Assembly: GCA_013289585.1 (NCBI GenBank)
Contig: JABCZR010000013.1
Location: 1 to 64,000, forward strand
Length of the DNA stretch: 64,000 nt
DNA from: Acidobacteriota bacterium
GTDB lineage: Bacteria; Acidobacteriota; Terriglobia; Acidiferrales; UBA7541
Reading direction: 5' to 3'
The notes under the pieces were generated by a model, which was given only the letters and a program-made list of their open reading frames with translations, was not told the origin of the DNA and did not search any database. Below, piece by piece: positions 1-64,000 of the stretch (position 1 is the stretch's first letter; every line of letters starts with the position of its first letter). The translations under genes were made by a program, and so were the position numbers.

Positions 1-609
1 TGAGACGCTCGGATTCGAGGGGAAGTATCCATCGGACAAGTCAGGCCCGTACTGCAAACACGCGAGTCTCCGATTTCACCCTATGCCCCCTCGGACAATC
101 CAAGAAAGCCATAGGCCACGAGTCTCCAATAGGACCATGCGTTGCCACTCATCGAGTGGATGACCGTCAGGCTTGATGTTTCAGAAACGAATGGCGCCGT
201 CACAACAGTGAAATGGAACCACAGGCAGGAAGAAGGATCTCACCGTTTCGTGTGACGAAACGAAGCACGAAACTACGTCGCCTGAGCAAGACCACTCGAT
301 CACGAGTGCACGTTCAAACGGTTGGGCTGAATGCCGAGACAAAAACGTGTCGGCACCGAGCCGACGGGGAAGAATGTCTCTTGACATTCCCTTTTATAGG
401 ACTTCTCCGATTAGTGCGTTAACCAGGACTTGAGTCCCTACCTGTCACAATCGACAGTTGTTTGCACTGGGAATCTTGCTAAAACCGCCGGATACGAGAG
501 GGGCTCCTCATGGAAGTCACGCGAAGGGAATTGTTCAAGTTTTCAGCGGACCGAAGAACGCCATCAAGAACGCAGGCTCATCAGCCTTTGCCGATTGAAA
601 GGGGTCAAA
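1..609. other. gene-free leader
   Basis: I see no convincing gene here. Short open frames on both strands lack a Shine-Dalgarno sequence and resemble nothing I know. The open frame upstream of the phosphoesterase reads back to 430, but that part is basic and low-complexity, while a clear ribosome site and signal peptide begin at 610. The stretch probably holds the promoter of the phosphoesterase; I could not pick a convincing -35/-10 pair. Confidence 0.5.
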
Positions 610-1926
610 ATGAAATTAGGTGTAGATAATCTCACGGTGCTCGCCTGTGTTATCGGCCTAGCCGTGGCGTCATTTGCAGTACCTTTGAATGCGCAGGAGA
701 AGTCCACCAAAGCAGGATTCTCTTTTGATGTGTACGGCGATTCACGGTCGATGATGTATCTGCCATACAAACAGAGCGAAGAAGCGGAAGCACGTCAATT
801 GATGGTGGACATGTTTGAACTCGTGCTTCCAGCAAAAGTAGCGGATGCGGTCGTACAAAAGGATGTCAAGCTAACCTACGACCCGTCCAACAAAGAACTG
901 GTGCAGCTAATGATGCCGTTCATGACTGCTAGCGAAGTGACCACGTTAACGTTGGACAAGGGTTGGGTCACGGAGGCTTCGGTCGAGGACGTGAAACTAA
1001 TGCCGGGCGTCCGTCATGTGATGTTCCGGCTGCAAGGTGGCGACTGGGTTGCCCGTGAAGTAGTGAAGGACATCAAGGGTGGTAATGCAGAGTTTCTTCT
1101 CAGCACCGGCGACCTTGTCTGGTGGGGCAAGCAGGGTAACAAACCGTCCGAGAATCCCTACTGGAAGTTGGTGAACGAAGACGTATTGAAGCAGTTGCCG
1201 CACCCAGATAAGGAGATGAGAGCCGCCGGATTGGATGGGCGCGTTTTTCCCGCCGTTGGCAATCACGAAGTGTGGGACGACTCCGATGTCGAAGGCTTGC
1301 TGCAGTCGTTCCCATACCTGAAAAAGTTTGGAGTTACCGACAAACAACTGATTTACAAGTTTGATTTTGAAGGCGCGCGTTTCATCTTTTTGTGGACCGG
1401 CAAATACGACTATCGCGATCCCACCGGCTGGGGCGCGACGCGCCCTGCCTACGAAGAACAAATGAAGCAACTCAAGTCGTGGCTGGATGAGGCCAAGACC
1501 AAGGGCACGAAAAAGGTGTTCATCACCTTTCATGCTCCGGCGTTCTGTCGCTCGGGCATGGGACCAATTCCTGAGGAGCAGAATCCACATAAGACGATTG
1601 CAGCGTACGCGAAGGACTTGGACATCGTGGTGTTCAATGGACACGTGCACACGACCGAAGCCTACCAAGTAGATGGCGTGAAGTATTTCGTGCTTGGCGG
1701 CGGTGGCGCGGAACAAGACCCAATTCTGCCCGGCAGAACACACAACAAGGTTCCCGATGGTTATCCGCTGGACCAGTATTGGAAAGGTGAAGCTCCCAAA
1801 GAGGACTACAACTACTTACACGTGGAAGTGAAGCCCGGACAGCCGACGAAGTTCACCATCAATCGTTTCCGGCCATGGTCGGCTGAGCCGTTTGCAACTG
1901 TGGAACTATTTGGCGCTTCCAAATAA
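610..1926 (+). CDS. secreted metallophosphoesterase
   Basis: A 438-residue calcineurin-like phosphoesterase that would use a two-metal centre to hydrolyse phosphoesters outside the cytoplasm. A signal peptide covers about residues 1-29 (hydrophobic core then LNAQ). The metal-binding motifs appear in order: YGDSR near residue 42, TGDLVWWG near 164, GNHEVWDD near 217, FHAPAF near 310 and NGHVH near 343. The start was set at the ATG at 610 because AGGGG lies just upstream and the signal peptide follows at once. It is followed after 12 bp by a small membrane-protein gene, so the two may be co-transcribed. The substrate is unknown. The family call is firm; secretion is inferred from the N-terminus. 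Confidence 0.88.
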   Translation: MKLGVDNLTVLACVIGLAVASFAVPLNAQEKSTKAGFSFDVYGDSRSMMYLPYKQSEEAEARQLMVDMFELVLPAKVADAVVQKDVKLTYDPSNKELVQLMMPFMTASEVTTLTLDKGWVTEASVEDVKLMPGVRHVMFRLQGGDWVAREVVKDIKGGNAEFLLSTGDLVWWGKQGNKPSENPYWKLVNEDVLKQLPHPDKEMRAAGLDGRVFPAVGNHEVWDDSDVEGLLQSFPYLKKFGVTDKQLIYKFDFEGARFIFLWTGKYDYRDPTGWGATRPAYEEQMKQLKSWLDEAKTKGTKKVFITFHAPAFCRSGMGPIPEEQNPHKTIAAYAKDLDIVVFNGHVHTTEAYQVDGVKYFVLGGGGAEQDPILPGRTHNKVPDGYPLDQYWKGEAPKEDYNYLHVEVKPGQPTKFTINRFRPWSAEPFATVELFGASK

Positions 1927-1938
1927 GGACACAACTCG

Positions 1939-2280
1939 ATGCCATTCAAGTTCGTGCTTCCACTACCACGATTCGTCTTTCATCCGCTTACAGCAGGAAC
2001 CATCGCGGCAATTCATATCTATCTAGCATACGGTCAGCTTGCCATGCTGGCGACGGGCCACGTCGAGTGGGTACACATCTGGAAGGGCTTCGGCGTGTTG
2101 TTCGGTGCATACGTATTCGCTGCACTCGCGTCACGCCGCATCCCCAGATTCGTGCAGCACGCCCGTCCAGTATCAAACTGTGTTTCCGAGCAGGGGCGGT
2201 TGCATATCCCTGAGAACTTCTTAAGGAACGGTTTCACATGCCCCTTTGCGAGGAAGATTTCAGGCCTAGCAGAAAAGTGA
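1939..2280 (+). CDS. small membrane protein, 3' end probably replaced
   Basis: A 113-codon frame. The first ~67 residues form a coherent small membrane protein: two hydrophobic helices at about 12-40 and 48-64, with HPLTAG, VHIWKGFG and YVFAALASR segments typical of hypothetical proteins I associate with Acidobacteriota. From about residue 70 on, the composition changes and the frame lies antisense to the end of a truncated nucleotidyltransferase. I infer that the genuine gene ended, or was cut, near 2140-2210 and that the tail is accidental. It starts 12 bp after the phosphoesterase, suggesting an operon. Function unknown. Confidence 0.5.
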   Translation: MPFKFVLPLPRFVFHPLTAGTIAAIHIYLAYGQLAMLATGHVEWVHIWKGFGVLFGAYVFAALASRRIPRFVQHARPVSNCVSEQGRLHIPENFLRNGFTCPFARKISGLAEK

Positions 2281-2639
2281 TCCCACGTGGCGGTTGTGAA
2301 CTCCACCGGCGCGAACAAGAAATGCAGAGCCGATGGATTGCCTATAGCGGCGAGCCCTGCCCATTTCATCAGTGTATATAGGCAGACGTCCACATCTTGC
2401 GGCCCGTTCCCTCCGACCTTGCCTCCGGTCGTGAAAACGAAATGATCCTCGCGTTCGAGCCCAAGAAGTTTGGTCGCCGGCGGAATATAGAGTCCGTACC
2501 AGTCGGTATCGTCGGTCGTGCCCAATTTCGCGCCGTGCGCTTGGGAGCCACCGATGCACGCCATGATCAAGTTTTCTTGATGGGCGAATCCGTATTGTGC
2601 GAAGTCGGGCTTCACTTTCCGGTCCTTGGTACCGTTCAT
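2034..2639 (-). pseudogene. truncated nucleotidyltransferase
   Basis: The frame opens with a recognisable predicted nucleotidyltransferase of the DNA-polymerase-beta superfamily: GGSQAHGA followed by TDDTDWYG gives the usual GS-x(10-12)-DxD metal and nucleotide site. Similarity to the family continues to about residue 140 (LAKGHVKPFL). After that, near 2215, the frame runs on into sequence that reads as the 3' part of the opposite membrane-protein gene and has no family character. The family normally carries roughly a further 100 residues, which are absent. The start codon at 2639 lies between two GGTACC palindromes. I read this as a 3'-truncated gene at a recombination junction. Confidence 0.6.
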
Positions 2640-2884
2640 GGTACCTCGTTACCGTCGTGAGCGCACAAATCCGGTTTCGACGTTAATCAGGAGTTGATCT
2701 GCCGTTTACATCTACAGAGACACTTTTCCGGCTGTCGGACTTCGACCAGGAGCATGATTGTAACTTTTGACAGTTCCAAGCCGGGAGCCATAGGGGCAGA
2801 ATCGGCACCTCTCTGAGGTTGCGCCACCCTGTTCCGCGCAGGAATCTGCCGCACCTTCCGGCAAGTGAGAAAGCGAGGACATTC

Positions 2885-4558
2885 ATGAAGTACCTGGGAA
2901 AAACAGCTCTTGCAGTTGCAGCGTTTCTTGCGATTTTGGGGCTGGCAGCATCGCCACCCGCCTCCGCGCAAAAGAAACCCAACATTATTGTGATCATGGG
3001 GGACGACGTCGGTTGGTTTAACATCGGCGCCTACCACCAGGGCATTATGTCCGGAAAGACGCCGAACCTCGACAAACTGGCGGCGGCTGGCATGAGGTTT
3101 ACCGATTATTACGCCGAGGCCAGCTGTACGGCGGGCCGCGCCAATTTCATTACGGGCGAAATCCCGCTTCGCACGGGCCTGACGACCGTGGGCCAGGCCG
3201 GAGCGGACGTGGGTTTGCCGGACCAGGCCGCCACCCTTGCCTTGGCCCTTAAAGCGCAGGGTTACGAGACCGCGCAGTTTGGAAAGAACCATCTCGGTGA
3301 CCTGAATAAGTACTTGCCTTGCCTGCACGGCTTCGACGAGTTCTTCGGCTACCTTTACCACCTCGACGCCATGTCCGATCCCTACTGGTTCGACTATCCG
3401 CAGGACTGGATCGACAAGACCGGGCCGCGCACTCTAACCCACTGCTGGGCCACCGACACGGACGACCCCACGGTGATGCCGCGCTGGGGCAAGGTCGGAA
3501 AACAGAAAATCGTAGATGAGGGCCCCTTGGCGCCTTTCCCCGACATGAAGGACATGCAGAACTGGCAAAAGGGTCGCACGGCCAAGTACGACATGGAGAC
3601 CTTTGACTCAGTTCTCGTAGAAAACACCAACGGCGCTATGGATAAGGCCAAGAAAGACGGCAAGCCCTTCTTCATCTGGCACAACACCACTCGCATGCAC
3701 GTCTTTACCTACCTCCCGCCGAAGTACCAGGCCATGATGAATGCCACGGACAACTATAACCTGGAAGAAGCGGGCATGGCCCAAATGGATGATAGTATCG
3801 GCGCTATTCTTAAACACCTCGACGACATCGGCGAAGCTGACAACACCATCGTCATCTTCACCACCGACAATGGCGCCGAAGTCTTCACCTGGCCGGATGG
3901 CGGCATGACTCCTTTTAAGGGCACCAAGGGCACGGCCTTCGAAGGTGGCTTCCGTGTTCCCGCCATCATCCGCTGGCCCGGTCATATCAAGCCCGGCACA
4001 GTTGAGAACGGGATTTTCTCCGGCCTCGACTGGTTCCCAACTCTTGTTGCTGCCGCCGGTAATCCGAACATCACTGACCAGCTCCTCAAGGGCGTGAAGC
4101 TTGGCGACCGGACCTTCAAGAACCACCTGGACGGCTACAACCAGATGGCTCTTCTGACAGGCACAGGTCCTTCGGCACGCCACGAGCTTTTTTACTTCGC
4201 GGGCCCGCACCTCGGGGCAATCCGCATCGACGATTTCAAATACCAGTTCATTCAGCAGCCATACGGATGGCCCGGTGAGAAGGTCAGCACGGATATGCCC
4301 ACCATCGTGAACATTCGCCAGGACCCCTTCGAGCGTACATCGAGCATCCGCGGGGAGACTCCCTTGAACAGCGCATTCGGCTATGGGAATGAGTTCTTTG
4401 CGCGCGAGTTCTGGCGCTTCGTCAACGTGCAACAGACCGTAGCAAAGCTCGCGATGACGGCAATCGACTTTCCTCCAATGCAAGACCCAGCTTCCTTCAA
4501 CCTGGATGCCATCAAACAAAAAATCCAGGAAGCCATTAAGGCTCACGAAAGTCAGTAG
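2885..4558 (+). CDS. arylsulfatase-family sulfatase (CxAxR type)
   Basis: A 557-residue sulfatase with signal peptide (about 1-28, ending ASAQ). The N-terminal metal aspartates are in VIMGDDVG. The nucleophile motif is SCTAGR with Cys81, matching the C-x-A-x-R variant that formylglycine-generating enzyme can convert. GKNHLGD, a TTDNGAE metal site and KGTKGTAFEGGFRVP follow, as expected for the alkaline-phosphatase fold. It would hydrolyse sulfate esters in the periplasm or outside. The start at 2885 is preferred over an upstream ATG at 2819 because a GAGG site and the signal peptide begin there. No formylglycine-generating enzyme gene is in the window, so activation would have to come from elsewhere. 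The substrate cannot be told. Confidence 0.9.
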   Translation: MKYLGKTALAVAAFLAILGLAASPPASAQKKPNIIVIMGDDVGWFNIGAYHQGIMSGKTPNLDKLAAAGMRFTDYYAEASCTAGRANFITGEIPLRTGLTTVGQAGADVGLPDQAATLALALKAQGYETAQFGKNHLGDLNKYLPCLHGFDEFFGYLYHLDAMSDPYWFDYPQDWIDKTGPRTLTHCWATDTDDPTVMPRWGKVGKQKIVDEGPLAPFPDMKDMQNWQKGRTAKYDMETFDSVLVENTNGAMDKAKKDGKPFFIWHNTTRMHVFTYLPPKYQAMMNATDNYNLEEAGMAQMDDSIGAILKHLDDIGEADNTIVIFTTDNGAEVFTWPDGGMTPFKGTKGTAFEGGFRVPAIIRWPGHIKPGTVENGIFSGLDWFPTLVAAAGNPNITDQLLKGVKLGDRTFKNHLDGYNQMALLTGTGPSARHELFYFAGPHLGAIRIDDFKYQFIQQPYGWPGEKVSTDMPTIVNIRQDPFERTSSIRGETPLNSAFGYGNEFFAREFWRFVNVQQTVAKLAMTAIDFPPMQDPASFNLDAIKQKIQEAIKAHESQ

Positions 4559-4575
4559 ACCAACTCTTAACCCGC

Positions 4576-4597
4576 GGGCGGCTCGCAAGGGCCGCCC
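4576..4597 (+). terminator. hairpin after the sulfatase gene
   Basis: Inverted repeat GGGCGGC / GCCGCCC (4576-4582 and 4591-4597) with an 8-base loop, 17 bp after the sulfatase stop. There is no clear T-tract, so it may be a weak or Rho-assisted terminator. Confidence 0.45.
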
Positions 4598-4899
4598 TCC
4601 ACGCATCACCTATGAACGCCACGGAATCGCACGGGCTGCGTGTTTGCTTACACCTTGAACAGATATTCTTCAGGATCTATGTCACCGAATCCACGTCCGG
4701 TAAAACCCGACCGGTATGAACGAGGTGGTATCTATCTTTGTCGTCTCCCAAAACAACTTGTGACCGAAACGACGGTTGGAATAGCGCGAGAACGAGACGG
4801 GGTTGCAGAAATAAGGGGCGTGCCCAATCGCGGGCCCTCCCCGCAATGGAGTGTTTTGGTTATCCTGGACAGGCCGCGAAGTCTTCCCTGCGAGACAAC
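4598..4899. other. gap before the DUF72 remnant
   Basis: About 300 bp without a supported gene. The DUF72 frame stays open back to 4738, but the extra 54 residues are basic and unlike the family. I see no clear promoter or RNA. Confidence 0.4.
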
Positions 4900-5596
4900 A
4901 TGACCGCTGAAATTCGTCTCGGCACGACAGGATTCGCCGCTGACGGCTGGCCCGGCTCGTTTTACCCCGAAGGCATGAACCCGCTGGATTATCTCCAATA
5001 CTACTCGACGAGATTCGACACCGTAGAAATCGATTCGACTTTCTACCGACTTCCCAAAGTGGAAACCGTGAGCAATTGGGCTCTAAAGACACCGCCCGGC
5101 TTCGTCTTCTCACTAATGGTCCCTAGAGCAATAACCCACGATAAAATTCCGCTGGATTGTCACAAAGAGTTTGAACTTTTCATTAGTGCAGCCCACATCC
5201 TCGGCGAGAAACTCGGACCAATTCTTTTACAGTTTCCTCATTTCAATGAGAGCGTGTTCACCAGCTCCGCGCGGTTCATATCGAGACTCAACGCGTTCCT
5301 CAACGAGTTGCCACGCGGTAGATACAAATTCGCCATCGAGATCCGAAATAAGGATTGGCTGACCCCATGGCTAGCTGATCAGCTCCGCGAGCACAATCTC
5401 GCGTTGGTGCTGCAAGATCAATTATGGATGCCGCGTACGGAAGTACTGTTAGAGAAATTCGATCCGATAATAGCCGACTTCGCCATCATCCGTTGGCAGG
5501 GAGATCACAAAGGTCACCAGTCTCTTCCATCAAAAATGCAATCTGCTGAGAGCTCGGGTGGTAATCTACGCCTATAATCATCATGTTCGGCTCCTT
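4900..5596 (+). pseudogene. DUF72 family protein, frameshifted and interrupted
   Basis: The frame from the ATG at 4900 begins with a textbook DUF72 start (RLGTTGF, then WPGSFYP, EIDSTFYRLP, LLQFPHFN, FAIEIRN), the TIM-barrel family usually about 250-290 residues long. It runs to a stop at 5577 after RWQGDHKG. The family's late motif (VIYAYNHH) is readable only in the next frame, at about 5552-5584, so a frameshift with some lost codons lies near 5510-5555. At 5597 the sequence passes into the group II intron, and I cannot find the expected remaining C-terminal residues beyond the intron. The gene is therefore doubly broken. DUF72 has no settled biochemical role that I can rely on here. Confidence 0.75.
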
Positions 5597-7401
5597 GTGC
5601 GCCGGGTAAACCGGCGAGGTGAAGTGAATGCAAAATCACTCGATGAAGGAATAGCGAGCCACATCGACCCCGAGTCATGCGGAGCCACTCGTGAGGGTGG
5701 CGTCGAAGCGTTGACAGGGGAAAATATAGGGCGGGTATTCAGCTGCGTAAGAACTAACTCCGGGACGCCGACGTTGTAAGGAGAAGCGGAAGGCAATACC
5801 AGTCACACCGATTTCGCGAGGTGTAGCTGGGTCCCGCGCAGTCATAGACCCCGTGCACGTATGGAAGCACCTCGCAAGGGAACCGGGAGATCCCGTGTTC
5901 ACCCGGAGGTAACAAGACCGGGACGCGTCGGGAAGTCCAAAGACGTACGCCGACGATGAACGAACACGGGAAGTCGGACAGACCTGTAGTACCTGAGAAA
6001 TCCCCGAACAAGACTGGGAAACCGGAGGCGGAGGGGATGGAGGGAAGAGGTTTGACCAAAGGGAACCTGCCACAGCAAAACGCAACCCGGACACCGAGCC
6101 GGATCGTTGCGCCCAATGCGCTCGAGCGGGTACGTCAGGCAGCAAGAAAAGATAAGAAGTTACGGTTCACAGCGCTCCTGCACCACGTCTACAACCTAGA
6201 AACACTTCGCATGGCTTACTTCCGTTTGAAGAAGGAAGCTTCGCCTGGTGTGGACGGGGAGACGTGGCGGCACTACGGAGAACAACTGGAGAATCATCTC
6301 CAAAACCTCTGCGAGAGGCTGAAGCAAGGAGCGTACCGAGCAAAACCGGTGAGAAGGGTGTACATCCCCAAGGCCGACGGGCGGCAAAGACCGCTAGGAG
6401 TAACGGCGCTGGAAGATAAGATCGTCCAGCGTGCGACGGTCGAGGTGCTGAACGCCATCTACGAAACGGATTTTCTCGGCTTCTCGTATGGGTTCCGGCC
6501 GAAGCGAAGTCAGCATCAAGCGCTGGATGCGCTGTACACGGGACTGCTGACAAGAAGAGTGAGCTGGGTGCTTGATTTGGACATTCGCAGCTTTTTCGAC
6601 AAGATTTCACACGAATGGCTGGTGAAGTTCATCGAGCATCGAATTGCGGACCTCCTCCAACACGCCGGCATTCAGCCATTTCTGGATGAGTGGGTTCAAG
6701 CGTGGCGCCGCAAACAAGCACACGGTGATGTCATCATCGTGCGATTTGCAGACGACATCGTCGTTGGATTCCAGGGAAAATCGGATGCCAAGCGGTTCTG
6801 GGCAGAACTAACGAAACGAATGCGGAAGTTCGACCTCGAACTGCATCCCGAGAAAACGCGCCTACTGGAGTTCGGACCATTTGCGATCCGGGATCGCCAG
6901 CGGCGTGGAGAGGGAAGACCTGAAACGTTCAACTTCCTCGGCTTTACGCATATCTGCGGAAAGAAAAGGAGTTCCGGGTGTTTCACAGTGTTACGGCAGA
7001 CGATCCGCAAACGGTTACAAGCGAAGCTGAACGAGGTGAAAGCCGCGCTCCGGCGACGCATGCACCACCCTATCCCCGAAGTAGGACAGTGGCTGCGATC
7101 AGTGGTTGATGGACACAATCGCTACTACGGCGTGCCCATGAACGACGCTGCGCTGCATCTCTTTCGACTCCAAGTAGGACGGCTGTGGCATCGCGCATTA
7201 TCACGTCGCAGCCAGAACGGCCATGTCCCCTGGGATCGAATGCATCGGCTCATCGGTCACTGGCTACATCCTGTTCGCATCTATCATCCTTATCCCCTAC
7301 GCCGCATGGGCGTTGTCACCTAAGGTAAGAGCCGGATGCGGGAAATCCGCTCGTCCGGATCCGCGGAGGGGGTCATGGGCAACTGTGATCCCTACTCCGA
7401 C
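5597..7401 (+). mobile_element. group II intron (degenerate)
   Basis: The left boundary is GTGCG at 5597, the usual group II 5' start, followed by a CCGGGTAAACCGG stem. An intron-encoded protein frame occupies 5956-7323. Just after its stop comes a domain V-like hairpin (about 7329-7361, with a GGAAAT apical loop between GCG/CGC arms), then a domain VI-like stem (about 7363-7401) ending CTACTCCGAC, a canonical AY 3' end. The total is about 1.8 kb. The element sits in the tail of the DUF72 remnant. Its encoded protein has lost key reverse-transcriptase blocks, so the element is probably immobile unless helped in trans. The exact ends are inferred from consensus. Confidence 0.8.
5956..7323 (+). 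pseudogene. group II intron reverse transcriptase/maturase, internally rearranged
   Basis: A 455-codon frame for an LtrA-type intron-encoded protein. Recognisable in order are the N-terminal region, RT blocks (SPGVDGETW, YIPKADGRQRPLGV, GFRPKRS, LDLDIRSFFDKI), FADD in place of the usual YADD, then maturase and C-terminal segments (TFNFLGFTHICGK, RYYGVPMN, HPYPLRRMGVVT). Between EHRIAD and the W-x-AWRRKQ segment the expected QKWLNAG, QGG and SPLLAN-IYLH blocks are missing on this strand. Instead about 38 bp (6651-6688) read, on the opposite strand, as IQKWLNAGVLEE: that piece has been inverted and the following ~40 codons deleted, all in frame. RT block 4 is lost, so reverse transcription should be impossible. 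Splicing ability is unknown. Confidence 0.85.
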
Positions 7402-7537
7402 TCTCCCGAGCCTTTGGTCGTCGAACAACCACAGTCTACTCGGGTCGAGGAGCCGACATTGTTATGCAATCATGTGCCGTACCTACACCAAGGCCCGGGA
7501 CGGCCCGAGAACGTGCTTTGATCAAAATGAGCGGGCC

Positions 7538-7774
7538 TCATTTCATTGCGAAGCGTTTCTCGAACAGTTCCTGTGATAGTTTGGCCCCCTCCTCTGTAAG
7601 CGCGACTGACTTGGCCTTCGTTGCCGGATTTGAGATGTAGCCTTTTTCATGCAAGGAATTCATCACTTCCCAGTCGTGGCCCTTCCAGGTTCTCAACCCA
7701 AATTTGTCCTTGAAGGAAGTCAAATAGAGCAGTGCCAAAACCGTCTGTTCAACTTTTTCCTGATCAATGTCCAT
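7538..7774 (-). CDS. DUF6429 family protein
   Basis: A 78-residue protein that I recognise as DUF6429: it starts MDxDQEKVEQTVLALLYLT, continues with WKGHDWEVMNSLHEKGYIS and KAKSVALTEEG, and ends in a basic tail. The layout suggests a small winged-helix-like fold, but no function is established that I can cite. A good AGGTGGT ribosome site precedes the ATG. It sits convergent to the intron and divergent from the recombinase gene, in the accessory segment. These small proteins often accompany transposons and islands; that is an impression, not a proof. Confidence 0.75.
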   Translation of the reverse strand: MDIDQEKVEQTVLALLYLTSFKDKFGLRTWKGHDWEVMNSLHEKGYISNPATKAKSVALTEEGAKLSQELFEKRFAMK

Positions 7775-7930
7775 CGATCACCACCTTATAGTCCCGGAAT
7801 GCGAGAGACCGAATCTTTGAGTTTTGACCCCAACAAGCACCTTCATACTCCCTTGCCTCTGTGAAGTCGAGAGCTTGAGGGATGGATCGAATTGTGCGGT
7901 CTATGGCCTGCCGTTGGGAGGCGGCTGACC

Positions 7931-8878
7931 ATGAAGCGCAAAACCAAGCACAGGCAGACCCGGCTGAAGACAAAGCTAGGCCTGCCCGATTTGGAGCATG
8001 CCAAGTTGGCGGTGATTGTTAGCCTAAGATCATTTGAATCGCAGCGCAGCTATCGACACTCGATCGATGAGTTTGTGACTTGGTATTGCTCCGCTCCGCG
8101 ACTATCGTTCAACAAGGCGGTCGTTCTCCGTTACCGACTTCATCTCGAAGAACGTCACTTGGCTGCCGGGACTATAAACGTCAGGCTGGCAGCGGTCCGA
8201 CGACTCGCCTATGAAGCGGCAGATACCGGGCTCCTGAGCCCGGACCTGGCCGCTGGTATCCGTCGCATGAAAGGCGCAAAGAAACTTGGGTGCCGACTCG
8301 GGAATTGGTTAACGGCCGAGGAAGCCCGAACGCTTTGGCAACTCCCTGACCCTACCACTCTGAAGGGCAAGAGGGACCGGGCGATTCTTGCTTTGCTATT
8401 GGGTTGTGGCCTGAGGCGTCGCGAACTGACTGAACTCACGATTGATCACTTCCAACGTCGCGAGGATCACTGGGCCATCGTTGATTTGATAGGGAAAGGT
8501 GGTCACGTTCGAACCATACCGGTGCCCTCGTGGGTTAAGGGAACCGTTGACGATTGGCTCGCAGCGTCTAAAATCGTCAACGGGCGGTTATTTCGTTGTG
8601 TATGTAGGATGGGAACGATTTGGGGCACGGAAATGACCGAGAAGGTGGTGTGGCATGTCGTTAAGCAATACGCGGGCAAAGTCGGAATTCTAAAACTCGC
8701 GCCACACGACCTTCGAAGGTCGTGTGCTCGTCTCTGCCACGGTGCAGGGGGCGAGCTGGAACAAATTCAGTTTCTGCTGGGCCACGTCTCGGTGCAGACC
8801 ACGGAAAAATATCTCGGCTGCAAACAGCGATTGAGAGAGGCCGTGAACGACAAGATTGGAATTGAACCGGGCCCGTGA
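7931..8878 (+). CDS. tyrosine recombinase / site-specific integrase
   Basis: A 315-residue phage-integrase-family recombinase with the N-terminal SAM-like core-binding domain (about 25-115) and a C-terminal catalytic domain. The catalytic set is complete: Arg162 in GCGLRRREL, Lys189 in GKGGHVR, His259 and Arg262 in HDLRRS, His285 in LLGHVS and Tyr294 in TEKYLG. The ATG at 7931 was preferred to an upstream ATG at 7892 because the extra 13 residues look non-coding and the basic start MKRKTKHRQ is typical. The gene points at a lone tRNA 3' end about 430 bp downstream, its probable attachment site. The catalytic HDLRRS codons lie inside a perfect 24-bp palindrome. It probably mobilised the left-hand accessory region. 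Confidence 0.9.
   Translation: MKRKTKHRQTRLKTKLGLPDLEHAKLAVIVSLRSFESQRSYRHSIDEFVTWYCSAPRLSFNKAVVLRYRLHLEERHLAAGTINVRLAAVRRLAYEAADTGLLSPDLAAGIRRMKGAKKLGCRLGNWLTAEEARTLWQLPDPTTLKGKRDRAILALLLGCGLRRRELTELTIDHFQRREDHWAIVDLIGKGGHVRTIPVPSWVKGTVDDWLAASKIVNGRLFRCVCRMGTIWGTEMTEKVVWHVVKQYAGKVGILKLAPHDLRRSCARLCHGAGGELEQIQFLLGHVSVQTTEKYLGCKQRLREAVNDKIGIEPGP
8703..8726. repeat. 24-bp perfect palindrome inside the recombinase gene
   Basis: Half-site CACACGACCTTC is followed directly by its reverse complement, covering the codons for the catalytic HDLRRS motif. It could extrude as a cruciform or be bound by a dimer; it may also be chance. Confidence 0.6.
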
Positions 8879-9408
8879 GACCCAAAACCACACGCTTTGT
8901 TAGGACCGGCTCGCGATTTCATCTCCCTGGATGTCGCTGATTTTCAAAGGCATTTGCACCTATAACATTATTAATAGGGACAATCGGTCTCAGAGGCGAA
9001 CAAGCTTTATAACGCTCGTGCAATCCTTGAGGACTACAGAGGAGTTGTTGAAACGGTGTGTTTGGAGATCGTAGGAAAGGGAAGACTTATTGACACCCAT
9101 AATCTGTCCGGCCATCCCTGTCGATCTCCGCTGCGGAGTCTACCATCGTCGGATAAGGAGTGTGATAGTAACGGGGCGATAAAAAACCAAAGGTGACGAA
9201 CGCCATTCCGTGTACCCGCGGTGTACCTCACTTCGGCGTTTCTATGGTTTTTCTCCATTTTGCCATTTCGAAGAATCAATAACTTACGTAGAATCAATCC
9301 CCCCGGGGGGTTCGACTCCCACCCCGGGCACCATTTAATTCTTCCGTATTCAAGGAACTAGTTTAGTAACCGAGATGCGGCCGAACCGGTTTCGCTTAAC
9401 GCTCTTTG
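8879..9408. other. gap between recombinase and propeller gene
   Basis: About 530 bp without a gene. It contains one copy of the GTAAGT-type dispersed repeat on the minus strand (9271-9287) and then the tRNA 3'-end remnant (9306-9333). No full tRNA can be folded upstream of the remnant: there are no D-arm or anticodon-arm sequences. Confidence 0.6.
9306..9333 (+). other. tRNA 3'-end remnant, likely att site
   Basis: The sequence has a T-arm (GGGGG, loop TTCGACT, CCCAC, with one G-A mismatch), an acceptor 3' strand CCCGGGC, discriminator A and an encoded CCA. The 5' two-thirds of a tRNA is missing. A displaced tRNA 3' end close to a tyrosine recombinase is the usual mark of the distal end of an integrated island. 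The intact tRNA (acceptor 5' strand GCCCGGG) would lie left of the window. The tRNA identity cannot be told. Confidence 0.7.
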
Positions 9409-12400
9409 TCAGGGCGTCTTGAGATAAATGTTGCCGATGTTATGCTCGCGCAGCATGGTGTTGAACGCCGCCAGATCTTTCCCCACCACCTGCTGGAAGT
9501 CCGCCGCTGCTTTCTCGCCACGCTGTTTCAACTCCTCCTGCACGGCCGTCTGCTGCGTGGTGGGCGGAAAATCCGCACTACTGTCGAGCTGGTTGAATAG
9601 GTAGCTGATTTTCTGCAGCAGCATTGGTGCCCAGCGGCAATCGTCCTGCCCGCGGCCAGTCAACTTCAGCTGCAGTAGCGTTCTCTCGATTCCCGCGAGC
9701 TGCTCCCCGAGGTCGTCCCCGGCTTTGCGCAGCGGTTTCGAAGCCTCGTCGATGCCCAGCTCCTTGCCTAGCGCAACGAGCTGCGCGCGCAGCGACTCGA
9801 GCTGGTTCACCGTGGCCGACATGGCGTTCAACTCGTCATACAGCGCGGTCTGCACGCGCGCTTGCGCCTGAATGTCGCTTTCCGTGCCTGCGGTATGCGG
9901 ATCCTTCAGCACCGTCAGCTTCTGCGCGAATTTTTCTTCTCCAACGGTCAGCGTTACCGTGTAGGTTCCCGGCAGCGCCAGCACCGCCAGGCGCGCCATG
10001 GCCGGAGGCTTGCGCCAGCCATCCGGCCCAAATGGAACATCCGGCGCATAGAGCGGCGTGGTTCTCAAATGAATTTGCGTGCTGCGCTCCGAACGCAGGT
10101 CCCACCACACGCGGTTGATGCCCGCCTTAGCTTCGCAAGGCGGAGGCTCGACATCGCCATACTCCTCTTCCGCGCTGGGCTTTTTGGCCTCAGCGGCGCC
10201 TGGTTTGGGCGCGCGGCATTCGATCTCCCGCTCTTTTTTCCCGCTGCCGTCCGTAATCGTAAGTTTGGCCACATCTTTCTCTCCTAGGTTGGCCTTTAGA
10301 TAGAAATTGATGGACGCGCCGTACGGCGGATTTTTTCCCGTCGTTGGGTCGTACTCGATCGCCGCCGGTTGCGTCACCTCCTTGAAACGATACGCATCGC
10401 GCGGCACGAACAGATGCGCCTTGGCTGCGCCGACCTCTGGCGTGAACTGCTCCAGCGCGGTAATATCATCCAGGATCCAGAAGCCGCGCCCGTAAGTAGC
10501 CACCGCCAGATCGTGAAATCTTTCTTGAACCGTCAGCCAGTAAACCGGCGCGTGCGGCAGGCCGGACTGCAGCGGCTGCCAATTCTTCCCGTCGTCAAAG
10601 GAAACATACAGCCCGCCCTCCGTTCCCAGATACAACAGCCCTTTGCGCACGGGATCTTCGCGCACGCAGTGCGCATAGCTCAGCATGTTGTGCGGAATCC
10701 CGGCGGTGATTAGCGACCACGTTTTTCCATAGTCCGTAGTCTTGTATACAAACGGATCGCGAAAGTTCACCTGGTGGCCGTCAACGGTCAAGTACGCCGT
10801 GCCCGCGTCGTAGCGCGAGGCTTCGATGTTGTCCACCGTCCCCCACTCCGGGAAGTTCGGGAGATTTTTCGTGATGTTGCTCCAGTTTTTTCCGCCGTCG
10901 CGCGTCACCTGCACCTGCCCGTCGTTGGTGCCCGCCCAGATCAGCCCCGCCTCTTTCGGCGATTCCGTCAACGCGAAAATCACGCCGGCATATTCCACGC
11001 CGATGTTGTCAGGAGTGAGTCCGCCCGAAATCTGCTGCCGGCTCTTGTCGTTTCGCGTCAGGTCGGGGCTGATGATCTGCCAGCTATTGCCGCCATCGGT
11101 GGTGACGTGCACAAACTGGCTGCCCACATACACTTTGTTGTGGTCGTGGGGAGAAATGGCGATGGGGAATTCCCAGTTGAAGCGGTATTTCACTTCCGCC
11201 GCCGGTGCGCCTGCCACATAATCAGGCCACACCTCCACTTCGCGGTCCTGGTGCGTGCGCTCGTCGTAGCGCGTAACCGTGCCGCCAATGCTTCCCGATC
11301 CCGTGCCCGTCGACCAGATAATGTTGTTGTCCACCGGATCCGGCACGGCGAACCCGCTCTCGCCTCCCGCCACCGGGTGCCACGCGCCGCGCGGGATGCT
11401 GTTGCCGTAGAAGCCGCCAAATTGCAGGCTGTTGCTCGGGCCGCGCCAGGACGGACCGTCTTGCCGGTTGCCGTAAACGAAGTACGGAATCTGGTCGTCC
11501 ACCGTGACGTGATAAATCTGCGCGATCGGCAGGTTCACGTGGTTCCAGTTGTTCCCGCGATCCACGGAAATATTCACACCGCCATCGTTCACCACGGCCA
11601 TGCGATCCCCATTGGTAGGATCGATCCACATCTCGTGATTGTCGCCGCCGGGATCAGCAGGCATTTTGGTGAGCGTGTGCCCGCCATCGAGCGTCCGCGA
11701 GAATGACGCGGAAAAGAAAAACACTTCGTTCTCGTTGTCTGGCGCAATCTCCGTGCGCGTGTAATAATGCGTGCGCCCGCGCAGTTGCCGGTCGGAGTTC
11801 ACCATCTCCCAGTTCTCGCCGCCGTCGTCGGAACGCCACAATTGCCCGAGCTGCCCCTCGGCCTTTAGTTCTGGATGTGGGACGCCATCGCCTGTCTCAA
11901 TCTCCGCGTACACGCGATTCGAATCCTTCTTGGCCACGCGCACGGCAATTCTCCCAACCGGAGAATGTGGCAGCCCATGACCCTCCATCCGCTTCCAGGT
12001 CACGCCGCCGTCTGTCGACTTGAACAAGCCGCTGCCCGGCCCGCCGCTGGTGCGGCCCCAGGTGTGAATTTCGATCTGCCACATCCCCGCAAAAAGAATT
12101 CGGGAATTGTTGGGATCCATTCCCATGTCGGAACAACCGGTGTTCTCGTCAACGAAAAGCACTTTCTCCCAGGTCTTTCCGCCGTCCGTGGTTCGGAACA
12201 CGCCGCGCTCCGGCTGCGGCCCATAGGCGTGACCCAGCGCACACGCCAACACCACGTCCGGATTGCGCGGATCAATCTCTACGCGGCCGATGCGGCCCGC
12301 CTTCTCCAATCCCATCAGCGACCAGGTCTTGCCCGAGTCCAGCGATTTGTAAATTCCCTGCCCCACGGAGATGTGGCTGCGAATGAACGATTCGCCGGTT

Positions 12401-12741
12401 CCCGCCCACACGATGTTCGGATCGCTTGCCGCCACTACCAGTGAACCAATGGATGCCACCGGTTCCGAGTCAAAAATCGGATTCCAGTGAATGCCGCCGT
12501 CCGTGCTCTTGAAAATGCCACCCGAAGCCGCGCCCACATACCAGATATTCGGTTTTCCCGGTACTCCCGCGACCGATGTCGCGCGGTTGCCTTCCGGGCC
12601 GATGTAGCGATACTTCAGCTGCCCGTACACGTCAGGACTGATGGGTGGCTGCTGCGCCTGCAACAAACAAGGAGCAACCAGCAGCGCCGCTGCGATCATG
12701 ACGGCGTATTTCGCTACAACGAATCTCGCACGCTTCAACAT
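9409..12741 (-). CDS. secreted BNR/sortilin-type propeller 'glycosyl hydrolase'
   Basis: An 1110-residue exported protein. A signal peptide (1-28, ending LLQAQ) is followed by a long beta-propeller built of BNR/Asp-box and VPS10-like repeats, seen as many STDGG-x-W, SDDGGxxW and TRDGGKNW units across about residues 30-760. A C-terminal region of about 300 residues begins after WILDDITALEQF. Such proteins are annotated as glycosyl hydrolases by fold only; I see no defined catalytic triad. The start at 12741 has GGAGAGG upstream and the signal peptide behind it; the frame is open further upstream without features. It follows an M14 peptidase gene by 160 bp in the same direction. A clear paralogue is encoded at 28322-31507. 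Confidence 0.85.
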   Translation of the reverse strand: MLKRARFVVAKYAVMIAAALLVAPCLLQAQQPPISPDVYGQLKYRYIGPEGNRATSVAGVPGKPNIWYVGAASGGIFKSTDGGIHWNPIFDSEPVASIGSLVVAASDPNIVWAGTGESFIRSHISVGQGIYKSLDSGKTWSLMGLEKAGRIGRVEIDPRNPDVVLACALGHAYGPQPERGVFRTTDGGKTWEKVLFVDENTGCSDMGMDPNNSRILFAGMWQIEIHTWGRTSGGPGSGLFKSTDGGVTWKRMEGHGLPHSPVGRIAVRVAKKDSNRVYAEIETGDGVPHPELKAEGQLGQLWRSDDGGENWEMVNSDRQLRGRTHYYTRTEIAPDNENEVFFFSASFSRTLDGGHTLTKMPADPGGDNHEMWIDPTNGDRMAVVNDGGVNISVDRGNNWNHVNLPIAQIYHVTVDDQIPYFVYGNRQDGPSWRGPSNSLQFGGFYGNSIPRGAWHPVAGGESGFAVPDPVDNNIIWSTGTGSGSIGGTVTRYDERTHQDREVEVWPDYVAGAPAAEVKYRFNWEFPIAISPHDHNKVYVGSQFVHVTTDGGNSWQIISPDLTRNDKSRQQISGGLTPDNIGVEYAGVIFALTESPKEAGLIWAGTNDGQVQVTRDGGKNWSNITKNLPNFPEWGTVDNIEASRYDAGTAYLTVDGHQVNFRDPFVYKTTDYGKTWSLITAGIPHNMLSYAHCVREDPVRKGLLYLGTEGGLYVSFDDGKNWQPLQSGLPHAPVYWLTVQERFHDLAVATYGRGFWILDDITALEQFTPEVGAAKAHLFVPRDAYRFKEVTQPAAIEYDPTTGKNPPYGASINFYLKANLGEKDVAKLTITDGSGKKEREIECRAPKPGAAEAKKPSAEEEYGDVEPPPCEAKAGINRVWWDLRSERSTQIHLRTTPLYAPDVPFGPDGWRKPPAMARLAVLALPGTYTVTLTVGEEKFAQKLTVLKDPHTAGTESDIQAQARVQTALYDELNAMSATVNQLESLRAQLVALGKELGIDEASKPLRKAGDDLGEQLAGIERTLLQLKLTGRGQDDCRWAPMLLQKISYLFNQLDSSADFPPTTQQTAVQEELKQRGEKAAADFQQVVGKDLAAFNTMLREHNIGNIYLKTP

Positions 12742-12901
12742 AGTGAGCCTCTCCGATGCAAATGAATTTGGGATGCGCGGATGATACAGGTGGAGCAACA
12801 GCAGGTCAACGTCGGCGCGCCGCCGGGTCGATGAGCGCCCCGTGAAACGCCTGCGCGAATATGTCTCCCTTTTGCCAACGCAGGCGCGAAGAAAAAACAG
12901 A

Positions 12902-15754
12902 TTACGGTTCCGAATCACCCGCGTCGTCGGACGTGGACGCATTGGCAGGCGCGTGGGCGGAAAGAATGGCTTGCCAATTCAAAATGGCATTCCAGACGAG
13001 ACGATGATCGCCGCGATTCATGTCGCGGTGAAAAGGATTGAAGTTGAACGAGACGACGTGACCGCGGCCGACTGGCATGTCCAGAATGGCGGGGCGGCGC
13101 AAAAGATTTTCTTCGCCCCAAGCCTGGCCGCTGATGACAAAGGGAGCGCCTGCCGAGTCGCCCCATTCGAGGACGATGCCGGAGCGGTCTTCGGGGCCAT
13201 CCAGACAGGTGGTGCAGTAGGCCATGCGCAGCCACGCGCGGGGTGCGCTGTAGAGCGGAAAGTTCTGCCGGAAAACATGAGTGTGTGCCGGGTAGCCGTA
13301 GGCGATCGGGTGATCCGGGCGCGCGAAGGTGACGCGCACATGCGCCCCGGGTGTGCGTGTGAAGGAATTCTGCGCGGCTGCTGCGGAAGCCGAGCCACCA
13401 CCTGCAGTGCTGCGCGGCACGCCTCCGGCGACGGAGCGCACGCCGCGCACGAGGCCACCGTTAAGAGCGAGCATCGAGCCGCTGCCTAGTGTCACGAGCA
13501 GGCCGCCGCTGTCCACGAAGCGTTGTATTTCCGCAAGGCCCGCGTAGCCGATTCCGCCGGTGATGTCGTCGGATTCGGCGGGCGTTCCGAAGCTGGGAGT
13601 TTGTGGCGTTTTCTTGAAGGGCATGGGGCTCCAGCGTTTGGGCAGGCCCTCAATTTGTTCGGCGAGTTCGAGATCGACGTGGCCGTAGAGAAGCACGTCA
13701 AAGTGGTCACGAAGATGACCGGCACGAATATCTTCGTCGCGGACATAGGTGTAAGGTACTCGGCGCTGATCGAGGATGTAGCGGATCCAGCCGATGGAGT
13801 CGGTGTCGGCCCAGGGCACCCAAAGGCCGATGCGTGGAACGGTGGCGGCGTGATGCGAAACCGTGGGCGCGGTCGGAGAGCTGACGAAATCTAGTCCGAA
13901 TTCGGTAGCCACAGAATGAAGCGCGCCCGCAAGGCCGTCTTTTGCCGGCAGAATCCAGGAGCCGGCAGGAAACTCGATGCCGCCCACGCGGAACGGGCGC
14001 TCCGCGATTTGCACGTCGAAGGATGCGAGGCGGTAACGAGCCGCGAAGAGGCTTTCCTGGCCGGTGTCTTTCAGCAGGAATACGGGGCCTTCGCCAGACA
14101 CGGTGCCCGCCGGTTGTGACGTCTCCTTCAGCGGCGTGAGTGCGGCGATTCGAATGGAGGCATCCGCGGTCGGGATAGCGGTTAGATGAAAATTTGCGGG
14201 AAATTCCCAGGAGACATCATCGTAGGGTTCGCCTTTGTCTTTTGGAAAAACCTGAGGCGAGAGAAGATCGACCGCGTAATTGCGATAGGGCTGGTCGAGA
14301 CGGACAACGTAAGTGCCTGCTGGGAAGTTGCCCTCTTTGAGAGTGATGGCGTTTTGGGCGCGGGCGACTTCGATGCGTTGCGAGAGCAGGCGGCCCACCA
14401 TGTCGGCGACGCGCTTGCGATCTCCCTGATCTTCCGGGATGAGATAGGCGTAAGGAGGTTCGTCGAGCCCCTTGCGCCAGGAGTCCCAGCCTTTCTTGTA
14501 GAAATTGCGAAGCATCTCTTTGGAATTGCGCGCGGCAAAATCGAGCGCGGCAAGCATGCCGGTTTCGTTGTAGTTGAGGTTATCGCGCTCGGACCAGTCA
14601 AATTCGGCGGGAGGAGGATCGGGGCGATACCACTCCATGGAGGTTTGCGAGGGGCGGAGCTTGTAATGCAAAGTTTCGGCGGTGCCGTTGCCCAGAGTTT
14701 CGTAGCCGCGGCCGATGCTGTTGTGATTCATGGCCACGGAATCGAGATAGAGATGGCTGAAAGCTTCGCCGAAATTCCACGTGGAAACGCCTGGCATTCC
14801 GAGGGCCGTCATGGTTTGGACTTCGTGAAAACTGAGCTCGAGAAACTCGGTATAGGTGATGGGATCGATGTTGGGATTGTAAGGGCCGGTTCCGTTCCAG
14901 GTCATCAGGAGCGGCGATCCTTCGTGAAGATCGTGGACTACAGTGGGATGCCATTCGTGAAACATGCGATGAACGGCCTTGGTGGTTTCGTGGGTTTGCT
15001 GATGAGTGTCGCGATTAATGTCCACGAAAGCGTACTTGGACCAGTACGGCGGAGACTCGCGCGGCATGGTGGCGCGATCGGTCTTGCCCTTGAGATAACG
15101 ATAGAACCATTCCACCATTTTGTCTCGGCCATCGGGATTCGAAACGGGATTGATCAGCACGATGAGTTGTTCGCGGACGCGGCGGATGTTGGGCTGGTCG
15201 GAGACTGCCAGGCGGTACGCGAGTTCGAGGACGGCTTCCGCGGAGCCGGTCTCGTCAGCGTGCAAGCCGGCGTTGAAATAATAAATCGGGCGCGAAGTGG
15301 CGATGAGCGCTTCGGCGGCGGTGGGTGAAGTGGTGCGAGGGTCGGCGAGGGAGGCGGTGGCGGCTTTGAGGCGATCGAGGTCCCGGATCCCGGCTTCGTC
15401 GGCAACGGCGAGCATCAGGATTTCGCGGCCCTCTTCGCTTCGGCCGATGGAAAAAACGCGGACCCGGGGTGAAGCGGCAGCTAACGCGCGGCAGTAGGCA
15501 TGCGCTTTGGCAGTGTCCACGAATTCACCAGGGGCGCCGAGGATGCGGCCGAAAAAAGTGACTGGCGAGGGAACGCTGTGTGATTGCGGAAGATAAGAAA
15601 CCCAAGGTGACAGGAACCGCGGATCGCCGGTGGCCTTGGCAATGGCTTCGACAGACCCCGGTTCAGGGGTGTCGGGGGCGGCCAAGTCGGTTGAGAGCCC
15701 CGCAGTCACTAAAGTGCCGAGCAAGGCCGCGATCCCCACCAGCCATCGAATCAT
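12902..15754 (-). CDS. secreted M14 zinc carboxypeptidase with C-terminal extension
   Basis: A 950-residue exported metallopeptidase. A signal peptide covers about residues 1-25. The M14 catalytic domain spans about 60-420: the zinc site is His165/Glu168 in GLHADETGS, with the third ligand in HDLHEG (His274 or His277), and NPVSNPDGR and DINRDTHQ nearby. It would trim C-terminal residues from peptides, or amidated wall peptides, outside the cytoplasm. A long C-terminal part (about 550-900) includes a class-I-amidotransferase-like segment (RIGLWVPWAD, FDVLLYGH, FVDSGGLLVTLG), common in long bacterial members. GGAG precedes the ATG. It heads a probable two-gene unit with the downstream propeller protein and is divergent from the sulfatase-TPR gene, with about 220 bp between them. 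Confidence 0.88.
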   Translation of the reverse strand: MIRWLVGIAALLGTLVTAGLSTDLAAPDTPEPGSVEAIAKATGDPRFLSPWVSYLPQSHSVPSPVTFFGRILGAPGEFVDTAKAHAYCRALAAASPRVRVFSIGRSEEGREILMLAVADEAGIRDLDRLKAATASLADPRTTSPTAAEALIATSRPIYYFNAGLHADETGSAEAVLELAYRLAVSDQPNIRRVREQLIVLINPVSNPDGRDKMVEWFYRYLKGKTDRATMPRESPPYWSKYAFVDINRDTHQQTHETTKAVHRMFHEWHPTVVHDLHEGSPLLMTWNGTGPYNPNIDPITYTEFLELSFHEVQTMTALGMPGVSTWNFGEAFSHLYLDSVAMNHNSIGRGYETLGNGTAETLHYKLRPSQTSMEWYRPDPPPAEFDWSERDNLNYNETGMLAALDFAARNSKEMLRNFYKKGWDSWRKGLDEPPYAYLIPEDQGDRKRVADMVGRLLSQRIEVARAQNAITLKEGNFPAGTYVVRLDQPYRNYAVDLLSPQVFPKDKGEPYDDVSWEFPANFHLTAIPTADASIRIAALTPLKETSQPAGTVSGEGPVFLLKDTGQESLFAARYRLASFDVQIAERPFRVGGIEFPAGSWILPAKDGLAGALHSVATEFGLDFVSSPTAPTVSHHAATVPRIGLWVPWADTDSIGWIRYILDQRRVPYTYVRDEDIRAGHLRDHFDVLLYGHVDLELAEQIEGLPKRWSPMPFKKTPQTPSFGTPAESDDITGGIGYAGLAEIQRFVDSGGLLVTLGSGSMLALNGGLVRGVRSVAGGVPRSTAGGGSASAAAAQNSFTRTPGAHVRVTFARPDHPIAYGYPAHTHVFRQNFPLYSAPRAWLRMAYCTTCLDGPEDRSGIVLEWGDSAGAPFVISGQAWGEENLLRRPAILDMPVGRGHVVSFNFNPFHRDMNRGDHRLVWNAILNWQAILSAHAPANASTSDDAGDSEP

Positions 15755-15976
15755 CGCCAGTCTCCGTTTGGGAGAATTTTCTTCTCGTTGAGCGTGCGGA
15801 GTGTATCACGGGCGATGGGGGGCAACGAAGGCGTCAGGCTTCAAAGGAGGCGTGAAAGAAAGGCAGCAGTTTGTAGGTTATGTGGAAACGAAAAGGTGCA
15901 GCGAACGCCGATTAAATCGCAGCAATCGAGAAGCAGGGAAGTTGTCGAAAACGCGGGCTGTGATACGCTCGATGCT

Positions 15977-17947
15977 ATGCGGATCTTTTTTGTTCTCCTC
16001 TGCTGCCTCTTAGCTGCTGCTGCCATCGCCGCCCACGAGGCCGAACCGGACAAGGTATCCCCTCCGAACGTTTTTCTCATTACCATCGATACTCTGCGTG
16101 CCGACCACGTTCACTGCTATGGGTACGACCGAATTCGAACTCCCGCGCTCGATCTGCTGGCAAAGCAGGGAATCCGCTTCACCGAAGCATTCACGCCCAG
16201 CCCGATCACGAATAGCTCGCACGCGAGCATCATGACCGGGCTGTTGCCTAGCTCGCACGGAGTCAGCGATTTCGGTGTCCCTTTGGCACCTAGTTATCCC
16301 ACCCTGGCAGAATTACTCGCGAAGGGAGGCTACCGGACTGCGGCATTCATCGGCTCCGTGATCCTCGACAGCAAGAATCTTGCGCCCGGTCTCGATCGTG
16401 GCTTCGAGTTCTACGATAACTTCCCAGAGCACATGACAACCAAGTCGCGGTGGGGACGCCTCGAGCGACGTGGTATGGAAGTTGAGCAACGCGCGGAATC
16501 GTGGCTGAACGCACACTCGGCTGGCGCACACTTCGTTTGGGTGCACTTCTACGATCCCCACGATCCGTACGAGCCGCCTCCGCCGTATTCCGCACTCTAC
16601 AAAGACCGGCTCTACGACGGAGAAATTGCCTACGCGGATTCGGCGTTGGCTCAATTCCTAGCTTATCTGAAGAAACAGGGCTGGTATGAGGGAGCATTAA
16701 TCGTTATCGTAGGCGACCACGGCGAAGGGCTCGGCGAGCATCACGAAGATACTCACGGTATTTTTCTTTACGATTCGACGACGCACGTTCCGCTAATTGT
16801 GAAGCTGCCAAATGAACGCGAAGCGGGCAGGGCGGTTACAGCGCAGGTCCGCACGACGGATATCATGCCCACGATCCTGAGCCTGCTCGGCGTTGCCGCT
16901 CCGCCAAGATTGGACGGCGATTCCCTCGAGCCATTCCTTGCAGGTAGAGAGGCGACTCCGCGGACCGTTTTTGGTGAAACCGATTATCCGCTGCGGTTTG
17001 GATGGGCTCCGCTGCGTTCGGTTCGAACGGAGGGCTTCAAGTTTATCGAAGCGCCAAAGCCGGAGCTCTACGATCTTCACAACGATCCAGACGAAACGCT
17101 CAACCATTACGAGCCCTGGGATGGCACGGTTCAGAAGCTGCGAAGAACACTGGCGGAGTTAAGCGCCAAATCCCGAGCAACTGGAAAAACTTCGTCCGCA
17201 TCTGTCTCCGCGAGCACCATCGATGAACTGCATGCCCTCGGGTATTTGGGCTCAGCCGACGCTCGCAGCGCTACCGATGTTCCCGAACCCTCGTTGTTGC
17301 CCGATCCCAAGGACAAGATTGAGGAGCAGAATTTACTGCACGCCGCGATGATGGCGTCGGAGGACGGAGAGCCAGATAAGGCTCGAGTGGCTTTGGAGAA
17401 GGTACTGCAATTGAACGAATCCTCTGCGGTCGCTCTGACACAGCTTGGCCGGATGGAAATGGCTTCAGGGAATTACGCCAAAGCCGCTGTCGATCTGCGA
17501 CGGGCGCTAGCGGTGCGCCCGAACGATGCAACGGATGCGCTCGAATATGGCCGAGCGCTGGAATTGAGCGGCGATCTGCCTGGCGCGCGGGACGCTCTGC
17601 AGGCGAGCTTGAAGTTGAATCCGCAACAATTTGCAGCGCGGCTCGCACTCGGGCGAGTTTATGTCCGTTTGAACGATTTGCATGCGGCGGAAGACCAATT
17701 CGAATCCGCGGTGCTTTTGGAGCCTGGAAGTTCAGAAGCTCAAATTGATCTTGCGAAGGTGCTGATCCGCCAGAAAAAATTTGCTGACGCCGTGGAGCTG
17801 CTGGAGCTCGTTGCCGGAGCTTCGAACCACGATTCAGAAACGTTTGAGTTGCTCGCACAGGCCTACACCGGCGCCGGGCGCCAGCAAGACGCGCAGCGAG
17901 CGGAGTTGCGGGCTAAAGCACTGCAAAAATCGAATCACCCGCAGTGA
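15977..17947 (+). CDS. sulfatase-superfamily protein with TPR tail
   Basis: A 656-residue protein: signal peptide (1-19), alkaline-phosphatase-superfamily domain (about 30-440) and at least five TPR-like repeats (about 490-650). Metal-binding motifs are present (LITIDTLRAD near 35, VGDHGEGLGEH near 245). At the nucleophile site, where true sulfatases have C/S-x-P-x-R, it reads TNSSHASIMTG (around residue 79), with no Cys and no Arg. Formylglycine chemistry is therefore unlikely; a phosphoryl- or other ester-hydrolysing or transferring role with Ser/Thr is possible. The start at 15977 follows from the signal peptide; no good ribosome site is visible. A paralogue with the same layout lies at 19555-21513. 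Confidence 0.85.
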   Translation: MRIFFVLLCCLLAAAAIAAHEAEPDKVSPPNVFLITIDTLRADHVHCYGYDRIRTPALDLLAKQGIRFTEAFTPSPITNSSHASIMTGLLPSSHGVSDFGVPLAPSYPTLAELLAKGGYRTAAFIGSVILDSKNLAPGLDRGFEFYDNFPEHMTTKSRWGRLERRGMEVEQRAESWLNAHSAGAHFVWVHFYDPHDPYEPPPPYSALYKDRLYDGEIAYADSALAQFLAYLKKQGWYEGALIVIVGDHGEGLGEHHEDTHGIFLYDSTTHVPLIVKLPNEREAGRAVTAQVRTTDIMPTILSLLGVAAPPRLDGDSLEPFLAGREATPRTVFGETDYPLRFGWAPLRSVRTEGFKFIEAPKPELYDLHNDPDETLNHYEPWDGTVQKLRRTLAELSAKSRATGKTSSASVSASTIDELHALGYLGSADARSATDVPEPSLLPDPKDKIEEQNLLHAAMMASEDGEPDKARVALEKVLQLNESSAVALTQLGRMEMASGNYAKAAVDLRRALAVRPNDATDALEYGRALELSGDLPGARDALQASLKLNPQQFAARLALGRVYVRLNDLHAAEDQFESAVLLEPGSSEAQIDLAKVLIRQKKFADAVELLELVAGASNHDSETFELLAQAYTGAGRQQDAQRAELRAKALQKSNHPQ

Positions 17948-18006
17948 GCGGCCGTCGACAGGATCAATACAAGATCCGCTGTCTCGCGGAAAATTCAAAC
18001 GAGTTG

Positions 18007-19230
18007 CTATTTCGCCGCCACTTTATTGTTGGTGTTCTCGAAAATCTCAGTCAGGATGCGGCCCCGCATCTGCTTTGGCTGCTCGATGCCATAGAGGTAC
18101 AAAAGAGTGGGCGCCACATCATACACGCTGGCTCCCAGACCCATCAGTCGTAAATCATGCTTGATGCCCGGACCCATGGCGAAGAACGAGCCGGGGACGT
18201 CATCGCCATCGGCAAAGTCGTGCTTGGCGATCACCGGCGTCGTTTTTTCGTGGTCCATGTGCGCGTGCGGATCTTTCTCCTCAAACTCGCGCAGGGGCTT
18301 GATGCCGTGGTCGGAGAAAATAATTAAATAGGTGTTCTCATCCACATGCTTCAGGATCGAGCCTAGCACTGCGTCGAAAGCTACGTACTGGTTCGGAAAC
18401 GCATCCTGCCGCACGTTATTGATGCTCGCATTGTAGCCGACGTTGAACGGCGTGATGGGATAGAGCCAGTGACCGGTGCGGTCCTCGCACGATTGCCCCA
18501 GGAAAGTGAACTCCGTGGGGTGCGTCGTCAGCAAATAATCGAACAGTTTGGTCTGCTGGGCGCGAATGACCTGCACCTTGCCAAGCCACTTGTCGATGAA
18601 TTCCGCTTCATGCCCCTTCAGATCTCCAGCGCCGGGCATCCGCTCGCAATCAATGTAGAAGTCACCCACGTTTTTCAGCAGCTCCGGCTGCAAACTCTTC
18701 GGATATACGGCGTCGCCGCCCATCACTTCGCTCAGCTTGGGCGCGCAGAGCACGCCGTCTTCGCAATTCTTGCCGCGCGTGAGCATGCCGCTGATCATGT
18801 ATCCGTTTACGGGCATGACGGGGAACGTCGCCGGGACATTGGCCATGCCCACAGTGATCCCGCTTTTCGATAGCATCGACCACAGAGGCTCTTCCTTCAG
18901 CATGTTGGTATTGGCGGTGATCCCGCCGACTATGAAGCCTGTAACACCATGCTCCTCCGGATCCGTGCTGGTGAACAGCGTGCTGTACACTCGCGGACAA
19001 TTGGGGGCGGAAACGGTGCGGAGTTTTCCGTAGGCACCTTTTTGGATCACGCTCGCCAAATTGGGCATCTGGCCCTTCAACAGGAGCGGACGAATCATGT
19101 CCAACTCCATGCCGTTCACGCCGATGACGATCACGCGCGGTTTCGGCTTGGGAACGCTTTGCTGTTGAGCGAATACAGGAACGGCTAGCAAAAGCACGGA
19201 TAACAACAAGGAAAGTTTTCTGGAAACCAT
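18007..19230 (-). CDS. secreted type I phosphodiesterase/alkaline-phosphatase-family protein
   Basis: A 407-residue exported protein with a signal peptide (1-21, ending VFAQQ). It matches the nucleotide-pyrophosphatase/phosphodiesterase branch of the alkaline phosphatase superfamily: VIVIGVNGMELDMI holds the first metal aspartate position, CPRVYSTLFTSTDPEEHGV the nucleophile region, and FSDHGIKP and HMDHEKTTP the later metal ligands. It should hydrolyse phosphodiester or phosphomonoester bonds in the periplasm; the substrate is unknown. An AGGGGT ribosome site precedes the ATG. It stands alone, convergent with the sulfatase-TPR gene (59 bp between stops). Confidence 0.82.
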   Translation of the reverse strand: MVSRKLSLLLSVLLLAVPVFAQQQSVPKPKPRVIVIGVNGMELDMIRPLLLKGQMPNLASVIQKGAYGKLRTVSAPNCPRVYSTLFTSTDPEEHGVTGFIVGGITANTNMLKEEPLWSMLSKSGITVGMANVPATFPVMPVNGYMISGMLTRGKNCEDGVLCAPKLSEVMGGDAVYPKSLQPELLKNVGDFYIDCERMPGAGDLKGHEAEFIDKWLGKVQVIRAQQTKLFDYLLTTHPTEFTFLGQSCEDRTGHWLYPITPFNVGYNASINNVRQDAFPNQYVAFDAVLGSILKHVDENTYLIIFSDHGIKPLREFEEKDPHAHMDHEKTTPVIAKHDFADGDDVPGSFFAMGPGIKHDLRLMGLGASVYDVAPTLLYLYGIEQPKQMRGRILTEIFENTNNKVAAK

Positions 19231-19554
19231 TGGACACCCCTGAGTATTAAAGCGAAGTATATCGCCCCGATTTGCGAGTGTCCAGCAACGGGCTTGCCGC
19301 GCCTAGGGGGCGCGGTGGGTTCCACCGGGATTTTATCCCTCCCTATGTTTTTCGTAAGTGTTGTTTCTAAAGGAGTTAGCGTTCGTGTAAGTGCTTTAGA
19401 ATGAATACTTGCGGGCAGCCTGTAAGCGTTGATTTTAAAGAAGTTAGGTTGCAGGAAAATCGTATGACTCCGAGGGCGGGCGACGCGGATACCCAGAAGG
19501 TAGAATAACAGAGAAGTATGAATTTGCAAAAGCATTCTTACGGTGTCCGCATAC
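19231..19554. other. intergenic region carrying dispersed repeats
   Basis: About 320 bp between two minus-strand genes. It holds a cluster of three GTAAGT-type repeats (19354-19455). No gene or obvious terminator is seen. Confidence 0.5.
19354..19455 (+). repeat. cluster of three GTAAGT-type dispersed repeats
   Basis: Three neighbouring diverged copies begin at about 19354 (GTAAGTGTTGTTTCTAAAGG, then AGTTAG), 19387 (GTAAGTGCTTTAGAATGAAT) and 19422 (GTAAGCGTTGATTTTAAAGA, then AGTTAG). Related copies lie at 9271-9287, 31684-31700 and 33109-33206. Confidence 0.65.
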
Positions 19555-21513
19555 CTACGCGTTGGGAGCTTTTAGCCGGGCCGCCTCGGCGCGCTCGCGC
19601 GCGGCATCGTCGGCGCGGCCCAACTTCTCGTAATCGTCCGCCAGGAAGGTATGCGCCTCGCGGGAATCCGTTTGTACCGCCGCGGCCTTTTCCAGGTAAG
19701 GCAGGGCTTCGGCGAAAGTGCCGTTCAGAAACAGCATGCGCCCCAGAAGCAGGTTCGCGCGGTAATGGTCCGGCTCTCCCTGGAGAACCACGAGCAGGTC
19801 TTTGGCTGCTTCCTCCGGCCGTCCAGTACGGGCATTAATGGAGGCCAAGGAATAGCGGGCGTCGCTCCAATCGGGCCGGTTTTCCACCAGAATTTCGAAA
19901 TGCGCGGCAGCGGTCTTCAGATCGCCGGTTTCATAGAGGCAGATGGCCAGCTCGTACTGCGCCATCAGTGCATCCGGCCGCAGCTCGACGGCTTTGCGCA
20001 GGGGAGGAATAGCCTTGGCAAAGTTGCCCTTCCGCGAGTAGGCAATTCCCAGGTAATACTGCGCCGCCTGGATTTGCGGGTCTTTGGCCACCACTTTCAG
20101 GAGCAGAGGAATGACGGTGGCTTCCTTTCCCTCTTCGATGGCCAGGCTGGCATCGTGCATATCGTTGGCCACATCGATGCGGTCCTTGGGGTCAATTTTT
20201 GTGGGCGAGCCCGTCTTTCCAGAGGGCACATAGCCGAGCGCTGAAAGCTTCTCCCTGCTTTTATCGTCAAGCGCGTCCTGCAAGGCCTGAGGCGCCCCGG
20301 TGCTGATGTGCTTCAAGAGACTATCCAACTGAATGGCGAGGCGCACCGCGGCGGCGCGGTTCTCCGGATAGACGTTTATCTTTTCGCCGGGGTCTGTGGA
20401 CAGATCGTAGAGCTCGGGCGATGGCGCGCGCACGTAAAGCTGGTTGCCGGTGCGCAGGGACAGAAGGGCGCTCCACCCGAACGAGCGTTCGGAGTGGTCG
20501 CCTGTAGCAAATGAAGGACGGTTTTCGGGGTGCGGGTTTCCAATCAGAGGCAGAAGCGAATGGCCCTGCATGGCCGGAGGCGGCGTCTGTCCCAGCGCTT
20601 CGAGAACGGTTGGCGCCAGATCCACCAGGCTCGCCGTGGCATGGACACGCTGGCCGTCAAAACGATTGCCGGGAAGTTTAAGGAGCAGGGGCACGTGGAT
20701 GGTGGAGTCGTAAAGGAAAATGCTGTGGGTCAGTTCGCCGTGCTCGCCCAAGGATTCGCCGTGATCGGCGGCAACGGCGATCAGCGTATTGTCATACAGC
20801 CCCTGGCCCCGCAAATAGTCGAGCAGCTTCCCCACAGTGGCATCCACATAGGCGATCCCCCCGTTGTAAGGGGCGTTCGGAAACCGGCTGCGGAACGGTT
20901 CGGGCGGATTGTAAGGGTCGTGCGCATCCCACAGGTGAAACCACAGGAAGAACGGATGGCCTCTCTGTTGGCCGAGCCATTCGAGCACGTGTCCCAGGGT
21001 GACCTCGCCGCGGCGCTGCATGGAAGCCTCACGGCGCTCCCCGGTTTTCTGTCGGTGAAAGCCCGCGTCGTAGACATCGAAACCGCGCTCAAATCCGGAG
21101 GCAAACCCGTTTTTGGGGTCGAGGATAATGCTGCCAACGAAGGCCCCCGTTTGGTAGCCCTGGGCGTGAAGAATGTCGGGCAGAAAGGGGACGCTTGGAG
21201 GCAGGCGATCGCCGAAGTTGCGGATACCGTGGTACTGCGGAAAAGTCCCGGTGAGGATAGTCGCGTGAGAAACAGGCGTAATGGGCGCCTGGGAGTAGGC
21301 ATGCTCGAACACCACGCCCTGACTCGCCAGCGCATCCAGTTGGGGTGTCAAACCAAGCTTTGAGCCGAGAAAGCCCATGCGGTCAGCCCGGACCGTATCC
21401 AACGTTATAAGGATAACGTTGGGCTGGTCTGCGGCTGCCGCTGCGAGCGCGGGCAACAGAACGAAGAGACAAAGGATGCAAGCGCGCCGCATAAGAGAAA
21501 AGGGAGTCTGCAT
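19555..21513 (-). CDS. sulfatase-superfamily protein with TPR tail
   Basis: A 652-residue protein with the same plan as the one at 15977: signal peptide (core LCLFVLLPALAAAAA), sulfatase-like domain (LITLDTVRADRMG; DHGESLGEHGE) and C-terminal TPR repeats (about 430-640). Again the catalytic stretch reads PITPVSHATILTG instead of C/S-x-P-x-R, so a formylglycine mechanism is unlikely. The start at 21513 has GGGAG nine bases upstream; an in-frame ATG at 21492 also gives a signal peptide but has no ribosome site. The start codon and ribosome site sit inside a 14-bp perfect hairpin that probably terminates the upstream receptor gene. The substrate is unknown. Family assignment is firm, activity is not. 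Confidence 0.83.
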   Translation of the reverse strand: MQTPFSLMRRACILCLFVLLPALAAAAADQPNVILITLDTVRADRMGFLGSKLGLTPQLDALASQGVVFEHAYSQAPITPVSHATILTGTFPQYHGIRNFGDRLPPSVPFLPDILHAQGYQTGAFVGSIILDPKNGFASGFERGFDVYDAGFHRQKTGERREASMQRRGEVTLGHVLEWLGQQRGHPFFLWFHLWDAHDPYNPPEPFRSRFPNAPYNGGIAYVDATVGKLLDYLRGQGLYDNTLIAVAADHGESLGEHGELTHSIFLYDSTIHVPLLLKLPGNRFDGQRVHATASLVDLAPTVLEALGQTPPPAMQGHSLLPLIGNPHPENRPSFATGDHSERSFGWSALLSLRTGNQLYVRAPSPELYDLSTDPGEKINVYPENRAAAVRLAIQLDSLLKHISTGAPQALQDALDDKSREKLSALGYVPSGKTGSPTKIDPKDRIDVANDMHDASLAIEEGKEATVIPLLLKVVAKDPQIQAAQYYLGIAYSRKGNFAKAIPPLRKAVELRPDALMAQYELAICLYETGDLKTAAAHFEILVENRPDWSDARYSLASINARTGRPEEAAKDLLVVLQGEPDHYRANLLLGRMLFLNGTFAEALPYLEKAAAVQTDSREAHTFLADDYEKLGRADDAARERAEAARLKAPNA

Positions 21514-21531
21514 TGTAGCAGACTCCCTTTT
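21498..21531 (-). terminator. hairpin overlapping a ribosome site and start codon
   Basis: Perfect 14-bp arms (AAAAGGGAGTCTGC and its complement, loop ATTGTA) lie 25 bp past the stop of the large receptor gene and look like an intrinsic terminator in either direction. On the minus strand the 5' arm carries the GGGAG ribosome site, and the ATG of the sulfatase-TPR gene falls at the loop edge. Confidence 0.7.
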
Positions 21532-21556
21532 CGGAACCAAAATCTGGAGCCGAAGA

Positions 21557-24500
21557 TCAGAAAATGATCTTCCCCCCGATCTGCATGGCGCGCGCTCCGC
21601 CTTGAGAAAGGTACGGGTTGCCAGCGGCGATATCCGGCGTCTGCGAGAAGTTGGAGAAGCTGGTGTTCGGGAAGTTGTCGAGCCGGCTCTGAGAGATTGT
21701 GGTGCTGCTCGGGATCGGATTGAAGTTTGGATGGTTCAACAGGTTGAAGATCTCGAAGCGGAGCTGCAAGCTCAGCCTTTCCGTGATCTTGGTGGTCTTG
21801 TTGAGGTTAAAATCCCACTGACCGAATCCGGGCCCGCGGAAAGAGTTGCGGCCACAAGTCCCGATGGTGTTTTCGGCCGGAATGGAAAATATCGCGGGCG
21901 CATTCGTAATGCTGGGGGCTGAGGGGTCGCTGAACTGGTAAACGGGTTTTACTCCCGAACAGTCTGGCCTTTGGTAAACCAGGTCCTGGCCGGACTGGTC
22001 GGAGAGGGTACCCAGCAACGGGGTCCAGGGGCGCCCAGTCAGAACCGTCACCACAGACCCGATCTGCCAACCCTCTCCAAAGCGCCCTCCGGCGCGCCAG
22101 CGAGGTAAGTCGTAGACCACGCCGGCATTGAAGTTCAGCCGGACATCCGTGTCGCACGGGCCCTGGTTGCTGCTGGCATTGTAAGGATTCTCCTCGATCG
22201 GAACCGTAGACCCACCGCCGCGATTTACGGAATTGGTGTCAATACAGTTCGACCAGGTGAAGTTGACCATGGTGTTGAGCCCATGCCAATCGCGCTGCCG
22301 GTAGGTCACCTGCAAGGCGTTGTAGCGGGAGTACCCATCGTTGGTCAATTGCATGACGTAGCCGAAGTTAGGCGCGCCATTCAACTGGTACACGGAGTCA
22401 AACGGCCGATTACAATTCAAGGACGTAGGATTGTTGGCGGTCATGGCTAGGCCCGTTAGCTGGCCGTAGGGGCTCCCACCGGGGTTTGAAGGTGTGATCG
22501 TCGCCGGATTGATCAAGTTGCTCCAGCAACCTACGGGACGATTGTTAAGGCTGCGCTCCAGAAGACTATCTGTTCCGTGAGCGCCAAGGTAGGTCACGGT
22601 GATGGCGTTGTTTCGGAACAGCTCGTGCTGAATCGTGGCGTTGTAATACTGGATTCTTGGCGTCTTCAAATTCGGAACGGTTCCGAAAATGTTAAATGGC
22701 GGTGTGCCCGTGGGATTCGCGCCAAAAGTTTGGAAAGGCACGGCCGGGTTCGGGCTTCCTGCTTGTGGACCGATGCAGACGAAGGCCGGCGTAGTGCCAG
22801 GGGTATTGGTTGCGGGATTCCAGCATGTGTCCGGCCCGAACGCTTGGAACAAAGTTGGAAGGCTCGCATCCTGTCCGCCCTTTGCGGTGACCGAGAAGAC
22901 GCCCAGGTCCGAGTTTGTAAACGCCCCGGCTCGGGCACCCTGGAAAACGTAAGGTGCGCTGATGGCGGCAAAATTCGCCACGTCGTAAGCCATAGAGTAA
23001 CCAATTCGGAGAGATGTCTTGCCGTTGCCGAAGATGTCCCAAGCCAGTCCGGCGCGCGGTCCAAAGTCTTTAAAGTCCAGGTTATAGAGACGGGAGAAGC
23101 CCTGCTGCACCTGAACCAGCCCGTTTGGAAACCCGGACGGGGCGCAGACGGTAGGCTCAGGGGGAGCGCAGGGGAAGAAATTGGAGGCAGTCTTGTCGGC
23201 GTCACCCAACGCGCCATTGAGGTCCCAGCGCAAGCCGTAGCTGACCGTCACGCGCGGCGTGACTTTCCATTCGTCCTGGAAAAACAATCCCATGGAGGGC
23301 TGGTAGAGGTGGCGAGAAGTATCGCCAAAGGAGCGGGAAGCCTCGTCGAGGCGGCCGGTAAGCAACTGGTCAATCAGGGTCTCAAAATCACTTTGGACAC
23401 TGGTCAGGACAGTCCGCGCACGATTCCGCAGGCTGAACGAGGAGGCGTACTGATAGTTGCCGCCAAACTTAAAGTTATGGGTGCGCTTGGTCCACGAGAC
23501 GTGGGCGGACACATCGTAAGTCTGCGTAGGGCGGGTGCTCAGCGGGTAGCCTGCTATGCCACCGGGGTTCCCATAGGTTACCGAGCTGGCATAGACCGGT
23601 GGCACGCCGAAATCGGCGGGGTTCAGGGGGCCCGTGTCGATGCCCAGGCTCAGGGGATTAACCTTGTTATTGGGTGCCAGAATCTGTGAGTAACGCGACC
23701 AGTTGAAGCGCACGTCGAGAATCTTGTTGGCGGACATGCTGTAGGTCCAGGTGGCACCGGCCATTTGGACGCGTGTCGGAGCGATGGAGTTAAAGGCGTC
23801 GGGTGCAAGGCCGCTGCCAGGTGCCGGGGGAAGCGTATATCCGCCGAGTGGCGCGGATTGGGTGCTGTCAGCGAACATATACCGGCCCGAAATTTGCATC
23901 TTGTCGTTCATTTTATGGTCAACCCGGATGATGAAGCTGCCCATTTTGTCGGTATTGGGGCTGGAAATGGTCTGCGGGAACCCGCCGGTGGCCACCGCGG
24001 CGTTAGCTGCGGCGGGCGTGCAAGAAACTATCGGGGCATTGCCACTGCCAGGTGTGGACGTGGCGCAAGGGTAGTACTTCAGAAGGTTCAAGCCTGCCGT
24101 GTTCAGGGGCAGGTTATTCGGGTTGGTAGTGGGACTGGCGAAGTCCCCCAGGGACGCGGCCAGATCGCCTACCGTGGGGATGAGAATCTTATAAGGCTCC
24201 AAGGATTTGTTACGCTGTCCTTCATACGCGAAGAAGAAAAATGTGCGGTTCTTGATGATCGGCCCGCCCACCGTCCCTCCGTAATTGTGATTGTGATAGG
24301 GGAGTGTGGTGGGGGAGAAGAAGTTCTTGGCGTTCAGCCAATCATAGTCTCCGAAATAGAAGCCTGTGCCGTGGAAGTCGTTGGTGCCGCTCTTGAGGGT
24401 CACGTTGATGGCCGCACCACCCTTGACCCCGTTCTCTGCCGTCGGAAGCTGCTGAACGGTGTATTCGGAGATGGAATCGTTGCCCAGAACGGAAGCCGGG

Positions 24501-25132
24501 ATTCCCAGTACTCCGGGCTGCCCGACGACCTCGCTGCCGTAGAAGCGGTCGTTGTTGGGCATGCCATCGATCATGTAATTGTTGGTGGTGGTGCGCTGGC
24601 CGCTCACGCTGACGTCCAGGAACCCGCCACCCGGCGAGCGCTGCACGCCAGGGGTAAGGGCCAGGATGGACTTAAAATCACGGCCTTCCGTCGGCAGATC
24701 CAAAATAGATTTTGTGTCGACCTCGTTGTTCACGCCCTGGGAGAACTCCACCAGGGGGGTGGCTGCTTCCACTGTGATGGTTTCCGTACGCTCGCCCAGC
24801 TCAAGCCGGAAATCCGCCTTGGTCACTTGGGCGACGGTAACGGTCACATTACGCACCGTGGTTTTGAACCCCTGAGAAGAAACCGAGACCTTATAAACGC
24901 ATATAGCCATGTCGGACAGCTGGTATTCGCCGACGCTACCGGAGGTCACCGAACGCGTCTGGTTCGTGTCCGGGCAGACGGCCGAAACCGTCGCGCCCGC
25001 CACCGCGGCGCCGCTCTGATCCATCACCGTTCCGGTAATTTCGCCGGTGGTAGTTTGCGCAGGCAGACAAAACGCACAGCCAAGAATTAGTACGAGTGCA
25101 CAAGAAAACCGCAATGAATATGAATTAAGCAT
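21557..25132 (-). CDS. TonB-dependent-receptor-like outer-membrane protein
   Basis: An 1191-residue outer-membrane protein of the large class expanded in Acidobacteriota (Oar-like). The order is: signal peptide (1-26, ending CLPAQ), carboxypeptidase-regulatory-like Ig domain (about 28-115, GEITGTVMDQSGAAVAGA), plug domain (about 120-240, with GRDFKSILALTPGV and NNYMIDGMPNNDR), then a very long beta-barrel ending in the aromatic GGKIIF. No TonB box can be pointed to with confidence. It probably imports a large ligand such as an oligosaccharide or peptide, or acts in surface attachment. AGGGG precedes the ATG at 25132. A terminator-like hairpin follows the stop. Confidence 0.87.
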   Translation of the reverse strand: MLNSYSLRFSCALVLILGCAFCLPAQTTTGEITGTVMDQSGAAVAGATVSAVCPDTNQTRSVTSGSVGEYQLSDMAICVYKVSVSSQGFKTTVRNVTVTVAQVTKADFRLELGERTETITVEAATPLVEFSQGVNNEVDTKSILDLPTEGRDFKSILALTPGVQRSPGGGFLDVSVSGQRTTTNNYMIDGMPNNDRFYGSEVVGQPGVLGIPASVLGNDSISEYTVQQLPTAENGVKGGAAINVTLKSGTNDFHGTGFYFGDYDWLNAKNFFSPTTLPYHNHNYGGTVGGPIIKNRTFFFFAYEGQRNKSLEPYKILIPTVGDLAASLGDFASPTTNPNNLPLNTAGLNLLKYYPCATSTPGSGNAPIVSCTPAAANAAVATGGFPQTISSPNTDKMGSFIIRVDHKMNDKMQISGRYMFADSTQSAPLGGYTLPPAPGSGLAPDAFNSIAPTRVQMAGATWTYSMSANKILDVRFNWSRYSQILAPNNKVNPLSLGIDTGPLNPADFGVPPVYASSVTYGNPGGIAGYPLSTRPTQTYDVSAHVSWTKRTHNFKFGGNYQYASSFSLRNRARTVLTSVQSDFETLIDQLLTGRLDEASRSFGDTSRHLYQPSMGLFFQDEWKVTPRVTVSYGLRWDLNGALGDADKTASNFFPCAPPEPTVCAPSGFPNGLVQVQQGFSRLYNLDFKDFGPRAGLAWDIFGNGKTSLRIGYSMAYDVANFAAISAPYVFQGARAGAFTNSDLGVFSVTAKGGQDASLPTLFQAFGPDTCWNPATNTPGTTPAFVCIGPQAGSPNPAVPFQTFGANPTGTPPFNIFGTVPNLKTPRIQYYNATIQHELFRNNAITVTYLGAHGTDSLLERSLNNRPVGCWSNLINPATITPSNPGGSPYGQLTGLAMTANNPTSLNCNRPFDSVYQLNGAPNFGYVMQLTNDGYSRYNALQVTYRQRDWHGLNTMVNFTWSNCIDTNSVNRGGGSTVPIEENPYNASSNQGPCDTDVRLNFNAGVVYDLPRWRAGGRFGEGWQIGSVVTVLTGRPWTPLLGTLSDQSGQDLVYQRPDCSGVKPVYQFSDPSAPSITNAPAIFSIPAENTIGTCGRNSFRGPGFGQWDFNLNKTTKITERLSLQLRFEIFNLLNHPNFNPIPSSTTISQSRLDNFPNTSFSNFSQTPDIAAGNPYLSQGGARAMQIGGKIIF

Positions 25133-25428
25133 TGAACGCCACCCCTTGGGCAAATTATTGGACCCCGTGCAACGACCGTACAATTGGCTGAGATTCTATG
25201 CCGGGCGGAATTTTTGTCAACTAAAATCCCGATAATTCCACAAATGGGACAGCGCTGTTTTGTGAATCCTTGAATGGATGGATTACCGATGCTCTCTGGA
25301 GGGAGGGGATCAAGGACGGAGGATCGAGGCCGGCACTTTCGCGCTGAACGGTCAATCGAATGCCGGGAGAATCCCTGTTGGAGACGGAGAAAACCTGTTA
25401 CAGTCAACGCCATCGAGCTAGTGGAAGT

Positions 25429-26268
25429 ATGAAAGTTCCAGGCAATACGGCGATCCGCGGATTCGCCCGCGCGCAACGGGTGCATGGCCGCCGCGCCGCG
25501 CTGCTTCCGGCGGCATACCGAACGATTCTTCCGCTGGTGATCCTGTTTCTCGGACTGTCTCCTTTCGCTCGCGCCGACGATTTTTGGAAGCAGAAGCCTC
25601 CCTCGCAGTGGTCGCATACAGAAGCCCTGAAGCTGCTGCGACGCTCCCCTTGGGCCAAGGTGGAAGTGGTGGTTTTCCTAAGGCCAGAGAACCAAGCGAG
25701 CTACAGCATTCCTACGGGCACCCGGCACTGCGACCCCGATGCCATCGAGCCAAATGGTAATTGCATGCAGAAAGGACGAGTCGAAGCGCCCGTTGATTCT
25801 TCCCGGCAGCCGGATGGCGCCCCGAGACTTACGCCCTCCACCGCCTTCCTCGTGCGCTGGGAATCGGCGGTCCCCGTGAGCGAGGCGTTTGCGCGGCTTG
25901 AAGAACTCGGCGAACGCACGCTCGCCGCGTTTCAGGGGCAGGCGCCGCGAATTCCGACGGATCGCTACGTGATCACCGTGAAACTCGAGCAGCCTGGCTT
26001 CGCTGGATTCGATCCCTTCGCGGTCACGCCGGCGGCGGGAAACCCGGACTTGCGGGCGACGCTCAAGACCCGCCGTGGCACCGTGGCCCCGCTGGAAATC
26101 GAGTTCAGCGGAACCGGCGCGAGCTCCGCCGTTCATTTCTTCTTTCCAAGGACCCTCGACGGAGTTCCTCTGCTCGGCCCCGGACCCGATGCGGCGGAAT
26201 TCAATTTGCGGGGAGTCAATTTTGCCGTGCGCAGCAAGTTCACGCTCGACCCCGAGTTCCTCCACTAA
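25429..26268 (+). CDS. hypothetical secreted protein
   Basis: A 279-residue protein of unknown function. A basic start and hydrophobic stretch (about 28-45, ending FARAD) indicate export. The following DDFWKQKPPSQWSHTEALKLL segment, then SPWAK, is a pattern I associate with secreted hypothetical proteins of Acidobacteriota. The rest is a beta-rich region with FFFPRTLDG and NLRGVNFAVRSKFTL near the end. The ATG at 25429 was chosen because it directly precedes the signal; the ribosome site is weak (GGAAG at short spacing). It lies divergent from the receptor gene and upstream of an amidohydrolase. I do not recognise a catalytic motif. Confidence 0.65.
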   Translation: MKVPGNTAIRGFARAQRVHGRRAALLPAAYRTILPLVILFLGLSPFARADDFWKQKPPSQWSHTEALKLLRRSPWAKVEVVVFLRPENQASYSIPTGTRHCDPDAIEPNGNCMQKGRVEAPVDSSRQPDGAPRLTPSTAFLVRWESAVPVSEAFARLEELGERTLAAFQGQAPRIPTDRYVITVKLEQPGFAGFDPFAVTPAAGNPDLRATLKTRRGTVAPLEIEFSGTGASSAVHFFFPRTLDGVPLLGPGPDAAEFNLRGVNFAVRSKFTLDPEFLH

Positions 26269-26440
26269 ATTGTTTTGAAACAGTCAGCCAGGTAAGCCGA
26301 AAGGCCCTGAATGCAAAAATCTGGCCGCAGCATTGCATACTCATGGGGGCGAGTGTAGGTTATCGGTCGGCCGGGAAGCTGAGGTGAAAATTAGGATGGA
26401 TGCTTCCGCTCTCGTCTTCACGCGCAACTGGAGCCAATTC

Positions 26441-28144
26441 ATGAGACATGGCATTTGTATCCAATGGAAGGCCGCAATCCTCACCCTCTTTTTTTCGCTG
26501 ATTATTCTTCCAGTGAAAGCCGGGCCGCCTGCGGCGTTCGACATCGTCATCACCAATGGCCAGATCATAGACGGCACTGGTTCACCCTGGTATTCCGGTG
26601 ACATCGGGATTCGTCAAGGAAGAATCGCCGCAATCGGCAACCTCACCGCAGTATCGCGCACGCGCACCATCGACGCTCACGGTCTCGTTGTCGCTCCCGG
26701 CTTTATTGATATGCTTGGGCAGTCCGAACTCACCGTTCTCGTGGATCCGCGTCTGCCATCGAAAATCTATCAGGGCATCACCACGGAGATCACCGGCGAA
26801 GGGGAATGCATCGCTCCGCTCAATGATGCCATTCTCCGTAGCGAACAAAGCGAGTTCGATCAGCTCCACGTGCAAGCTGACTGGCGAACCCTTCGCCAAT
26901 ACTTCGCGCGCCTTGAAAAACAGGGCATCGGCATCAATGTCGCCGATTACGTAGGCGCCACCCGCGTCCGCCGCATGGTCCTCGGCGATGACGATGTACA
27001 ACCCACACCTGCGCAGCTCGAGCAGATGAAAGAGATCGTCCGCCAGGCCATGCTCGACGGCGCCGTCGGAGTCTCCACTTCTCTCGAATATCCACCTGCA
27101 CCCTACGCCAAGACCGAAGAATTGATCGCACTTGCCGCGGAAGCCTCGCGCTTCGGCGGCATCTATGCCACGCACATGCGCAGCGAGAGTACCGCCATCC
27201 TGCAATCTATCGACGAAGTCATTCGAATCGCACGCGAAGCGCATATACCCGTAGAAATCTGGCACCTGAAAGTTGCCGGCAAGGCTTCCTGGGGGCACAT
27301 GCCCGAAGTCGTCGCCAAAATCGATGCCGCGCGCGCTCAAGGCGTCGACATCGCCGCCGACACTTACGCTTATACGGCTTGGGGCAATGGCCTCTCTGCG
27401 TTCATCCCGCCGTGGGCCCACGATGGCGGCAAAGCCAAACTGCTCGAACGCCTGAAAGACCCCGGGACACGCGAGCGCATCCGCAAAGACTTGCTTACTC
27501 CTTCCGATGATTGGGAAAACGAGTGGCAGCAAATCTCCGGTCCACAATCTGTTCTCATCGCCTCTGTCTTGAATCCCAAACTCTTGCCTCTTCAGGGCAA
27601 GACTCTCGCGGAAGTTGCAAAGCTTTGGAACGAAGACCCCATGGACACCCTCTTTGATCTTCTAATCCAGGACGATGCCAGCACCGGCATTGCCGCCTTT
27701 GGCATGTCCGAGCCGGACGTAGTTTTGGCGCTTCAACAACCTTGGGTTTCGTTTGACAATGACTCCTCCGGCGTTTCACCCGAAGGAATTCTCGGTCAAG
27801 AGCATTCGCATCCCCGCGCCTACGGCACTTTCCCGCGCATCCTGCGCAAATACGTTCGCGAGGAGCACAAACTCACTCTCGAAGACGCCATCCGCAAATT
27901 TTCTTCCCTGCCTGCTCAACGCATGAGGCTCGAAGGCCGCGGCCTTCTTCGCACAGGCATGTGGGCCGATGTCGTGATTTTCGATCCCGCCACAGTGCGC
28001 GACCTCGCCACCTTCGACAATCCCAATCAACTTTCGCAAGGAATGGACTATGTCCTGGTCAACGGCGTCCCCGTTATCGACGGAGGCAAAATGACCGGTG
28101 CACACCCGGGAAAGGTGCTCCGCGGCCCCGGTTACGCGCCGTGA
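26441..28144 (+). CDS. secreted amidohydrolase, N-acyl-D-amino-acid deacylase family
   Basis: A 567-residue exported amidohydrolase; the signal peptide covers about 1-27. The fold marks are DIVITNGQIIDGTG, VVAPGFIDM and a C-terminal GLLRTGMWADVVIFDP. The metal ligands of the single-zinc D-aminoacylase site appear to be present: Cys123 (GEGECIAP), His245 (THMRSE) and His275 (WHLKVAG). The usual H-x-H/D pair after GFID is replaced by LGQSE. It would release amino acids or similar from N-acyl or related compounds outside the cytoplasm; D-specificity is only the family name. The start at 26441 has TGGAG eight bases upstream and the signal peptide behind it. Confidence 0.83.
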   Translation: MRHGICIQWKAAILTLFFSLIILPVKAGPPAAFDIVITNGQIIDGTGSPWYSGDIGIRQGRIAAIGNLTAVSRTRTIDAHGLVVAPGFIDMLGQSELTVLVDPRLPSKIYQGITTEITGEGECIAPLNDAILRSEQSEFDQLHVQADWRTLRQYFARLEKQGIGINVADYVGATRVRRMVLGDDDVQPTPAQLEQMKEIVRQAMLDGAVGVSTSLEYPPAPYAKTEELIALAAEASRFGGIYATHMRSESTAILQSIDEVIRIAREAHIPVEIWHLKVAGKASWGHMPEVVAKIDAARAQGVDIAADTYAYTAWGNGLSAFIPPWAHDGGKAKLLERLKDPGTRERIRKDLLTPSDDWENEWQQISGPQSVLIASVLNPKLLPLQGKTLAEVAKLWNEDPMDTLFDLLIQDDASTGIAAFGMSEPDVVLALQQPWVSFDNDSSGVSPEGILGQEHSHPRAYGTFPRILRKYVREEHKLTLEDAIRKFSSLPAQRMRLEGRGLLRTGMWADVVIFDPATVRDLATFDNPNQLSQGMDYVLVNGVPVIDGGKMTGAHPGKVLRGPGYAP

Positions 28145-28321
28145 ACACTGATCGCGGGAAGCTGCCTAGAATGGTTCTTGTAGCAAAGAAGCAACATTTT
28201 TTTCAGTCTTTCATGCAAGTGGCGTTTACCTGACAAGAGTGCAATTGAACGAAAAACGCTTCCATCCGGCCTGCCTCCGCGATACTATCTTGCGCTTCAC
28301 GCCCTAATTCCGGAGGTCTTT

Positions 28322-31300
28322 GTGAAAGCTTCTCCCAGCTTTGTTCGTTTTTTTGTTTCTGCTCTCATCTTCCTGTTTTTGATTTCCGGTGCTGTTCACG
28401 CGCAGCAAGCCGCCAACTCTCCCGCTGCTCCCGCCATCGATCCAAACCCCTATTCCGGCATGAAGTGGCGCCTGGTTGGTCCTTTCCGTGGTGGCCGCGC
28501 CCTGTCCGTCGTCGGCGTACCCAGCCAGCCGAACACTTATTATTTTGGCGCGGTCGCCGGCGGCGTCTGGAAGACCACTGATGGCGGCGTCTCCTGGGAT
28601 CCTCTCTTCGACAAGCAAACCACGACCTCCTCCATCGGGAGCATCGCCGTCGCGGATTCCGATCCCAACGTCCTTTATGTTGGAACCGGCGAAGCCTGCA
28701 TCCGCGGCAACATCTCCTTCGGCGATGGCGTCTATCGTTCGAATGACGCCGGAAAAACCTGGACCAACACCGGATTGAAAGACACGCGGCACATCGGCAA
28801 AGTCATCATTCATCCCACAAATCCGGAAGTCGTCTTTGTCGCGGCGCTCGGCCACGCTTACGGCACAAACACGGAACGCGGCATCTTCCGCACCCGCGAC
28901 GGCGGCAAGACTTGGGAAAAAGTTCTCTATCTCGATGACCGCACCGGCGGCATCGACATCGTCTTCGACCCGAAAAATCCCCACATTCTTTTCGCGGCTA
29001 TGTGGGAAGGCTACCGCACGCCCTGGTCGCTCAACAGTGGCGGCGCGAAAGACGGCCTCTACCGTTCGAACGACGACGGCACCACGTGGAAGCGCATCGA
29101 GGGCAACGGCATGCCCGAAGGCCCGCTGGGCCGCATCGGCGTGGGCGTTTCCGGCGCCGATTCGAACGTAGTCTACGCGCTCATCGAAGCGAAAAAAGGC
29201 GGTCTCTACCGCTCCGACGATGGCGGCGATCATTGGTCCCTGATCACCGACGATCACCGCTTCCGCCAGCGCGCCTGGTACTTCACTCACGTCTGGGCCG
29301 ATCCCAAGAGTTCAAACACTGTTTACATCGCAAACACCGGTCTCTATCGCTCCGTTGACGGCGGCAAGACTTGGGAACGCCTCAATGCCCCTCACGGCGA
29401 TCATCACGGCCTGTGGGTCGATCCCCAGAATACGCAGCGCATGATCAACGGCAACGATGGCGGCGCCACCATCTCTGTGGATGGAGGCAAGAACTGGACT
29501 ACCCTGCTGAATCAGCCGACCGCGCAGTTTTATCACGTCGCCGCCGACAACGATTTTCTCTACGGTATCTACGGCTCCCAGCAGGACAACACTTCCATCG
29601 GCATCCGTACGCGCAGTGACCGCGGCTTTATCGATCGCCCCGAGTGGGATCCCGTCGGCGGAGGAGAGAGCGGCTATGTAGTCCCGGACCCGCGCGATTC
29701 GAACATTATCTACGCCGATGACGAAGGCCCCATCTTCACCCGTTATGATCGCCGCATCAATCAAGCGCAAAGCATCCAGGAATGGCCCATGATGCTGGAC
29801 GGCCATCCCGCCATCGAAGAGAAATACCGCTACACCTGGACCATGCCCATCGTCATTTCTTCCCACAATCCGGACGTCATCTATCATTCCGCGCAAGTCG
29901 TCTTTCGCTCCGCCGACCAGGGCCGTACCTGGACGGCTATCAGTCCGGACCTCACGCGCAACGACAAATCCAAACAGCAGGATTCCGGCGGCCCGCTCAC
30001 CAAGGATCAGTACACCGTCGAATACTACGACGTGATTTTTACTCTCGCGGAATCGCCCAAGCAGGACGGCGTCCTTTGGGCCGGAACCGACGACGGCCTC
30101 ATCCACGTCACACGCGATGGCGGCAAAAATTGGGCCAACGTCACTCCCAAAGAAATGCCCGAATGGGGCATGGTCAGCATCATCGAAGCGTCCCCCTTTG
30201 ACGTCGCCACTGCCTACGCTGCCGTGGACGTTCACAAGCTCGACAATTTTCATCCCTATATTTTCAAGACCACCGACTTCGGCAAGACCTGGTCGAAGAT
30301 CAGCGGCGGTTTGCCTGACAACTCTTACGTGCATGTTGTCCGCGAAGATCCGGCGCGCAAAGGCTTGCTCTATGCCGGCACAGAGACCGCCGTCTGGGTT
30401 TCCTTTGACGATGGTTCGCATTGGCAGTTGCTCCAGAATAATTTACCGGTGACGCCGATCCACGACCTCATCATTCACGGGAAAGACCTCGTGGCGGCCA
30501 CTCATGGCCGTTCGTATTGGGTCCTGGACGACCTGAGCCCGCTCCGCCAGTTGACGCCCGCGATTGCGGCGGAGGATGCACATCTCTTCGCGCCGGCGGC
30601 GGCCGTTCGAACGCGCACCGGCCACACCACCCGGCACCGCTATGCCATCGGTGAGAATCCGCCAGATGGCGCGATTCTTTATTACTCCCTGAAAGAAAAG
30701 CCCAAAGATCCGGCAAAGCTTGAGCTCCTCGACGCGCAGGGCAAAGCAATTCGTGCATTTACGAGCGAAAAAAAGAAAACAGAGGATTCGCCGGAAGAAT
30801 GGGAACACGATGAGGACGTCGAGCACATTCCCGCGGAGGCCGGCTTGAATCGTTTTGCCTGGGACTTGCGCTACGAGACGCCCACGAAAATTCCCTTGTC
30901 CATTTATAGCAACGGGCGGCCCATCGGCCCGCTCGTTCTGCCCGGTCATTACCAGGTGCGGCTGACCGTCGCGGGAAAGAGTTCCACGGCTCCGCTCGAA
31001 GTGACCCTCGATCCTCGCGTGAAAACATCCGAAGAAGACCTGCGCAAACAATTCGAACTGATGCTCAAGCTACGCGACCGCCAGGACGAAATGAACAAAG
31101 CGATTCTGGCAATTCGCGATCTGCGAGCCCAGCTCCTGGCCCTCGAGCGCCGCCTCGGTTCACGCGACGACGCCAAAACCGTGGTATCCGCCTCCGCTGA
31201 ACTGCGGAAAAAAATCAGCGCCATCGAAGAGGAATTGATCCAGGTGAACGCGAAAGCGACCGAAGACGAGGCCAACTACCCCACTAAGCTCAACAGCAAG

Positions 31301-31507
31301 TTCGGTTATCTGGACATGGTCGTGGACAGCGCCGATGCCGCCCCCACCGCCGCAGAATACGCCGTCTTCGCCGAGATAGATCCGCAACTCGAAGCGCAGC
31401 TTGCCAAGTGGCGCGATGCCCTTTCCAAAGACATTCCCGCCCTCAACGAGGCCATGCAAAAGAACAGTATTCCACTCATAGCGCCCGCTGCCGCAAAGGC
31501 GAACTAG
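28322..31507 (+). CDS. secreted BNR/sortilin-type propeller 'glycosyl hydrolase'
   Basis: A 1061-residue paralogue of the protein at 9409-12741. A GTG start with GGAGGT four bases upstream, and a signal peptide (1-29, ending VHAQQ). A BNR/VPS10-type propeller follows (TTDGGVSW, SNDAGKTW, TRDGGKTWEKVL, SVDGGKTW, TRDGGKNW repeats to about 740). The C-terminal part has a helical, probably coiled-coil stretch near 900-1000 (many Leu/Glu/Arg, e.g. LRDLRAQLLALERRLG). Asp-box motifs define the fold but do not prove glycosidase activity. A REP-like hairpin pair follows the stop and may act as terminator. It follows the amidohydrolase gene at 177 bp and could share its regulation. Confidence 0.85.
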   Translation: MKASPSFVRFFVSALIFLFLISGAVHAQQAANSPAAPAIDPNPYSGMKWRLVGPFRGGRALSVVGVPSQPNTYYFGAVAGGVWKTTDGGVSWDPLFDKQTTTSSIGSIAVADSDPNVLYVGTGEACIRGNISFGDGVYRSNDAGKTWTNTGLKDTRHIGKVIIHPTNPEVVFVAALGHAYGTNTERGIFRTRDGGKTWEKVLYLDDRTGGIDIVFDPKNPHILFAAMWEGYRTPWSLNSGGAKDGLYRSNDDGTTWKRIEGNGMPEGPLGRIGVGVSGADSNVVYALIEAKKGGLYRSDDGGDHWSLITDDHRFRQRAWYFTHVWADPKSSNTVYIANTGLYRSVDGGKTWERLNAPHGDHHGLWVDPQNTQRMINGNDGGATISVDGGKNWTTLLNQPTAQFYHVAADNDFLYGIYGSQQDNTSIGIRTRSDRGFIDRPEWDPVGGGESGYVVPDPRDSNIIYADDEGPIFTRYDRRINQAQSIQEWPMMLDGHPAIEEKYRYTWTMPIVISSHNPDVIYHSAQVVFRSADQGRTWTAISPDLTRNDKSKQQDSGGPLTKDQYTVEYYDVIFTLAESPKQDGVLWAGTDDGLIHVTRDGGKNWANVTPKEMPEWGMVSIIEASPFDVATAYAAVDVHKLDNFHPYIFKTTDFGKTWSKISGGLPDNSYVHVVREDPARKGLLYAGTETAVWVSFDDGSHWQLLQNNLPVTPIHDLIIHGKDLVAATHGRSYWVLDDLSPLRQLTPAIAAEDAHLFAPAAAVRTRTGHTTRHRYAIGENPPDGAILYYSLKEKPKDPAKLELLDAQGKAIRAFTSEKKKTEDSPEEWEHDEDVEHIPAEAGLNRFAWDLRYETPTKIPLSIYSNGRPIGPLVLPGHYQVRLTVAGKSSTAPLEVTLDPRVKTSEEDLRKQFELMLKLRDRQDEMNKAILAIRDLRAQLLALERRLGSRDDAKTVVSASAELRKKISAIEEELIQVNAKATEDEANYPTKLNSKFGYLDMVVDSADAAPTAAEYAVFAEIDPQLEAQLAKWRDALSKDIPALNEAMQKNSIPLIAPAAAKAN

Positions 31508-31510
31508 TTG

Positions 31511-31612
31511 TGGGAGTGCGGCGGCTCGCCGCCGTTTTTCTTCCAGTCGTGATCTCTGCTGCACTTCGAAGTCTGAGCTGCTAGAAAAGCGGAAGCAAGC
31601 TCCCGCACTCCA
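31511..31612. repeat. REP-like inverted pair with terminator-like hairpin
   Basis: Two ~30-bp imperfect inverted arms (31511-31542 starting TGGGAGTGCGG, and 31583-31612 ending CCGCACTCCA) enclose about 40 bp. The left arm itself folds (CGGCGG, CTCG, CCGCCG) and is followed by TTTTT at 31535-31539, so it may terminate the propeller gene. The layout resembles a REP pair mobilised by a RAYT transposase; no such gene is in the window. Confidence 0.6.
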
Positions 31613-31920
31613 AATTCCTACCGCTGAAACGCGGCCGCGATTTGTTTCCCCCTGCGAAAGCCGTCGATCATCACTGAACTTCCTGTAAGTTATTGATTCT
31701 TTGTTGGAATCGATCTTATCTACTAGCAGTTTTGACAGTTGTGCTCCCTCATTCGCGGCGCGCACTATTCAACTGGCAAATAACATCTCTAACCGGGGGT
31801 ATTCCCGGAGATTAGGCTTATAGAGATTGCGAACCGGGAGAAGGCCCCGGTCAAACCAAGGTTTCCACCCATAAATGAAATCGTTACCACAGGGATGACA
31901 AAGCAAAGGAGAGAAAGCCT

Positions 31921-32862
31921 ATGGCACAGATCATGAAAGTAAGAATTCCCTTCGGGGCAGGCTTGTTACTGGCAGGCATCTTGCTCCTTGGAGGTGTTGC
32001 CTCCGCCCAGAACGTCAAGGGCATCATCAACGGCAGGACTGGCGCCACCATGAGCCTTCAGACTCAGGATTCTGGCAACGTCGTCGTCGTTCTCACGGAT
32101 AACACGCAAGTCGAGGAAGTCGAGGGACTGTTCAGATCAAGGAGTAAGCAGATGAACATGACCGCGCTGATACCGGGGCTTCCCGTCAGCGTGAGTGGCT
32201 CCTACAACGCCCAGAACCAGCTGGTTGCCGACACGGTCAAGTTCAAGGGCTCTGACCTCCAGCACGCGGAAGACATTCAGGCTGGCCTTGCGCCGACCGA
32301 GCAAGCCGTCCAGGCAAACAAACAGCAGATCCAGCAAAACACACAGCAGATCCAGCAAAGCGAGCAGCAACTCCAGGCCCAGCGACAGGCGCTTGCCCAG
32401 CAGGAGGCCCAACTCCAGGCCGAACAGCAAAAAATTGCCGCGAACAAGGCCGCCATCGCTGCGGACAATAAGCGTTTCGGGGAGTTGGCCGACTACAACA
32501 TCCTGGGAGAAGTCACCGTCTACTTTGGCAACGGCCAGGTCGCGATCGAAGCGCAATACAAACCACAACTGCTGCAACTCGCCCAGAAGGCCACCACCAT
32601 AACGGCCTATGTCATTCAGGTGAAAGGGTATGCGTCCGCCGTTGGCTCCGCCGCCCTGAACCAGAGGCTTAGCACGGAGCGCGCCACCAATGTCCTCGAG
32701 TTCCTCGAACAGCAGGGCAACATCCCTCTGACCAACGTGCTCGCGCCCGGCGCGATGGGTACCAGCCGGCAGGTGGCGCCCGACTCAACGGCGGAGGGCC
32801 AGGCGGAGAACCGCAGAGTCGTGGTCCGCATCTTGCAGAACAAGGGTATTGCCGGCACGTAA
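31921..32862 (+). CDS. OmpA-family protein with coiled coil
   Basis: A 313-residue envelope protein. The signal peptide (1-29, ending ASAQ) is followed by a small beta-domain resembling DUF5666 (about 30-115, GIINGRTGATMSLQT, ADTVKFKG), then a Gln-rich coiled coil (about 120-185, repeated QQIQQ units) and an OmpA C-terminal peptidoglycan-binding domain (about 195-310: VTVYFGNG, NQRLSTERATNVLEFL, ENRRVVVRI). It would tether or space the outer membrane and peptidoglycan. A strong AAAGGAG site lies just upstream of the ATG. It stands alone between repeat-bearing gaps. Confidence 0.88.
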   Translation: MAQIMKVRIPFGAGLLLAGILLLGGVASAQNVKGIINGRTGATMSLQTQDSGNVVVVLTDNTQVEEVEGLFRSRSKQMNMTALIPGLPVSVSGSYNAQNQLVADTVKFKGSDLQHAEDIQAGLAPTEQAVQANKQQIQQNTQQIQQSEQQLQAQRQALAQQEAQLQAEQQKIAANKAAIAADNKRFGELADYNILGEVTVYFGNGQVAIEAQYKPQLLQLAQKATTITAYVIQVKGYASAVGSAALNQRLSTERATNVLEFLEQQGNIPLTNVLAPGAMGTSRQVAPDSTAEGQAENRRVVVRILQNKGIAGT

Positions 32863-32955
32863 GCGGCTCCGGCTTGCGCTCCGTGTAGAGAGAGCCGCGC
32901 GCCGTCGAGGAATGCGCGCTATCTTGCTGCGCGCAAAGCACTTATAAGTAATTAT

Positions 32956-32983
32956 TTGACAGATTGTACTAATATGTTATAAT
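32956..32983 (+). promoter_or_regulatory. consensus sigma-70 promoter
   Basis: TTGACA at 32956-32961, a 16-bp spacer and TATAAT at 32978-32983. It is the best promoter match I saw in the window. Transcription would start near 32990, about 445 bp before the transhydrogenase start. Confidence 0.65.
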
Positions 32984-33108
32984 CAACGCACTTGAATCGG
33001 CACCGTTCCCCTGTGCCTCGTCCCGATGAGTGTCAGCTACGCACTTCTTCTAACCCCTTCAAAGTCATCCGGCCCTGGCCAGTTACTTTCTTATAAACAA
33101 ATGATGGC

Positions 33109-33206
33109 TGTAACTCCTTTAGAATCCACACTTCCGGACTCCTTTGTAAGTACGGCAAATAAAAGACTTATGGGATTGCTAAGTCCTTTAGATTTCGCAC
33201 TTACAG
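33109..33206. repeat. GTAAGT-type dispersed repeats, mixed orientation
   Basis: At least three copies: minus-strand copies at about 33111-33135 (reads AAGTGTGGATTCTAAAGGAG) and 33179-33206 (reads GTAAGTGCGAAATCTAAAGG), and a plus-strand copy at 33146-33173 (GTAAGTACGGCAAATAAAAG). They match the cluster at 19354-19455. Confidence 0.6.
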
Positions 33207-33434
33207 AAAAGTGGGGGAGGAGGCATTCTCATCTACGCTCTTTTTCACTCTTTTCACTCTTTTCAGAAGTCTTTTCCTGTCAGGCACTTCGGCACTCTTT
33301 CTAAAAACTGTCGGGTGTGTGGGGTCTCTTCCCATTCTGGAACTTATCCTTGACCGCGCATCCTGTACAATCCCTCTTGACTCAACTGCTTTGCATTTGG
33401 CCGGTTTTACCGCGAGACCTGTACGGAGGAATGT

Positions 33435-34847
33435 GTGACTGTCAATGACACGTTCGACCTCATCGTCATCGGCTGCGGTCCCGCCGGTGAAAAGGGTGGC
33501 GCCCAGGCCGCTTACTTTGGCAAGCGCGTCGCGGTCATCGAGCGCGCCGAGCACATGGGCGGGAGCTGCATCAACACCGGCACCGTTCCGAGCAAAACGC
33601 TTCGTGAATCCGCGCTTTATTTTTCGGGCTTGAATCAGCGCGGCCTGTACGGCATCGACTACTCGCTCAAAGAGAACCTCACCGTCCACGACTTTATGCA
33701 CCACGAGCGTGAAGTTGTGGATATGGAACGCCAGCGCATCCTGAAGAATCTCGCGCTCCACAAGATCGAACTCATTCGCGGCCAGGCCTCTTTCGAAGAT
33801 CCGCACACGGTCTCCGTTGCAGGTTCGGCTGACACGCGTCGGCTGAAAGGTGATTTCATCCTTATCTCCACGGGCTCGAAGCCGCATCGGCCTTCGGAGA
33901 TCGCTTTCGATGACATTCACACGTTTGATTCAGACACTTTCTTGCAAATGGACCGCATCCCCAAAAGTCTCGCGGTCATCGGCGGCGGGGTCATCGGATG
34001 CGAATACGCTTCCATTTTCAAAGCGCTCGGCGTCGACGTCACGCTCGTTGACGGCCGCGATCGCCTTCTGCCGTTTCTCGACAATGAAATTTCCGACCGC
34101 TTGCGCAATCGCCTCGCGGCACTTGGCATGCATTTCTGGTTTAATGAACGCCCGGTCAGAACGGAAAATTCCGCAAGTGGAGTTCGCCTAACGATGAAGA
34201 GCGGCAAAGTCCTAGCAACGGATGCCGCGCTCTTCGCTGCAGGCCGCCGCGCCGCCGTCGACGGCCTGGCTCTCGAAAAGGCCGGACTGGCCATCAACGA
34301 TCGCGGCTACATCGCCGTGGATGAGCACTATCGCACCGCCGTTCCGCACATCTACGCCGCGGGCGATGTCATCGGCTTCCCGGCGCTGGCTTCAACTTCC
34401 ATGGAACAGGGGCGCGTAGCCGCTTGCCACGCGTTTCATCTCAAGTACAAAGAGCGTGTTGCGTCGCTGCTACCCATGGGTATTTACACCATTCCCGAAA
34501 TCTCCGCCGCCGGCGAATCCGAAGAATCCTGCAAAGAAAAAAAGATCGACTACGTCGTCGGCCGCGCACTTTACGAAAACAACGCGCGAGGCCACATCAC
34601 CGGCGACACTGCGGGCATGCTCAAGCTCATCTTCGCGCGCGGCGATAGAAAGCTTCTCGGCGTCAGCATCATCGGCGAAAACGCCACCGAGCTCATCCAC
34701 ATCGGCATGATGGTCCTCGACAACGGCCTTACCATCGATGAGTTTATCGAGCAGGTGTTCAACTATCCGACGCTCAGCGAAACTTATAAGTACGCCGCCT
34801 ACGATGGCCTCGGCAATCTAGCCGGCCACAAACTGCGCGAGGGCTGA
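33435..34847 (+). CDS. sthA: soluble pyridine nucleotide transhydrogenase
   Basis: A 470-residue FAD flavoprotein that moves hydride between NADPH and NAD+ in the cytosol. It is a two-dinucleotide-fold protein: FAD motif GCGPAGEKGG near residue 12, second nucleotide motif IGGGVIGCEYA near 180 and the FAD-binding YAAGDVIGFP near 310. At the site where lipoamide dehydrogenases have C-x4-C it reads CINTGT; the second Cys is Thr, the usual mark that separates SthA from disulfide reductases. The GTG start at 33435 has CGGAGGA four bases away. It may be transcribed from the strong promoter 445 bp upstream. It could balance NADPH and NADH for the NADH-using electron-export module further right (inference). 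Confidence 0.88.
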   Translation: MTVNDTFDLIVIGCGPAGEKGGAQAAYFGKRVAVIERAEHMGGSCINTGTVPSKTLRESALYFSGLNQRGLYGIDYSLKENLTVHDFMHHEREVVDMERQRILKNLALHKIELIRGQASFEDPHTVSVAGSADTRRLKGDFILISTGSKPHRPSEIAFDDIHTFDSDTFLQMDRIPKSLAVIGGGVIGCEYASIFKALGVDVTLVDGRDRLLPFLDNEISDRLRNRLAALGMHFWFNERPVRTENSASGVRLTMKSGKVLATDAALFAAGRRAAVDGLALEKAGLAINDRGYIAVDEHYRTAVPHIYAAGDVIGFPALASTSMEQGRVAACHAFHLKYKERVASLLPMGIYTIPEISAAGESEESCKEKKIDYVVGRALYENNARGHITGDTAGMLKLIFARGDRKLLGVSIIGENATELIHIGMMVLDNGLTIDEFIEQVFNYPTLSETYKYAAYDGLGNLAGHKLREG

Positions 34848-34905
34848 CGGAGAGTACGGCAGTGAAACTGCCATTTTTTCAATGCGAAAAACGGAAGCCA
34901 AATCG

Positions 34906-35784
34906 ATGATCGAAGGTAATCCAAAGACAGCAACGGCACTTCTTTGCGCAGCGGCTCTCCTGGCCGCAGCAACTCTGCTCGCTTGTACAATTTCCCCGCA
35001 AACCGCAGTGGCTCCTGACAACGTGCATCACACTTATCTAGGCTTCGACCGTAACTCGTATCCAGGCGATGCGGCGCTCCCAATTCTGCGGAAGACATTC
35101 GCATTCACAAGCTTTTGGATCAGTCCTCCGCCCGGCGAAAAAACAAACACTTGGATCGGGAAGCGCGAGCTTCTTCGCTCACAAGGTTTTGGTTTTCTGG
35201 TGCTTTACCGTGGCCGCGACAGCCGCGAACTGAAGAGTGAAGCGAGTGCCATTACGAAAGGAACTGGCGACGCAAAGGATGCCGCGGTCTCCGCAAAAAC
35301 CGAAGGCCTTGGCGTGGGCACGATCATTTTTCTCGATATCGAGGAAGGCGGCCGATTGCCGGCAACATACCACGCGTATCTCCGCGCGTGGTATGACGAA
35401 TTCACCAAAGCCGGCTTCCGTCCCGGCGTCTATTGCTCCGGCATGCCCGTGAATGAAGGTCCAGGCGTCACCATTACTACCGCGGGTGACATTCGCGACA
35501 AAGAAGCTCCGCGCGATTTTGCTTTCTGGATCTACAACGATTTCTGCCCGCCCGCGCCCGGCTGCGCCTTTCCGGAAAATCCACCTTCCCCTTCTTCGAG
35601 TGGCATCGGCTACGCCGCAGTCTGGCAATTCGCACAATCGCCGCGGCGCAAGGCGTTCACGGCACACTGTCCGGCCGACTATCACAAGGACGGAAACTGT
35701 TACGCTCCCGGAGATACCGCTCACGCGTGGTTCCTCGACGTCAACAGCGCCACTTCGCCCGATCCTTCGGGTGGCGCAAAATGA
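34906..35784 (+). CDS. DUF1906-domain lipoprotein
   Basis: A 292-residue probable lipoprotein: hydrophobic stretch with the lipobox LLAC (Cys27). The remainder matches the DUF1906 / Rv2525c-like glycoside-hydrolase-fold domain: YLGFDRNSYPGD at the start of the barrel, FLVLYRGRDS, GTIIFLDIEEGG with the acidic pair, PGVYCSGMP and FAFWIYNDF. These are TIM barrels thought to act on cell-wall or other glycans; activity here is unproven. Start: ATGs at 34882 and 34906 are both possible; I prefer 34906, which places the lipobox in a normal position. It follows sthA by about 60 bp. A bidirectional terminator separates it from the convergent SDR gene. Confidence 0.75.
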   Translation: MIEGNPKTATALLCAAALLAAATLLACTISPQTAVAPDNVHHTYLGFDRNSYPGDAALPILRKTFAFTSFWISPPPGEKTNTWIGKRELLRSQGFGFLVLYRGRDSRELKSEASAITKGTGDAKDAAVSAKTEGLGVGTIIFLDIEEGGRLPATYHAYLRAWYDEFTKAGFRPGVYCSGMPVNEGPGVTITTAGDIRDKEAPRDFAFWIYNDFCPPAPGCAFPENPPSPSSSGIGYAAVWQFAQSPRRKAFTAHCPADYHKDGNCYAPGDTAHAWFLDVNSATSPDPSGGAK

Positions 35785-35802
35785 TTAGCGGCAGGAAAAC
35801 AA

Positions 35803-35830
35803 AAAGAGGCGGACATGAGTCCGCCTCTTT
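35803..35830. terminator. bidirectional intrinsic terminator
   Basis: Perfect 12-bp arms AAAGAGGCGGAC / GTCCGCCTCTTT with loop ATGA lie between convergent stops (35784 and 35853). A-rich and T-rich flanks allow use from both sides. Confidence 0.8.
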
Positions 35831-35852
35831 GGCTGTAGTCAGGAGTTGGCGC

Positions 35853-36605
35853 TTAGATTTGTGCGAAGCCACCGTCCACGGTCACTTCGGAGCCCGTCAT
35901 GTAGGAAGCATCCGAAGACGCCAGGAACGCGACGGCTCCGGCAATCTCCGACGGCTGGCCGATTCGCTTCATTGGCACTTTGGCCACGATGTCCCGCACG
36001 AATTGCTCGACCTGCTCCTTCGGCATTCCAATGCGCGCAAAACCATCAGGTGTGTTGATCGGGCCCGGACTTACCGCATTCACGCGAATTCCGCGGTCGG
36101 TCAATTCGGCCGCCAACGAACGCGTGAACGAACGCAGCGCCGATTTTGTCGCCGCGTACACCGAACCGTTGACCATGCCGATTTCGCCGGCCACGGAAGT
36201 ATTAATAATGATCGAAGCGCCGTCATTCAGCACCGGGAGCGCCTTCTGGATCGTGAAGTACACGCCCTTCGCATTGATGTCAAAAAGTTCGTCGTACAAG
36301 CCTTCCGTAGTCGCCGAAACCGGCGCGAACTTGTAAATCCCGGCATTCGCGAACAATACGTCGATTTTTCCGAGCTTTTGCAGGATGGTCGCGAAGAGTT
36401 TGTCCAGATCCTCCGCCTTGGAGACGTCCGCCCGCACCGCGAGCACGTCTTTGCCAATCTGTTTCACCGCGTCGTCCAGCGTTTTCTGGTTGCGGCCGGA
36501 AATCACCACGCGCGCGCCTTCCTCGAAAAAGCGCTTCGCCGTCGCGAGTCCGATCCCGCTGTTTCCGCCCGTTACCAACGCTACTTTCCCTTCGAGTCTC
36601 TTCAT
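35853..36605 (-). CDS. SDR-family oxidoreductase
   Basis: A 250-residue classical short-chain dehydrogenase/reductase. The cofactor motif TGGNSGIG lies near residue 12 and NAG near 89. The catalytic Ser is in NTSVAG (near 139), with YAATK (Tyr/Lys near 152-156), and SPGPINTP and TVDGG close the fold. SGRN after beta-2 suggests NADP(H) preference (inference). GGGAGG precedes the ATG closely. It is divergent from an ArsR-type regulator gene, with a palindrome in the 192-bp gap, so the regulator may control it. The substrate is unknown. Confidence 0.88.
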   Translation of the reverse strand: MKRLEGKVALVTGGNSGIGLATAKRFFEEGARVVISGRNQKTLDDAVKQIGKDVLAVRADVSKAEDLDKLFATILQKLGKIDVLFANAGIYKFAPVSATTEGLYDELFDINAKGVYFTIQKALPVLNDGASIIINTSVAGEIGMVNGSVYAATKSALRSFTRSLAAELTDRGIRVNAVSPGPINTPDGFARIGMPKEQVEQFVRDIVAKVPMKRIGQPSEIAGAVAFLASSDASYMTGSEVTVDGGFAQI

Positions 36606-36681
36606 GACCGCCTCCCAATCGAATCTTTCTCAGAACCCGGAGCCTCAAGGCCTTGCCGCTTAGCGGCGCTCTTGAGCTTTC

Positions 36682-36699
36682 GATACTTAGATGAGTATC
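36682..36699. promoter_or_regulatory. candidate operator between SDR and ArsR genes
   Basis: Inverted repeat GATACT-TAGATG-AGTATC lies in the divergent intergenic region, a plausible site for the ArsR-family dimer. Binding is inferred from position and symmetry only. Confidence 0.45.
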
Positions 36700-36797
36700 T
36701 AATTGTTCGGTTGCAAGTTATTTCGATAGATGTCAAAATGACTCTTGAAGGAGCCCAGGCAAGCGGGTCCCGGATCAGCTAAGGTGAATATTGGCTT

Positions 36798-37106
36798 ATG
36801 GATAGAGCCCAGATGGAAAAGGTTGCGAAAGCCCTGGGGGACGAAACCCGCCTGAGAATCTTCGAGGCTATTTCCGGCGCCGAGCACATGAATTGCGGTG
36901 AAATCGTGTCCCTGCGCGGCGTCACCCCGGCGACGGTATCCCACCACCTGAAAATCCTGAGCGAAGCCGGATTAATCGCCTGCCGCAAGGAAGGCCAGTT
37001 CGTCTACAGCCAAACCGTGCCTGAAACGATCGATGCGTACACGAAGTCTTTGACGAAGATTGCAACGCGAAAGAAAAAATCGCGGCGACACGGTGCCAGA
37101 AATTAG
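36798..37106 (+). CDS. ArsR-family transcriptional regulator
   Basis: A 102-residue winged-helix regulator: KALGDETRLRIFEAIS at the start and the recognition helix region GVTPATVSHHLKILSEAGLI, then the wing CRKEGQFVYS. No Cys cluster typical of metal sensors is seen (only isolated Cys), so it is likely not a metal-responsive member. It would bind as a dimer near its own promoter and that of the divergent SDR gene. Its stop overlaps the stop region of the convergent DUF336 gene by 4 bp, which could allow transcript interference. Confidence 0.88.
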   Translation: MDRAQMEKVAKALGDETRLRIFEAISGAEHMNCGEIVSLRGVTPATVSHHLKILSEAGLIACRKEGQFVYSQTVPETIDAYTKSLTKIATRKKKSRRHGARN

Positions 37107-38734
37107 TCGGTAGGATTCCTCGGAAACTTGAAGTACGGCAGGCGCACGCCCTGATCCAGGATTTGATCGGCGCGGATATTGGTGGGTGCTTCGAATCCCG
37201 CGGTTCCGCCGTTGGTTACGTAGTCGTCCTGGTCAACGCCATCGCCGCTGACGCCCAGTCCGCCAACGAGCATGCCGTTGCGGTAGAGCCCGGCGCTGCC
37301 TGGAAAAAAGACGATTCCGCTCTTGTTCGAATTCGCCGCGCCGCTCTGAAATCCCTGCGTGCAGGGATTCGTCAGATCCATCGTGTACAGATTGAAAAAT
37401 GGCCCGGAGTTCGAACCGTCGATTCCCGGCGGATAAAGCGGTTGCGCGCCAAAACTAATCGTTCGGTTAGTCACCGCTGTTCCCATGGGCACGCCGTTTA
37501 AATCGGCAGCCGTTCGAACGGAGCTGTTGAAGTAGACCATGTTGCGCGCTTTAGTCGCGGCCACGTCAATGCTGAAAACCGTCGAATCCTGCATCCGGCG
37601 TAATCCGATGATCGTTCCGTCGAGATCAGCAACGGCGATGACCATCCGCGTTTTTGAACCGAGCGGCAAGCGAATCGCCGCACGCGTCGTGTTGGCTGTC
37701 GTCTCCGCATTGTTCAGAATTCCCGTCACATCGGCCGCGCTCAATCCGCCCAGCGGTCCGGCTGCCGGAGGAATCAGATCGCCTTCCGGCGGCTGCCCCT
37801 GACTGTTTGTGGGCGCAACGAAAAAGCTTGCCGTGCCCGCAACGGGGCCAGCTGAAAAACCAGTGGGAAGAGAAGTCTGGTCTACAAAGGGCAGAGCAAT
37901 TCCGCCGATAAAAACCACGCCGGGTGCAGCAGGCGTGGGGCCAAAATTGTTTCCCGCGCCGCGCTGGGAAGTGCCGCCGACTAGCGCCGCATACTCTGCA
38001 ACGTTCAGGTTGCTTGACGAAGTGACCACGCCGATTCCGCCGACCACTACATTCTGGTAAAAGATGGGCACGCCGCCGGGATTCACCGCGGTAGCGTTCG
38101 AATCATCGATATTGGCTTTGCCAGTGAGAATTCCGAGTCCGAACCCACCGCCCAATGCCAGCGAGGGAGGAATCCTGCTTTCGAATGCCGCGTCGTTGAC
38201 CAACGTGCAGCCGCGATTGGTGTTTTCGATGCCGTAGAGATCCGCAGGCCCTTGATTCATTACTCCAGGAGGAAAATGAATCCCACTGATGAAGCGCACG
38301 GTTCGCGAAGAAAGCGGCGCCTGGTCATTGCTGAAAAACGCGCCGGTACGCGCGAGCGCCACAGCCACATCGTTCGCGTTTTGCGTTTGACCGAAATTCC
38401 CGATCGCCGTGGCTGGCGCATTTTGCGTTCGAAACACTCCAAGCACGAATCCCGCGCGGTCCACTACGGCAACCACCATATCCACGTTTACGGAGTTCAC
38501 AGCAGCGGTCACAATACTCTGAACATCGGCCACTTGAAGGGGTTGCACAGCCGGATTCGGCGGTGGCGGCAAAAGTGGAGTCGTGCTGCTTCCACCACCA
38601 CATCCAATCAGGAGCATCATCAGCGCTCCAGCGATTCCCACCGCGAGGGCCACGCCCAGCACCAACATCCTCTGCCGGGCTTGCAGTGCGCGTTGAGATT
38701 CGACAGGCTTCCGCAGCTTGTGAGTTGTTTCCAT
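37103..38734 (-). CDS. lipoprotein with tandem DUF336 (GlcG/HbpS-like) domains
   Basis: A 543-residue protein, probably a lipoprotein: after a basic N-terminus and hydrophobic segment comes the lipobox LIGC (Cys45), then a Ser/Pro linker. Two DUF336/GlcG-HbpS domains follow: the first from about 66 (VQSIVTAAVNSVNVDMVVAVVDRAGFVLGVFR) and the second from about 335 (TGILNNAETTANTT, MVIAVADLDGTIIGLRRM). Both contain the ATKARN/ANDVAVALARTGAFF-type helix. HbpS-like proteins bind haem; others of the family are uncharacterised. Tandem domains on a lipid anchor are unusual for me. Start: the first ATG (38734) or Met23 are both possible. Confidence 0.75.
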   Translation of the reverse strand: METTHKLRKPVESQRALQARQRMLVLGVALAVGIAGALMMLLIGCGGGSSTTPLLPPPPNPAVQPLQVADVQSIVTAAVNSVNVDMVVAVVDRAGFVLGVFRTQNAPATAIGNFGQTQNANDVAVALARTGAFFSNDQAPLSSRTVRFISGIHFPPGVMNQGPADLYGIENTNRGCTLVNDAAFESRIPPSLALGGGFGLGILTGKANIDDSNATAVNPGGVPIFYQNVVVGGIGVVTSSSNLNVAEYAALVGGTSQRGAGNNFGPTPAAPGVVFIGGIALPFVDQTSLPTGFSAGPVAGTASFFVAPTNSQGQPPEGDLIPPAAGPLGGLSAADVTGILNNAETTANTTRAAIRLPLGSKTRMVIAVADLDGTIIGLRRMQDSTVFSIDVAATKARNMVYFNSSVRTAADLNGVPMGTAVTNRTISFGAQPLYPPGIDGSNSGPFFNLYTMDLTNPCTQGFQSGAANSNKSGIVFFPGSAGLYRNGMLVGGLGVSGDGVDQDDYVTNGGTAGFEAPTNIRADQILDQGVRLPYFKFPRNPTD

Positions 38735-38938
38735 ACTGGGAGTACATTTCTTCGTATCACAGTCGTTCGCAGCCCCTCAACGCATTTGGCTCCGGCATGC
38801 GCTTACTGGTGAATGCCCGTGACGAAATACTGCGTTATCGAATGTGTCTCAACGTCCGGGAAAACTGTTGCCCGCGCGTTCTCGATATTGTTAGCTAGTA
38901 TGCGATTCCTATTTTTTTGAGCCGTTCAGGCCGAGCGC

Positions 38939-41179
38939 ATGATCTTCTTCTCCCCGCGGCAAGTGCGACGCGCGTTCTGCGCGGCTTGCTGTCTTTCGGT
39001 TTTTTTGTCCGCGCTCGATGCCGCATCAGCGTGGGATCAATCTCCGGCTCCGGCGCAAGTTCCCGCGACACAGTCCCGTGAGCCCGCGCCGCCCACGCGC
39101 ATCCCACGCCAGCAAGCGCAAAACACCACCGCCGTCGACGGGATTGTGCGCGACGCCGGTTTCCCAAGCACCACGCTTCCCGTGCCTGGCGCAACGCTCA
39201 CGCTAAGAAATTCGCAATCCGGCCAGGTTTTCAGTACTACTACTTCAGGGGAGGGTGTCTTCCGTTTGTTTCCGCTACCGCCGGGGCAATACCAGCTACG
39301 CGTTGAAGCCAAGGACTACGCGCCATTCGTTTTATCGGATCTCACTCTGCAACCCAATGAAGTTTTGACGCTGGAAATTTCCCTTATCACTGTCGCAACG
39401 GTGGAAACGCGTTCTCGCCTTCCGCGCCTTCCTGAGCTTGGTCCGGCACTTTCCGCCGAAGGGCAGCCTTCGTACGGAACTTATCGCGAATTCCGGCATC
39501 GTCTTGATTCGGATTCCAATTACGTCGAGAATTTATTGCCGGATACACTCCCGCTCGCCGTGGACGTCTACAATCCGCTCCCCAATCGCTGGGATCTGCA
39601 GCAACCGGACTATCGGCGTTACCCGCAGCCAGGCGAGTACATCTACACCAAATCTCATTGGTACGATCCGTTCAACCGCAATCGCTTCAAAGGGGATGAG
39701 CCGATCTGGCCGGAATTGTTTGGCCAGCAGACTTTTCTAAATGTCACCGCGTCTTCTGAAACTTTTTTGGATGGCCGCCGCGTTCCTTCGCCCAGCAACG
39801 TAAGCGCCGAGCGTCCCGGCAGCTCCGCCTTCTTCGGTAAGGGCGGACAATTGTTTCTCGATCAAATATTCAGCGTAAGTTTTGATCTATTTCATGGCGA
39901 TGCGGGTTTCAAGCCGGTGGACTGGCGCATTCGAATCACGCCCGAGCTCAGCCTGAATAATCTAAGAGTTCAGGAGTTGGGCATCGTTGGTCCCGACGTG
40001 CGAAGCGGAACCAATCGCTTCGACGATCATGTGGGCTTGCAAGAAGCATTCGTGGAGGTGAAACTCCACGATATCGGCCCGAATTACGATCTTATTTCCG
40101 CGCGCGCAGGCATCCAGCAATTCAACGCTGACTTTCGCGGCTTCCTCTTCGTGGACGAACAGCCGGGACTGCGCATCTTCGGGAATCTTCACTCCGGCCG
40201 CATCGAATACAACGCCGCTTATTTCAATTTCCTTGAGAAGAACACCAACAGCGGCCTCAACACGTTCGAGCGCCGGCATCAGCAAGTTATTCTTGGAAAC
40301 ACTTATTTGCAGGATTTCTTTTTTCCGGGTTATACAGCGGAGTTCGTCGGCGCCTGGAACAAGGATGATCCCAGCCTGCACTATGACGACAACGGTTTCC
40401 TGGTCCGGCCCGCGCCCATCGGCAACGTAATCAACCAAAATCCCGGCGGGGGAGCGATTCTCCACGGCATTCGCGTAGGTTACTTTGGTTGGCTTGGCAG
40501 CGGCCACATTCGCCGCCTCAATCTCACGCACGCCTTCTATCAAGCGTTCGGCGAAGACACGTTCAATCCGCTGGCGGGAAAGCGCGTCACCGTCAACGCG
40601 CAGATGGCTGCGGTGGAACTCTCCTACGACAAGGATTGGATCCGCTACCGCGTCTCGACGTTCTACACTTCCGGTGACGCAAATCCACGGGATAGCCGCG
40701 CGCGCGGATTCGATTCCATCGTGGATCTACCCAACTTTGCGGGTGGCATCTTCAGCTTCTGGAACAGCGAGGGGATTCGACTGACCGGTTCCGGCGTTCT
40801 GCTCACCACGCCCGGCAGCCTGCTGCCTTCGCTGCGCTCCAGCAAGGAAGAGGGGCAGGCCAATTTCGTCAATCCTGGAATATTCCTGGCCAACGCCGGC
40901 GCGGATTTTGATATCACTCCCAAACTAAAAGGATTCGCGAATTTCAATTTTCTCCGTTTCGAACGAACCGAGCCGCTGGAGGTTCTGCTTTTTCAGTCGC
41001 CCATTCATCACACCATCGGCGAAGATCTCGGCGTTGGCGTGCAGTACCGCCCGCCCTTGTCGGAAAACATTCTGATTACGGGCGGAGCTTCGATGCTCCA
41101 GCCCGGGCAAGGTTTCAAGGATATCTACACGGGCCGGACGCTTTTTTCGCTATTTGGTTCCGTGAAGTTTACTTTTTGA
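38939..41179 (+). CDS. outer-membrane beta-barrel with regulatory-like Ig domain, partner of multihaem cytochrome
   Basis: A 746-residue outer-membrane protein. A signal peptide covers about 1-31, with a Pro/Gln-rich linker to 60. A carboxypeptidase-regulatory-like domain follows (about 62-155: [46 protein letters not shown]), then a beta-barrel of about 550 residues with alternating aromatic strands that ends in FGSVKFTF, the expected C-terminal Phe. It has no clear plug domain, so it looks more like a porin than a TonB receptor. Its stop overlaps a potential TTG start and lies 12 bp before the ATG of a ten-haem cytochrome gene, so the two are probably made together. I infer a porin-cytochrome pairing for electron passage across the outer membrane. 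Confidence 0.7.
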
Positions 41180-41190
41180 GAGCTCACTCA

Positions 41191-44100
41191 ATGCCGCTGA
41201 TTCGAATACTCGGGCGGTTCGCATCCCTGAATTCGCAGCAGGGCCGCGTCCGGTTTTTTACGCTCTGCGCTCTCTGCGCCTCTGCGTTATTTCTCTGCTT
41301 TGCGATTTCTCTGCGGTCCGTCTCGGCCATCGCGCAGGAACAATCACCTGCATTTCGCGGGCAATCTCAGGAAGAAGCGGACCGCAAATCCGCGGGCTGT
41401 ATCTCCTGCCACACTTCGACCGACGAACCCACGATGCATCCGACGAAAACGGTGCATCTCGGCTGCACGGATTGCCACGGGGGCAATTCTTCGATTTCCA
41501 TTGCAGCGGGAATCACTGCCAATTCTTCCGAATATGAATCCGCCAAGGAGAAGGCTCACGTTCAGCCTCGCGACCCCAAGTTTAAGGCTCGCTCCGCACT
41601 GCCGGAGCGCGTATACACGAAATGGCTGAAGGAATCCGCTGACTACATTAAGTTCGTAAATCCGGGCGATTTGCGTGTGGCGCCGGAAACCTGCGGAGCA
41701 TCAGGCTGCCACGCGGCCGAGACCCGTGCTGTTTCCACGAGCATGATGACGCACGCCGGGCTGCTGTGGGGCGCGGCGCTATACAACAACGGCGGCTATC
41801 CCACAAAGAATACGCGGTTCGGGGAGAGCTATGACCGCGACGGGAAGCCTCGAGCGATCAAAACTTTTCCGAAGCCGACTCCCGAGGAGACTCGCGCCAA
41901 AGGAGTCATGCCCGAACTTGATCCACTTTATCGCTGGGAAACTTCGCAGCCCGGCAACGTCTTGCGCGTGTTTGAACGCGGCGGGCAAAAGAAAGCGGAG
42001 ATCGGGAATCCCAATCGCGAGGAGGATCCGGGAAAGCCAGATGACAAACTGAGCGACCGCGGATTTGGCACAGAGTTGAGGACGGATCCTGTTTTTCTTG
42101 GCTTGCAGAAAACGCGATTGCTCGATCCGGTGATGTCGTTGCCGGGAACCGAGGACCATCCAGGCGACTACCGCGCCAGCGGATGTACGGCTTGTCACGT
42201 TATTTACGCCAATGACCGTGATCCGGCGCACTCGGGAGCGTACGCAAAATATGGCCACTCCGGTTTCAGCGGCTCATCGGATCCGACTATTCCGAAAAAT
42301 GAGTCCGGCCATCCCATCAAACATGCGTTCACGCGTTCGATCCCTTCGAGCCAATGCATGATCTGCCACATTCATCCCGGCACGAACATGGTGACGACGT
42401 ATTTCGGCTTGACGTGGTGGGACAACGAGATTGATGGGGATCGGATGTATCCGAAAGAGCAGCGCAATCCGACCGAGGAACAGCGATTCCAATCCCTGGC
42501 GCGAAATCCGGAAGGCGCGGCGGTTCGCGGCTTGTGGAGCGATGAAAAATTTCTCGAGCAAACGGGCAGCCCGGAGTTCAACAAGGAATTGAAAACTACC
42601 CAGTTCGCTGATTTTCATGGGCATGGCTGGGTGTTCCGCGCGGTATTCAATCACGACCGGAAAGGGAATTGGCTGGACAAGAACGGCGCGCAAATCGCTT
42701 TCGACGATCCCGAGCGTTTCGGGAAAGCCGTGCATCTTGCGGACATACATCTGGAAAAAGGGATGCAGTGCAACGACTGCCACTTCGCGCAGGACAATCA
42801 TGGCAACGGGAAAATTTACGGCGAGCCGCGCGCCGCGGTGGAGATCGATTGTGTCGATTGCCACGGCACGATTCGAAAGAAGGCCGCGTTGGTCACGTCA
42901 GGCCCTGCGGCCCCCGAAGGCGGGCGGCACCTTGACGCACTGCGAACGCCGTGGGGATTGCGGCGATTCGAATGGCGCGGCGAGAAGGTGATTCAGCGCT
43001 CGATGTCCGCAGAAGGCAAAGAGTGGGAAATCGTACAGACGATGGACACAATTACTCCCGGCAACGTGCACTTCAGCGCGAAATCGATGCGCGCCAAGCT
43101 GATTAACAAGGATGGCGTTGTCCCAGCATATTTGTCCGCCGACGACGCGACTCTTGCGCACGCCAACAGCAGCATGACTTGTTATTCATGCCATACGTCG
43201 TGGACGCCGACGTGTTTCGGCTGTCACTTGCAGATGACGGCCAACGCGCGGAAGCCGATGCTGCACAACGAGGGCCTGGTCACCAAAAATTACACCAGCT
43301 ACAACTTTCAGGTCCTTCGCGACGACATTTATATGCTCGGCGTGGACGGCACGGTGACCGGCCATCGCATTGCGCCGGCGCGATCCTCTTGCGCGGTGCT
43401 GGTCAGTTCGCAAAACGCGAATCGCGAATGGCTTTACTATACGCAGCAAACGATCTCCACGCCGGGACTTTCCGGCCAGGCGTTCTCCACGTTTGTGCCG
43501 CACACGGTGCGGGCAAAAGAAACCAAACAGTGCAGCGACTGCCACGTCTCCACGCAGAATGACAACAACGCGTGGATGGCGCAGTTGCTTTTACAGGGCA
43601 CCAATTTTATGAACTTCATGGGCCGCTACGTTTATGTGGCCACAGGCAAAAAAGGATTTGAGGCCATCGCCGTCGCGGAGCATGACGAACCGGAGGCCAT
43701 CTATGGCAGTGATCTGCAGCGCATCGCTTATCCGGACAATTACAAGAAATTCGTGGAGCATCGCAGGGAGCTTAGCGCTACCGCCGAACATCCAGGCAAT
43801 GTGCTTGATATTCAGGCGCGCGGTGAATATGCCTACGCCGCGAACGGCCGCGGCGGGCTTCGCGTGTACGACATCGCAAATATTGATAACAAAGGATTCT
43901 CGGAGCGCATGACGACCGCGCCGGTTTCACCGATCGGACAGCGCTTCTTTGTGCCCACGAAGAATGCGCTTGCGGTCGCATCCCCTACAACGCTGGCCGT
44001 TGATCCGCTGCGCCAACAACTGCCCGAGAATGAAGAGCAGCCGATTCACCTGCTCTATGGGTTCCTGTACGTCGCGGATCAGCAAGAGGGACTTGTTGTC

Positions 44101-45057
44101 GTCGGGGATCCCAATCCGAAATCGAAAAGCCCGGGCGTCGGGACGCTTCTCGACGGCAATCCTGCGAATAATTTCTTGAAGCGCGCGCTGGCGTTCAATC
44201 CTGGCGGCGTGCTGACAGGCGCGCGCCGGATTACCATCGCGGGCACTTACGCTTACGTCCTCACGGATAAAGCGCTGGTGGTGGTAGATCTTGAGAATCC
44301 GCTGGCGCCGAGCGTTGCGGCCAACATCGGTGCGCCGGTACTCAACGACCCGCGCGGCATCGCGGTGCAATTCCGCTATGCGTTTGTCGTGGATCGCGAA
44401 GGGCTCAAAGTTCTCGATGTCACGGATCTCTCCCAGCCCAAATCGGTCGCCAACGCGCTGGTGCCTTTCGTAGATGCGCGCAACATCTACATTGCCCGCA
44501 CTTATGCTTACGTTTCCGCGGGGAAGCAAGGACTTGCGATCGTTGATGTCGAAAATCCCAGCGATCCGAAGCTTGATCAATTTTTTACTGCGGACGGCCA
44601 GCTCAACGATGTCAATGACGTCAAGATAGGGATGGTCGCGGCCAGCGCTTTCGCTTTTGTGGCCGACGGGAGAAATGGCCTGCGCGTTTTGCAGATTCTG
44701 TCACCCTGGGATGACCCGGCGCATTTTTCCGGCTTCAGCCCGCGCCCCACACCCAAACTGATTGCCACGGCTCATACGCGCGGCCCGGCGCTGGCGCTTT
44801 CGAAAGGTATCGATCGTGACCGCGCGGTCGACGAATCAGGAAACCAGATCGCCGTGTTCGGCCGACGCGGCGCACGCCCGCTCAATCGCGCGGAAATGCG
44901 TTCGCTCTACATTCATTCCCGTAGCGGCGAAGCGTACTCCGTCACGGATGATGATGTTGAAAAAACGCACTCTGCGGCGTCGTCATCGTCTGGATCATCG
45001 ACTTCGTTGACTTCTTTGTTTATTCGAGCTCGAGCCTGGTTCAATTCTTTTCACTGA
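41191..45057 (+). CDS. multihaem cytochrome c (10 haem motifs) fused to LVIVD propeller
   Basis: A 1288-residue exported cytochrome. A signal peptide (about 20-49) ends SAIAQ. The haem-binding motifs are CISCH (70), CTDCH (92), a CX4CH (CGASGCH, near 168), CTACH, CMICH, CNDCH, CVDCH, CYSCH, CFGCH and CSDCH, all before about residue 790. The part from about 810 to 1180 is a propeller of LVIVD-type repeats ([44 protein letters not shown]). It would carry electrons in the periplasm or at the cell surface. The ATG at 41191 was chosen; a TTG at 41176 overlapping the barrel's stop is the alternative. It is coupled to the upstream barrel gene and followed after 10 bp by a deacetylase gene. Confidence 0.85.
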
Positions 45058-45067
45058 GGCCAGCACC

Positions 45068-46054
45068 GTGAGACGCCGTAAATTCATTTCTGCTGTCGTG
45101 AAAACCGCGTCGGCCGCAGCGTGCATTCAAGTTTTTCCGCCGTCGCTGCACTCCCTGGTCGTTCAACAAAGCGCGACGCCAAACGTCTCTCCCAGCAGTT
45201 CACCGAAGCCTCAGCTGGCGCTGACGCTCGATGACCCAACGCTTTCGCTCGGATCCGTGCTGAGATGGCAGGAAGCCAACGGCCGAATTTTGAAAGCGAT
45301 TTCCGCGAAAAATGTTCGGATCGCGCTGTTCGTCTGCGGGATGCGCGTGGATGAGGCGGATGGCGCCAGGATGCTGGCCGCATGGGACCAGGCGGGCCAC
45401 TCGATCTGCAATCATTCTTATTCGCACAAGTATTACGGCGAGCAGACGAGCTACTCCGATTTCGCCGTCGATTTCCTGAAGGATGAAAGGGTGATCGCTC
45501 CCTATCACAACCGCACTGCCATATTTCGCTACCCGTTCCTCAAGGAAGGCGACACGGCGGAGAAGCGCGACCGGTTTCGCGCGCTGCTGAAAGAGCGCGG
45601 GTATCGCGTAGGCCATGTCACCATCGATGCATCGGACTGGTATGTCAGCCAGCGATTCGTCGATCGGCTGGGCAAACAGCCCAATGCTCCTATCGCGCCT
45701 TATCGCGATTACTTGATCGCGCACCTGTTGGATCGCGCCACGTTCTACCGCCAGCTCGCTCTGGATGTTCTAGGGCGCGATATTCGCCACACGCTGCTGA
45801 TGCACTACAACCCGCTGAATGCGTTTGTGCTGCCGGACGTGATGAATGCGTTTGAGGCTGCCGGGTGGCAGTGGATCGACGCCTCCCTGGCGTTCGAGGA
45901 TCCTGTCTTCCGGAGTCAGCCGCAAACCGTGCCAGCGGGCGAGAGCCTGGTTTGGGCTTTGGCGAAGGAGACAGGGCGGTTTGGAGACCGCCTACGCTAT
46001 CCGGGGGAGGATGACGTTTACGAAAAGCCCAAGATGGACGTTTTGGGGCTCTAG
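45068..46054 (+). CDS. exported polysaccharide deacetylase (NodB fold)
   Basis: A 328-residue carbohydrate-esterase-4-like protein with an RRRKF start and hydrophobic segment that looks like a Tat or Sec signal. NodB motifs: LTLDDPT (motif 1, near 53), CNHSYSH (motif 2, near 116, metal His residues), FRYPFLKEG (motif 3, near 155) and LLMHYNP late (motif 5-like). It would remove N- or O-acetyl groups from cell-surface or environmental glycans. The GTG start at 45068 follows the cytochrome stop by 10 bp, so the gene is the third of this operon. Why a deacetylase is linked to the cytochrome is unclear. Confidence 0.82.
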   Translation: MRRRKFISAVVKTASAAACIQVFPPSLHSLVVQQSATPNVSPSSSPKPQLALTLDDPTLSLGSVLRWQEANGRILKAISAKNVRIALFVCGMRVDEADGARMLAAWDQAGHSICNHSYSHKYYGEQTSYSDFAVDFLKDERVIAPYHNRTAIFRYPFLKEGDTAEKRDRFRALLKERGYRVGHVTIDASDWYVSQRFVDRLGKQPNAPIAPYRDYLIAHLLDRATFYRQLALDVLGRDIRHTLLMHYNPLNAFVLPDVMNAFEAAGWQWIDASLAFEDPVFRSQPQTVPAGESLVWALAKETGRFGDRLRYPGEDDVYEKPKMDVLGL

Positions 46055-46388
46055 CTTGGTTCATGGGGGTGTGGGCCTAGATTTGAGCCCCCGGGTGAGG
46101 TCGTTGCTCCCTTCACCTCTTCTTCGCCCAACCCTATGTGTTTCTGATTGCTGGATTTGCGGGATTATGTTCACCAATGGAGCACTCATCTCCTTTCCTT
46201 TGTGCCTTTTAGACCCGTTGAGCATCTAATCCACGTATAATGAATCGTTCACACTTTTAACGCATAGCATCCATCAAAATAATTCGTGGGGCGGTCCCGG
46301 GGAAGAAGGTTATCGTGTTAGCAGACAGGGTGCGGAAGGCTCCCCAGGGCAGGCCCACCAAGAAAGGCAGCAACAGGAGTACTAGTAC
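46055..46388. other. gap before the HAD phosphatase gene
   Basis: About 330 bp with no gene. A TATAAT at 46236-46241 could be a -10 box for the phosphatase gene; no good -35 is at the right distance. Confidence 0.45.
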
Positions 46389-47216
46389 ATGACTAAACGA
46401 TTCTTACTGGCCAGTGACTTCGACCAGACGCTCAGCTTTAACGACTCTGGAGTCGTTCTCAGCGAGCTCATCGGATTTAACGGCTTCCATGACAAGGTAA
46501 AAGGCCTTGCGGAGATGAACCTCGTCCAACAGGGCGCGGAACTCAGCTATCTCATACTTCACGACCCGGATTTTCGCCGGGTCCGCCGCGAACATCTCGT
46601 GGACACTGGAAAGCGCATCCGCCTGAAGCACGACGTGGCACTGTTTGCGCGCGCGCTGGAAAACCTTGCGGACGGTTACAAGTTTCACTTCAATGTCATT
46701 TCCGCCGCGCCCCAGGAGATTATCCAATCGGCGCTTGAAGGCATCGTTCCGCCGGACCATATCTTCGGCACGCGTTTTCGGTATAACGAAACGACGGGCG
46801 AAGTGGATTCCATCATTCGCGCGGCGGCCGGTTGGGGCAAGATCACCGTGCTGGAAGAACTCCGCGCGAGCCTGGGCATCAGCCACGACCAGATCATCTA
46901 CATGGGAGACGGCAGCTCGGATCTGCCCGTGATGATGCACGTCAATCAGTACGACGGGCTGACCATTGCAGTCTCCGAAGCGAAATTCATCACCCGCGTT
47001 GCCAAGCGCACTGTTCTGAGCGACAACGCCATGAGCGTGCTCGTTCCCGTGCTCGAAAAAGTTCTGCGTTGGGACTCGGCGCGCATCCGCCGGCTTTTCG
47101 CTTCTTACGGGCTAACGCTGCTCGAATGGGACAAGATGCGTACGGACCGGCTCACGATTCAGGATTCCACCGAACATGTCTCAGTGGCAGCAGCGCCGCA
47201 GCTTAACGCTCACTGA
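46389..47216 (+). CDS. HAD-family (IB, phosphoserine-phosphatase-like) phosphatase
   Basis: A 275-residue cytosolic HAD hydrolase. Motif I is SDFDQTLS (nucleophile Asp10 and Asp12), motif II is in FNVISAAP (near 99), and motif IV is MGDGSSDLP (near 175). A helical cap lies between motifs I and II, as in the PSP-like IB subclass. It should dephosphorylate a small metabolite; the substrate cannot be assigned. CAGGAG lies nine bases before the ATG. A strong intrinsic terminator follows, so the unit is monocistronic. Confidence 0.82.
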
Positions 47217-47239
47217 CGCGCATCATTTTTCTAACAATC

Positions 47240-47274
47240 AAAGGCGCCCCGATTGAATCGGGGCGCCTTTTTTT
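47240..47274 (+). terminator. strong intrinsic terminator
   Basis: Hairpin AAAGGCGCCCCGA / TCGGGGCGCCTTT with loop TTGAA, followed by a run of T, 24 bp after the phosphatase stop. Confidence 0.9.
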
Positions 47275-47349
47275 GTGCTTACTCAAGTACCGCGGCGCTT
47301 CGGCCGGGCATCTTGTTTCTGTTATTCTTCTCGTTCTGCGGAGGCCTTC

Positions 47350-47931
47350 GTGTCTAAGAAATCCATATTGATGCTGGTTGGCGACTATGTAGAAGATTAC
47401 GAGGTGATGGTCCCGTTCCAGGCGCTGTTGATGGTCGGCCACGCCGTTCATGCCGTGTGTCCGGGCAAAAAATCCGGCGAGTATGTCCGGACCGCCATTC
47501 ACGATTTCGAAGGCGACCAGACCTATTCCGAAAAGCGCGGACACAATTTCGCGCTGAACGCGACGTTCGATCACATCAAGCCCCAGGATTACGATGCGCT
47601 GGTGCTCCCCGGCGGACGAGCGCCGGAATACATTCGGCTTAACCCTCGTGTAATCGAGATCGTTCATCATTTTTCGAAAGCCAACAAACCCATCGCCGCC
47701 ATCTGCCACGCGGCGCAAATCCTTGCTGCCGCCGGCGTCCTCGAAGGGAAAAAGTGCAGCGCCTATCCTGCGGTGGGTCCCGACGTCAACTTGGCCGGGG
47801 GCACATACGTAAGTCTTGCCATGACCGAAGCCATCACCGACGGCAATCTGGTCACCGCGCCAGCGTGGCCGGCGCATCCCGCGTGGCTCGCGAAATTCCT
47901 CGCGGTGCTGGGCACGCGCATCGAGCTTTAG
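47350..47931 (+). CDS. DJ-1/PfpI-family protein
   Basis: A 193-residue class-I-glutamine-amidotransferase-fold protein of the DJ-1/PfpI superfamily. The nucleophile elbow is AICHAAQ (Cys near 118) and an acidic partner lies in GDYVEDYE (near 14-18); [13 protein letters not shown] supplies the oxyanion region. Members act as deglycases, glyoxalases or peptidases, or protect against stress; which applies here is unknown. The GTG at 47350 was chosen because GGAGG lies six bases away and the family sequence begins there ([12 protein letters not shown]); an ATG at 47275 inside the preceding terminator is rejected. Confidence 0.85.
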
Positions 47932-48129
47932 AAAGAAAAACTGCGGGGTGACAGGGAATTCCATCCAGATCCGTGGCAGGTCTATGTTCAATGCATTTTC
48001 TTGATACATACGATGATTTTTTCGGCTTTACAAGTTCGGTGGCGGAATTGCGGTTCTCCCCTTCCTAAATGCTCCTGCACAGTGGATAATTTCTTGTTGG
48101 GCATCTCATAAAGGGGCGACTCTAGAGTC

Positions 48130-49338
48130 ATGGCAAACGTCAACACCAAGAAAGGCGTCATTGGCATCCTCACGGGAGGAGGTGACGTTCCAGGGCTCAA
48201 TCCCGCCATCCGTGGCGTTACTCTCCGCGCCTTGCGCGAAGGCTATCAGGTTATCGGCATCCGGCATGGCTGGGCTGGGCTTGTGGACATGGTCCGCGAG
48301 AAGGATTACGACAATTCCGATAATTTCTTTTTGCTCGACGAAGAGATCGTTGATCGCTCCGGCCGCACCGGCGGAACTTTTCTGCATTCCTCGCGCACGA
48401 ATCCAGGACGTGTCGCCAAGTCCAGCGTTCCCGCGCATCTGAAAGACAAATTCACCGCCGAGAAAAACGATCTGACTCCGGAGGTGCTGAAAAACCTGGC
48501 GTGGCTTGGAATCGATACGCTGATCCCCATCGGGGGCGACGACACGCTCAGCTACGGCGTTCGCCTGCACAAAGAAGGTTTCAAAGTCATCGGCATTCCC
48601 AAGACCATGGACAATGATGTCCCTGGCACGGACTACTGCATCGGCTTCAGCACTTGCGTCACGCGTACGATTCAGATGGTCAACAGCCTGCGCACCTCTG
48701 CCGGCTCTCACGAGCGCTTCATGGTTCTCGAAGTCTTCGGCCGCTACGCCGGCTTTACGGCCATGCTGCCGACTATGGCCGGAGCCGCCAATCGCTGCGT
48801 CATCCCGGAATACAAATTCAATATCGAACATCTCACCGAGCTGCTCGTCGCGGATCGCCGGAAGAATCCCAGCAAATACTCCATCGTGCTCGTTTCGGAA
48901 GGTGCCATGTTCGAGGGCGGCGAAATGATCTTCGAGAGCGATAGCACCGACGCTTATGGCCACAAAAAACTAGGCGGCATCGGCGACATCGTTGCCGAAA
49001 AGGTCAGGGATATCTCCGCGAAGTTCAACAAAGGCAAAAAAATAGACGTCATTGCCCAGAAGCTCGGCTACCTCGTCCGCTGTGGCGATCCCGATGCCAT
49101 CGATTCCATCGCTCCCATGGCTTACGGAAATCTCGCACTGGATTTGCTTCTGAAGAACATCAGCGGCCGCTTGGTCGTCCTCAAGAACGGGCACTACGAC
49201 AATATTCCCCTGGAAACTGTTACCTCCACCAAAAAGGTCGTCAACGTGAAGGAGCAGTACAACACCGAGCGACTACGCCCCCAATACGCCAGCTTCGAAA
49301 TGCGACCGCTTTTCCTGATGACCAACGAAGTGAGCTGA
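48130..49338 (+). CDS. 6-phosphofructokinase, PPi-dependent by its signature residues
   Basis: A 402-residue phosphofructokinase that interconverts fructose 6-phosphate and fructose 1,6-bisphosphate in the cytosol. The N-terminal GILTGGGDVPGLN phosphate loop, catalytic PKTMDND and substrate-binding ERFMVLEVFGRYAGF and SEGAM segments are present. At the two positions that decide the phosphoryl donor it has GGDD (Asp138, where ATP enzymes have Gly) and PKT (Lys158, where ATP enzymes have Gly). That combination is established for pyrophosphate-dependent enzymes, so the reaction is probably reversible and PPi-linked. Length suits the long group. It stands alone and is convergent with the cytochrome operon. 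Confidence 0.87.
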   Translation: MANVNTKKGVIGILTGGGDVPGLNPAIRGVTLRALREGYQVIGIRHGWAGLVDMVREKDYDNSDNFFLLDEEIVDRSGRTGGTFLHSSRTNPGRVAKSSVPAHLKDKFTAEKNDLTPEVLKNLAWLGIDTLIPIGGDDTLSYGVRLHKEGFKVIGIPKTMDNDVPGTDYCIGFSTCVTRTIQMVNSLRTSAGSHERFMVLEVFGRYAGFTAMLPTMAGAANRCVIPEYKFNIEHLTELLVADRRKNPSKYSIVLVSEGAMFEGGEMIFESDSTDAYGHKKLGGIGDIVAEKVRDISAKFNKGKKIDVIAQKLGYLVRCGDPDAIDSIAPMAYGNLALDLLLKNISGRLVVLKNGHYDNIPLETVTSTKKVVNVKEQYNTERLRPQYASFEMRPLFLMTNEVS

Positions 49339-49357
49339 GCTCGGCTTCCAACTAGTT

Positions 49358-50815
49358 TTAGTGGCCGCCGTTTCCCGTACGTAGCGCGGGTAACGTAAAT
49401 CTCGGCGTAACTTCCTTGCGCTTCGACCAATCGTGGTACGTGTGGCATTCGAAGCAGCGAGACTCCGCGTGATCCGGCCCGGGCGCGTGGCAAGTCTGGC
49501 AAGTCGCAATCCCCGGCAGGAGAATGTCACTCGATTCCGTGCTCGTCAGAGCTTTCACATGGCAGCTCACGCAAGTGAAGCCGGTGTGTGCGCTGTGATC
49601 GAATTTCGCATGCGGCATCCAGCGCAGTGTGGTGAGCGCAGGCAAGATTTCCGGAAGCGGCTTTTGGTCGAACTTACTGTCCTTTGGAGAGCGCAACCAC
49701 GGAGCAAGCTTCGGAATCGTATCAAGGCTTCCCTCGAACCTATAGGTGAGCATATGGCATTGTGTGCAGGTCTTGCGCCAGAGCAACTCTTGAGCGTCGG
49801 AGGTGTGTTCCGCGACCCACTGTGCAGGAGTAAGAACCTGAAATTCCGGCAGCAGCGGTTTTCCGGTGAGGTCACGATTCGGATCGCGCACCTCACGCAG
49901 TTCATTTGGGTGCGCAGCGATATATTCCTGAAACTTCTTGATCAAAAAGGCGCGCACGACTTCGGGCTCGTCGTGCGGAACGCCTAAATCGAACCGGCTA
50001 TCGAAGGTGAGCAGATGGCAACCGGCGCAGGCGTTCGCGAATCTTACCGGCGTCATCAGTTCCCGGCCCGAGGCAGGTTGGCGCCGGATGAGCGGGATCG
50101 CAACGCTGGGAACTGGTCCTTTGCTTTCGGCGTAACTCACTTTAGCACCGACATAGCTCGCATCGGAATAGGCCGTCGGTCGCGGAACCGCTGCGGGGCG
50201 GTGGCAATCGCCGCATGTGAGCTGCACGGCGGGGCCAGTAGGTCCGCGGCGAATTGGCTTCATATGAATGGCGTGATTGAGCCTGACCGTGTAAGGATCT
50301 CCGCGATTTCTGAGGGCAGTAAACTCCGGGTGCCCGTCTTCGAAGCTGCGAATGTTGGATGCGTAGCGCGACGTACCGCCATTTGGGCCGAGTTCAGAAT
50401 GACATTCGGCGCAGGATTGATTGCTCGCGGCGGAGATGTTAACGCGGCCTCTGTGTTCGGTGTGACACTCTGCGCACCTCAGCTCTTTTCTGCCGACGAT
50501 ACTGACAGGGTGGTGGACTGGACCATCGTGGCATGCGAGGCAGGCCGAGTCTGCAGCCCTCGCGGAGAAAGCGCCGGCTTGTTGCACATGGCAAGTGGCG
50601 CATTCTTTTTCGAGAATGGCGTGAGCTTCCGACATGCGTCCGCTCGAGTACACGCGATGATCACCAGAAAATCCGCGCCACGCGATCCAAACCAATGCAA
50701 GTAAAGGCAGCAGGAGGCTAAGCCAGAATTTCGCGCGTTTCAGCGGCGTCGGCCTCTTGAAATAGTTGAGGTCGATGCGCTGCGCGAGCTTTTTCGTTGT
50801 GCGTGTGCGTGCCAC
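49358..50815 (-). CDS. membrane-anchored decahaem cytochrome c
   Basis: A 485-residue protein: cytoplasmic basic start, one membrane helix (about 30-47), then a periplasmic domain with ten CXXCH motifs (CATCH 72, CLACH 92, CAECH 114, CAECH 135, CGDCH 201, CAGCH near 262, CTQCH, CVSCH, CQTCH, CFECH). The first four are packed as in cytochrome c3-like quinol-independent electron carriers; extra His residues can supply distal ligands. It has a GTG start, and lies 9 bp after the cytochrome-b-like gene. It is the last gene of a four-gene operon whose first genes are NADH-dehydrogenase-like, so it likely takes electrons from that complex in the periplasm. Partner identity is inferred. Confidence 0.88.
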   Translation of the reverse strand: MARTRTTKKLAQRIDLNYFKRPTPLKRAKFWLSLLLPLLALVWIAWRGFSGDHRVYSSGRMSEAHAILEKECATCHVQQAGAFSARAADSACLACHDGPVHHPVSIVGRKELRCAECHTEHRGRVNISAASNQSCAECHSELGPNGGTSRYASNIRSFEDGHPEFTALRNRGDPYTVRLNHAIHMKPIRRGPTGPAVQLTCGDCHRPAAVPRPTAYSDASYVGAKVSYAESKGPVPSVAIPLIRRQPASGRELMTPVRFANACAGCHLLTFDSRFDLGVPHDEPEVVRAFLIKKFQEYIAAHPNELREVRDPNRDLTGKPLLPEFQVLTPAQWVAEHTSDAQELLWRKTCTQCHMLTYRFEGSLDTIPKLAPWLRSPKDSKFDQKPLPEILPALTTLRWMPHAKFDHSAHTGFTCVSCHVKALTSTESSDILLPGIATCQTCHAPGPDHAESRCFECHTYHDWSKRKEVTPRFTLPALRTGNGGH

Positions 50816-50824
50816 GTTTTTCTG

Positions 50825-51805
50825 CTAAAAGCGCAGCGCCATTACGGCATGAATGGCGCCGAGCAAAATCAGCGCGAGCGAAAGCGGAATGTGCAACAAC
50901 AGCCAGCCATGCAGCCAATGGTGCAATCGGGCCTGGCGCTGGAGCTGGCGCGCTTCGTCGCAAATATCTTCGAGATCGTCGAGTGTCGTGTGCGCCGCCG
51001 AGGGCAGCAGCGTACGCAATCCAGCAAACGCGCTGGAAGCCTTCTGCGCGTCGCTGAGGCGCTGGCCACGCCTGTCTGGATGTTCGAGGAACGGTCGTAT
51101 TTCCTCTAGATAAAAGCGGCGTAGCGGCGCGCTCTCTTCCTCACTGAGTAAAATAATTTCGGGAGCCGCGGCAACCGCAGCGCTCGCGCCCGCACTAACC
51201 GCGGCCGACGTGCGCAGCGGAACGGCGGACGCCGCCATCGTCCGCAACGCCGTGAAACCACCGGCGCGCTGCACTTCTGCATTAGAAAGTTTGGCGAGAC
51301 CAAAAGAGCCGCAAACAGATTCGACGGCGCAATCGGCTTCTTCGCGGAGGAGCGAGCGCACGTGGCCGATTTCGTCGTAGATCGTTTCCAGTGGAACCTC
51401 CGTGGTCATGACGCGAGGAACATAGTGTTGTAGGACAGCGCCGAATACACCGCTGAATACGGTGATGATCAGCAGCCACATCAAGACGCGTGTGAGCGTG
51501 CCGCCGAAGTGAAACCCGCCGTGAAAAAGAATCAGTGGCAGCGCGAGAAAACCGAGCCACAGATGACCGCGCATCCAGGCTTGGGCACGGCCGACGCGCC
51601 AGGTAGGAACACGTTTGCGCGCGCCCAGAAGCGCCGCGAAAATCATGAAAGTGAAACCAAAGACGCCGAAAATCAAACCAATCGTGCCGCCCCCGCGCGG
51701 TCCTTGCGGGGAAGTGAGCGAGTAAGACACATAGCTCACCGTGGAGACCACCAGAATCGCCAGCGACGCGAGGGCCCAGCCGCGTTGGGTCTTGTCCATT
51801 CTCAT
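50825..51805 (-). CDS. cytochrome-b-like membrane protein
   Basis: A 326-residue inner-membrane protein with helices at about 10-29, 42-61, 81-100, 107-128 and 300-324, and a soluble ~160-residue insert between the last two. Membrane His residues are suitably placed for haem b: His81, His95, His99 and His127, with His296, His299, His305 and His319 in the C-terminal part. No family signature is decisive; it resembles cytochrome b subunits that sit beside Fe-S oxidoreductases. Its start overlaps the stop of the upstream Fe-S gene (ATGA), and the decahaem gene follows 9 bp later. I infer that it passes electrons from the cytosolic Fe-S protein across the membrane. Confidence 0.7.
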   Translation of the reverse strand: MRMDKTQRGWALASLAILVVSTVSYVSYSLTSPQGPRGGGTIGLIFGVFGFTFMIFAALLGARKRVPTWRVGRAQAWMRGHLWLGFLALPLILFHGGFHFGGTLTRVLMWLLIITVFSGVFGAVLQHYVPRVMTTEVPLETIYDEIGHVRSLLREEADCAVESVCGSFGLAKLSNAEVQRAGGFTALRTMAASAVPLRTSAAVSAGASAAVAAAPEIILLSEEESAPLRRFYLEEIRPFLEHPDRRGQRLSDAQKASSAFAGLRTLLPSAAHTTLDDLEDICDEARQLQRQARLHHWLHGWLLLHIPLSLALILLGAIHAVMALRF

Positions 51806-53973
51806 TTCGCAATGCCCTGGCCGAGCATTTCGGCAAAAAATGTTTTTGGGTCCACGCGGTGCGCCGCGTCGTGGGGACAGGCGTAAACGCAGCTAGGTTC
51901 CTTCAAATGCGTGCACAAATCGCACGACGTCGCTTTTTGCTTGATGGCCGCCTTCTTGCGCCCGGCCCGCGCCGGGTCTTCTATCATCACTTCAAAAGGA
52001 TGCAGATTGATGTTGCCGTAAGGGCAATTCTGCGCGCAGAGGCCGCAGCCGATGCACCAATCCTCGATGATGACTTCGAGTGAATTGCGCCGCCGAATCG
52101 AGCCGACGGGGCAGCCCACCATGCAGAGCGGATCGCGGCACTGGCGGCAACTTGTGGCAACGAGATACTGGTCGAAGCGCAAGCCGTCGCGGACGAGTCT
52201 CGTGATTCCGTCGTGCGCGTCGGCGCAAGCGTTCACGCAAGCATCGCAGCGCGTGCAGTTCTGCAAATCCAATATGAGCAGGCTCTGCGCTTCCATCAAA
52301 CCTTGCGACAGGAATTGTTCGATGGGAACGTTCTGAACCATCTGCATGCGCTGCTGATTGGCGGCGTGGCGTTCGGCGGCTACGGCTTCAAGGCCCTTTC
52401 GAACGCTGGGAAAACGCTCGATCATTTGGCGAAAATCGTCGCCGGAGATGCGCACAAGTTCGACATGGTCGAGCGCCGTGCAGGTGGCGGTTCGAACGCC
52501 GCCGCCCAGCAAGCCGATTTCACCGAAATAGTCGCCGCGCGAAAGGTAGGCGAGAACCATTTCCCCGCCCGGGTAATTTTCCGAGATTTTCACGAAACCG
52601 ATTCGAACGAGATAAAAACTGTCGGCAGGTTCGCCCTGCTGCGCGATCGCCTGGCCCGGAGCGAAGCGCTGCAGTTCGACGCTCTCCTTCAAGTGTTCGA
52701 TGAAATCAGGCGAAAGATCCGCAAACATAGGAACGCCGCGGAGATGATTTTCGAGAGCCCGGCGGCGGTAGGTCTGGTCGAGCTGCGCGCGGAAGGATTT
52801 GTTCTTGAGCATGATGTCGAGAACATTGCGCAGCATTTCGAATGCGACGACGTCGGACTCCGCGATCACCGTCGCGGAACGCGGATAAAAATTCATGCAC
52901 GTCATTTCGCCAAAAAGATCGCCGGGGCCCAGTTCCGCCACCGGATTGCCGTAAGAAAGATCGACCGATGCGTCGATGGGAATGGTTCTGTCGCGTGTTT
53001 CTTCCTCGCGTTTGTCTTCTTCGCGCGGGACTAACGTGCTGGTGAGCCGCTTGAAGAGACCTTTTGCACCGCCCTGTGTCTTGACGTGCGCGATGGGCGT
53101 GGAAATGGATACCTTGGCTTTGCCTTCGAGAATGTAAAAAGCGGTCGAGCCGAATTCGCCTTCGCGGCAAATGATGTCGCCCTTGCGGAAGCGGCGCTTG
53201 ACGATGGCGCCGCGGTTCAACTCGAGAAATGTTCCGGAGACTCCTTTGAAAACAGAAATCTGAAGCAGGTCTTCCGCCTCGAATCCTTGCGCGTCGGGGC
53301 CTGCCGCGATGGCGGTCCCGACGACACTTTTGTTCGTCAGCGCGCCGGTGGGACAGGAGACCATGCATTCGCCGCAGGAGATACAAGTCGAATCACCCAT
53401 GGGCGAGTTCAGATCGAAGGCAATCCCCGCGGAATAGCCTTTGCCCATGCGGCCGAGAACGAAATTGTTTTTCACTTCGTCGCATCCGCGGATGCAGCGA
53501 TCGCAGAGTATGCAGGCGTCGTGGTCCACGGCGATGGCGAGCGAAGAATCATCCTTACCGCGCGCGATGGTGCGTTTCGCAAACCGCGGTTGAGAAGCGC
53601 CGGCCGCTTTCGCAAGCGTTTCCAGTTCGCAGTCGCCGGAATTCTGCTGCCGCGCGCAAGGTGAAGGATGATCGGACATCATTAATTCCAGCAGCGTCTT
53701 GCGCGCGCTCAGAACTTTTTCGGAATCGGTAACCACCTTCATGCCTGGCTCGACCGGGCGCACGCAGGAAGCGGAAAGCACGCGCGCGCCGGTATCCACG
53801 ACGCAAAGGCGGCAAACTCCAACGGGAGTCTGGCTTTGCAAATGGCAGAGCGTGGGAATGTTGACGCCGTTCATGCGCGCGGCATCGAAGACACTCGTGC
53901 CGGCAGGCACGCGGACAAGTTGTCCGTCAAGAGTGATGTCAACGAATCCTGGAGGTGTGGCGGCGGTCGTCAT
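51802..53973 (-). CDS. NuoG-like/ferredoxin Fe-S protein with two cyclic-nucleotide-binding domains
   Basis: A 723-residue soluble protein with three parts. Residues 1-210 resemble the N-terminus of NuoG or Fe-hydrogenase: a 2Fe-2S site (Cys43, 54, 57, 70), a His/Cys-type region (His102, Cys106, Cys115, with the middle Cys replaced by Gln109), and two 4Fe-4S sites (Cys154-164 and 197-207). Residues 245-410 and 415-545 are two cyclic-nucleotide-binding domains (GDLFGEMTCMN and GDYFGEIGLLGGG cassettes). Residues 570-700 are a DmsB/NrfC-like ferredoxin with four Cys groups (573, 609, 640, 684 onward). It begins 1 bp after the NuoEF-like gene and overlaps the membrane gene. It likely wires NADH electrons to the membrane protein under nucleotide control. 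Confidence 0.85.
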   Translation of the reverse strand: MTTAATPPGFVDITLDGQLVRVPAGTSVFDAARMNGVNIPTLCHLQSQTPVGVCRLCVVDTGARVLSASCVRPVEPGMKVVTDSEKVLSARKTLLELMMSDHPSPCARQQNSGDCELETLAKAAGASQPRFAKRTIARGKDDSSLAIAVDHDACILCDRCIRGCDEVKNNFVLGRMGKGYSAGIAFDLNSPMGDSTCISCGECMVSCPTGALTNKSVVGTAIAAGPDAQGFEAEDLLQISVFKGVSGTFLELNRGAIVKRRFRKGDIICREGEFGSTAFYILEGKAKVSISTPIAHVKTQGGAKGLFKRLTSTLVPREEDKREEETRDRTIPIDASVDLSYGNPVAELGPGDLFGEMTCMNFYPRSATVIAESDVVAFEMLRNVLDIMLKNKSFRAQLDQTYRRRALENHLRGVPMFADLSPDFIEHLKESVELQRFAPGQAIAQQGEPADSFYLVRIGFVKISENYPGGEMVLAYLSRGDYFGEIGLLGGGVRTATCTALDHVELVRISGDDFRQMIERFPSVRKGLEAVAAERHAANQQRMQMVQNVPIEQFLSQGLMEAQSLLILDLQNCTRCDACVNACADAHDGITRLVRDGLRFDQYLVATSCRQCRDPLCMVGCPVGSIRRRNSLEVIIEDWCIGCGLCAQNCPYGNINLHPFEVMIEDPARAGRKKAAIKQKATSCDLCTHLKEPSCVYACPHDAAHRVDPKTFFAEMLGQGIAK

Positions 53974-53974
53974 A

Positions 53975-55738
53975 CTAGGGCCGAATTCCTACGCGCTGGG
54001 CTTCTCCCGCGCGTGACGCGGGAGTGAAACAGATCCCGCTGGTGCACTGGCCTTTCAAAACGTGCGCGTCAATCTCGGCGCGAAAATGTTTCAAGACCGA
54101 TTGAATCGGCGCGGGAACGATTTGCCCGAGGCCGCAGATCGAGGTAAGGCTCATCGCCTGCGAGAGCTCCTCTAGAAGCGCGAGGTCCGCGCGGTATTGC
54201 GGCTCCGGCACGCCGCCTTGCGTCCAGCGCACCAGCATGTCCGTCATTTTTTGCGAGCCCACTCGGCAGGGGACACACTTTCCACAGGATTCATTGCGAT
54301 AGAAGCGCACAGCGTTCAGAGCCATGTCCAGCATGCAGGTGGTGTCATCGCAGACCACGATTGCGCCGGAACCAAGCATGGAGCCGGCTTCTGCGAGCGC
54401 CTTGAAGTCGAGGCACACATCGATCATCGACGCGGGAAGATAGCCCGAAGAAGGGCCGGAAGGCGCAAACGCTTTTAATTGGCGGCCGCCGCGAATGCCG
54501 CCAGCTCGGCTGAGGATGACCTCGCGCATGGACGTGCCCATGGGGACTTCGAAGATGCCGGGGCGCGCAACGTGGCCGCTGACCCCGACAAATTTCAGGC
54601 CGCGCGAGCCGCCTGCGCCTTGCGCGGCGAACCAGTCCACACCGCGCGCGAGAATCTGCGGAACGTTGATGAAAGTCTCAACGTTGTTGAGGACGGTGGG
54701 CTTTTGCCAGAGCCCGGCTTGCACGGGAAAGGGAGGCTTGTTGCGCGGCTCGGCGCGGTGTCCCTCAATCGCTTCGATCAGCGCGGTTTCCTCACCACAG
54801 ATGTAACCGCCGGGACTTACAAAGACTTCAAGATCGAATCCAAGCGGTGTTCCGAGAATGCTTTTACCCAGAAGGCCCGCGCGATAGCAGCGGCGAATCT
54901 CTTCGCCAAGAACCTCTTCCTGAAGATGGTATTCGTGGCGGATATAGAGAATTCCGCGCCTCGCGCCGGTGACGACGCCCGCGATGATCATTCCTTCCAC
55001 GAGCAGATGCGGGAGATGCGTCATGATGAAGCGGTCTTTGATGGTCCCGGGCTCGCTTTCATCGGCGTTGCAGACGACATATTTTACGGGATCGGATTCT
55101 TTGCGGACGAGATCCCACTTCAAACTGGTGGGAAATCCAGCACCACCCATGCCACGAAGTTCCGCGGCTTTCAGCTGGCTAAGGACGTCGTCGAATGCCC
55201 GCGATTGAACCAGCTTGCGCACGACGCCATAGCGCTCGTCCAACGTGGCGCCGTTGCCGTAAGGATCCGCTTTGCATTCGATTCGTGCCTGCTTGGGATG
55301 CGGCTCATGAAAATCTTCGCCGCGGATTGCCCGGCATGCAAGTTGCTCGGCATGTTCGGCGGCGACGCCCGTGAAAATTTGATCGTTGATGGAGACAGCG
55401 GGAGCGTGGTCGCAGCGTCCGAGGCAGGAAACGTCGCGAATCTGCACGTCGTCCGGCCGCGAAGTCGCAAACCGGCGCTCGAGATCGGCGCGCAGTTCGC
55501 AAGCACCATTGAGATGGCAGCTCATGTCCGCGCAGACGCGAATCTCCGCTTTGGCCGGCGGAACGAGATGAAAGTGGGGATAGAAACTCGCGACGCTATG
55601 AATCTGGTAGAGCGGCGTCTGGGTGCGTTGTGAGAGGCCCTCCAGTTCCGCCTTTGGCAGGAAGCCGTAGCGGAGTTGGATGGCCCGTAGGTCGTCGAAG
55701 ATCACGGCGCCCCGTCTCGCGAGAAAAGCGCCGGACAT
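53975..55738 (-). CDS. NuoE-NuoF fusion, NADH-oxidising flavoprotein
   Basis: A 587-residue fusion. Residues 1-125 are a NuoE-like thioredoxin-fold 2Fe-2S domain (Cys69, Cys74, Cys105, Cys109). From about 165 it is NuoF-like: RGMGGAGFPTSLKW and CNADESEPGTIKDR for FMN/NADH, GGYICGEETALIEAIEG, and near the C-terminus SCGKCVPCRVG with a later Cys (SICGLG) for a 4Fe-4S cluster. It should oxidise NADH and pass electrons to the NuoG-like product of the next gene. The start was set at 55738, where the NuoE homology begins; the frame is open further upstream without homology and would overlap the divergent gene's promoter. It is the first gene of the four-gene operon. The full proton-pumping complex I genes are absent. 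Confidence 0.88.
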   Translation of the reverse strand: MSGAFLARRGAVIFDDLRAIQLRYGFLPKAELEGLSQRTQTPLYQIHSVASFYPHFHLVPPAKAEIRVCADMSCHLNGACELRADLERRFATSRPDDVQIRDVSCLGRCDHAPAVSINDQIFTGVAAEHAEQLACRAIRGEDFHEPHPKQARIECKADPYGNGATLDERYGVVRKLVQSRAFDDVLSQLKAAELRGMGGAGFPTSLKWDLVRKESDPVKYVVCNADESEPGTIKDRFIMTHLPHLLVEGMIIAGVVTGARRGILYIRHEYHLQEEVLGEEIRRCYRAGLLGKSILGTPLGFDLEVFVSPGGYICGEETALIEAIEGHRAEPRNKPPFPVQAGLWQKPTVLNNVETFINVPQILARGVDWFAAQGAGGSRGLKFVGVSGHVARPGIFEVPMGTSMREVILSRAGGIRGGRQLKAFAPSGPSSGYLPASMIDVCLDFKALAEAGSMLGSGAIVVCDDTTCMLDMALNAVRFYRNESCGKCVPCRVGSQKMTDMLVRWTQGGVPEPQYRADLALLEELSQAMSLTSICGLGQIVPAPIQSVLKHFRAEIDAHVLKGQCTSGICFTPASRAGEAQRVGIRP

Positions 55739-55920
55739 GATGCGAAAGCGATGCGCGGCGCATAGTGGCGTGCTGAATCTCCTGCATACTACTGGCAGGG
55801 AAGCCCGCTGTAAATAGCGCCTGATTGGCTTTTCGCGGCGGGCGGCGAAAAAGGCAACGCGGCCCGTTGACTTCACCGCGGCGCAAACGATATAAGCAAA
55901 CAGGTTCGCCGGCACACCGA

Positions 55921-57282
55921 ATGCGCAAAGCTTCCAACTTCTTCCTGTTCCGCGTGGCCATCTGCGCATCGTTCGTGATCCTCGCGCCGCTGCTTTCCGC
56001 CCAGAACGAGCCCATCAAATACATTGGCCCGGGTTCGTGCGCAGCGACAAGTTGCCACGGAAGCGTGAAACCCGTCGAGGGCAGCCGCATTCTGCAAAAC
56101 GAATACTCGACTTGGATCATCAAGGACAAGCACAGCCGGGCGTACCAGGCGTTGACCGGGGACATCGGCGAGCGTATGGCCCGGATTTTGAAAAGTGGAG
56201 CGAAGGCCGAAGAAGCACCGAAATGCCTGGCGTGTCATGCGCTCAACCCGCCGCAGGATCAACGCGGGCGAGCGTTCGAAATCTCCGAAGGCGTCTCCTG
56301 CGAGAATTGCCACGGACCGGCGTCGGCATGGCTGGGGCCGCACACGACACGCTCGTGGCCGCATGAAAAATCGGTGGCGCTGGGAATGCATGACACGCGA
56401 AACATTATTCACCGGACGGAGAAATGCCTCGAATGCCACCTGGGAACGAAAAACAAGTTTGTCGATCACGAGATGATCGCCGCTGGGCATCCGGATCTTT
56501 ATTTTGAACTGGATTCGTTTTCGGCGGTGATGCCGCGGCACTGGAAAGTTCCGCGCGAATCGGAGCCCGGCAAGCCCGTCGAGAATGCTGCCTGGGTTGG
56601 ACTGCGCGAGTGGAGCACAGGTCAGGCCGTGCAGCTGCGTGCAGCGATGGAGCGGCTGACTTGGCGCGCAAAATTCGAACGTTATGACAAGAAAGAGATT
56701 TGGCCGGAGTATTCGGAACTTTCCTGCTTCGCCTGCCATCACGCGCTAGGCCCGGCGAAAGACAGTTGGCGGCAGGAACATGGTTACGCGGGGCGGCGCC
56801 CGGGTGATCCGGCGTGGAATAGTTCGAGATACGTCGTATTCAGTTTGCTGGCGAAGCAGGTGGACTCGGCAACCGCGCAGGACCTGGAGCGCCAGTTAGC
56901 CGTTGTTTCCGGCGAGATGAGCAAGCTCAATCCCGATCGCAACACCATCGTGTCTGCGGCGACGGCCGCCGCACCGTTGGCGATGCGCATCGCGGAACGC
57001 CTGGAAACCATGCAGTATGAACAGGCCATCGCGCTGCGTATGTTGCAAAGCATTTCAGACGACGCAGAAAATATCGCGCTTGCCGACGAGCGTGCCGCGG
57101 AACAAGCCACCATGGCGATGGATTCGCTTTACATCGCCTACAGCAAGGAAGCAAAGCCTGCAAACGCCGCTGAAGTCCGCGCCGCCATCAACGGCCTCTT
57201 CCAGCAGCTCGAAAACCCATCGGCCTACAACGCAGATCAATTCGCTTCCGCGCTCCGTAAAATCCGCCCGCTGCTGAACTAG
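55921..57282 (+). CDS. periplasmic pentahaem cytochrome, cytochrome c554-like
   Basis: A 453-residue exported cytochrome with signal peptide (about 1-26, ending LSAQ). The haem motifs are a CX4CH (CAATSCH, near 41), CLACH (near 103), CENCH (near 123), CLECH (near 163) and CFACH (near 270). The arrangement GSCAATSCHGSVKPVEGS with SRAYQAL is like the cytochrome c554 / multihaem 'CYTC554' family. The C-terminal 180 residues are helical and lack haem sites. The ATG at 55921 starts the signal peptide; upstream codons are very basic. It is divergent from the NADH/cytochrome operon with about 180 bp between them, so shared control is likely. Confidence 0.85.
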   Translation: MRKASNFFLFRVAICASFVILAPLLSAQNEPIKYIGPGSCAATSCHGSVKPVEGSRILQNEYSTWIIKDKHSRAYQALTGDIGERMARILKSGAKAEEAPKCLACHALNPPQDQRGRAFEISEGVSCENCHGPASAWLGPHTTRSWPHEKSVALGMHDTRNIIHRTEKCLECHLGTKNKFVDHEMIAAGHPDLYFELDSFSAVMPRHWKVPRESEPGKPVENAAWVGLREWSTGQAVQLRAAMERLTWRAKFERYDKKEIWPEYSELSCFACHHALGPAKDSWRQEHGYAGRRPGDPAWNSSRYVVFSLLAKQVDSATAQDLERQLAVVSGEMSKLNPDRNTIVSAATAAAPLAMRIAERLETMQYEQAIALRMLQSISDDAENIALADERAAEQATMAMDSLYIAYSKEAKPANAAEVRAAINGLFQQLENPSAYNADQFASALRKIRPLLN

Positions 57283-57332
57283 ACTGTCGCGGTGCCGCAC
57301 AGCGTGAATCGATTGAATGTTCTGAACCGCCG

Positions 57333-57905
57333 ATGAATCACTTTGAAACATGGTTTTGCGGTTCCCCGTTGTGGCGGTATGTGACGCGACGCCAGCTCTT
57401 ACCCTGGATTCTGGAAGGCTCGGATTTAGGCGAGCAGGTGCTGGAACTGGGAGCGGGGCCGGGTGCTGCGACGGAAGAGTTGCGGATGCGAGCGGCACGG
57501 GTGACGAGTCTTGAGTACGATCACGGATTTGCGGCGCGACTTGGCGCGCGTGTCAGGGGCACCAACGCCAGCGTAATTCAGGGCGACGCAGCGTTATTGC
57601 CGTTTCCTGACAAAGCCTTTTCTTCAGCAATCGCGATTCTCATGCTGCATCATTTGCGTTCGGAAGAATTGCAAGATCATGCTTTCGCTGAAATTCGCCG
57701 CGTGCTTCGCCCAGGCGGAGTTTTTCTTGCGTTTGAAATCCAGGATGGTTGGTTACACAGAGTAGGGCATATTCGAAGCACGTTCGTGCCGATTGCACCG
57801 ACTGCTGCTCCCGCGAGACTTATAGCTGCGGGATTTTCGCAAGTTTCCGTCGATTCGCGGCGCGGCGGTTTTCGAATTCGGGCTTTTCGTGCTCCGGAAG
57901 CTTGA
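57333..57905 (+). CDS. class I SAM-dependent methyltransferase
   Basis: A 190-residue small methyltransferase. The SAM motif LELGAGPGAAT lies near residue 38, the acidic end of beta-2 in SLEYDHGF, motif III in GDAALLPFPDKAFSSAI and the post-motif LRPGGVFLAFE. It has an UbiE/type-11 layout but is short, and the acceptor substrate is unknown. It lies 50 bp after the pentahaem cytochrome and 55 bp before a P450 gene, all in one direction, so the three might be co-transcribed. Confidence 0.83.
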   Translation: MNHFETWFCGSPLWRYVTRRQLLPWILEGSDLGEQVLELGAGPGAATEELRMRAARVTSLEYDHGFAARLGARVRGTNASVIQGDAALLPFPDKAFSSAIAILMLHHLRSEELQDHAFAEIRRVLRPGGVFLAFEIQDGWLHRVGHIRSTFVPIAPTAAPARLIAAGFSQVSVDSRRGGFRIRAFRAPEA

Positions 57906-57960
57906 ACGAGTCCAACGCGCCCGCGTTGACGCATCGCCATGGCGGGCATAGCATCGTTGT

Positions 57961-59355
57961 ATGTGGCGCGCGACCCGCAAGAAATTTCCTCCCGGTCCCA
58001 ACGATGGGCTCAAACGGTGGTCGCTCGGGCCGCTGAATGACAATCCGCTGAAGTATTTCACACGGCTTGCGCGCGACTACGGCGACGTCGCGGGAATCCG
58101 CGTTCTGAATTTCGGCACGATCTTCATCAATCATCCTGACACCATCGAGGAAGTGCTGGTCACCAATGCCCGGAAATACACGAAAGGGCGCGTGCTGCGG
58201 GCAAACCGCCACGTCTTCGGCGAAGGCTTGCTGACCAGTGAAGGAGAGTTCTGGTTGCGGCAGCGGCGGCTGGCGCAGCCGGCGTTTCATCGCGCGCGGA
58301 TTGCTTCGTACGCGGCTACGATGGTGGAGTATACGCAGCGGATGCTGGAAGGCTGGCAGGAAGGAGAAGAGCTCGATGCGCATCAGGAAATGATGCGGCT
58401 GACGTTGCAGATCGTGGGGAAAACGCTCTTTGACGCCGACGTCGAACGCGACGCGCAAGACGTGGGCAAATCACTGGAGATGCTGCTGGAGATTGGCGCC
58501 AATTTCCGGCGCACTATTTTTGTGCCGCACTGGATTCCCACGCCGACAAATCTTCGCATGAAGCGGGAAGTGGCGCAGATCGAGAAAATCCTTTACCGCA
58601 TCATCGCTGAGCGCCGCGCATCCGGCCGCGACGCCGGCGATCTTCTCTCCATGCTTCTCGCAGCGCAGGATGAGGACGGCACGCGCATGACGGACAAGCA
58701 GCTCCGCGATGAAACCATTACGTTGTTCCTCGCGGGCCACGAAACCACTGCCAGCACACTTTCCTGGGCCTGGTGGCTGCTGGCGCAGAATCCCGCCGTC
58801 GAAGCAAAGCTGCATGCGGAGATGGACACCGTGCTCGCCGGCCGCGCGCCCACTCTCGATGATTTGCCGAACTTATCCTATACCGCTCACGTCATCACAG
58901 AAGTGCTGCGGCTCTATCCCGCGGCGTGGGGGCTGGCGCGCCTGGTCGTCGAGCCCCACGAGGTTGCAGGCTATCCGGTTACAAAAGGGATGGGCGTGGC
59001 GATGGCGCAGTGGGTGGTGCATCGCGATCCGCGCTGGTATGACGAACCGGAAAAATTTCAGCCGGAAAGATGGGAAGGTGATCTGCTTAGACGGTTGCCG
59101 CGTTTCGCCTATTTTCCTTTTGGAGGCGGGCCGCGCCAATGCATCGGAAATACCTTTGCGCTGATGGAAGCCGCGCTGGTGTTGGCGACGATTGCACAGA
59201 AATTTCGCTTGCGGCTTGTGGCGCATCATCGCGTAGTGCCGCTGGCATCCATCACGCTGCGTCCGAGGCATGGAGTTCGAGTTACGCTGGAGCGGCGTCA
59301 CCAGATCAACGCGCGTGATAGCTCGATCGGCGCGCAATCGGCCGTAGCGGATTAG
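57961..59355 (+). CDS. cytochrome P450
   Basis: A 464-residue soluble P450 monooxygenase. The I-helix oxygen-binding motif is AGHETTAS (near 260), the K-helix EVLRLYP (near 317), the meander region FQPERWEGD (near 364) and the haem loop FPFGGGPRQCIG, with the Cys ligand near 394. No membrane anchor is seen. It would hydroxylate a lipophilic substrate using reductase and ferredoxin partners that are not in the window. The sequence type (RANRHVFGEGLLTSEGEFWLRQRR) resembles CYP102/CYP4-like bacterial members often called fatty-acid hydroxylases; that is only a resemblance. Confidence 0.9.
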   Translation: MWRATRKKFPPGPNDGLKRWSLGPLNDNPLKYFTRLARDYGDVAGIRVLNFGTIFINHPDTIEEVLVTNARKYTKGRVLRANRHVFGEGLLTSEGEFWLRQRRLAQPAFHRARIASYAATMVEYTQRMLEGWQEGEELDAHQEMMRLTLQIVGKTLFDADVERDAQDVGKSLEMLLEIGANFRRTIFVPHWIPTPTNLRMKREVAQIEKILYRIIAERRASGRDAGDLLSMLLAAQDEDGTRMTDKQLRDETITLFLAGHETTASTLSWAWWLLAQNPAVEAKLHAEMDTVLAGRAPTLDDLPNLSYTAHVITEVLRLYPAAWGLARLVVEPHEVAGYPVTKGMGVAMAQWVVHRDPRWYDEPEKFQPERWEGDLLRRLPRFAYFPFGGGPRQCIGNTFALMEAALVLATIAQKFRLRLVAHHRVVPLASITLRPRHGVRVTLERRHQINARDSSIGAQSAVAD

Positions 59356-59421
59356 TCCCCTCACTTCGAGAAGTACCACCATACAAAGAAAAATTGAGAT
59401 ATCTGAAGTTAGATGAATTCT

Positions 59422-60564
59422 TTACCGGCTGGGAGTGAGTGGCCCCAGCTCCGCGCCGGTTTGCACGACGCGGAGGATAGAATCGCGGGTTACCATACCG
59501 ACGACGTGCGTGCCATTTTCGGTGCCGCTCACAACTGGCATCTGATTCACGTCCGCCGCGAGGAGCCGCTCCAGGAGGCGGAGCAGCGGCTCCTCCGGCG
59601 AAGCCCACAAGATTTTTTCGCGGGGAATCATGGCGGCTTGAACCGAATTGTGAGCCCATTCTTCGCGCGGGACTGAGTTGAGCATGTGGACATTCATCAA
59701 GCCGACAAGGCGGTCATCCGTCAGGACTAAATGAAAGCGACGGCCGGTGCGGAGAACCTCGGCCCCGTATTCCTCCAGAGTGATGTGGCCGTCCACGGTC
59801 GGTACTTCATGGCTCATCACGTCAGCGGCGCTCAGGCCGGCCAGCGTTTCGCGTATGGCCACCTGGGCAACGCTTTCCTGAGCGGCGTTCAGAAGGAACC
59901 AGCCTATAAAGGCAGTCCACAGTCCCTGCTGGATGAATCCGTGAAAAACGAGCCAAGCGCCACCGAGGATCATCACGTAGGCGATTAACTTTCCGCTGGC
60001 TCCCGCGATGCGAGTGGCTTTTGCAAAGTTTTTGGTTGCTCCCCATACGACGGCTCGGAAAATTCTTCCTCCATCCAAAGGGAACCCCGGCAGGAGGTTG
60101 AAAACGGCAAGCGCTGCATTGGTTTGCCACAGCCATTTGGCCAAGGCTCCCGTCATCTGGCTGTAAGGGAAGAGCAGTGTGATGGCAAAGAATCCTCCGG
60201 CCAGGAAGCCGCTGGCAAGTGGCCCGGCAATTGCGATGTTGAATTCCTGATGGGCTTTGGAAGGATCGCGCTCGATGCGTGCCAAGCCTCCGAAGAGGAA
60301 AAGCGTGATGGAGATGACGCGAATCTTGTAATGTTGCGCGACCACGCTGTGAGCCAGTTCATGGAAAATGACAGAGCTAAAGAACAGCAGGCTTGTAAGG
60401 ATCCCCAGAGTCCAGTGCTGCGTGTCGGTCCATTGTGGGTGCATCTGGGCGAATTGTTCCCCGATGGTATAGGTGATGAGCGCAAATACGAACACCCAGC
60501 TGGTATCCACGTAGATCGGGATTCCTAGAATCGTGGTGATCTTCAGTCCGGGTCGCGGCATCAT
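59422..60564 (-). CDS. M50 site-2-type metalloprotease with CBS pair
   Basis: A 380-residue inner-membrane protease. Membrane segments lie at about 18-38, 50-75, 105-135 and 190-215. The zinc site is HELAH (FHELAHSVV, near 69) and the third ligand lies in NLLPGFPLDGGR (near 158). A C-terminal pair of CBS domains (about 245-375: DVMSHEVPTVDG, NQMPVVSG, VGMVTRDSIL) should sense adenine nucleotides. Such proteins cleave anti-sigma factors or other membrane substrates. The double ATG at the start leaves 3 bp of doubt. It is convergent with the P450 gene and divergent from the small membrane protein/SPFH pair. Confidence 0.88.
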   Translation of the reverse strand: MMPRPGLKITTILGIPIYVDTSWVFVFALITYTIGEQFAQMHPQWTDTQHWTLGILTSLLFFSSVIFHELAHSVVAQHYKIRVISITLFLFGGLARIERDPSKAHQEFNIAIAGPLASGFLAGGFFAITLLFPYSQMTGALAKWLWQTNAALAVFNLLPGFPLDGGRIFRAVVWGATKNFAKATRIAGASGKLIAYVMILGGAWLVFHGFIQQGLWTAFIGWFLLNAAQESVAQVAIRETLAGLSAADVMSHEVPTVDGHITLEEYGAEVLRTGRRFHLVLTDDRLVGLMNVHMLNSVPREEWAHNSVQAAMIPREKILWASPEEPLLRLLERLLAADVNQMPVVSGTENGTHVVGMVTRDSILRVVQTGAELGPLTPSR

Positions 60565-60781
60565 CTTGCGCGTAGATCTCCAGAGTTCTCTCGCGTATCT
60601 ACACTACCGCTGATTTGTCTCTGCGCCAAACGAAGCCGCCTGGTGCGCGTCCCAGTTCCCACGCCGTGTCTTGCGCCACACAGATTGGCTGCCCGCATGC
60701 TCCAATAAGTCTTTATTTATCAATAGATTGAGATTGGTCAGAGCCGTGCGATAGATGGATTCGCAACGCGGGAGGCACGTC

Positions 60782-60979
60782 ATGATCGCCATGCTGCACT
60801 TTGCCACACTCGTCATCGCCACAATGTTTGCAGTCGCGGCCGCGGCCGCTTTCAACTGGCTGCTCTTGCAGGCGACGTTTCGAATGATGCGGCCCGCTGC
60901 GGCCAAGAGGATTCCTGCCCGCACGGCTTTGGTGCGCGGAACGACGGAATTGGCGCGGGCGTTCGCGGCGCAGCGCTGA
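60782..60979 (+). CDS. small membrane protein
   Basis: A 65-residue protein with one long hydrophobic helix (about 2-31) and a basic C-terminal half (MMRPAAAKRIPARTALVRG). I do not recognise a family. It is supported by an excellent GGGAGG six bases before the ATG at 60782 and by its place directly upstream of the SPFH gene (about 125 bp), in the same direction. It might be a partner of that membrane scaffold protein; this is inference from position. Confidence 0.6.
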   Translation: MIAMLHFATLVIATMFAVAAAAAFNWLLLQATFRMMRPAAAKRIPARTALVRGTTELARAFAAQR

Positions 60980-61005
60980 CTGTGAGATCGACTGCGTAGG
61001 CTAAT

Positions 61006-61025
61006 GCCTGTGCTACCGGGATTCC
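61006..61025 (+). repeat. short repeat, copy 1 (left of SPFH gene)
   Basis: GCCTGTGCTACCGGGATTCC; a near copy (GCCTGTGCTACTGGGTTCC) lies at 62542-62560 just past the SPFH gene. The two direct copies flank that gene. Confidence 0.55.
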
Positions 61026-61103
61026 TTGGCATCCGGTATCCCGCAACGCAGTTTCTTCAACGCGGGCCAGAGCGACAACGGCGGAAAAGAACGGAGCAAC
61101 ACC

Positions 61104-62513
61104 ATGCTGGCATTGAGATACCTGTTGATGATTCTGGGAGTCGGGCTGTTCGGCAGCGCGAGCGCTTTGGTGGTTTACGACATTTTTCTCTCCACGCAGC
61201 TTCGCCGGCTGTTGCGGCGCAGTGCCACCGACGAAACCGGAGCGGAGGTGGCGGCGCTGGCCCACCGCCCTTTCGTCCAAGCGCGGTGGCGGCTCGCTCT
61301 GCAATTAGCGGCCGCGGGCGCGCTGGCGATCTTGATTACGGGGAGCGTCGGGGTGGTTCCCGATGGAACGGCTGGCGTGCGCGTCAGCCAAATCTGGGGA
61401 GCGCGCCCCGATACTTTATATCCCGGCGTACACCTGGTTACTCCGCTGGTGGACTCTGTGGCGATCTACGACATGCGAGAACAGGTGTATTCGACGGTGG
61501 CCTCAGAAAACGCAAAGCAAAAGGGTGATGTATTGACCGTACAGGCGCGAGAAGGATTAAACATTGGCCTGGCGGTTTCCGTGCGGTACCGATTGGATCC
61601 CAAGCGGTTGGATTCGATTCATAGGAACTTGCCGCAACCGGTCGCAGAGCAAGTCGTAGCTCCCGTAGTCGCGACGATCTACCGACAGCTCGCGCCGAAC
61701 TACATCACGCGCGAAATTTTCGCCACGAAGCGGGAGGAACTACGCACCAAGGCGGCCGAAGCGATTACCGCCCGGCTAGCAAGCGATGGGATTGTCGTTC
61801 GGGAAGTGTTGCTGCGAGATTTACAGCTCCCCGAGGAATATGCCAAAGGGCTTGAAGGGCTTCTGTTGAAGGAACAGGAGAATGAGCGGCTCGGCACCGA
61901 ACAGGAGATTAAGAGCAAGGAAGTAAGGATTGCAGAACTTGAGGCGGAAGCCCAGAAAGCGCGTGAGGTAAAGCAGGCGGAAGCGCAGGCCCAGGTGCAC
62001 GTCCTGCAAGCCAAGGCGGAATCCGATGCCATGCAGTATACGCTACCGTTAAAGCAGAAGCAGATCGAGCAGAGCAAACTCGAAGCCGAAGCGCGCAAGG
62101 AATCGACGCTGCAAAACGCCGAAGCTGCCGCGCAGGCGAAAATCATCGACAGCAAAGCGGAAATCGAGCGCCAGAAGAATCTCGCCGATGCGGAAGCCAA
62201 CCGAATTCGCGTGACGGCTGATGCCGACGCCAACCGCATCCGAGTGACCGCCGCGGCCGACGCCGAGCGGATGAAATTCGAAGCAGCGGTCTTGAAGTCC
62301 AATCCCATGCTCATCCAGAAGATCATTGCCGAGCGGCTTTCGGACAAGCTGCAGATCATGATGGTGCCAATGGACGGCAAGAATTTCTTCGCAAGTGATG
62401 TAATGCGCTCCGCGTTTTCAGGAGCGGGAAGCGCTTCATCGGACGACGGTTCGGACGATGCGGCGCCAACGGCCACGGCTTTGGCACAGAAACGGCCGCC
62501 GAAAAGGCCCTGA
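61104..62513 (+). CDS. SPFH/prohibitin-family membrane scaffold
   Basis: A 469-residue protein with two N-terminal membrane helices (about 3-24 and 63-83). A prohibitin/SPFH domain follows (about 85-265: PDGTAGVRVSQIWG, YPGVHLVTPLVDSVAIYDMREQ, QAREGLNIGLAVSVRYRLDP) and then a long Ala/Glu/Lys coiled coil (about 265-415) with the repeated ADANRIRVTA unit. It ends in a low-complexity Ser/Asp/Pro tail. Such proteins form ring-like membrane assemblies that hold proteases or order lipid domains. The ATG at 61104 has GGAG eight bases away. It follows a 65-residue membrane protein gene. Confidence 0.88.
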   Translation: MLALRYLLMILGVGLFGSASALVVYDIFLSTQLRRLLRRSATDETGAEVAALAHRPFVQARWRLALQLAAAGALAILITGSVGVVPDGTAGVRVSQIWGARPDTLYPGVHLVTPLVDSVAIYDMREQVYSTVASENAKQKGDVLTVQAREGLNIGLAVSVRYRLDPKRLDSIHRNLPQPVAEQVVAPVVATIYRQLAPNYITREIFATKREELRTKAAEAITARLASDGIVVREVLLRDLQLPEEYAKGLEGLLLKEQENERLGTEQEIKSKEVRIAELEAEAQKAREVKQAEAQAQVHVLQAKAESDAMQYTLPLKQKQIEQSKLEAEARKESTLQNAEAAAQAKIIDSKAEIERQKNLADAEANRIRVTADADANRIRVTAAADAERMKFEAAVLKSNPMLIQKIIAERLSDKLQIMMVPMDGKNFFASDVMRSAFSGAGSASSDDGSDDAAPTATALAQKRPPKRP

Positions 62514-62541
62514 GGAATCGAGACGGATTTGCACAGCTAGA

Positions 62542-62560
62542 GCCTGTGCTACTGGGTTCC
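62542..62560 (+). repeat. short repeat, copy 2 (right of SPFH gene)
   Basis: GCCTGTGCTACTGGGTTCC; partner of the copy at 61006-61025. With the preceding bases it can also fold (GCACAG / CTGTGC around CTAGAGC). Confidence 0.5.
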
Positions 62561-62615
62561 GCTAGCCAACACCCCTGAGGGTGGCGCGGGACGCGATGTT
62601 GGTGGAGGACTGATC

Positions 62616-62690
62616 ATGGGCATTAGGAAGAGCACCGCCGCGCTTGACCGATTTGCCAAGGATCCGTTCTCCATCAGCAATGCGGACTGA
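62616..62690 (+). CDS. possible 24-residue small protein
   Basis: A 24-codon frame (starts MGIRKSTAALDRF, ends SISNAD) with GGAGG seven bases before its ATG. It is too short to assign and has no hydrophobic segment. The ribosome site is the only real support. Confidence 0.3.
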   Translation: MGIRKSTAALDRFAKDPFSISNAD

Positions 62691-62714
62691 GCCACTCGGC
62701 TAGCGGTCGAAAAC

Positions 62715-62751
62715 GAAATGGGCCTCCCGATTAAGTTGGGAGGCCCATTTC
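62715..62751. terminator. hairpin between convergent units
   Basis: Perfect 14-bp arms GAAATGGGCCTCCC / GGGAGGCCCATTTC with a 9-base loop, placed 35 bp past the stop of the peptidase gene (minus strand) and downstream of the SPFH unit (plus strand). T-tracts are short on both sides. Confidence 0.7.
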
Positions 62752-62785
62752 TGTTTCAGAAGAGTCGAAGATTGCGCGCGATATT

Positions 62786-64000
62786 CTACGGTGCTGGAGC
62801 CGTCGGATATTTCGGCCGCGGAGGAAGTGGCTTGTAGTCCTTGAGCGCTTCTTTCGCCAGCGCGATGGCTTTTTCAAGTTGCGGGTCATGGCCCTGGACA
62901 ACGAGATCAGGGCGCTGGTGCACCACGTAGTCGGGATCGACGCCGTGCTGCTCGACGACCCACTCGCCGCCATTGTCCGTACTCCAGAAGCCGAAGCCCG
63001 GAGCTGTGACGAACCCGCCGTCACGCAACGGCTGCACATTTCCAATACCCACCAATCCACCCCAAGTGCGCGTGCCAACGATGGGCCCGATTTTTTCGCG
63101 GTGGAAGAACCACGGGAAAGCATCTCCCCCAGAGCCAGCGAGTTCGTTCACGATCATGACCTTGGGGCCGAAGATCCCGACGGGAGGCCAGGGAATGTCC
63201 TTGGTGTCTCGCGGCGCCACCAATGCCAGCAATTGGCGCTTGAGCTTTTCCGTGTAAAAATCTGGAATATTTCCACCCTGGTTATAACGCTCGTCGATGA
63301 TGATGCCATCTTTGTCGAGTTGCGCGTTGAACGCTTTATCAAACTGGATGATGCCGGGGATCGAAGTGTCTGGCACGTACATGTAGCCGATGCGTCCACC
63401 AGTGGCTGCGTCTACCTTCTTGCGATTGGTCTCAAACCAGTCGATATAGCGTGCACCCGACTCATTCGGCACGGGCTTGACCACGATTTCCCACGCACCG
63501 TCCGCCGAAGGCTTGCTGTTGATTTTCAGGCTCACCAGCTTGCCGGCGAGGTTCTGGAAGTACGAGTAAACGTCTTGCGAAGCCTTGGCGTCCTGGCCGT
63601 TGACGGCGATTAGATAGTCGCCGGCCTTTATTTTCAGGCCTGGCTCGGTGAGCGGTGAACGAGTGGCTTCGCTCCAGTTTTCACCGGGATAGATTTTCGC
63701 GATGCGATAGTAGCCGCCGTCGGCTTCGAAGTCAGCTCCCAGCAAGCCGACGCTTACTTGCGGTTTCTTCGGACGATCTCCGCCACCGACATACGTGTGC
63801 GAGGTGCTCAGCTCGGCGATCAACTCGCCGATGAGATAGTTCAAATCGCTGCGGTGAGCGACCCACGGAAGAAGCGTCGCGTAGCGATCGCCAATCAGTT
63901 TCCAATTGTGCCCGGTCATAGCCGGATCCCAATAGAAATCGCGCTCGATGCGCCAGGCCTCGTGGTAGGTCTGCTTCCATTCCTCGCGTGGATCGATTTT
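62786..64000 (-). CDS. S41/tricorn-like peptidase, C-terminal part (cut by window edge)
   Basis: At least 404 residues; the frame stays open to the right edge, so the start is outside the window. The visible order is a helical core segment (YHEAWRIERDFYWDPAMTGHNW), a PDZ domain (about VSVGLLGADFEADGGYYRI to AVNGQDAKA) and the S41 peptidase domain with GRIGYMYVPD, GIIIDERYNQGGN and the serine nucleophile motif NELAGSGGDAFPW, then GTRTWGGLVGIG. This is the C-terminal arrangement of tricorn protease homologues. It would degrade peptides; exported acidobacterial versions usually have an N-terminal propeller, which should lie to the right. A terminator-like hairpin follows the stop. Confidence 0.88.
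   Translation of the reverse strand, partial: KIDPREEWKQTYHEAWRIERDFYWDPAMTGHNWKLIGDRYATLLPWVAHRSDLNYLIGELIAELSTSHTYVGGGDRPKKPQVSVGLLGADFEADGGYYRIAKIYPGENWSEATRSPLTEPGLKIKAGDYLIAVNGQDAKASQDVYSYFQNLAGKLVSLKINSKPSADGAWEIVVKPVPNESGARYIDWFETNRKKVDAATGGRIGYMYVPDTSIPGIIQFDKAFNAQLDKDGIIIDERYNQGGNIPDFYTEKLKRQLLALVAPRDTKDIPWPPVGIFGPKVMIVNELAGSGGDAFPWFFHREKIGPIVGTRTWGGLVGIGNVQPLRDGGFVTAPGFGFWSTDNGGEWVVEQHGVDPDYVVHQRPDLVVQGHDPQLEKAIALAKEALKDYKPLPPRPKYPTAPAP

Follow-up and report, generated by a model that had tools for sequence, protein, structure and literature searches.

A conserved operon predicted to connect NADH oxidation with multihaem cytochromes and an outer-membrane barrel in Acidobacteriota

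Can electrons from NADH be passed to multihaem cytochromes through a single membrane protein, without the proton-pumping subunits of complex I? This question is raised by a compact operon (49358–55738) in the window analysed here, a 64,000-nucleotide stretch of DNA from a soil bacterium of the Acidobacteriota. The operon consists of four minus-strand genes:

53975..55738, minus strand: EF, NuoE–NuoF fusion, an NADH-oxidising diaphorase (FMN, [2Fe-2S], [4Fe-4S] N3)
51802..53973, minus strand: FdCN, iron–sulfur protein with two cyclic-nucleotide-binding domains
50825..51805, minus strand: Cytb, five-helix membrane protein, predicted di-haem b, N-terminus in the cytoplasm
49358..50815, minus strand: Dec, inner-membrane-anchored decahaem cytochrome c

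The coordinates and junctions agreed with those of the initial annotation: a 1-bp gap between the end of EF (53975) and the start of FdCN (53973), a 4-bp overlap (ATGA) between the end of FdCN (51802) and the start of Cytb (51805), and a 9-bp gap between the end of Cytb (50825) and the start of Dec (50815). Translation of EF may begin at a GTG at 55705 or an ATG at 55738, and probably begins at the former because the relatives start at the matching position.

When other genomes were searched for the same gene order, as the initial annotation had suggested, the order was intact in 70 of the 80 best relatives (interrupted by contig ends in 7); the genes were thus widely kept together rather than dispersed among relatives. 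The four-gene loci were found mostly in Acidobacteriota and also in Rokubacteria, and in two Planctomycetota the EF–FdCN pair was located apart from Cytb–Dec. The pairwise distances of the four proteins were strongly correlated (r 0.85–0.93; permutations ≤ 0.21). Chance adjacency or a local oddity was ruled out, because gene order and ligand residues alike have been kept over large divergence. Three genomes contained only the core of cyclic-nucleotide ferredoxin, cytochrome b, and decahaem cytochrome, without the NADH unit, suggesting that this unit is a plug-in and that NADH is not the sole possible donor.

EF was correctly described as a NuoE–NuoF fusion: it contained the Pfam domains of both parts, namely PF01257 (2Fe-2S_thioredx), PF01512 (Complex1_51K), PF10531 (SLBB), and PF10589 (NADH_4Fe-4S), and its four NuoE-type cysteines, GEE nucleotide motif, and four N3 cysteines were kept in 75–78 of 78 relatives. 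The picture of FdCN as a NuoG-like/ferredoxin protein calls for amendment. Its N-terminal part, with a [2Fe-2S] site and two 4-Cys Fe–S motifs, was nearer to HoxU and HydA than to NuoG (top NCBIfam matches, HydA A6 and HoxU; top PDB match, HydA1), and its C-terminus was DmsB-like, with 16 cysteines that predict four [4Fe-4S] clusters. Among its Pfam domains (cNMP_binding, Fer2_4, NADH-G_4Fe-4S_3, and Fer4 families), the top match was cNMP_binding (E 4.8e-40), which the initial annotation had overlooked. The two cyclic-nucleotide domains sit between the input and output iron–sulfur parts and carry the phosphate-binding cassette FGE...R(S/T)A, with E356 and R365 present in 88 of 89 sequences, E485 in 88 of 89, and R494 in 85 of 89. 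The cysteine pattern and the FGE..R(S/T)A motif were conserved across 81–89 relatives. From these domains, electron flow through FdCN is possibly gated by a cyclic nucleotide. The source genome encodes two class III nucleotide cyclases, which indicate only that such a ligand could be made.

This input unit resembles two known machines. The HoxEFU diaphorase and the HydABC-type NADH-dependent hydrogenases share with it the combination of NuoE, NuoF, and a HoxU/HydA-like Fe–S part, but they have a hydrogenase subunit, which is absent here, and the chain here runs on through cyclic-nucleotide domains, a DmsB-like ferredoxin, a cytochrome b, and a decahaem cytochrome. They also differ at one cluster ligand. 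In FdCN, the set HxxxCxxCxxxxxC for a His-ligated [4Fe-4S] cluster is incomplete: H102, C106, and C115 are kept, and the middle cysteine (Q109, at the NuoG N5-type site) is Q, E, or H in all 82 sequences, although it is cysteine in the three PDB relatives among the matches listed. The Fe–S chain therefore departs from the complex I pattern. No hydrogenase catalytic subunit or H-cluster domain was found, with the HydA-model matches of FdCN ending near residue 220 and cNMP_binding and Fer4 occupying the rest, so that an electron-bifurcating hydrogenase was ruled out. Complex I (NDH-1) is similar in its NuoE/F/G-type NADH input, but neither the four genes nor the tested neighbours encode NuoB/CD/I or proton-pumping subunits. 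A complex I remnant was also rejected, because the DmsB-like and cyclic-nucleotide parts are foreign to NuoG and the genome has a separate complex I locus (G000:C2), which encodes a NuoE–F-like fusion 37% identical to EF. The NuoEFG sets of Carboxydocella (PMC6085454) and Desulfatiglans (PMC13343851) occur in another setting and are not of this composition.

The description of Cytb as cytochrome-b-like fits its residue pattern. The protein has five hydrophobic segments, with H81 and H95 in helix 3 and H305 and H319 in helix 5, that is, the di-haem b pattern in which each of two membrane helices bears a pair of histidines spaced by about 14 residues. Both H81 and H95 were present in 85 of 85 sequences, and H305 and H319 in 84 of 85. 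Searches of Pfam, NCBIfam, PDB sequences, and PDB profiles gave no match, nor did Foldseek with a structure model, which was poor (pLDDT 64); the predicted binding of haem b thus rests on the histidine pattern. Profile comparison revealed a distant Cytb family (hhalign probability 98.5) with identical histidine spacing, located in operons other than EF–FdCN–Cytb–Dec. These encode cytochromes with 18–51 CXXCH motifs, a signal-bearing protein of 550–600 amino acids, and a ferredoxin-flavoprotein with a pyridine-nucleotide oxidoreductase fold. They represent the same arrangement, fed by another input of NAD(P)H type.

Di-haem b proteins that work with DmsB-type ferredoxins, as in formate dehydrogenase-N, nitrate reductase, and hydrogenases, usually have a quinone site. 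This favours a scheme in which Cytb also has one and the operon encodes a non-pumping NADH:menaquinone oxidoreductase, or a menaquinol–decahaem step joined to NADH, with the cytochromes fed via the quinone pool. The weak match of the distant family to Ni_hydr_CYTB (E 6.7e-6, under the Pfam cut-off) points the same way, as does the quinol linkage of CymA, CbcL, and ImcH, the inner-membrane proteins at which extracellular electron transfer is known to begin (PMC6295460, PMC12307469). However, a decahaem cytochrome c with matching ligands nearly always adjoins Cytb, and no quinone is needed to complete the chain of cofactors, and we consider a quinone-linked function unlikely. CbcL, with its multihaem c domain and HydC/FdnI-like di-haem b domain, is alike in leading from the inner membrane to multihaem cytochromes. 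In CbcL, MtrH, and MtoC, however, the b and c parts form one polypeptide, whereas Cytb and Dec are separate genes, and entry proteins of the CbcL type are quinol-linked single proteins, whereas the input here is an NADH-type Fe–S unit.

Dec was confirmed as a membrane-anchored decahaem cytochrome, with exactly ten CXXCH motifs and a single N-terminal hydrophobic segment (residues 28–46). Ten further histidines outside these motifs were invariant in 17 diverse sequences, predicting bis-His ligation of all ten haems. The associated gene set reaches beyond the operon on the plus strand, to 55921–57282 and 38939–45057:

55921..57282, plus strand: c554-like periplasmic multihaem cytochrome (Pfam Cytochrome_C554), divergent from EF
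38939..41179, plus strand: beta-barrel (porin-like; AlphaFold model), putative outer-membrane protein with an N-terminal carboxypeptidase-regulatory domain
41176..45057, plus strand: 1293-aa multihaem/LVIVD-repeat protein, overlapping the barrel gene by 4 bp
37103..38734, minus strand: 543-aa putative lipoprotein with HbpS-like domains (PF03928, E 1.4e-17), a conserved neighbour in 31 loci

Neither the c554-like gene nor the barrel pair figured in the initial annotation. The c554-like protein (listed ORF start, 55825) has a signal peptide, four CXXCH motifs, and one CX4CH motif, and its gene is the divergent neighbour of EF in most relatives. The barrel model has approximately 18 strands, with AlgE as the top fold match (Foldseek E 5.9e-15; VIA-align Z 25.7, 357 residues, rmsd 3.2), and most relatives carry a terminal signature of the F-x-F type. 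MtrB was absent from the fold matches listed for the barrel, and kinship to it may still exist. The 1293-aa protein contains nine CXXCH motifs and one CX4CH motif, LVIVD repeats (E 1.7e-28), and an ExtM-like stretch of about 270 residues (E 1.3e-21), and probably sits in or on the outer membrane. Neither this protein nor Dec has relatives in the PDB. As modelled, an outer-membrane barrel encoded beside a multihaem cytochrome would represent a porin–cytochrome arrangement.

The output might instead be periplasmic, with the c554-like cytochrome feeding a reductase or detoxification there and the barrel and 1293-aa protein serving otherwise. Many relatives of cytochrome c554 are periplasmic enzymes or carriers, and the c554-like gene is the nearest partner of the operon, retained even in genomes with the three-gene core (L130, L132). 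The c554-like protein alone, however, would not require the outer-membrane pair, which co-occurred perfectly with the operon: it was present in all 19 genomes with the operon and absent from all 22 without it (full-length 1293-aa protein in 0 of 22). Even within one genus, 18 genomes had both operon and pair, versus 7 with neither. Furthermore, the distances of the barrel and the 1293-aa protein tracked those of the four operon proteins (r 0.80–0.89), making a purely periplasmic output quite improbable.

With a probability of roughly 0.6, we interpret the locus as an inner-membrane NADH:multihaem-cytochrome oxidoreductase feeding an outer-membrane porin–cytochrome conduit, possibly under the control of cyclic nucleotides. 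Gene order, cofactor ligands, and co-occurrence, together with the modelled fold of the barrel, support this wiring well, and every predicted ligand on the proposed path occurs and is kept in widely divergent sequences. The proteins would form a complex in which EF oxidises NADH at FMN and electrons then move via the clusters of EF and the HoxU-like region of FdCN into the DmsB-like region with its four [4Fe-4S] clusters. The haems b of Cytb (N-side pair H81–H305, P-side pair H95–H319) would carry them across the membrane, independently of quinones, to load the bis-His decahaem Dec. From Dec, they may reach the c554-like cytochrome, the barrel and 1293-aa protein, or both, and then an acceptor located in the outer membrane or beyond it. 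Placed between input and output, the two cyclic-nucleotide domains probably gate this flow. As no protons are pumped when electrons exit the cytoplasm, the route should conserve no energy. The source genome also encodes complex I and three haem-copper oxidases, and the conduit may act as a regulated NADH overflow valve alongside the organism's own complex I.

The central idea of the initial annotation, that electrons move from NADH to a multihaem cytochrome via one membrane protein without pumping subunits, fits all of these findings and gains from the gene order, the paired histidines of Cytb, and the outer-membrane pair, although the NADH part proved optional in three relatives. The chain might also run in reverse, from an extracellular donor to NAD+, since diaphorases are reversible and multihaem entry proteins run both ways in nature, as in Fe(II)-oxidising bacteria (PMC6295460). 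However, multihaem potentials are usually above that of NADH/NAD+, and inward movement would oppose the membrane potential. The donor would have to be of very low potential, and electron import is very improbable.

The NADH-fed conduit would thus resemble MtrAB, Pcc, and ExtABCD in pairing a barrel of the outer membrane with a large multihaem protein, but its barrel is closer to 18-strand AlgE-type porins and its multihaem partner bears LVIVD repeats. The match to ExtM recalls Geobacter extHIJKLMNOPQS (PMC5877670), the gene order of which is absent here. No description of this gene combination was found among 5.39 million open-access papers, and the initial annotation likewise recognised no described complex of this composition. 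Rnf is ion-pumping and ferredoxin-linked, and no Rnf subunits were found here. The Rnf–multihaem pairs of Methanosarcina (mentioned in PMC13343851) are alike in that electrons of a soluble low-potential carrier go straight to a multihaem cytochrome on the other side of the membrane. The route looks like one not used by known metal-breathing bacteria. A broader proposal, of a quinone-independent, cyclic-nucleotide-gated NADH-to-outside conduit spanning both membranes in soil Acidobacteriota and Rokubacteria, altered in Planctomycetota, with one cytochrome b family serving several NAD(P)H inputs and multihaem outputs, is tentative.

The Acidobacteriota belong to the most abundant bacteria of soils and to the least understood, and metal or humic reduction by them has long been suspected (proposed in PMC3669403). 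If the proposal is true, they can discharge NADH electrons directly to cytochromes and probably to the exterior, controlled by a signal and with no energy conserved. Models of extracellular electron transfer would then change, as these begin with the quinone pool. EF–FdCN–Cytb–Dec and the barrel/1293-aa pair would serve as marker genes, making metal and humic reduction by soil Acidobacteriota directly testable.

The four genes assigned to the minus strand in the initial annotation are laid out exactly as described there when their coordinates are re-read:

53975–55738 (−), EF, a NuoE–NuoF fusion predicted to oxidise NADH
51802–53973 (−), FdCN, an Fe–S protein
50825–51805 (−), Cytb, a five-helix membrane protein
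49358–50815 (−), Dec, a decahaem cytochrome

The start of EF is most likely the GTG at 55705, where the proteins of its relatives begin. Both parts of the proposed fusion are present in EF, where a NuoE-type [2Fe–2S] domain is joined to a complete NuoF, in which Pfam recognises the FMN-binding and SLBB domains and that of the N3 cluster. Four cysteines of the NuoE type, four of N3, and the GEE nucleotide motif are kept in 75–78 of 78 sequences. The complex I locus of this 4.73-Mb genome lies elsewhere (L049, G000:C2:167000-186500) and has its own NuoE–F-like fusion gene (604 aa, 37% identical to EF), so EF is a second, distinct NADH input.

FdCN had been described as a NuoG-like/ferredoxin protein. 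The ferredoxin part of this description stands, since the C-terminal end is DmsB-like, with 16 cysteines, enough for four [4Fe–4S] clusters; the NuoG part needs amending, as the best NCBIfam matches of residues 1–220 are NADH-dependent [FeFe] hydrogenase A6 and HoxU, ahead of NuoG. The cysteines of the [2Fe–2S] cluster and both four-cysteine motifs are all kept in the N-terminus, whereas the His-ligated cluster lacks its middle cysteine, which is present in three aligned PDB relatives (two HydA1 proteins and a formate dehydrogenase alpha subunit). The lost cysteine, one of those of the NuoG N5 / HydA His-ligated cluster, corresponds to residue 109 (about 53647–53649), which is Q in 71, E in 6, and H in 5 of 82 sequences. 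The N-terminal part is followed by two cyclic-nucleotide-binding domains, which the initial annotation did not mention; cNMP_binding is the strongest Pfam match of FdCN (E = 4.8e-40), and the phosphate-binding residues are kept in both.

Cytb has no match in the family libraries (Pfam and NCBIfam). It contains five hydrophobic segments, and the strongly basic loop between helices 2 and 3 (GARKRVPTWRVGRAQAWMRG) places its N-terminus inside according to the positive-inside rule. H81 and H95 in helix 3 are invariant (85/85 sequences), and H305 and H319 in helix 5 are kept in 84/85; the spacing of 14 residues is as in di-haem b proteins. The ten haems proposed for Dec agree with its ten CXXCH motifs; besides the histidines of these, exactly ten more are invariant in a set of 17 diverse sequences (65, 101, 121, 162, 181, 184, 281, 407, 410, and 461). 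With ten proximal and ten distal ligands, ten bis-His electron-transfer haems are predicted, with no obvious catalytic haem.

The same gene order was found well beyond this genome. Among the 80 best relatives in GTDB genomes, 70 carry all four genes in order, seven are cut by contig ends, and three (L120, L127, and L128) are arranged differently. Rokubacteria are represented among these relatives alongside several groups of Acidobacteriota; a small number have different taxon names, perhaps through misbinning. In named records, the relatives are Acidobacteriota MAGs from soil and groundwater, the nearest mostly "gp2". Within the genus, the order is kept in all 16 examined loci holding the full gene, usually accompanied by the divergent c554-like gene. 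The operon occurs in only six of 297 evenly sampled Acidobacteriota genomes, three of these in a core-only form, so its distribution is patchy. The pairwise distances of seven proteins correlate strongly (r = 0.80–0.93 vs at most 0.34 in permutations), which, being partly due to common species descent, supports co-inheritance and not contact.

The core-only loci (L130, L131, and L132) lack EF and the first 226 residues of FdCN, and retain the cNMP–ferredoxin, Cytb (recognised in L132 by profile search), and Dec; two of the three also keep the c554-like gene. No second EF was found in these genomes, where the best EF-type scores were 377–417 bits and complex-I-like, compared with at least 741 bits for a full-length operon EF. 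Two Planctomycetota encode EF–FdCN alone, with Cytb–Dec–c554 elsewhere in the genome. These arrangements indicate that the core is a cNMP–ferredoxin/cytochrome b/decahaem conduit; the window's version is this core with a putative NADH diaphorase fused and added, the NADH unit being modular.

Three more window genes recur near the operon in the neighbour census, namely those for a 1293-aa multihaem protein (42 loci), a 746-aa protein (30 loci), and a putative lipoprotein. These are listed here with two further stretches of the window:

41176–45057 (+), 1293-aa protein with nine CXXCH and one CX4CH motifs, LVIVD repeats, and an ExtM-like stretch
38939–41179 (+), 746-aa predicted barrel
37103–38734 (−), 543-aa putative lipoprotein with HbpS-like domains, recurring in 31 loci next to the barrel or the c554-like gene
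33435–34847 (+), soluble NAD(P)+ transhydrogenase of the SthA type, scoring over the cut-off of NCBIfam
57333–59355 (+), methyltransferase and P450-like gene, downstream of the c554-like gene in most of the genus

For the 746-aa protein, structure prediction gives a barrel with about 18 strands (pLDDT 72). Its structural matches are AlgE and porins of the OprD type (E = 5.9e-15 in Foldseek; Z = 25.7 with an rmsd of 3.2 across 357 residues), and most homologues have a C-terminal F-x-F of outer-membrane type. In a set of 41 related genomes, a high-scoring homologue of the 1293-aa protein occurs in precisely those 19 that carry the Cytb operon, as does one of the barrel; neither was found in the 22 without operon-type Cytb. 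Within the genus only, genomes with and without the set split 18 to 7. SthA homologues lie near the operon in seven loci, directly after FdCN in L120; the enzyme might keep NADPH and NADH in balance to serve the conduit. The methyltransferase/P450-like linkage is possibly genus-specific. Further multihaem proteins, each with nine CXXCH motifs, are encoded elsewhere in the genome: one in a cluster (L134, G000:C2:346500-366000), where its gene follows that of a multi-helix membrane protein, and another on its own at L135 8063-9706.

A distant homologue of Cytb, related to it by hhalign (probability 98.5, E = 2.2e-15) and showing the same histidine spacing (H109/H123 and H289/H303), occurs in genus members with or without the present operon, and is absent from the window's genome. 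It belongs to a putative second electron-export operon in other members of the genus and the class (L042, L044, L046, L047, and L048), with cytochromes of 18–51 CXXCH motifs, a signal-bearing 550–600-aa protein, a 270–300-aa protein, and a membrane-anchored protein in which ferredoxin and pyridine-nucleotide flavoprotein parts are combined. Because two unrelated NAD(P)H-type inputs are thus found on one cytochrome b family, we argue that the family probably connects pyridine nucleotides, as electron source, with multihaem cytochromes.

Gene order, ligands, co-occurrence, and the barrel prediction are the demonstrated basis of the proposed path, which as a whole we infer. Electrons would pass from NADH through FMN and the Fe–S chain to haem b on the N side, then to haem b on the P side and the decahaem, and finally to periplasmic and outer-membrane haems. 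The main rival is that Cytb has a quinone site; known inner-membrane entry points of extracellular electron transfer draw electrons from quinol (PMC6295460; PMC12307469). In the ext cluster of Geobacter, a porin and multihaem cytochromes go together with a bc-like cytochrome b, but the NADH unit present here is missing (PMC5877670). The kind of system, a trans-envelope electron conduit, is therefore known. The initial annotation had recognised no described complex of this composition, and we likewise found no description of the gene combination in the 5.39 million open-access papers searched; on this basis, we call the composition new.

Outward electron flow without proton pumping would dissipate membrane potential and leave a proton inside, so the NADH-to-haem route should cost energy. 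Electron import through the conduit is unlikely, being opposed by thermodynamics. As the same genome encodes complex I and three haem–copper oxidases alongside this costly outward route, the conduit makes best sense as a regulated overflow valve. The cNMP domains fit this role; cyclic-nucleotide binding by FdCN is predicted from its sequence, and the genome has two class III cyclases.
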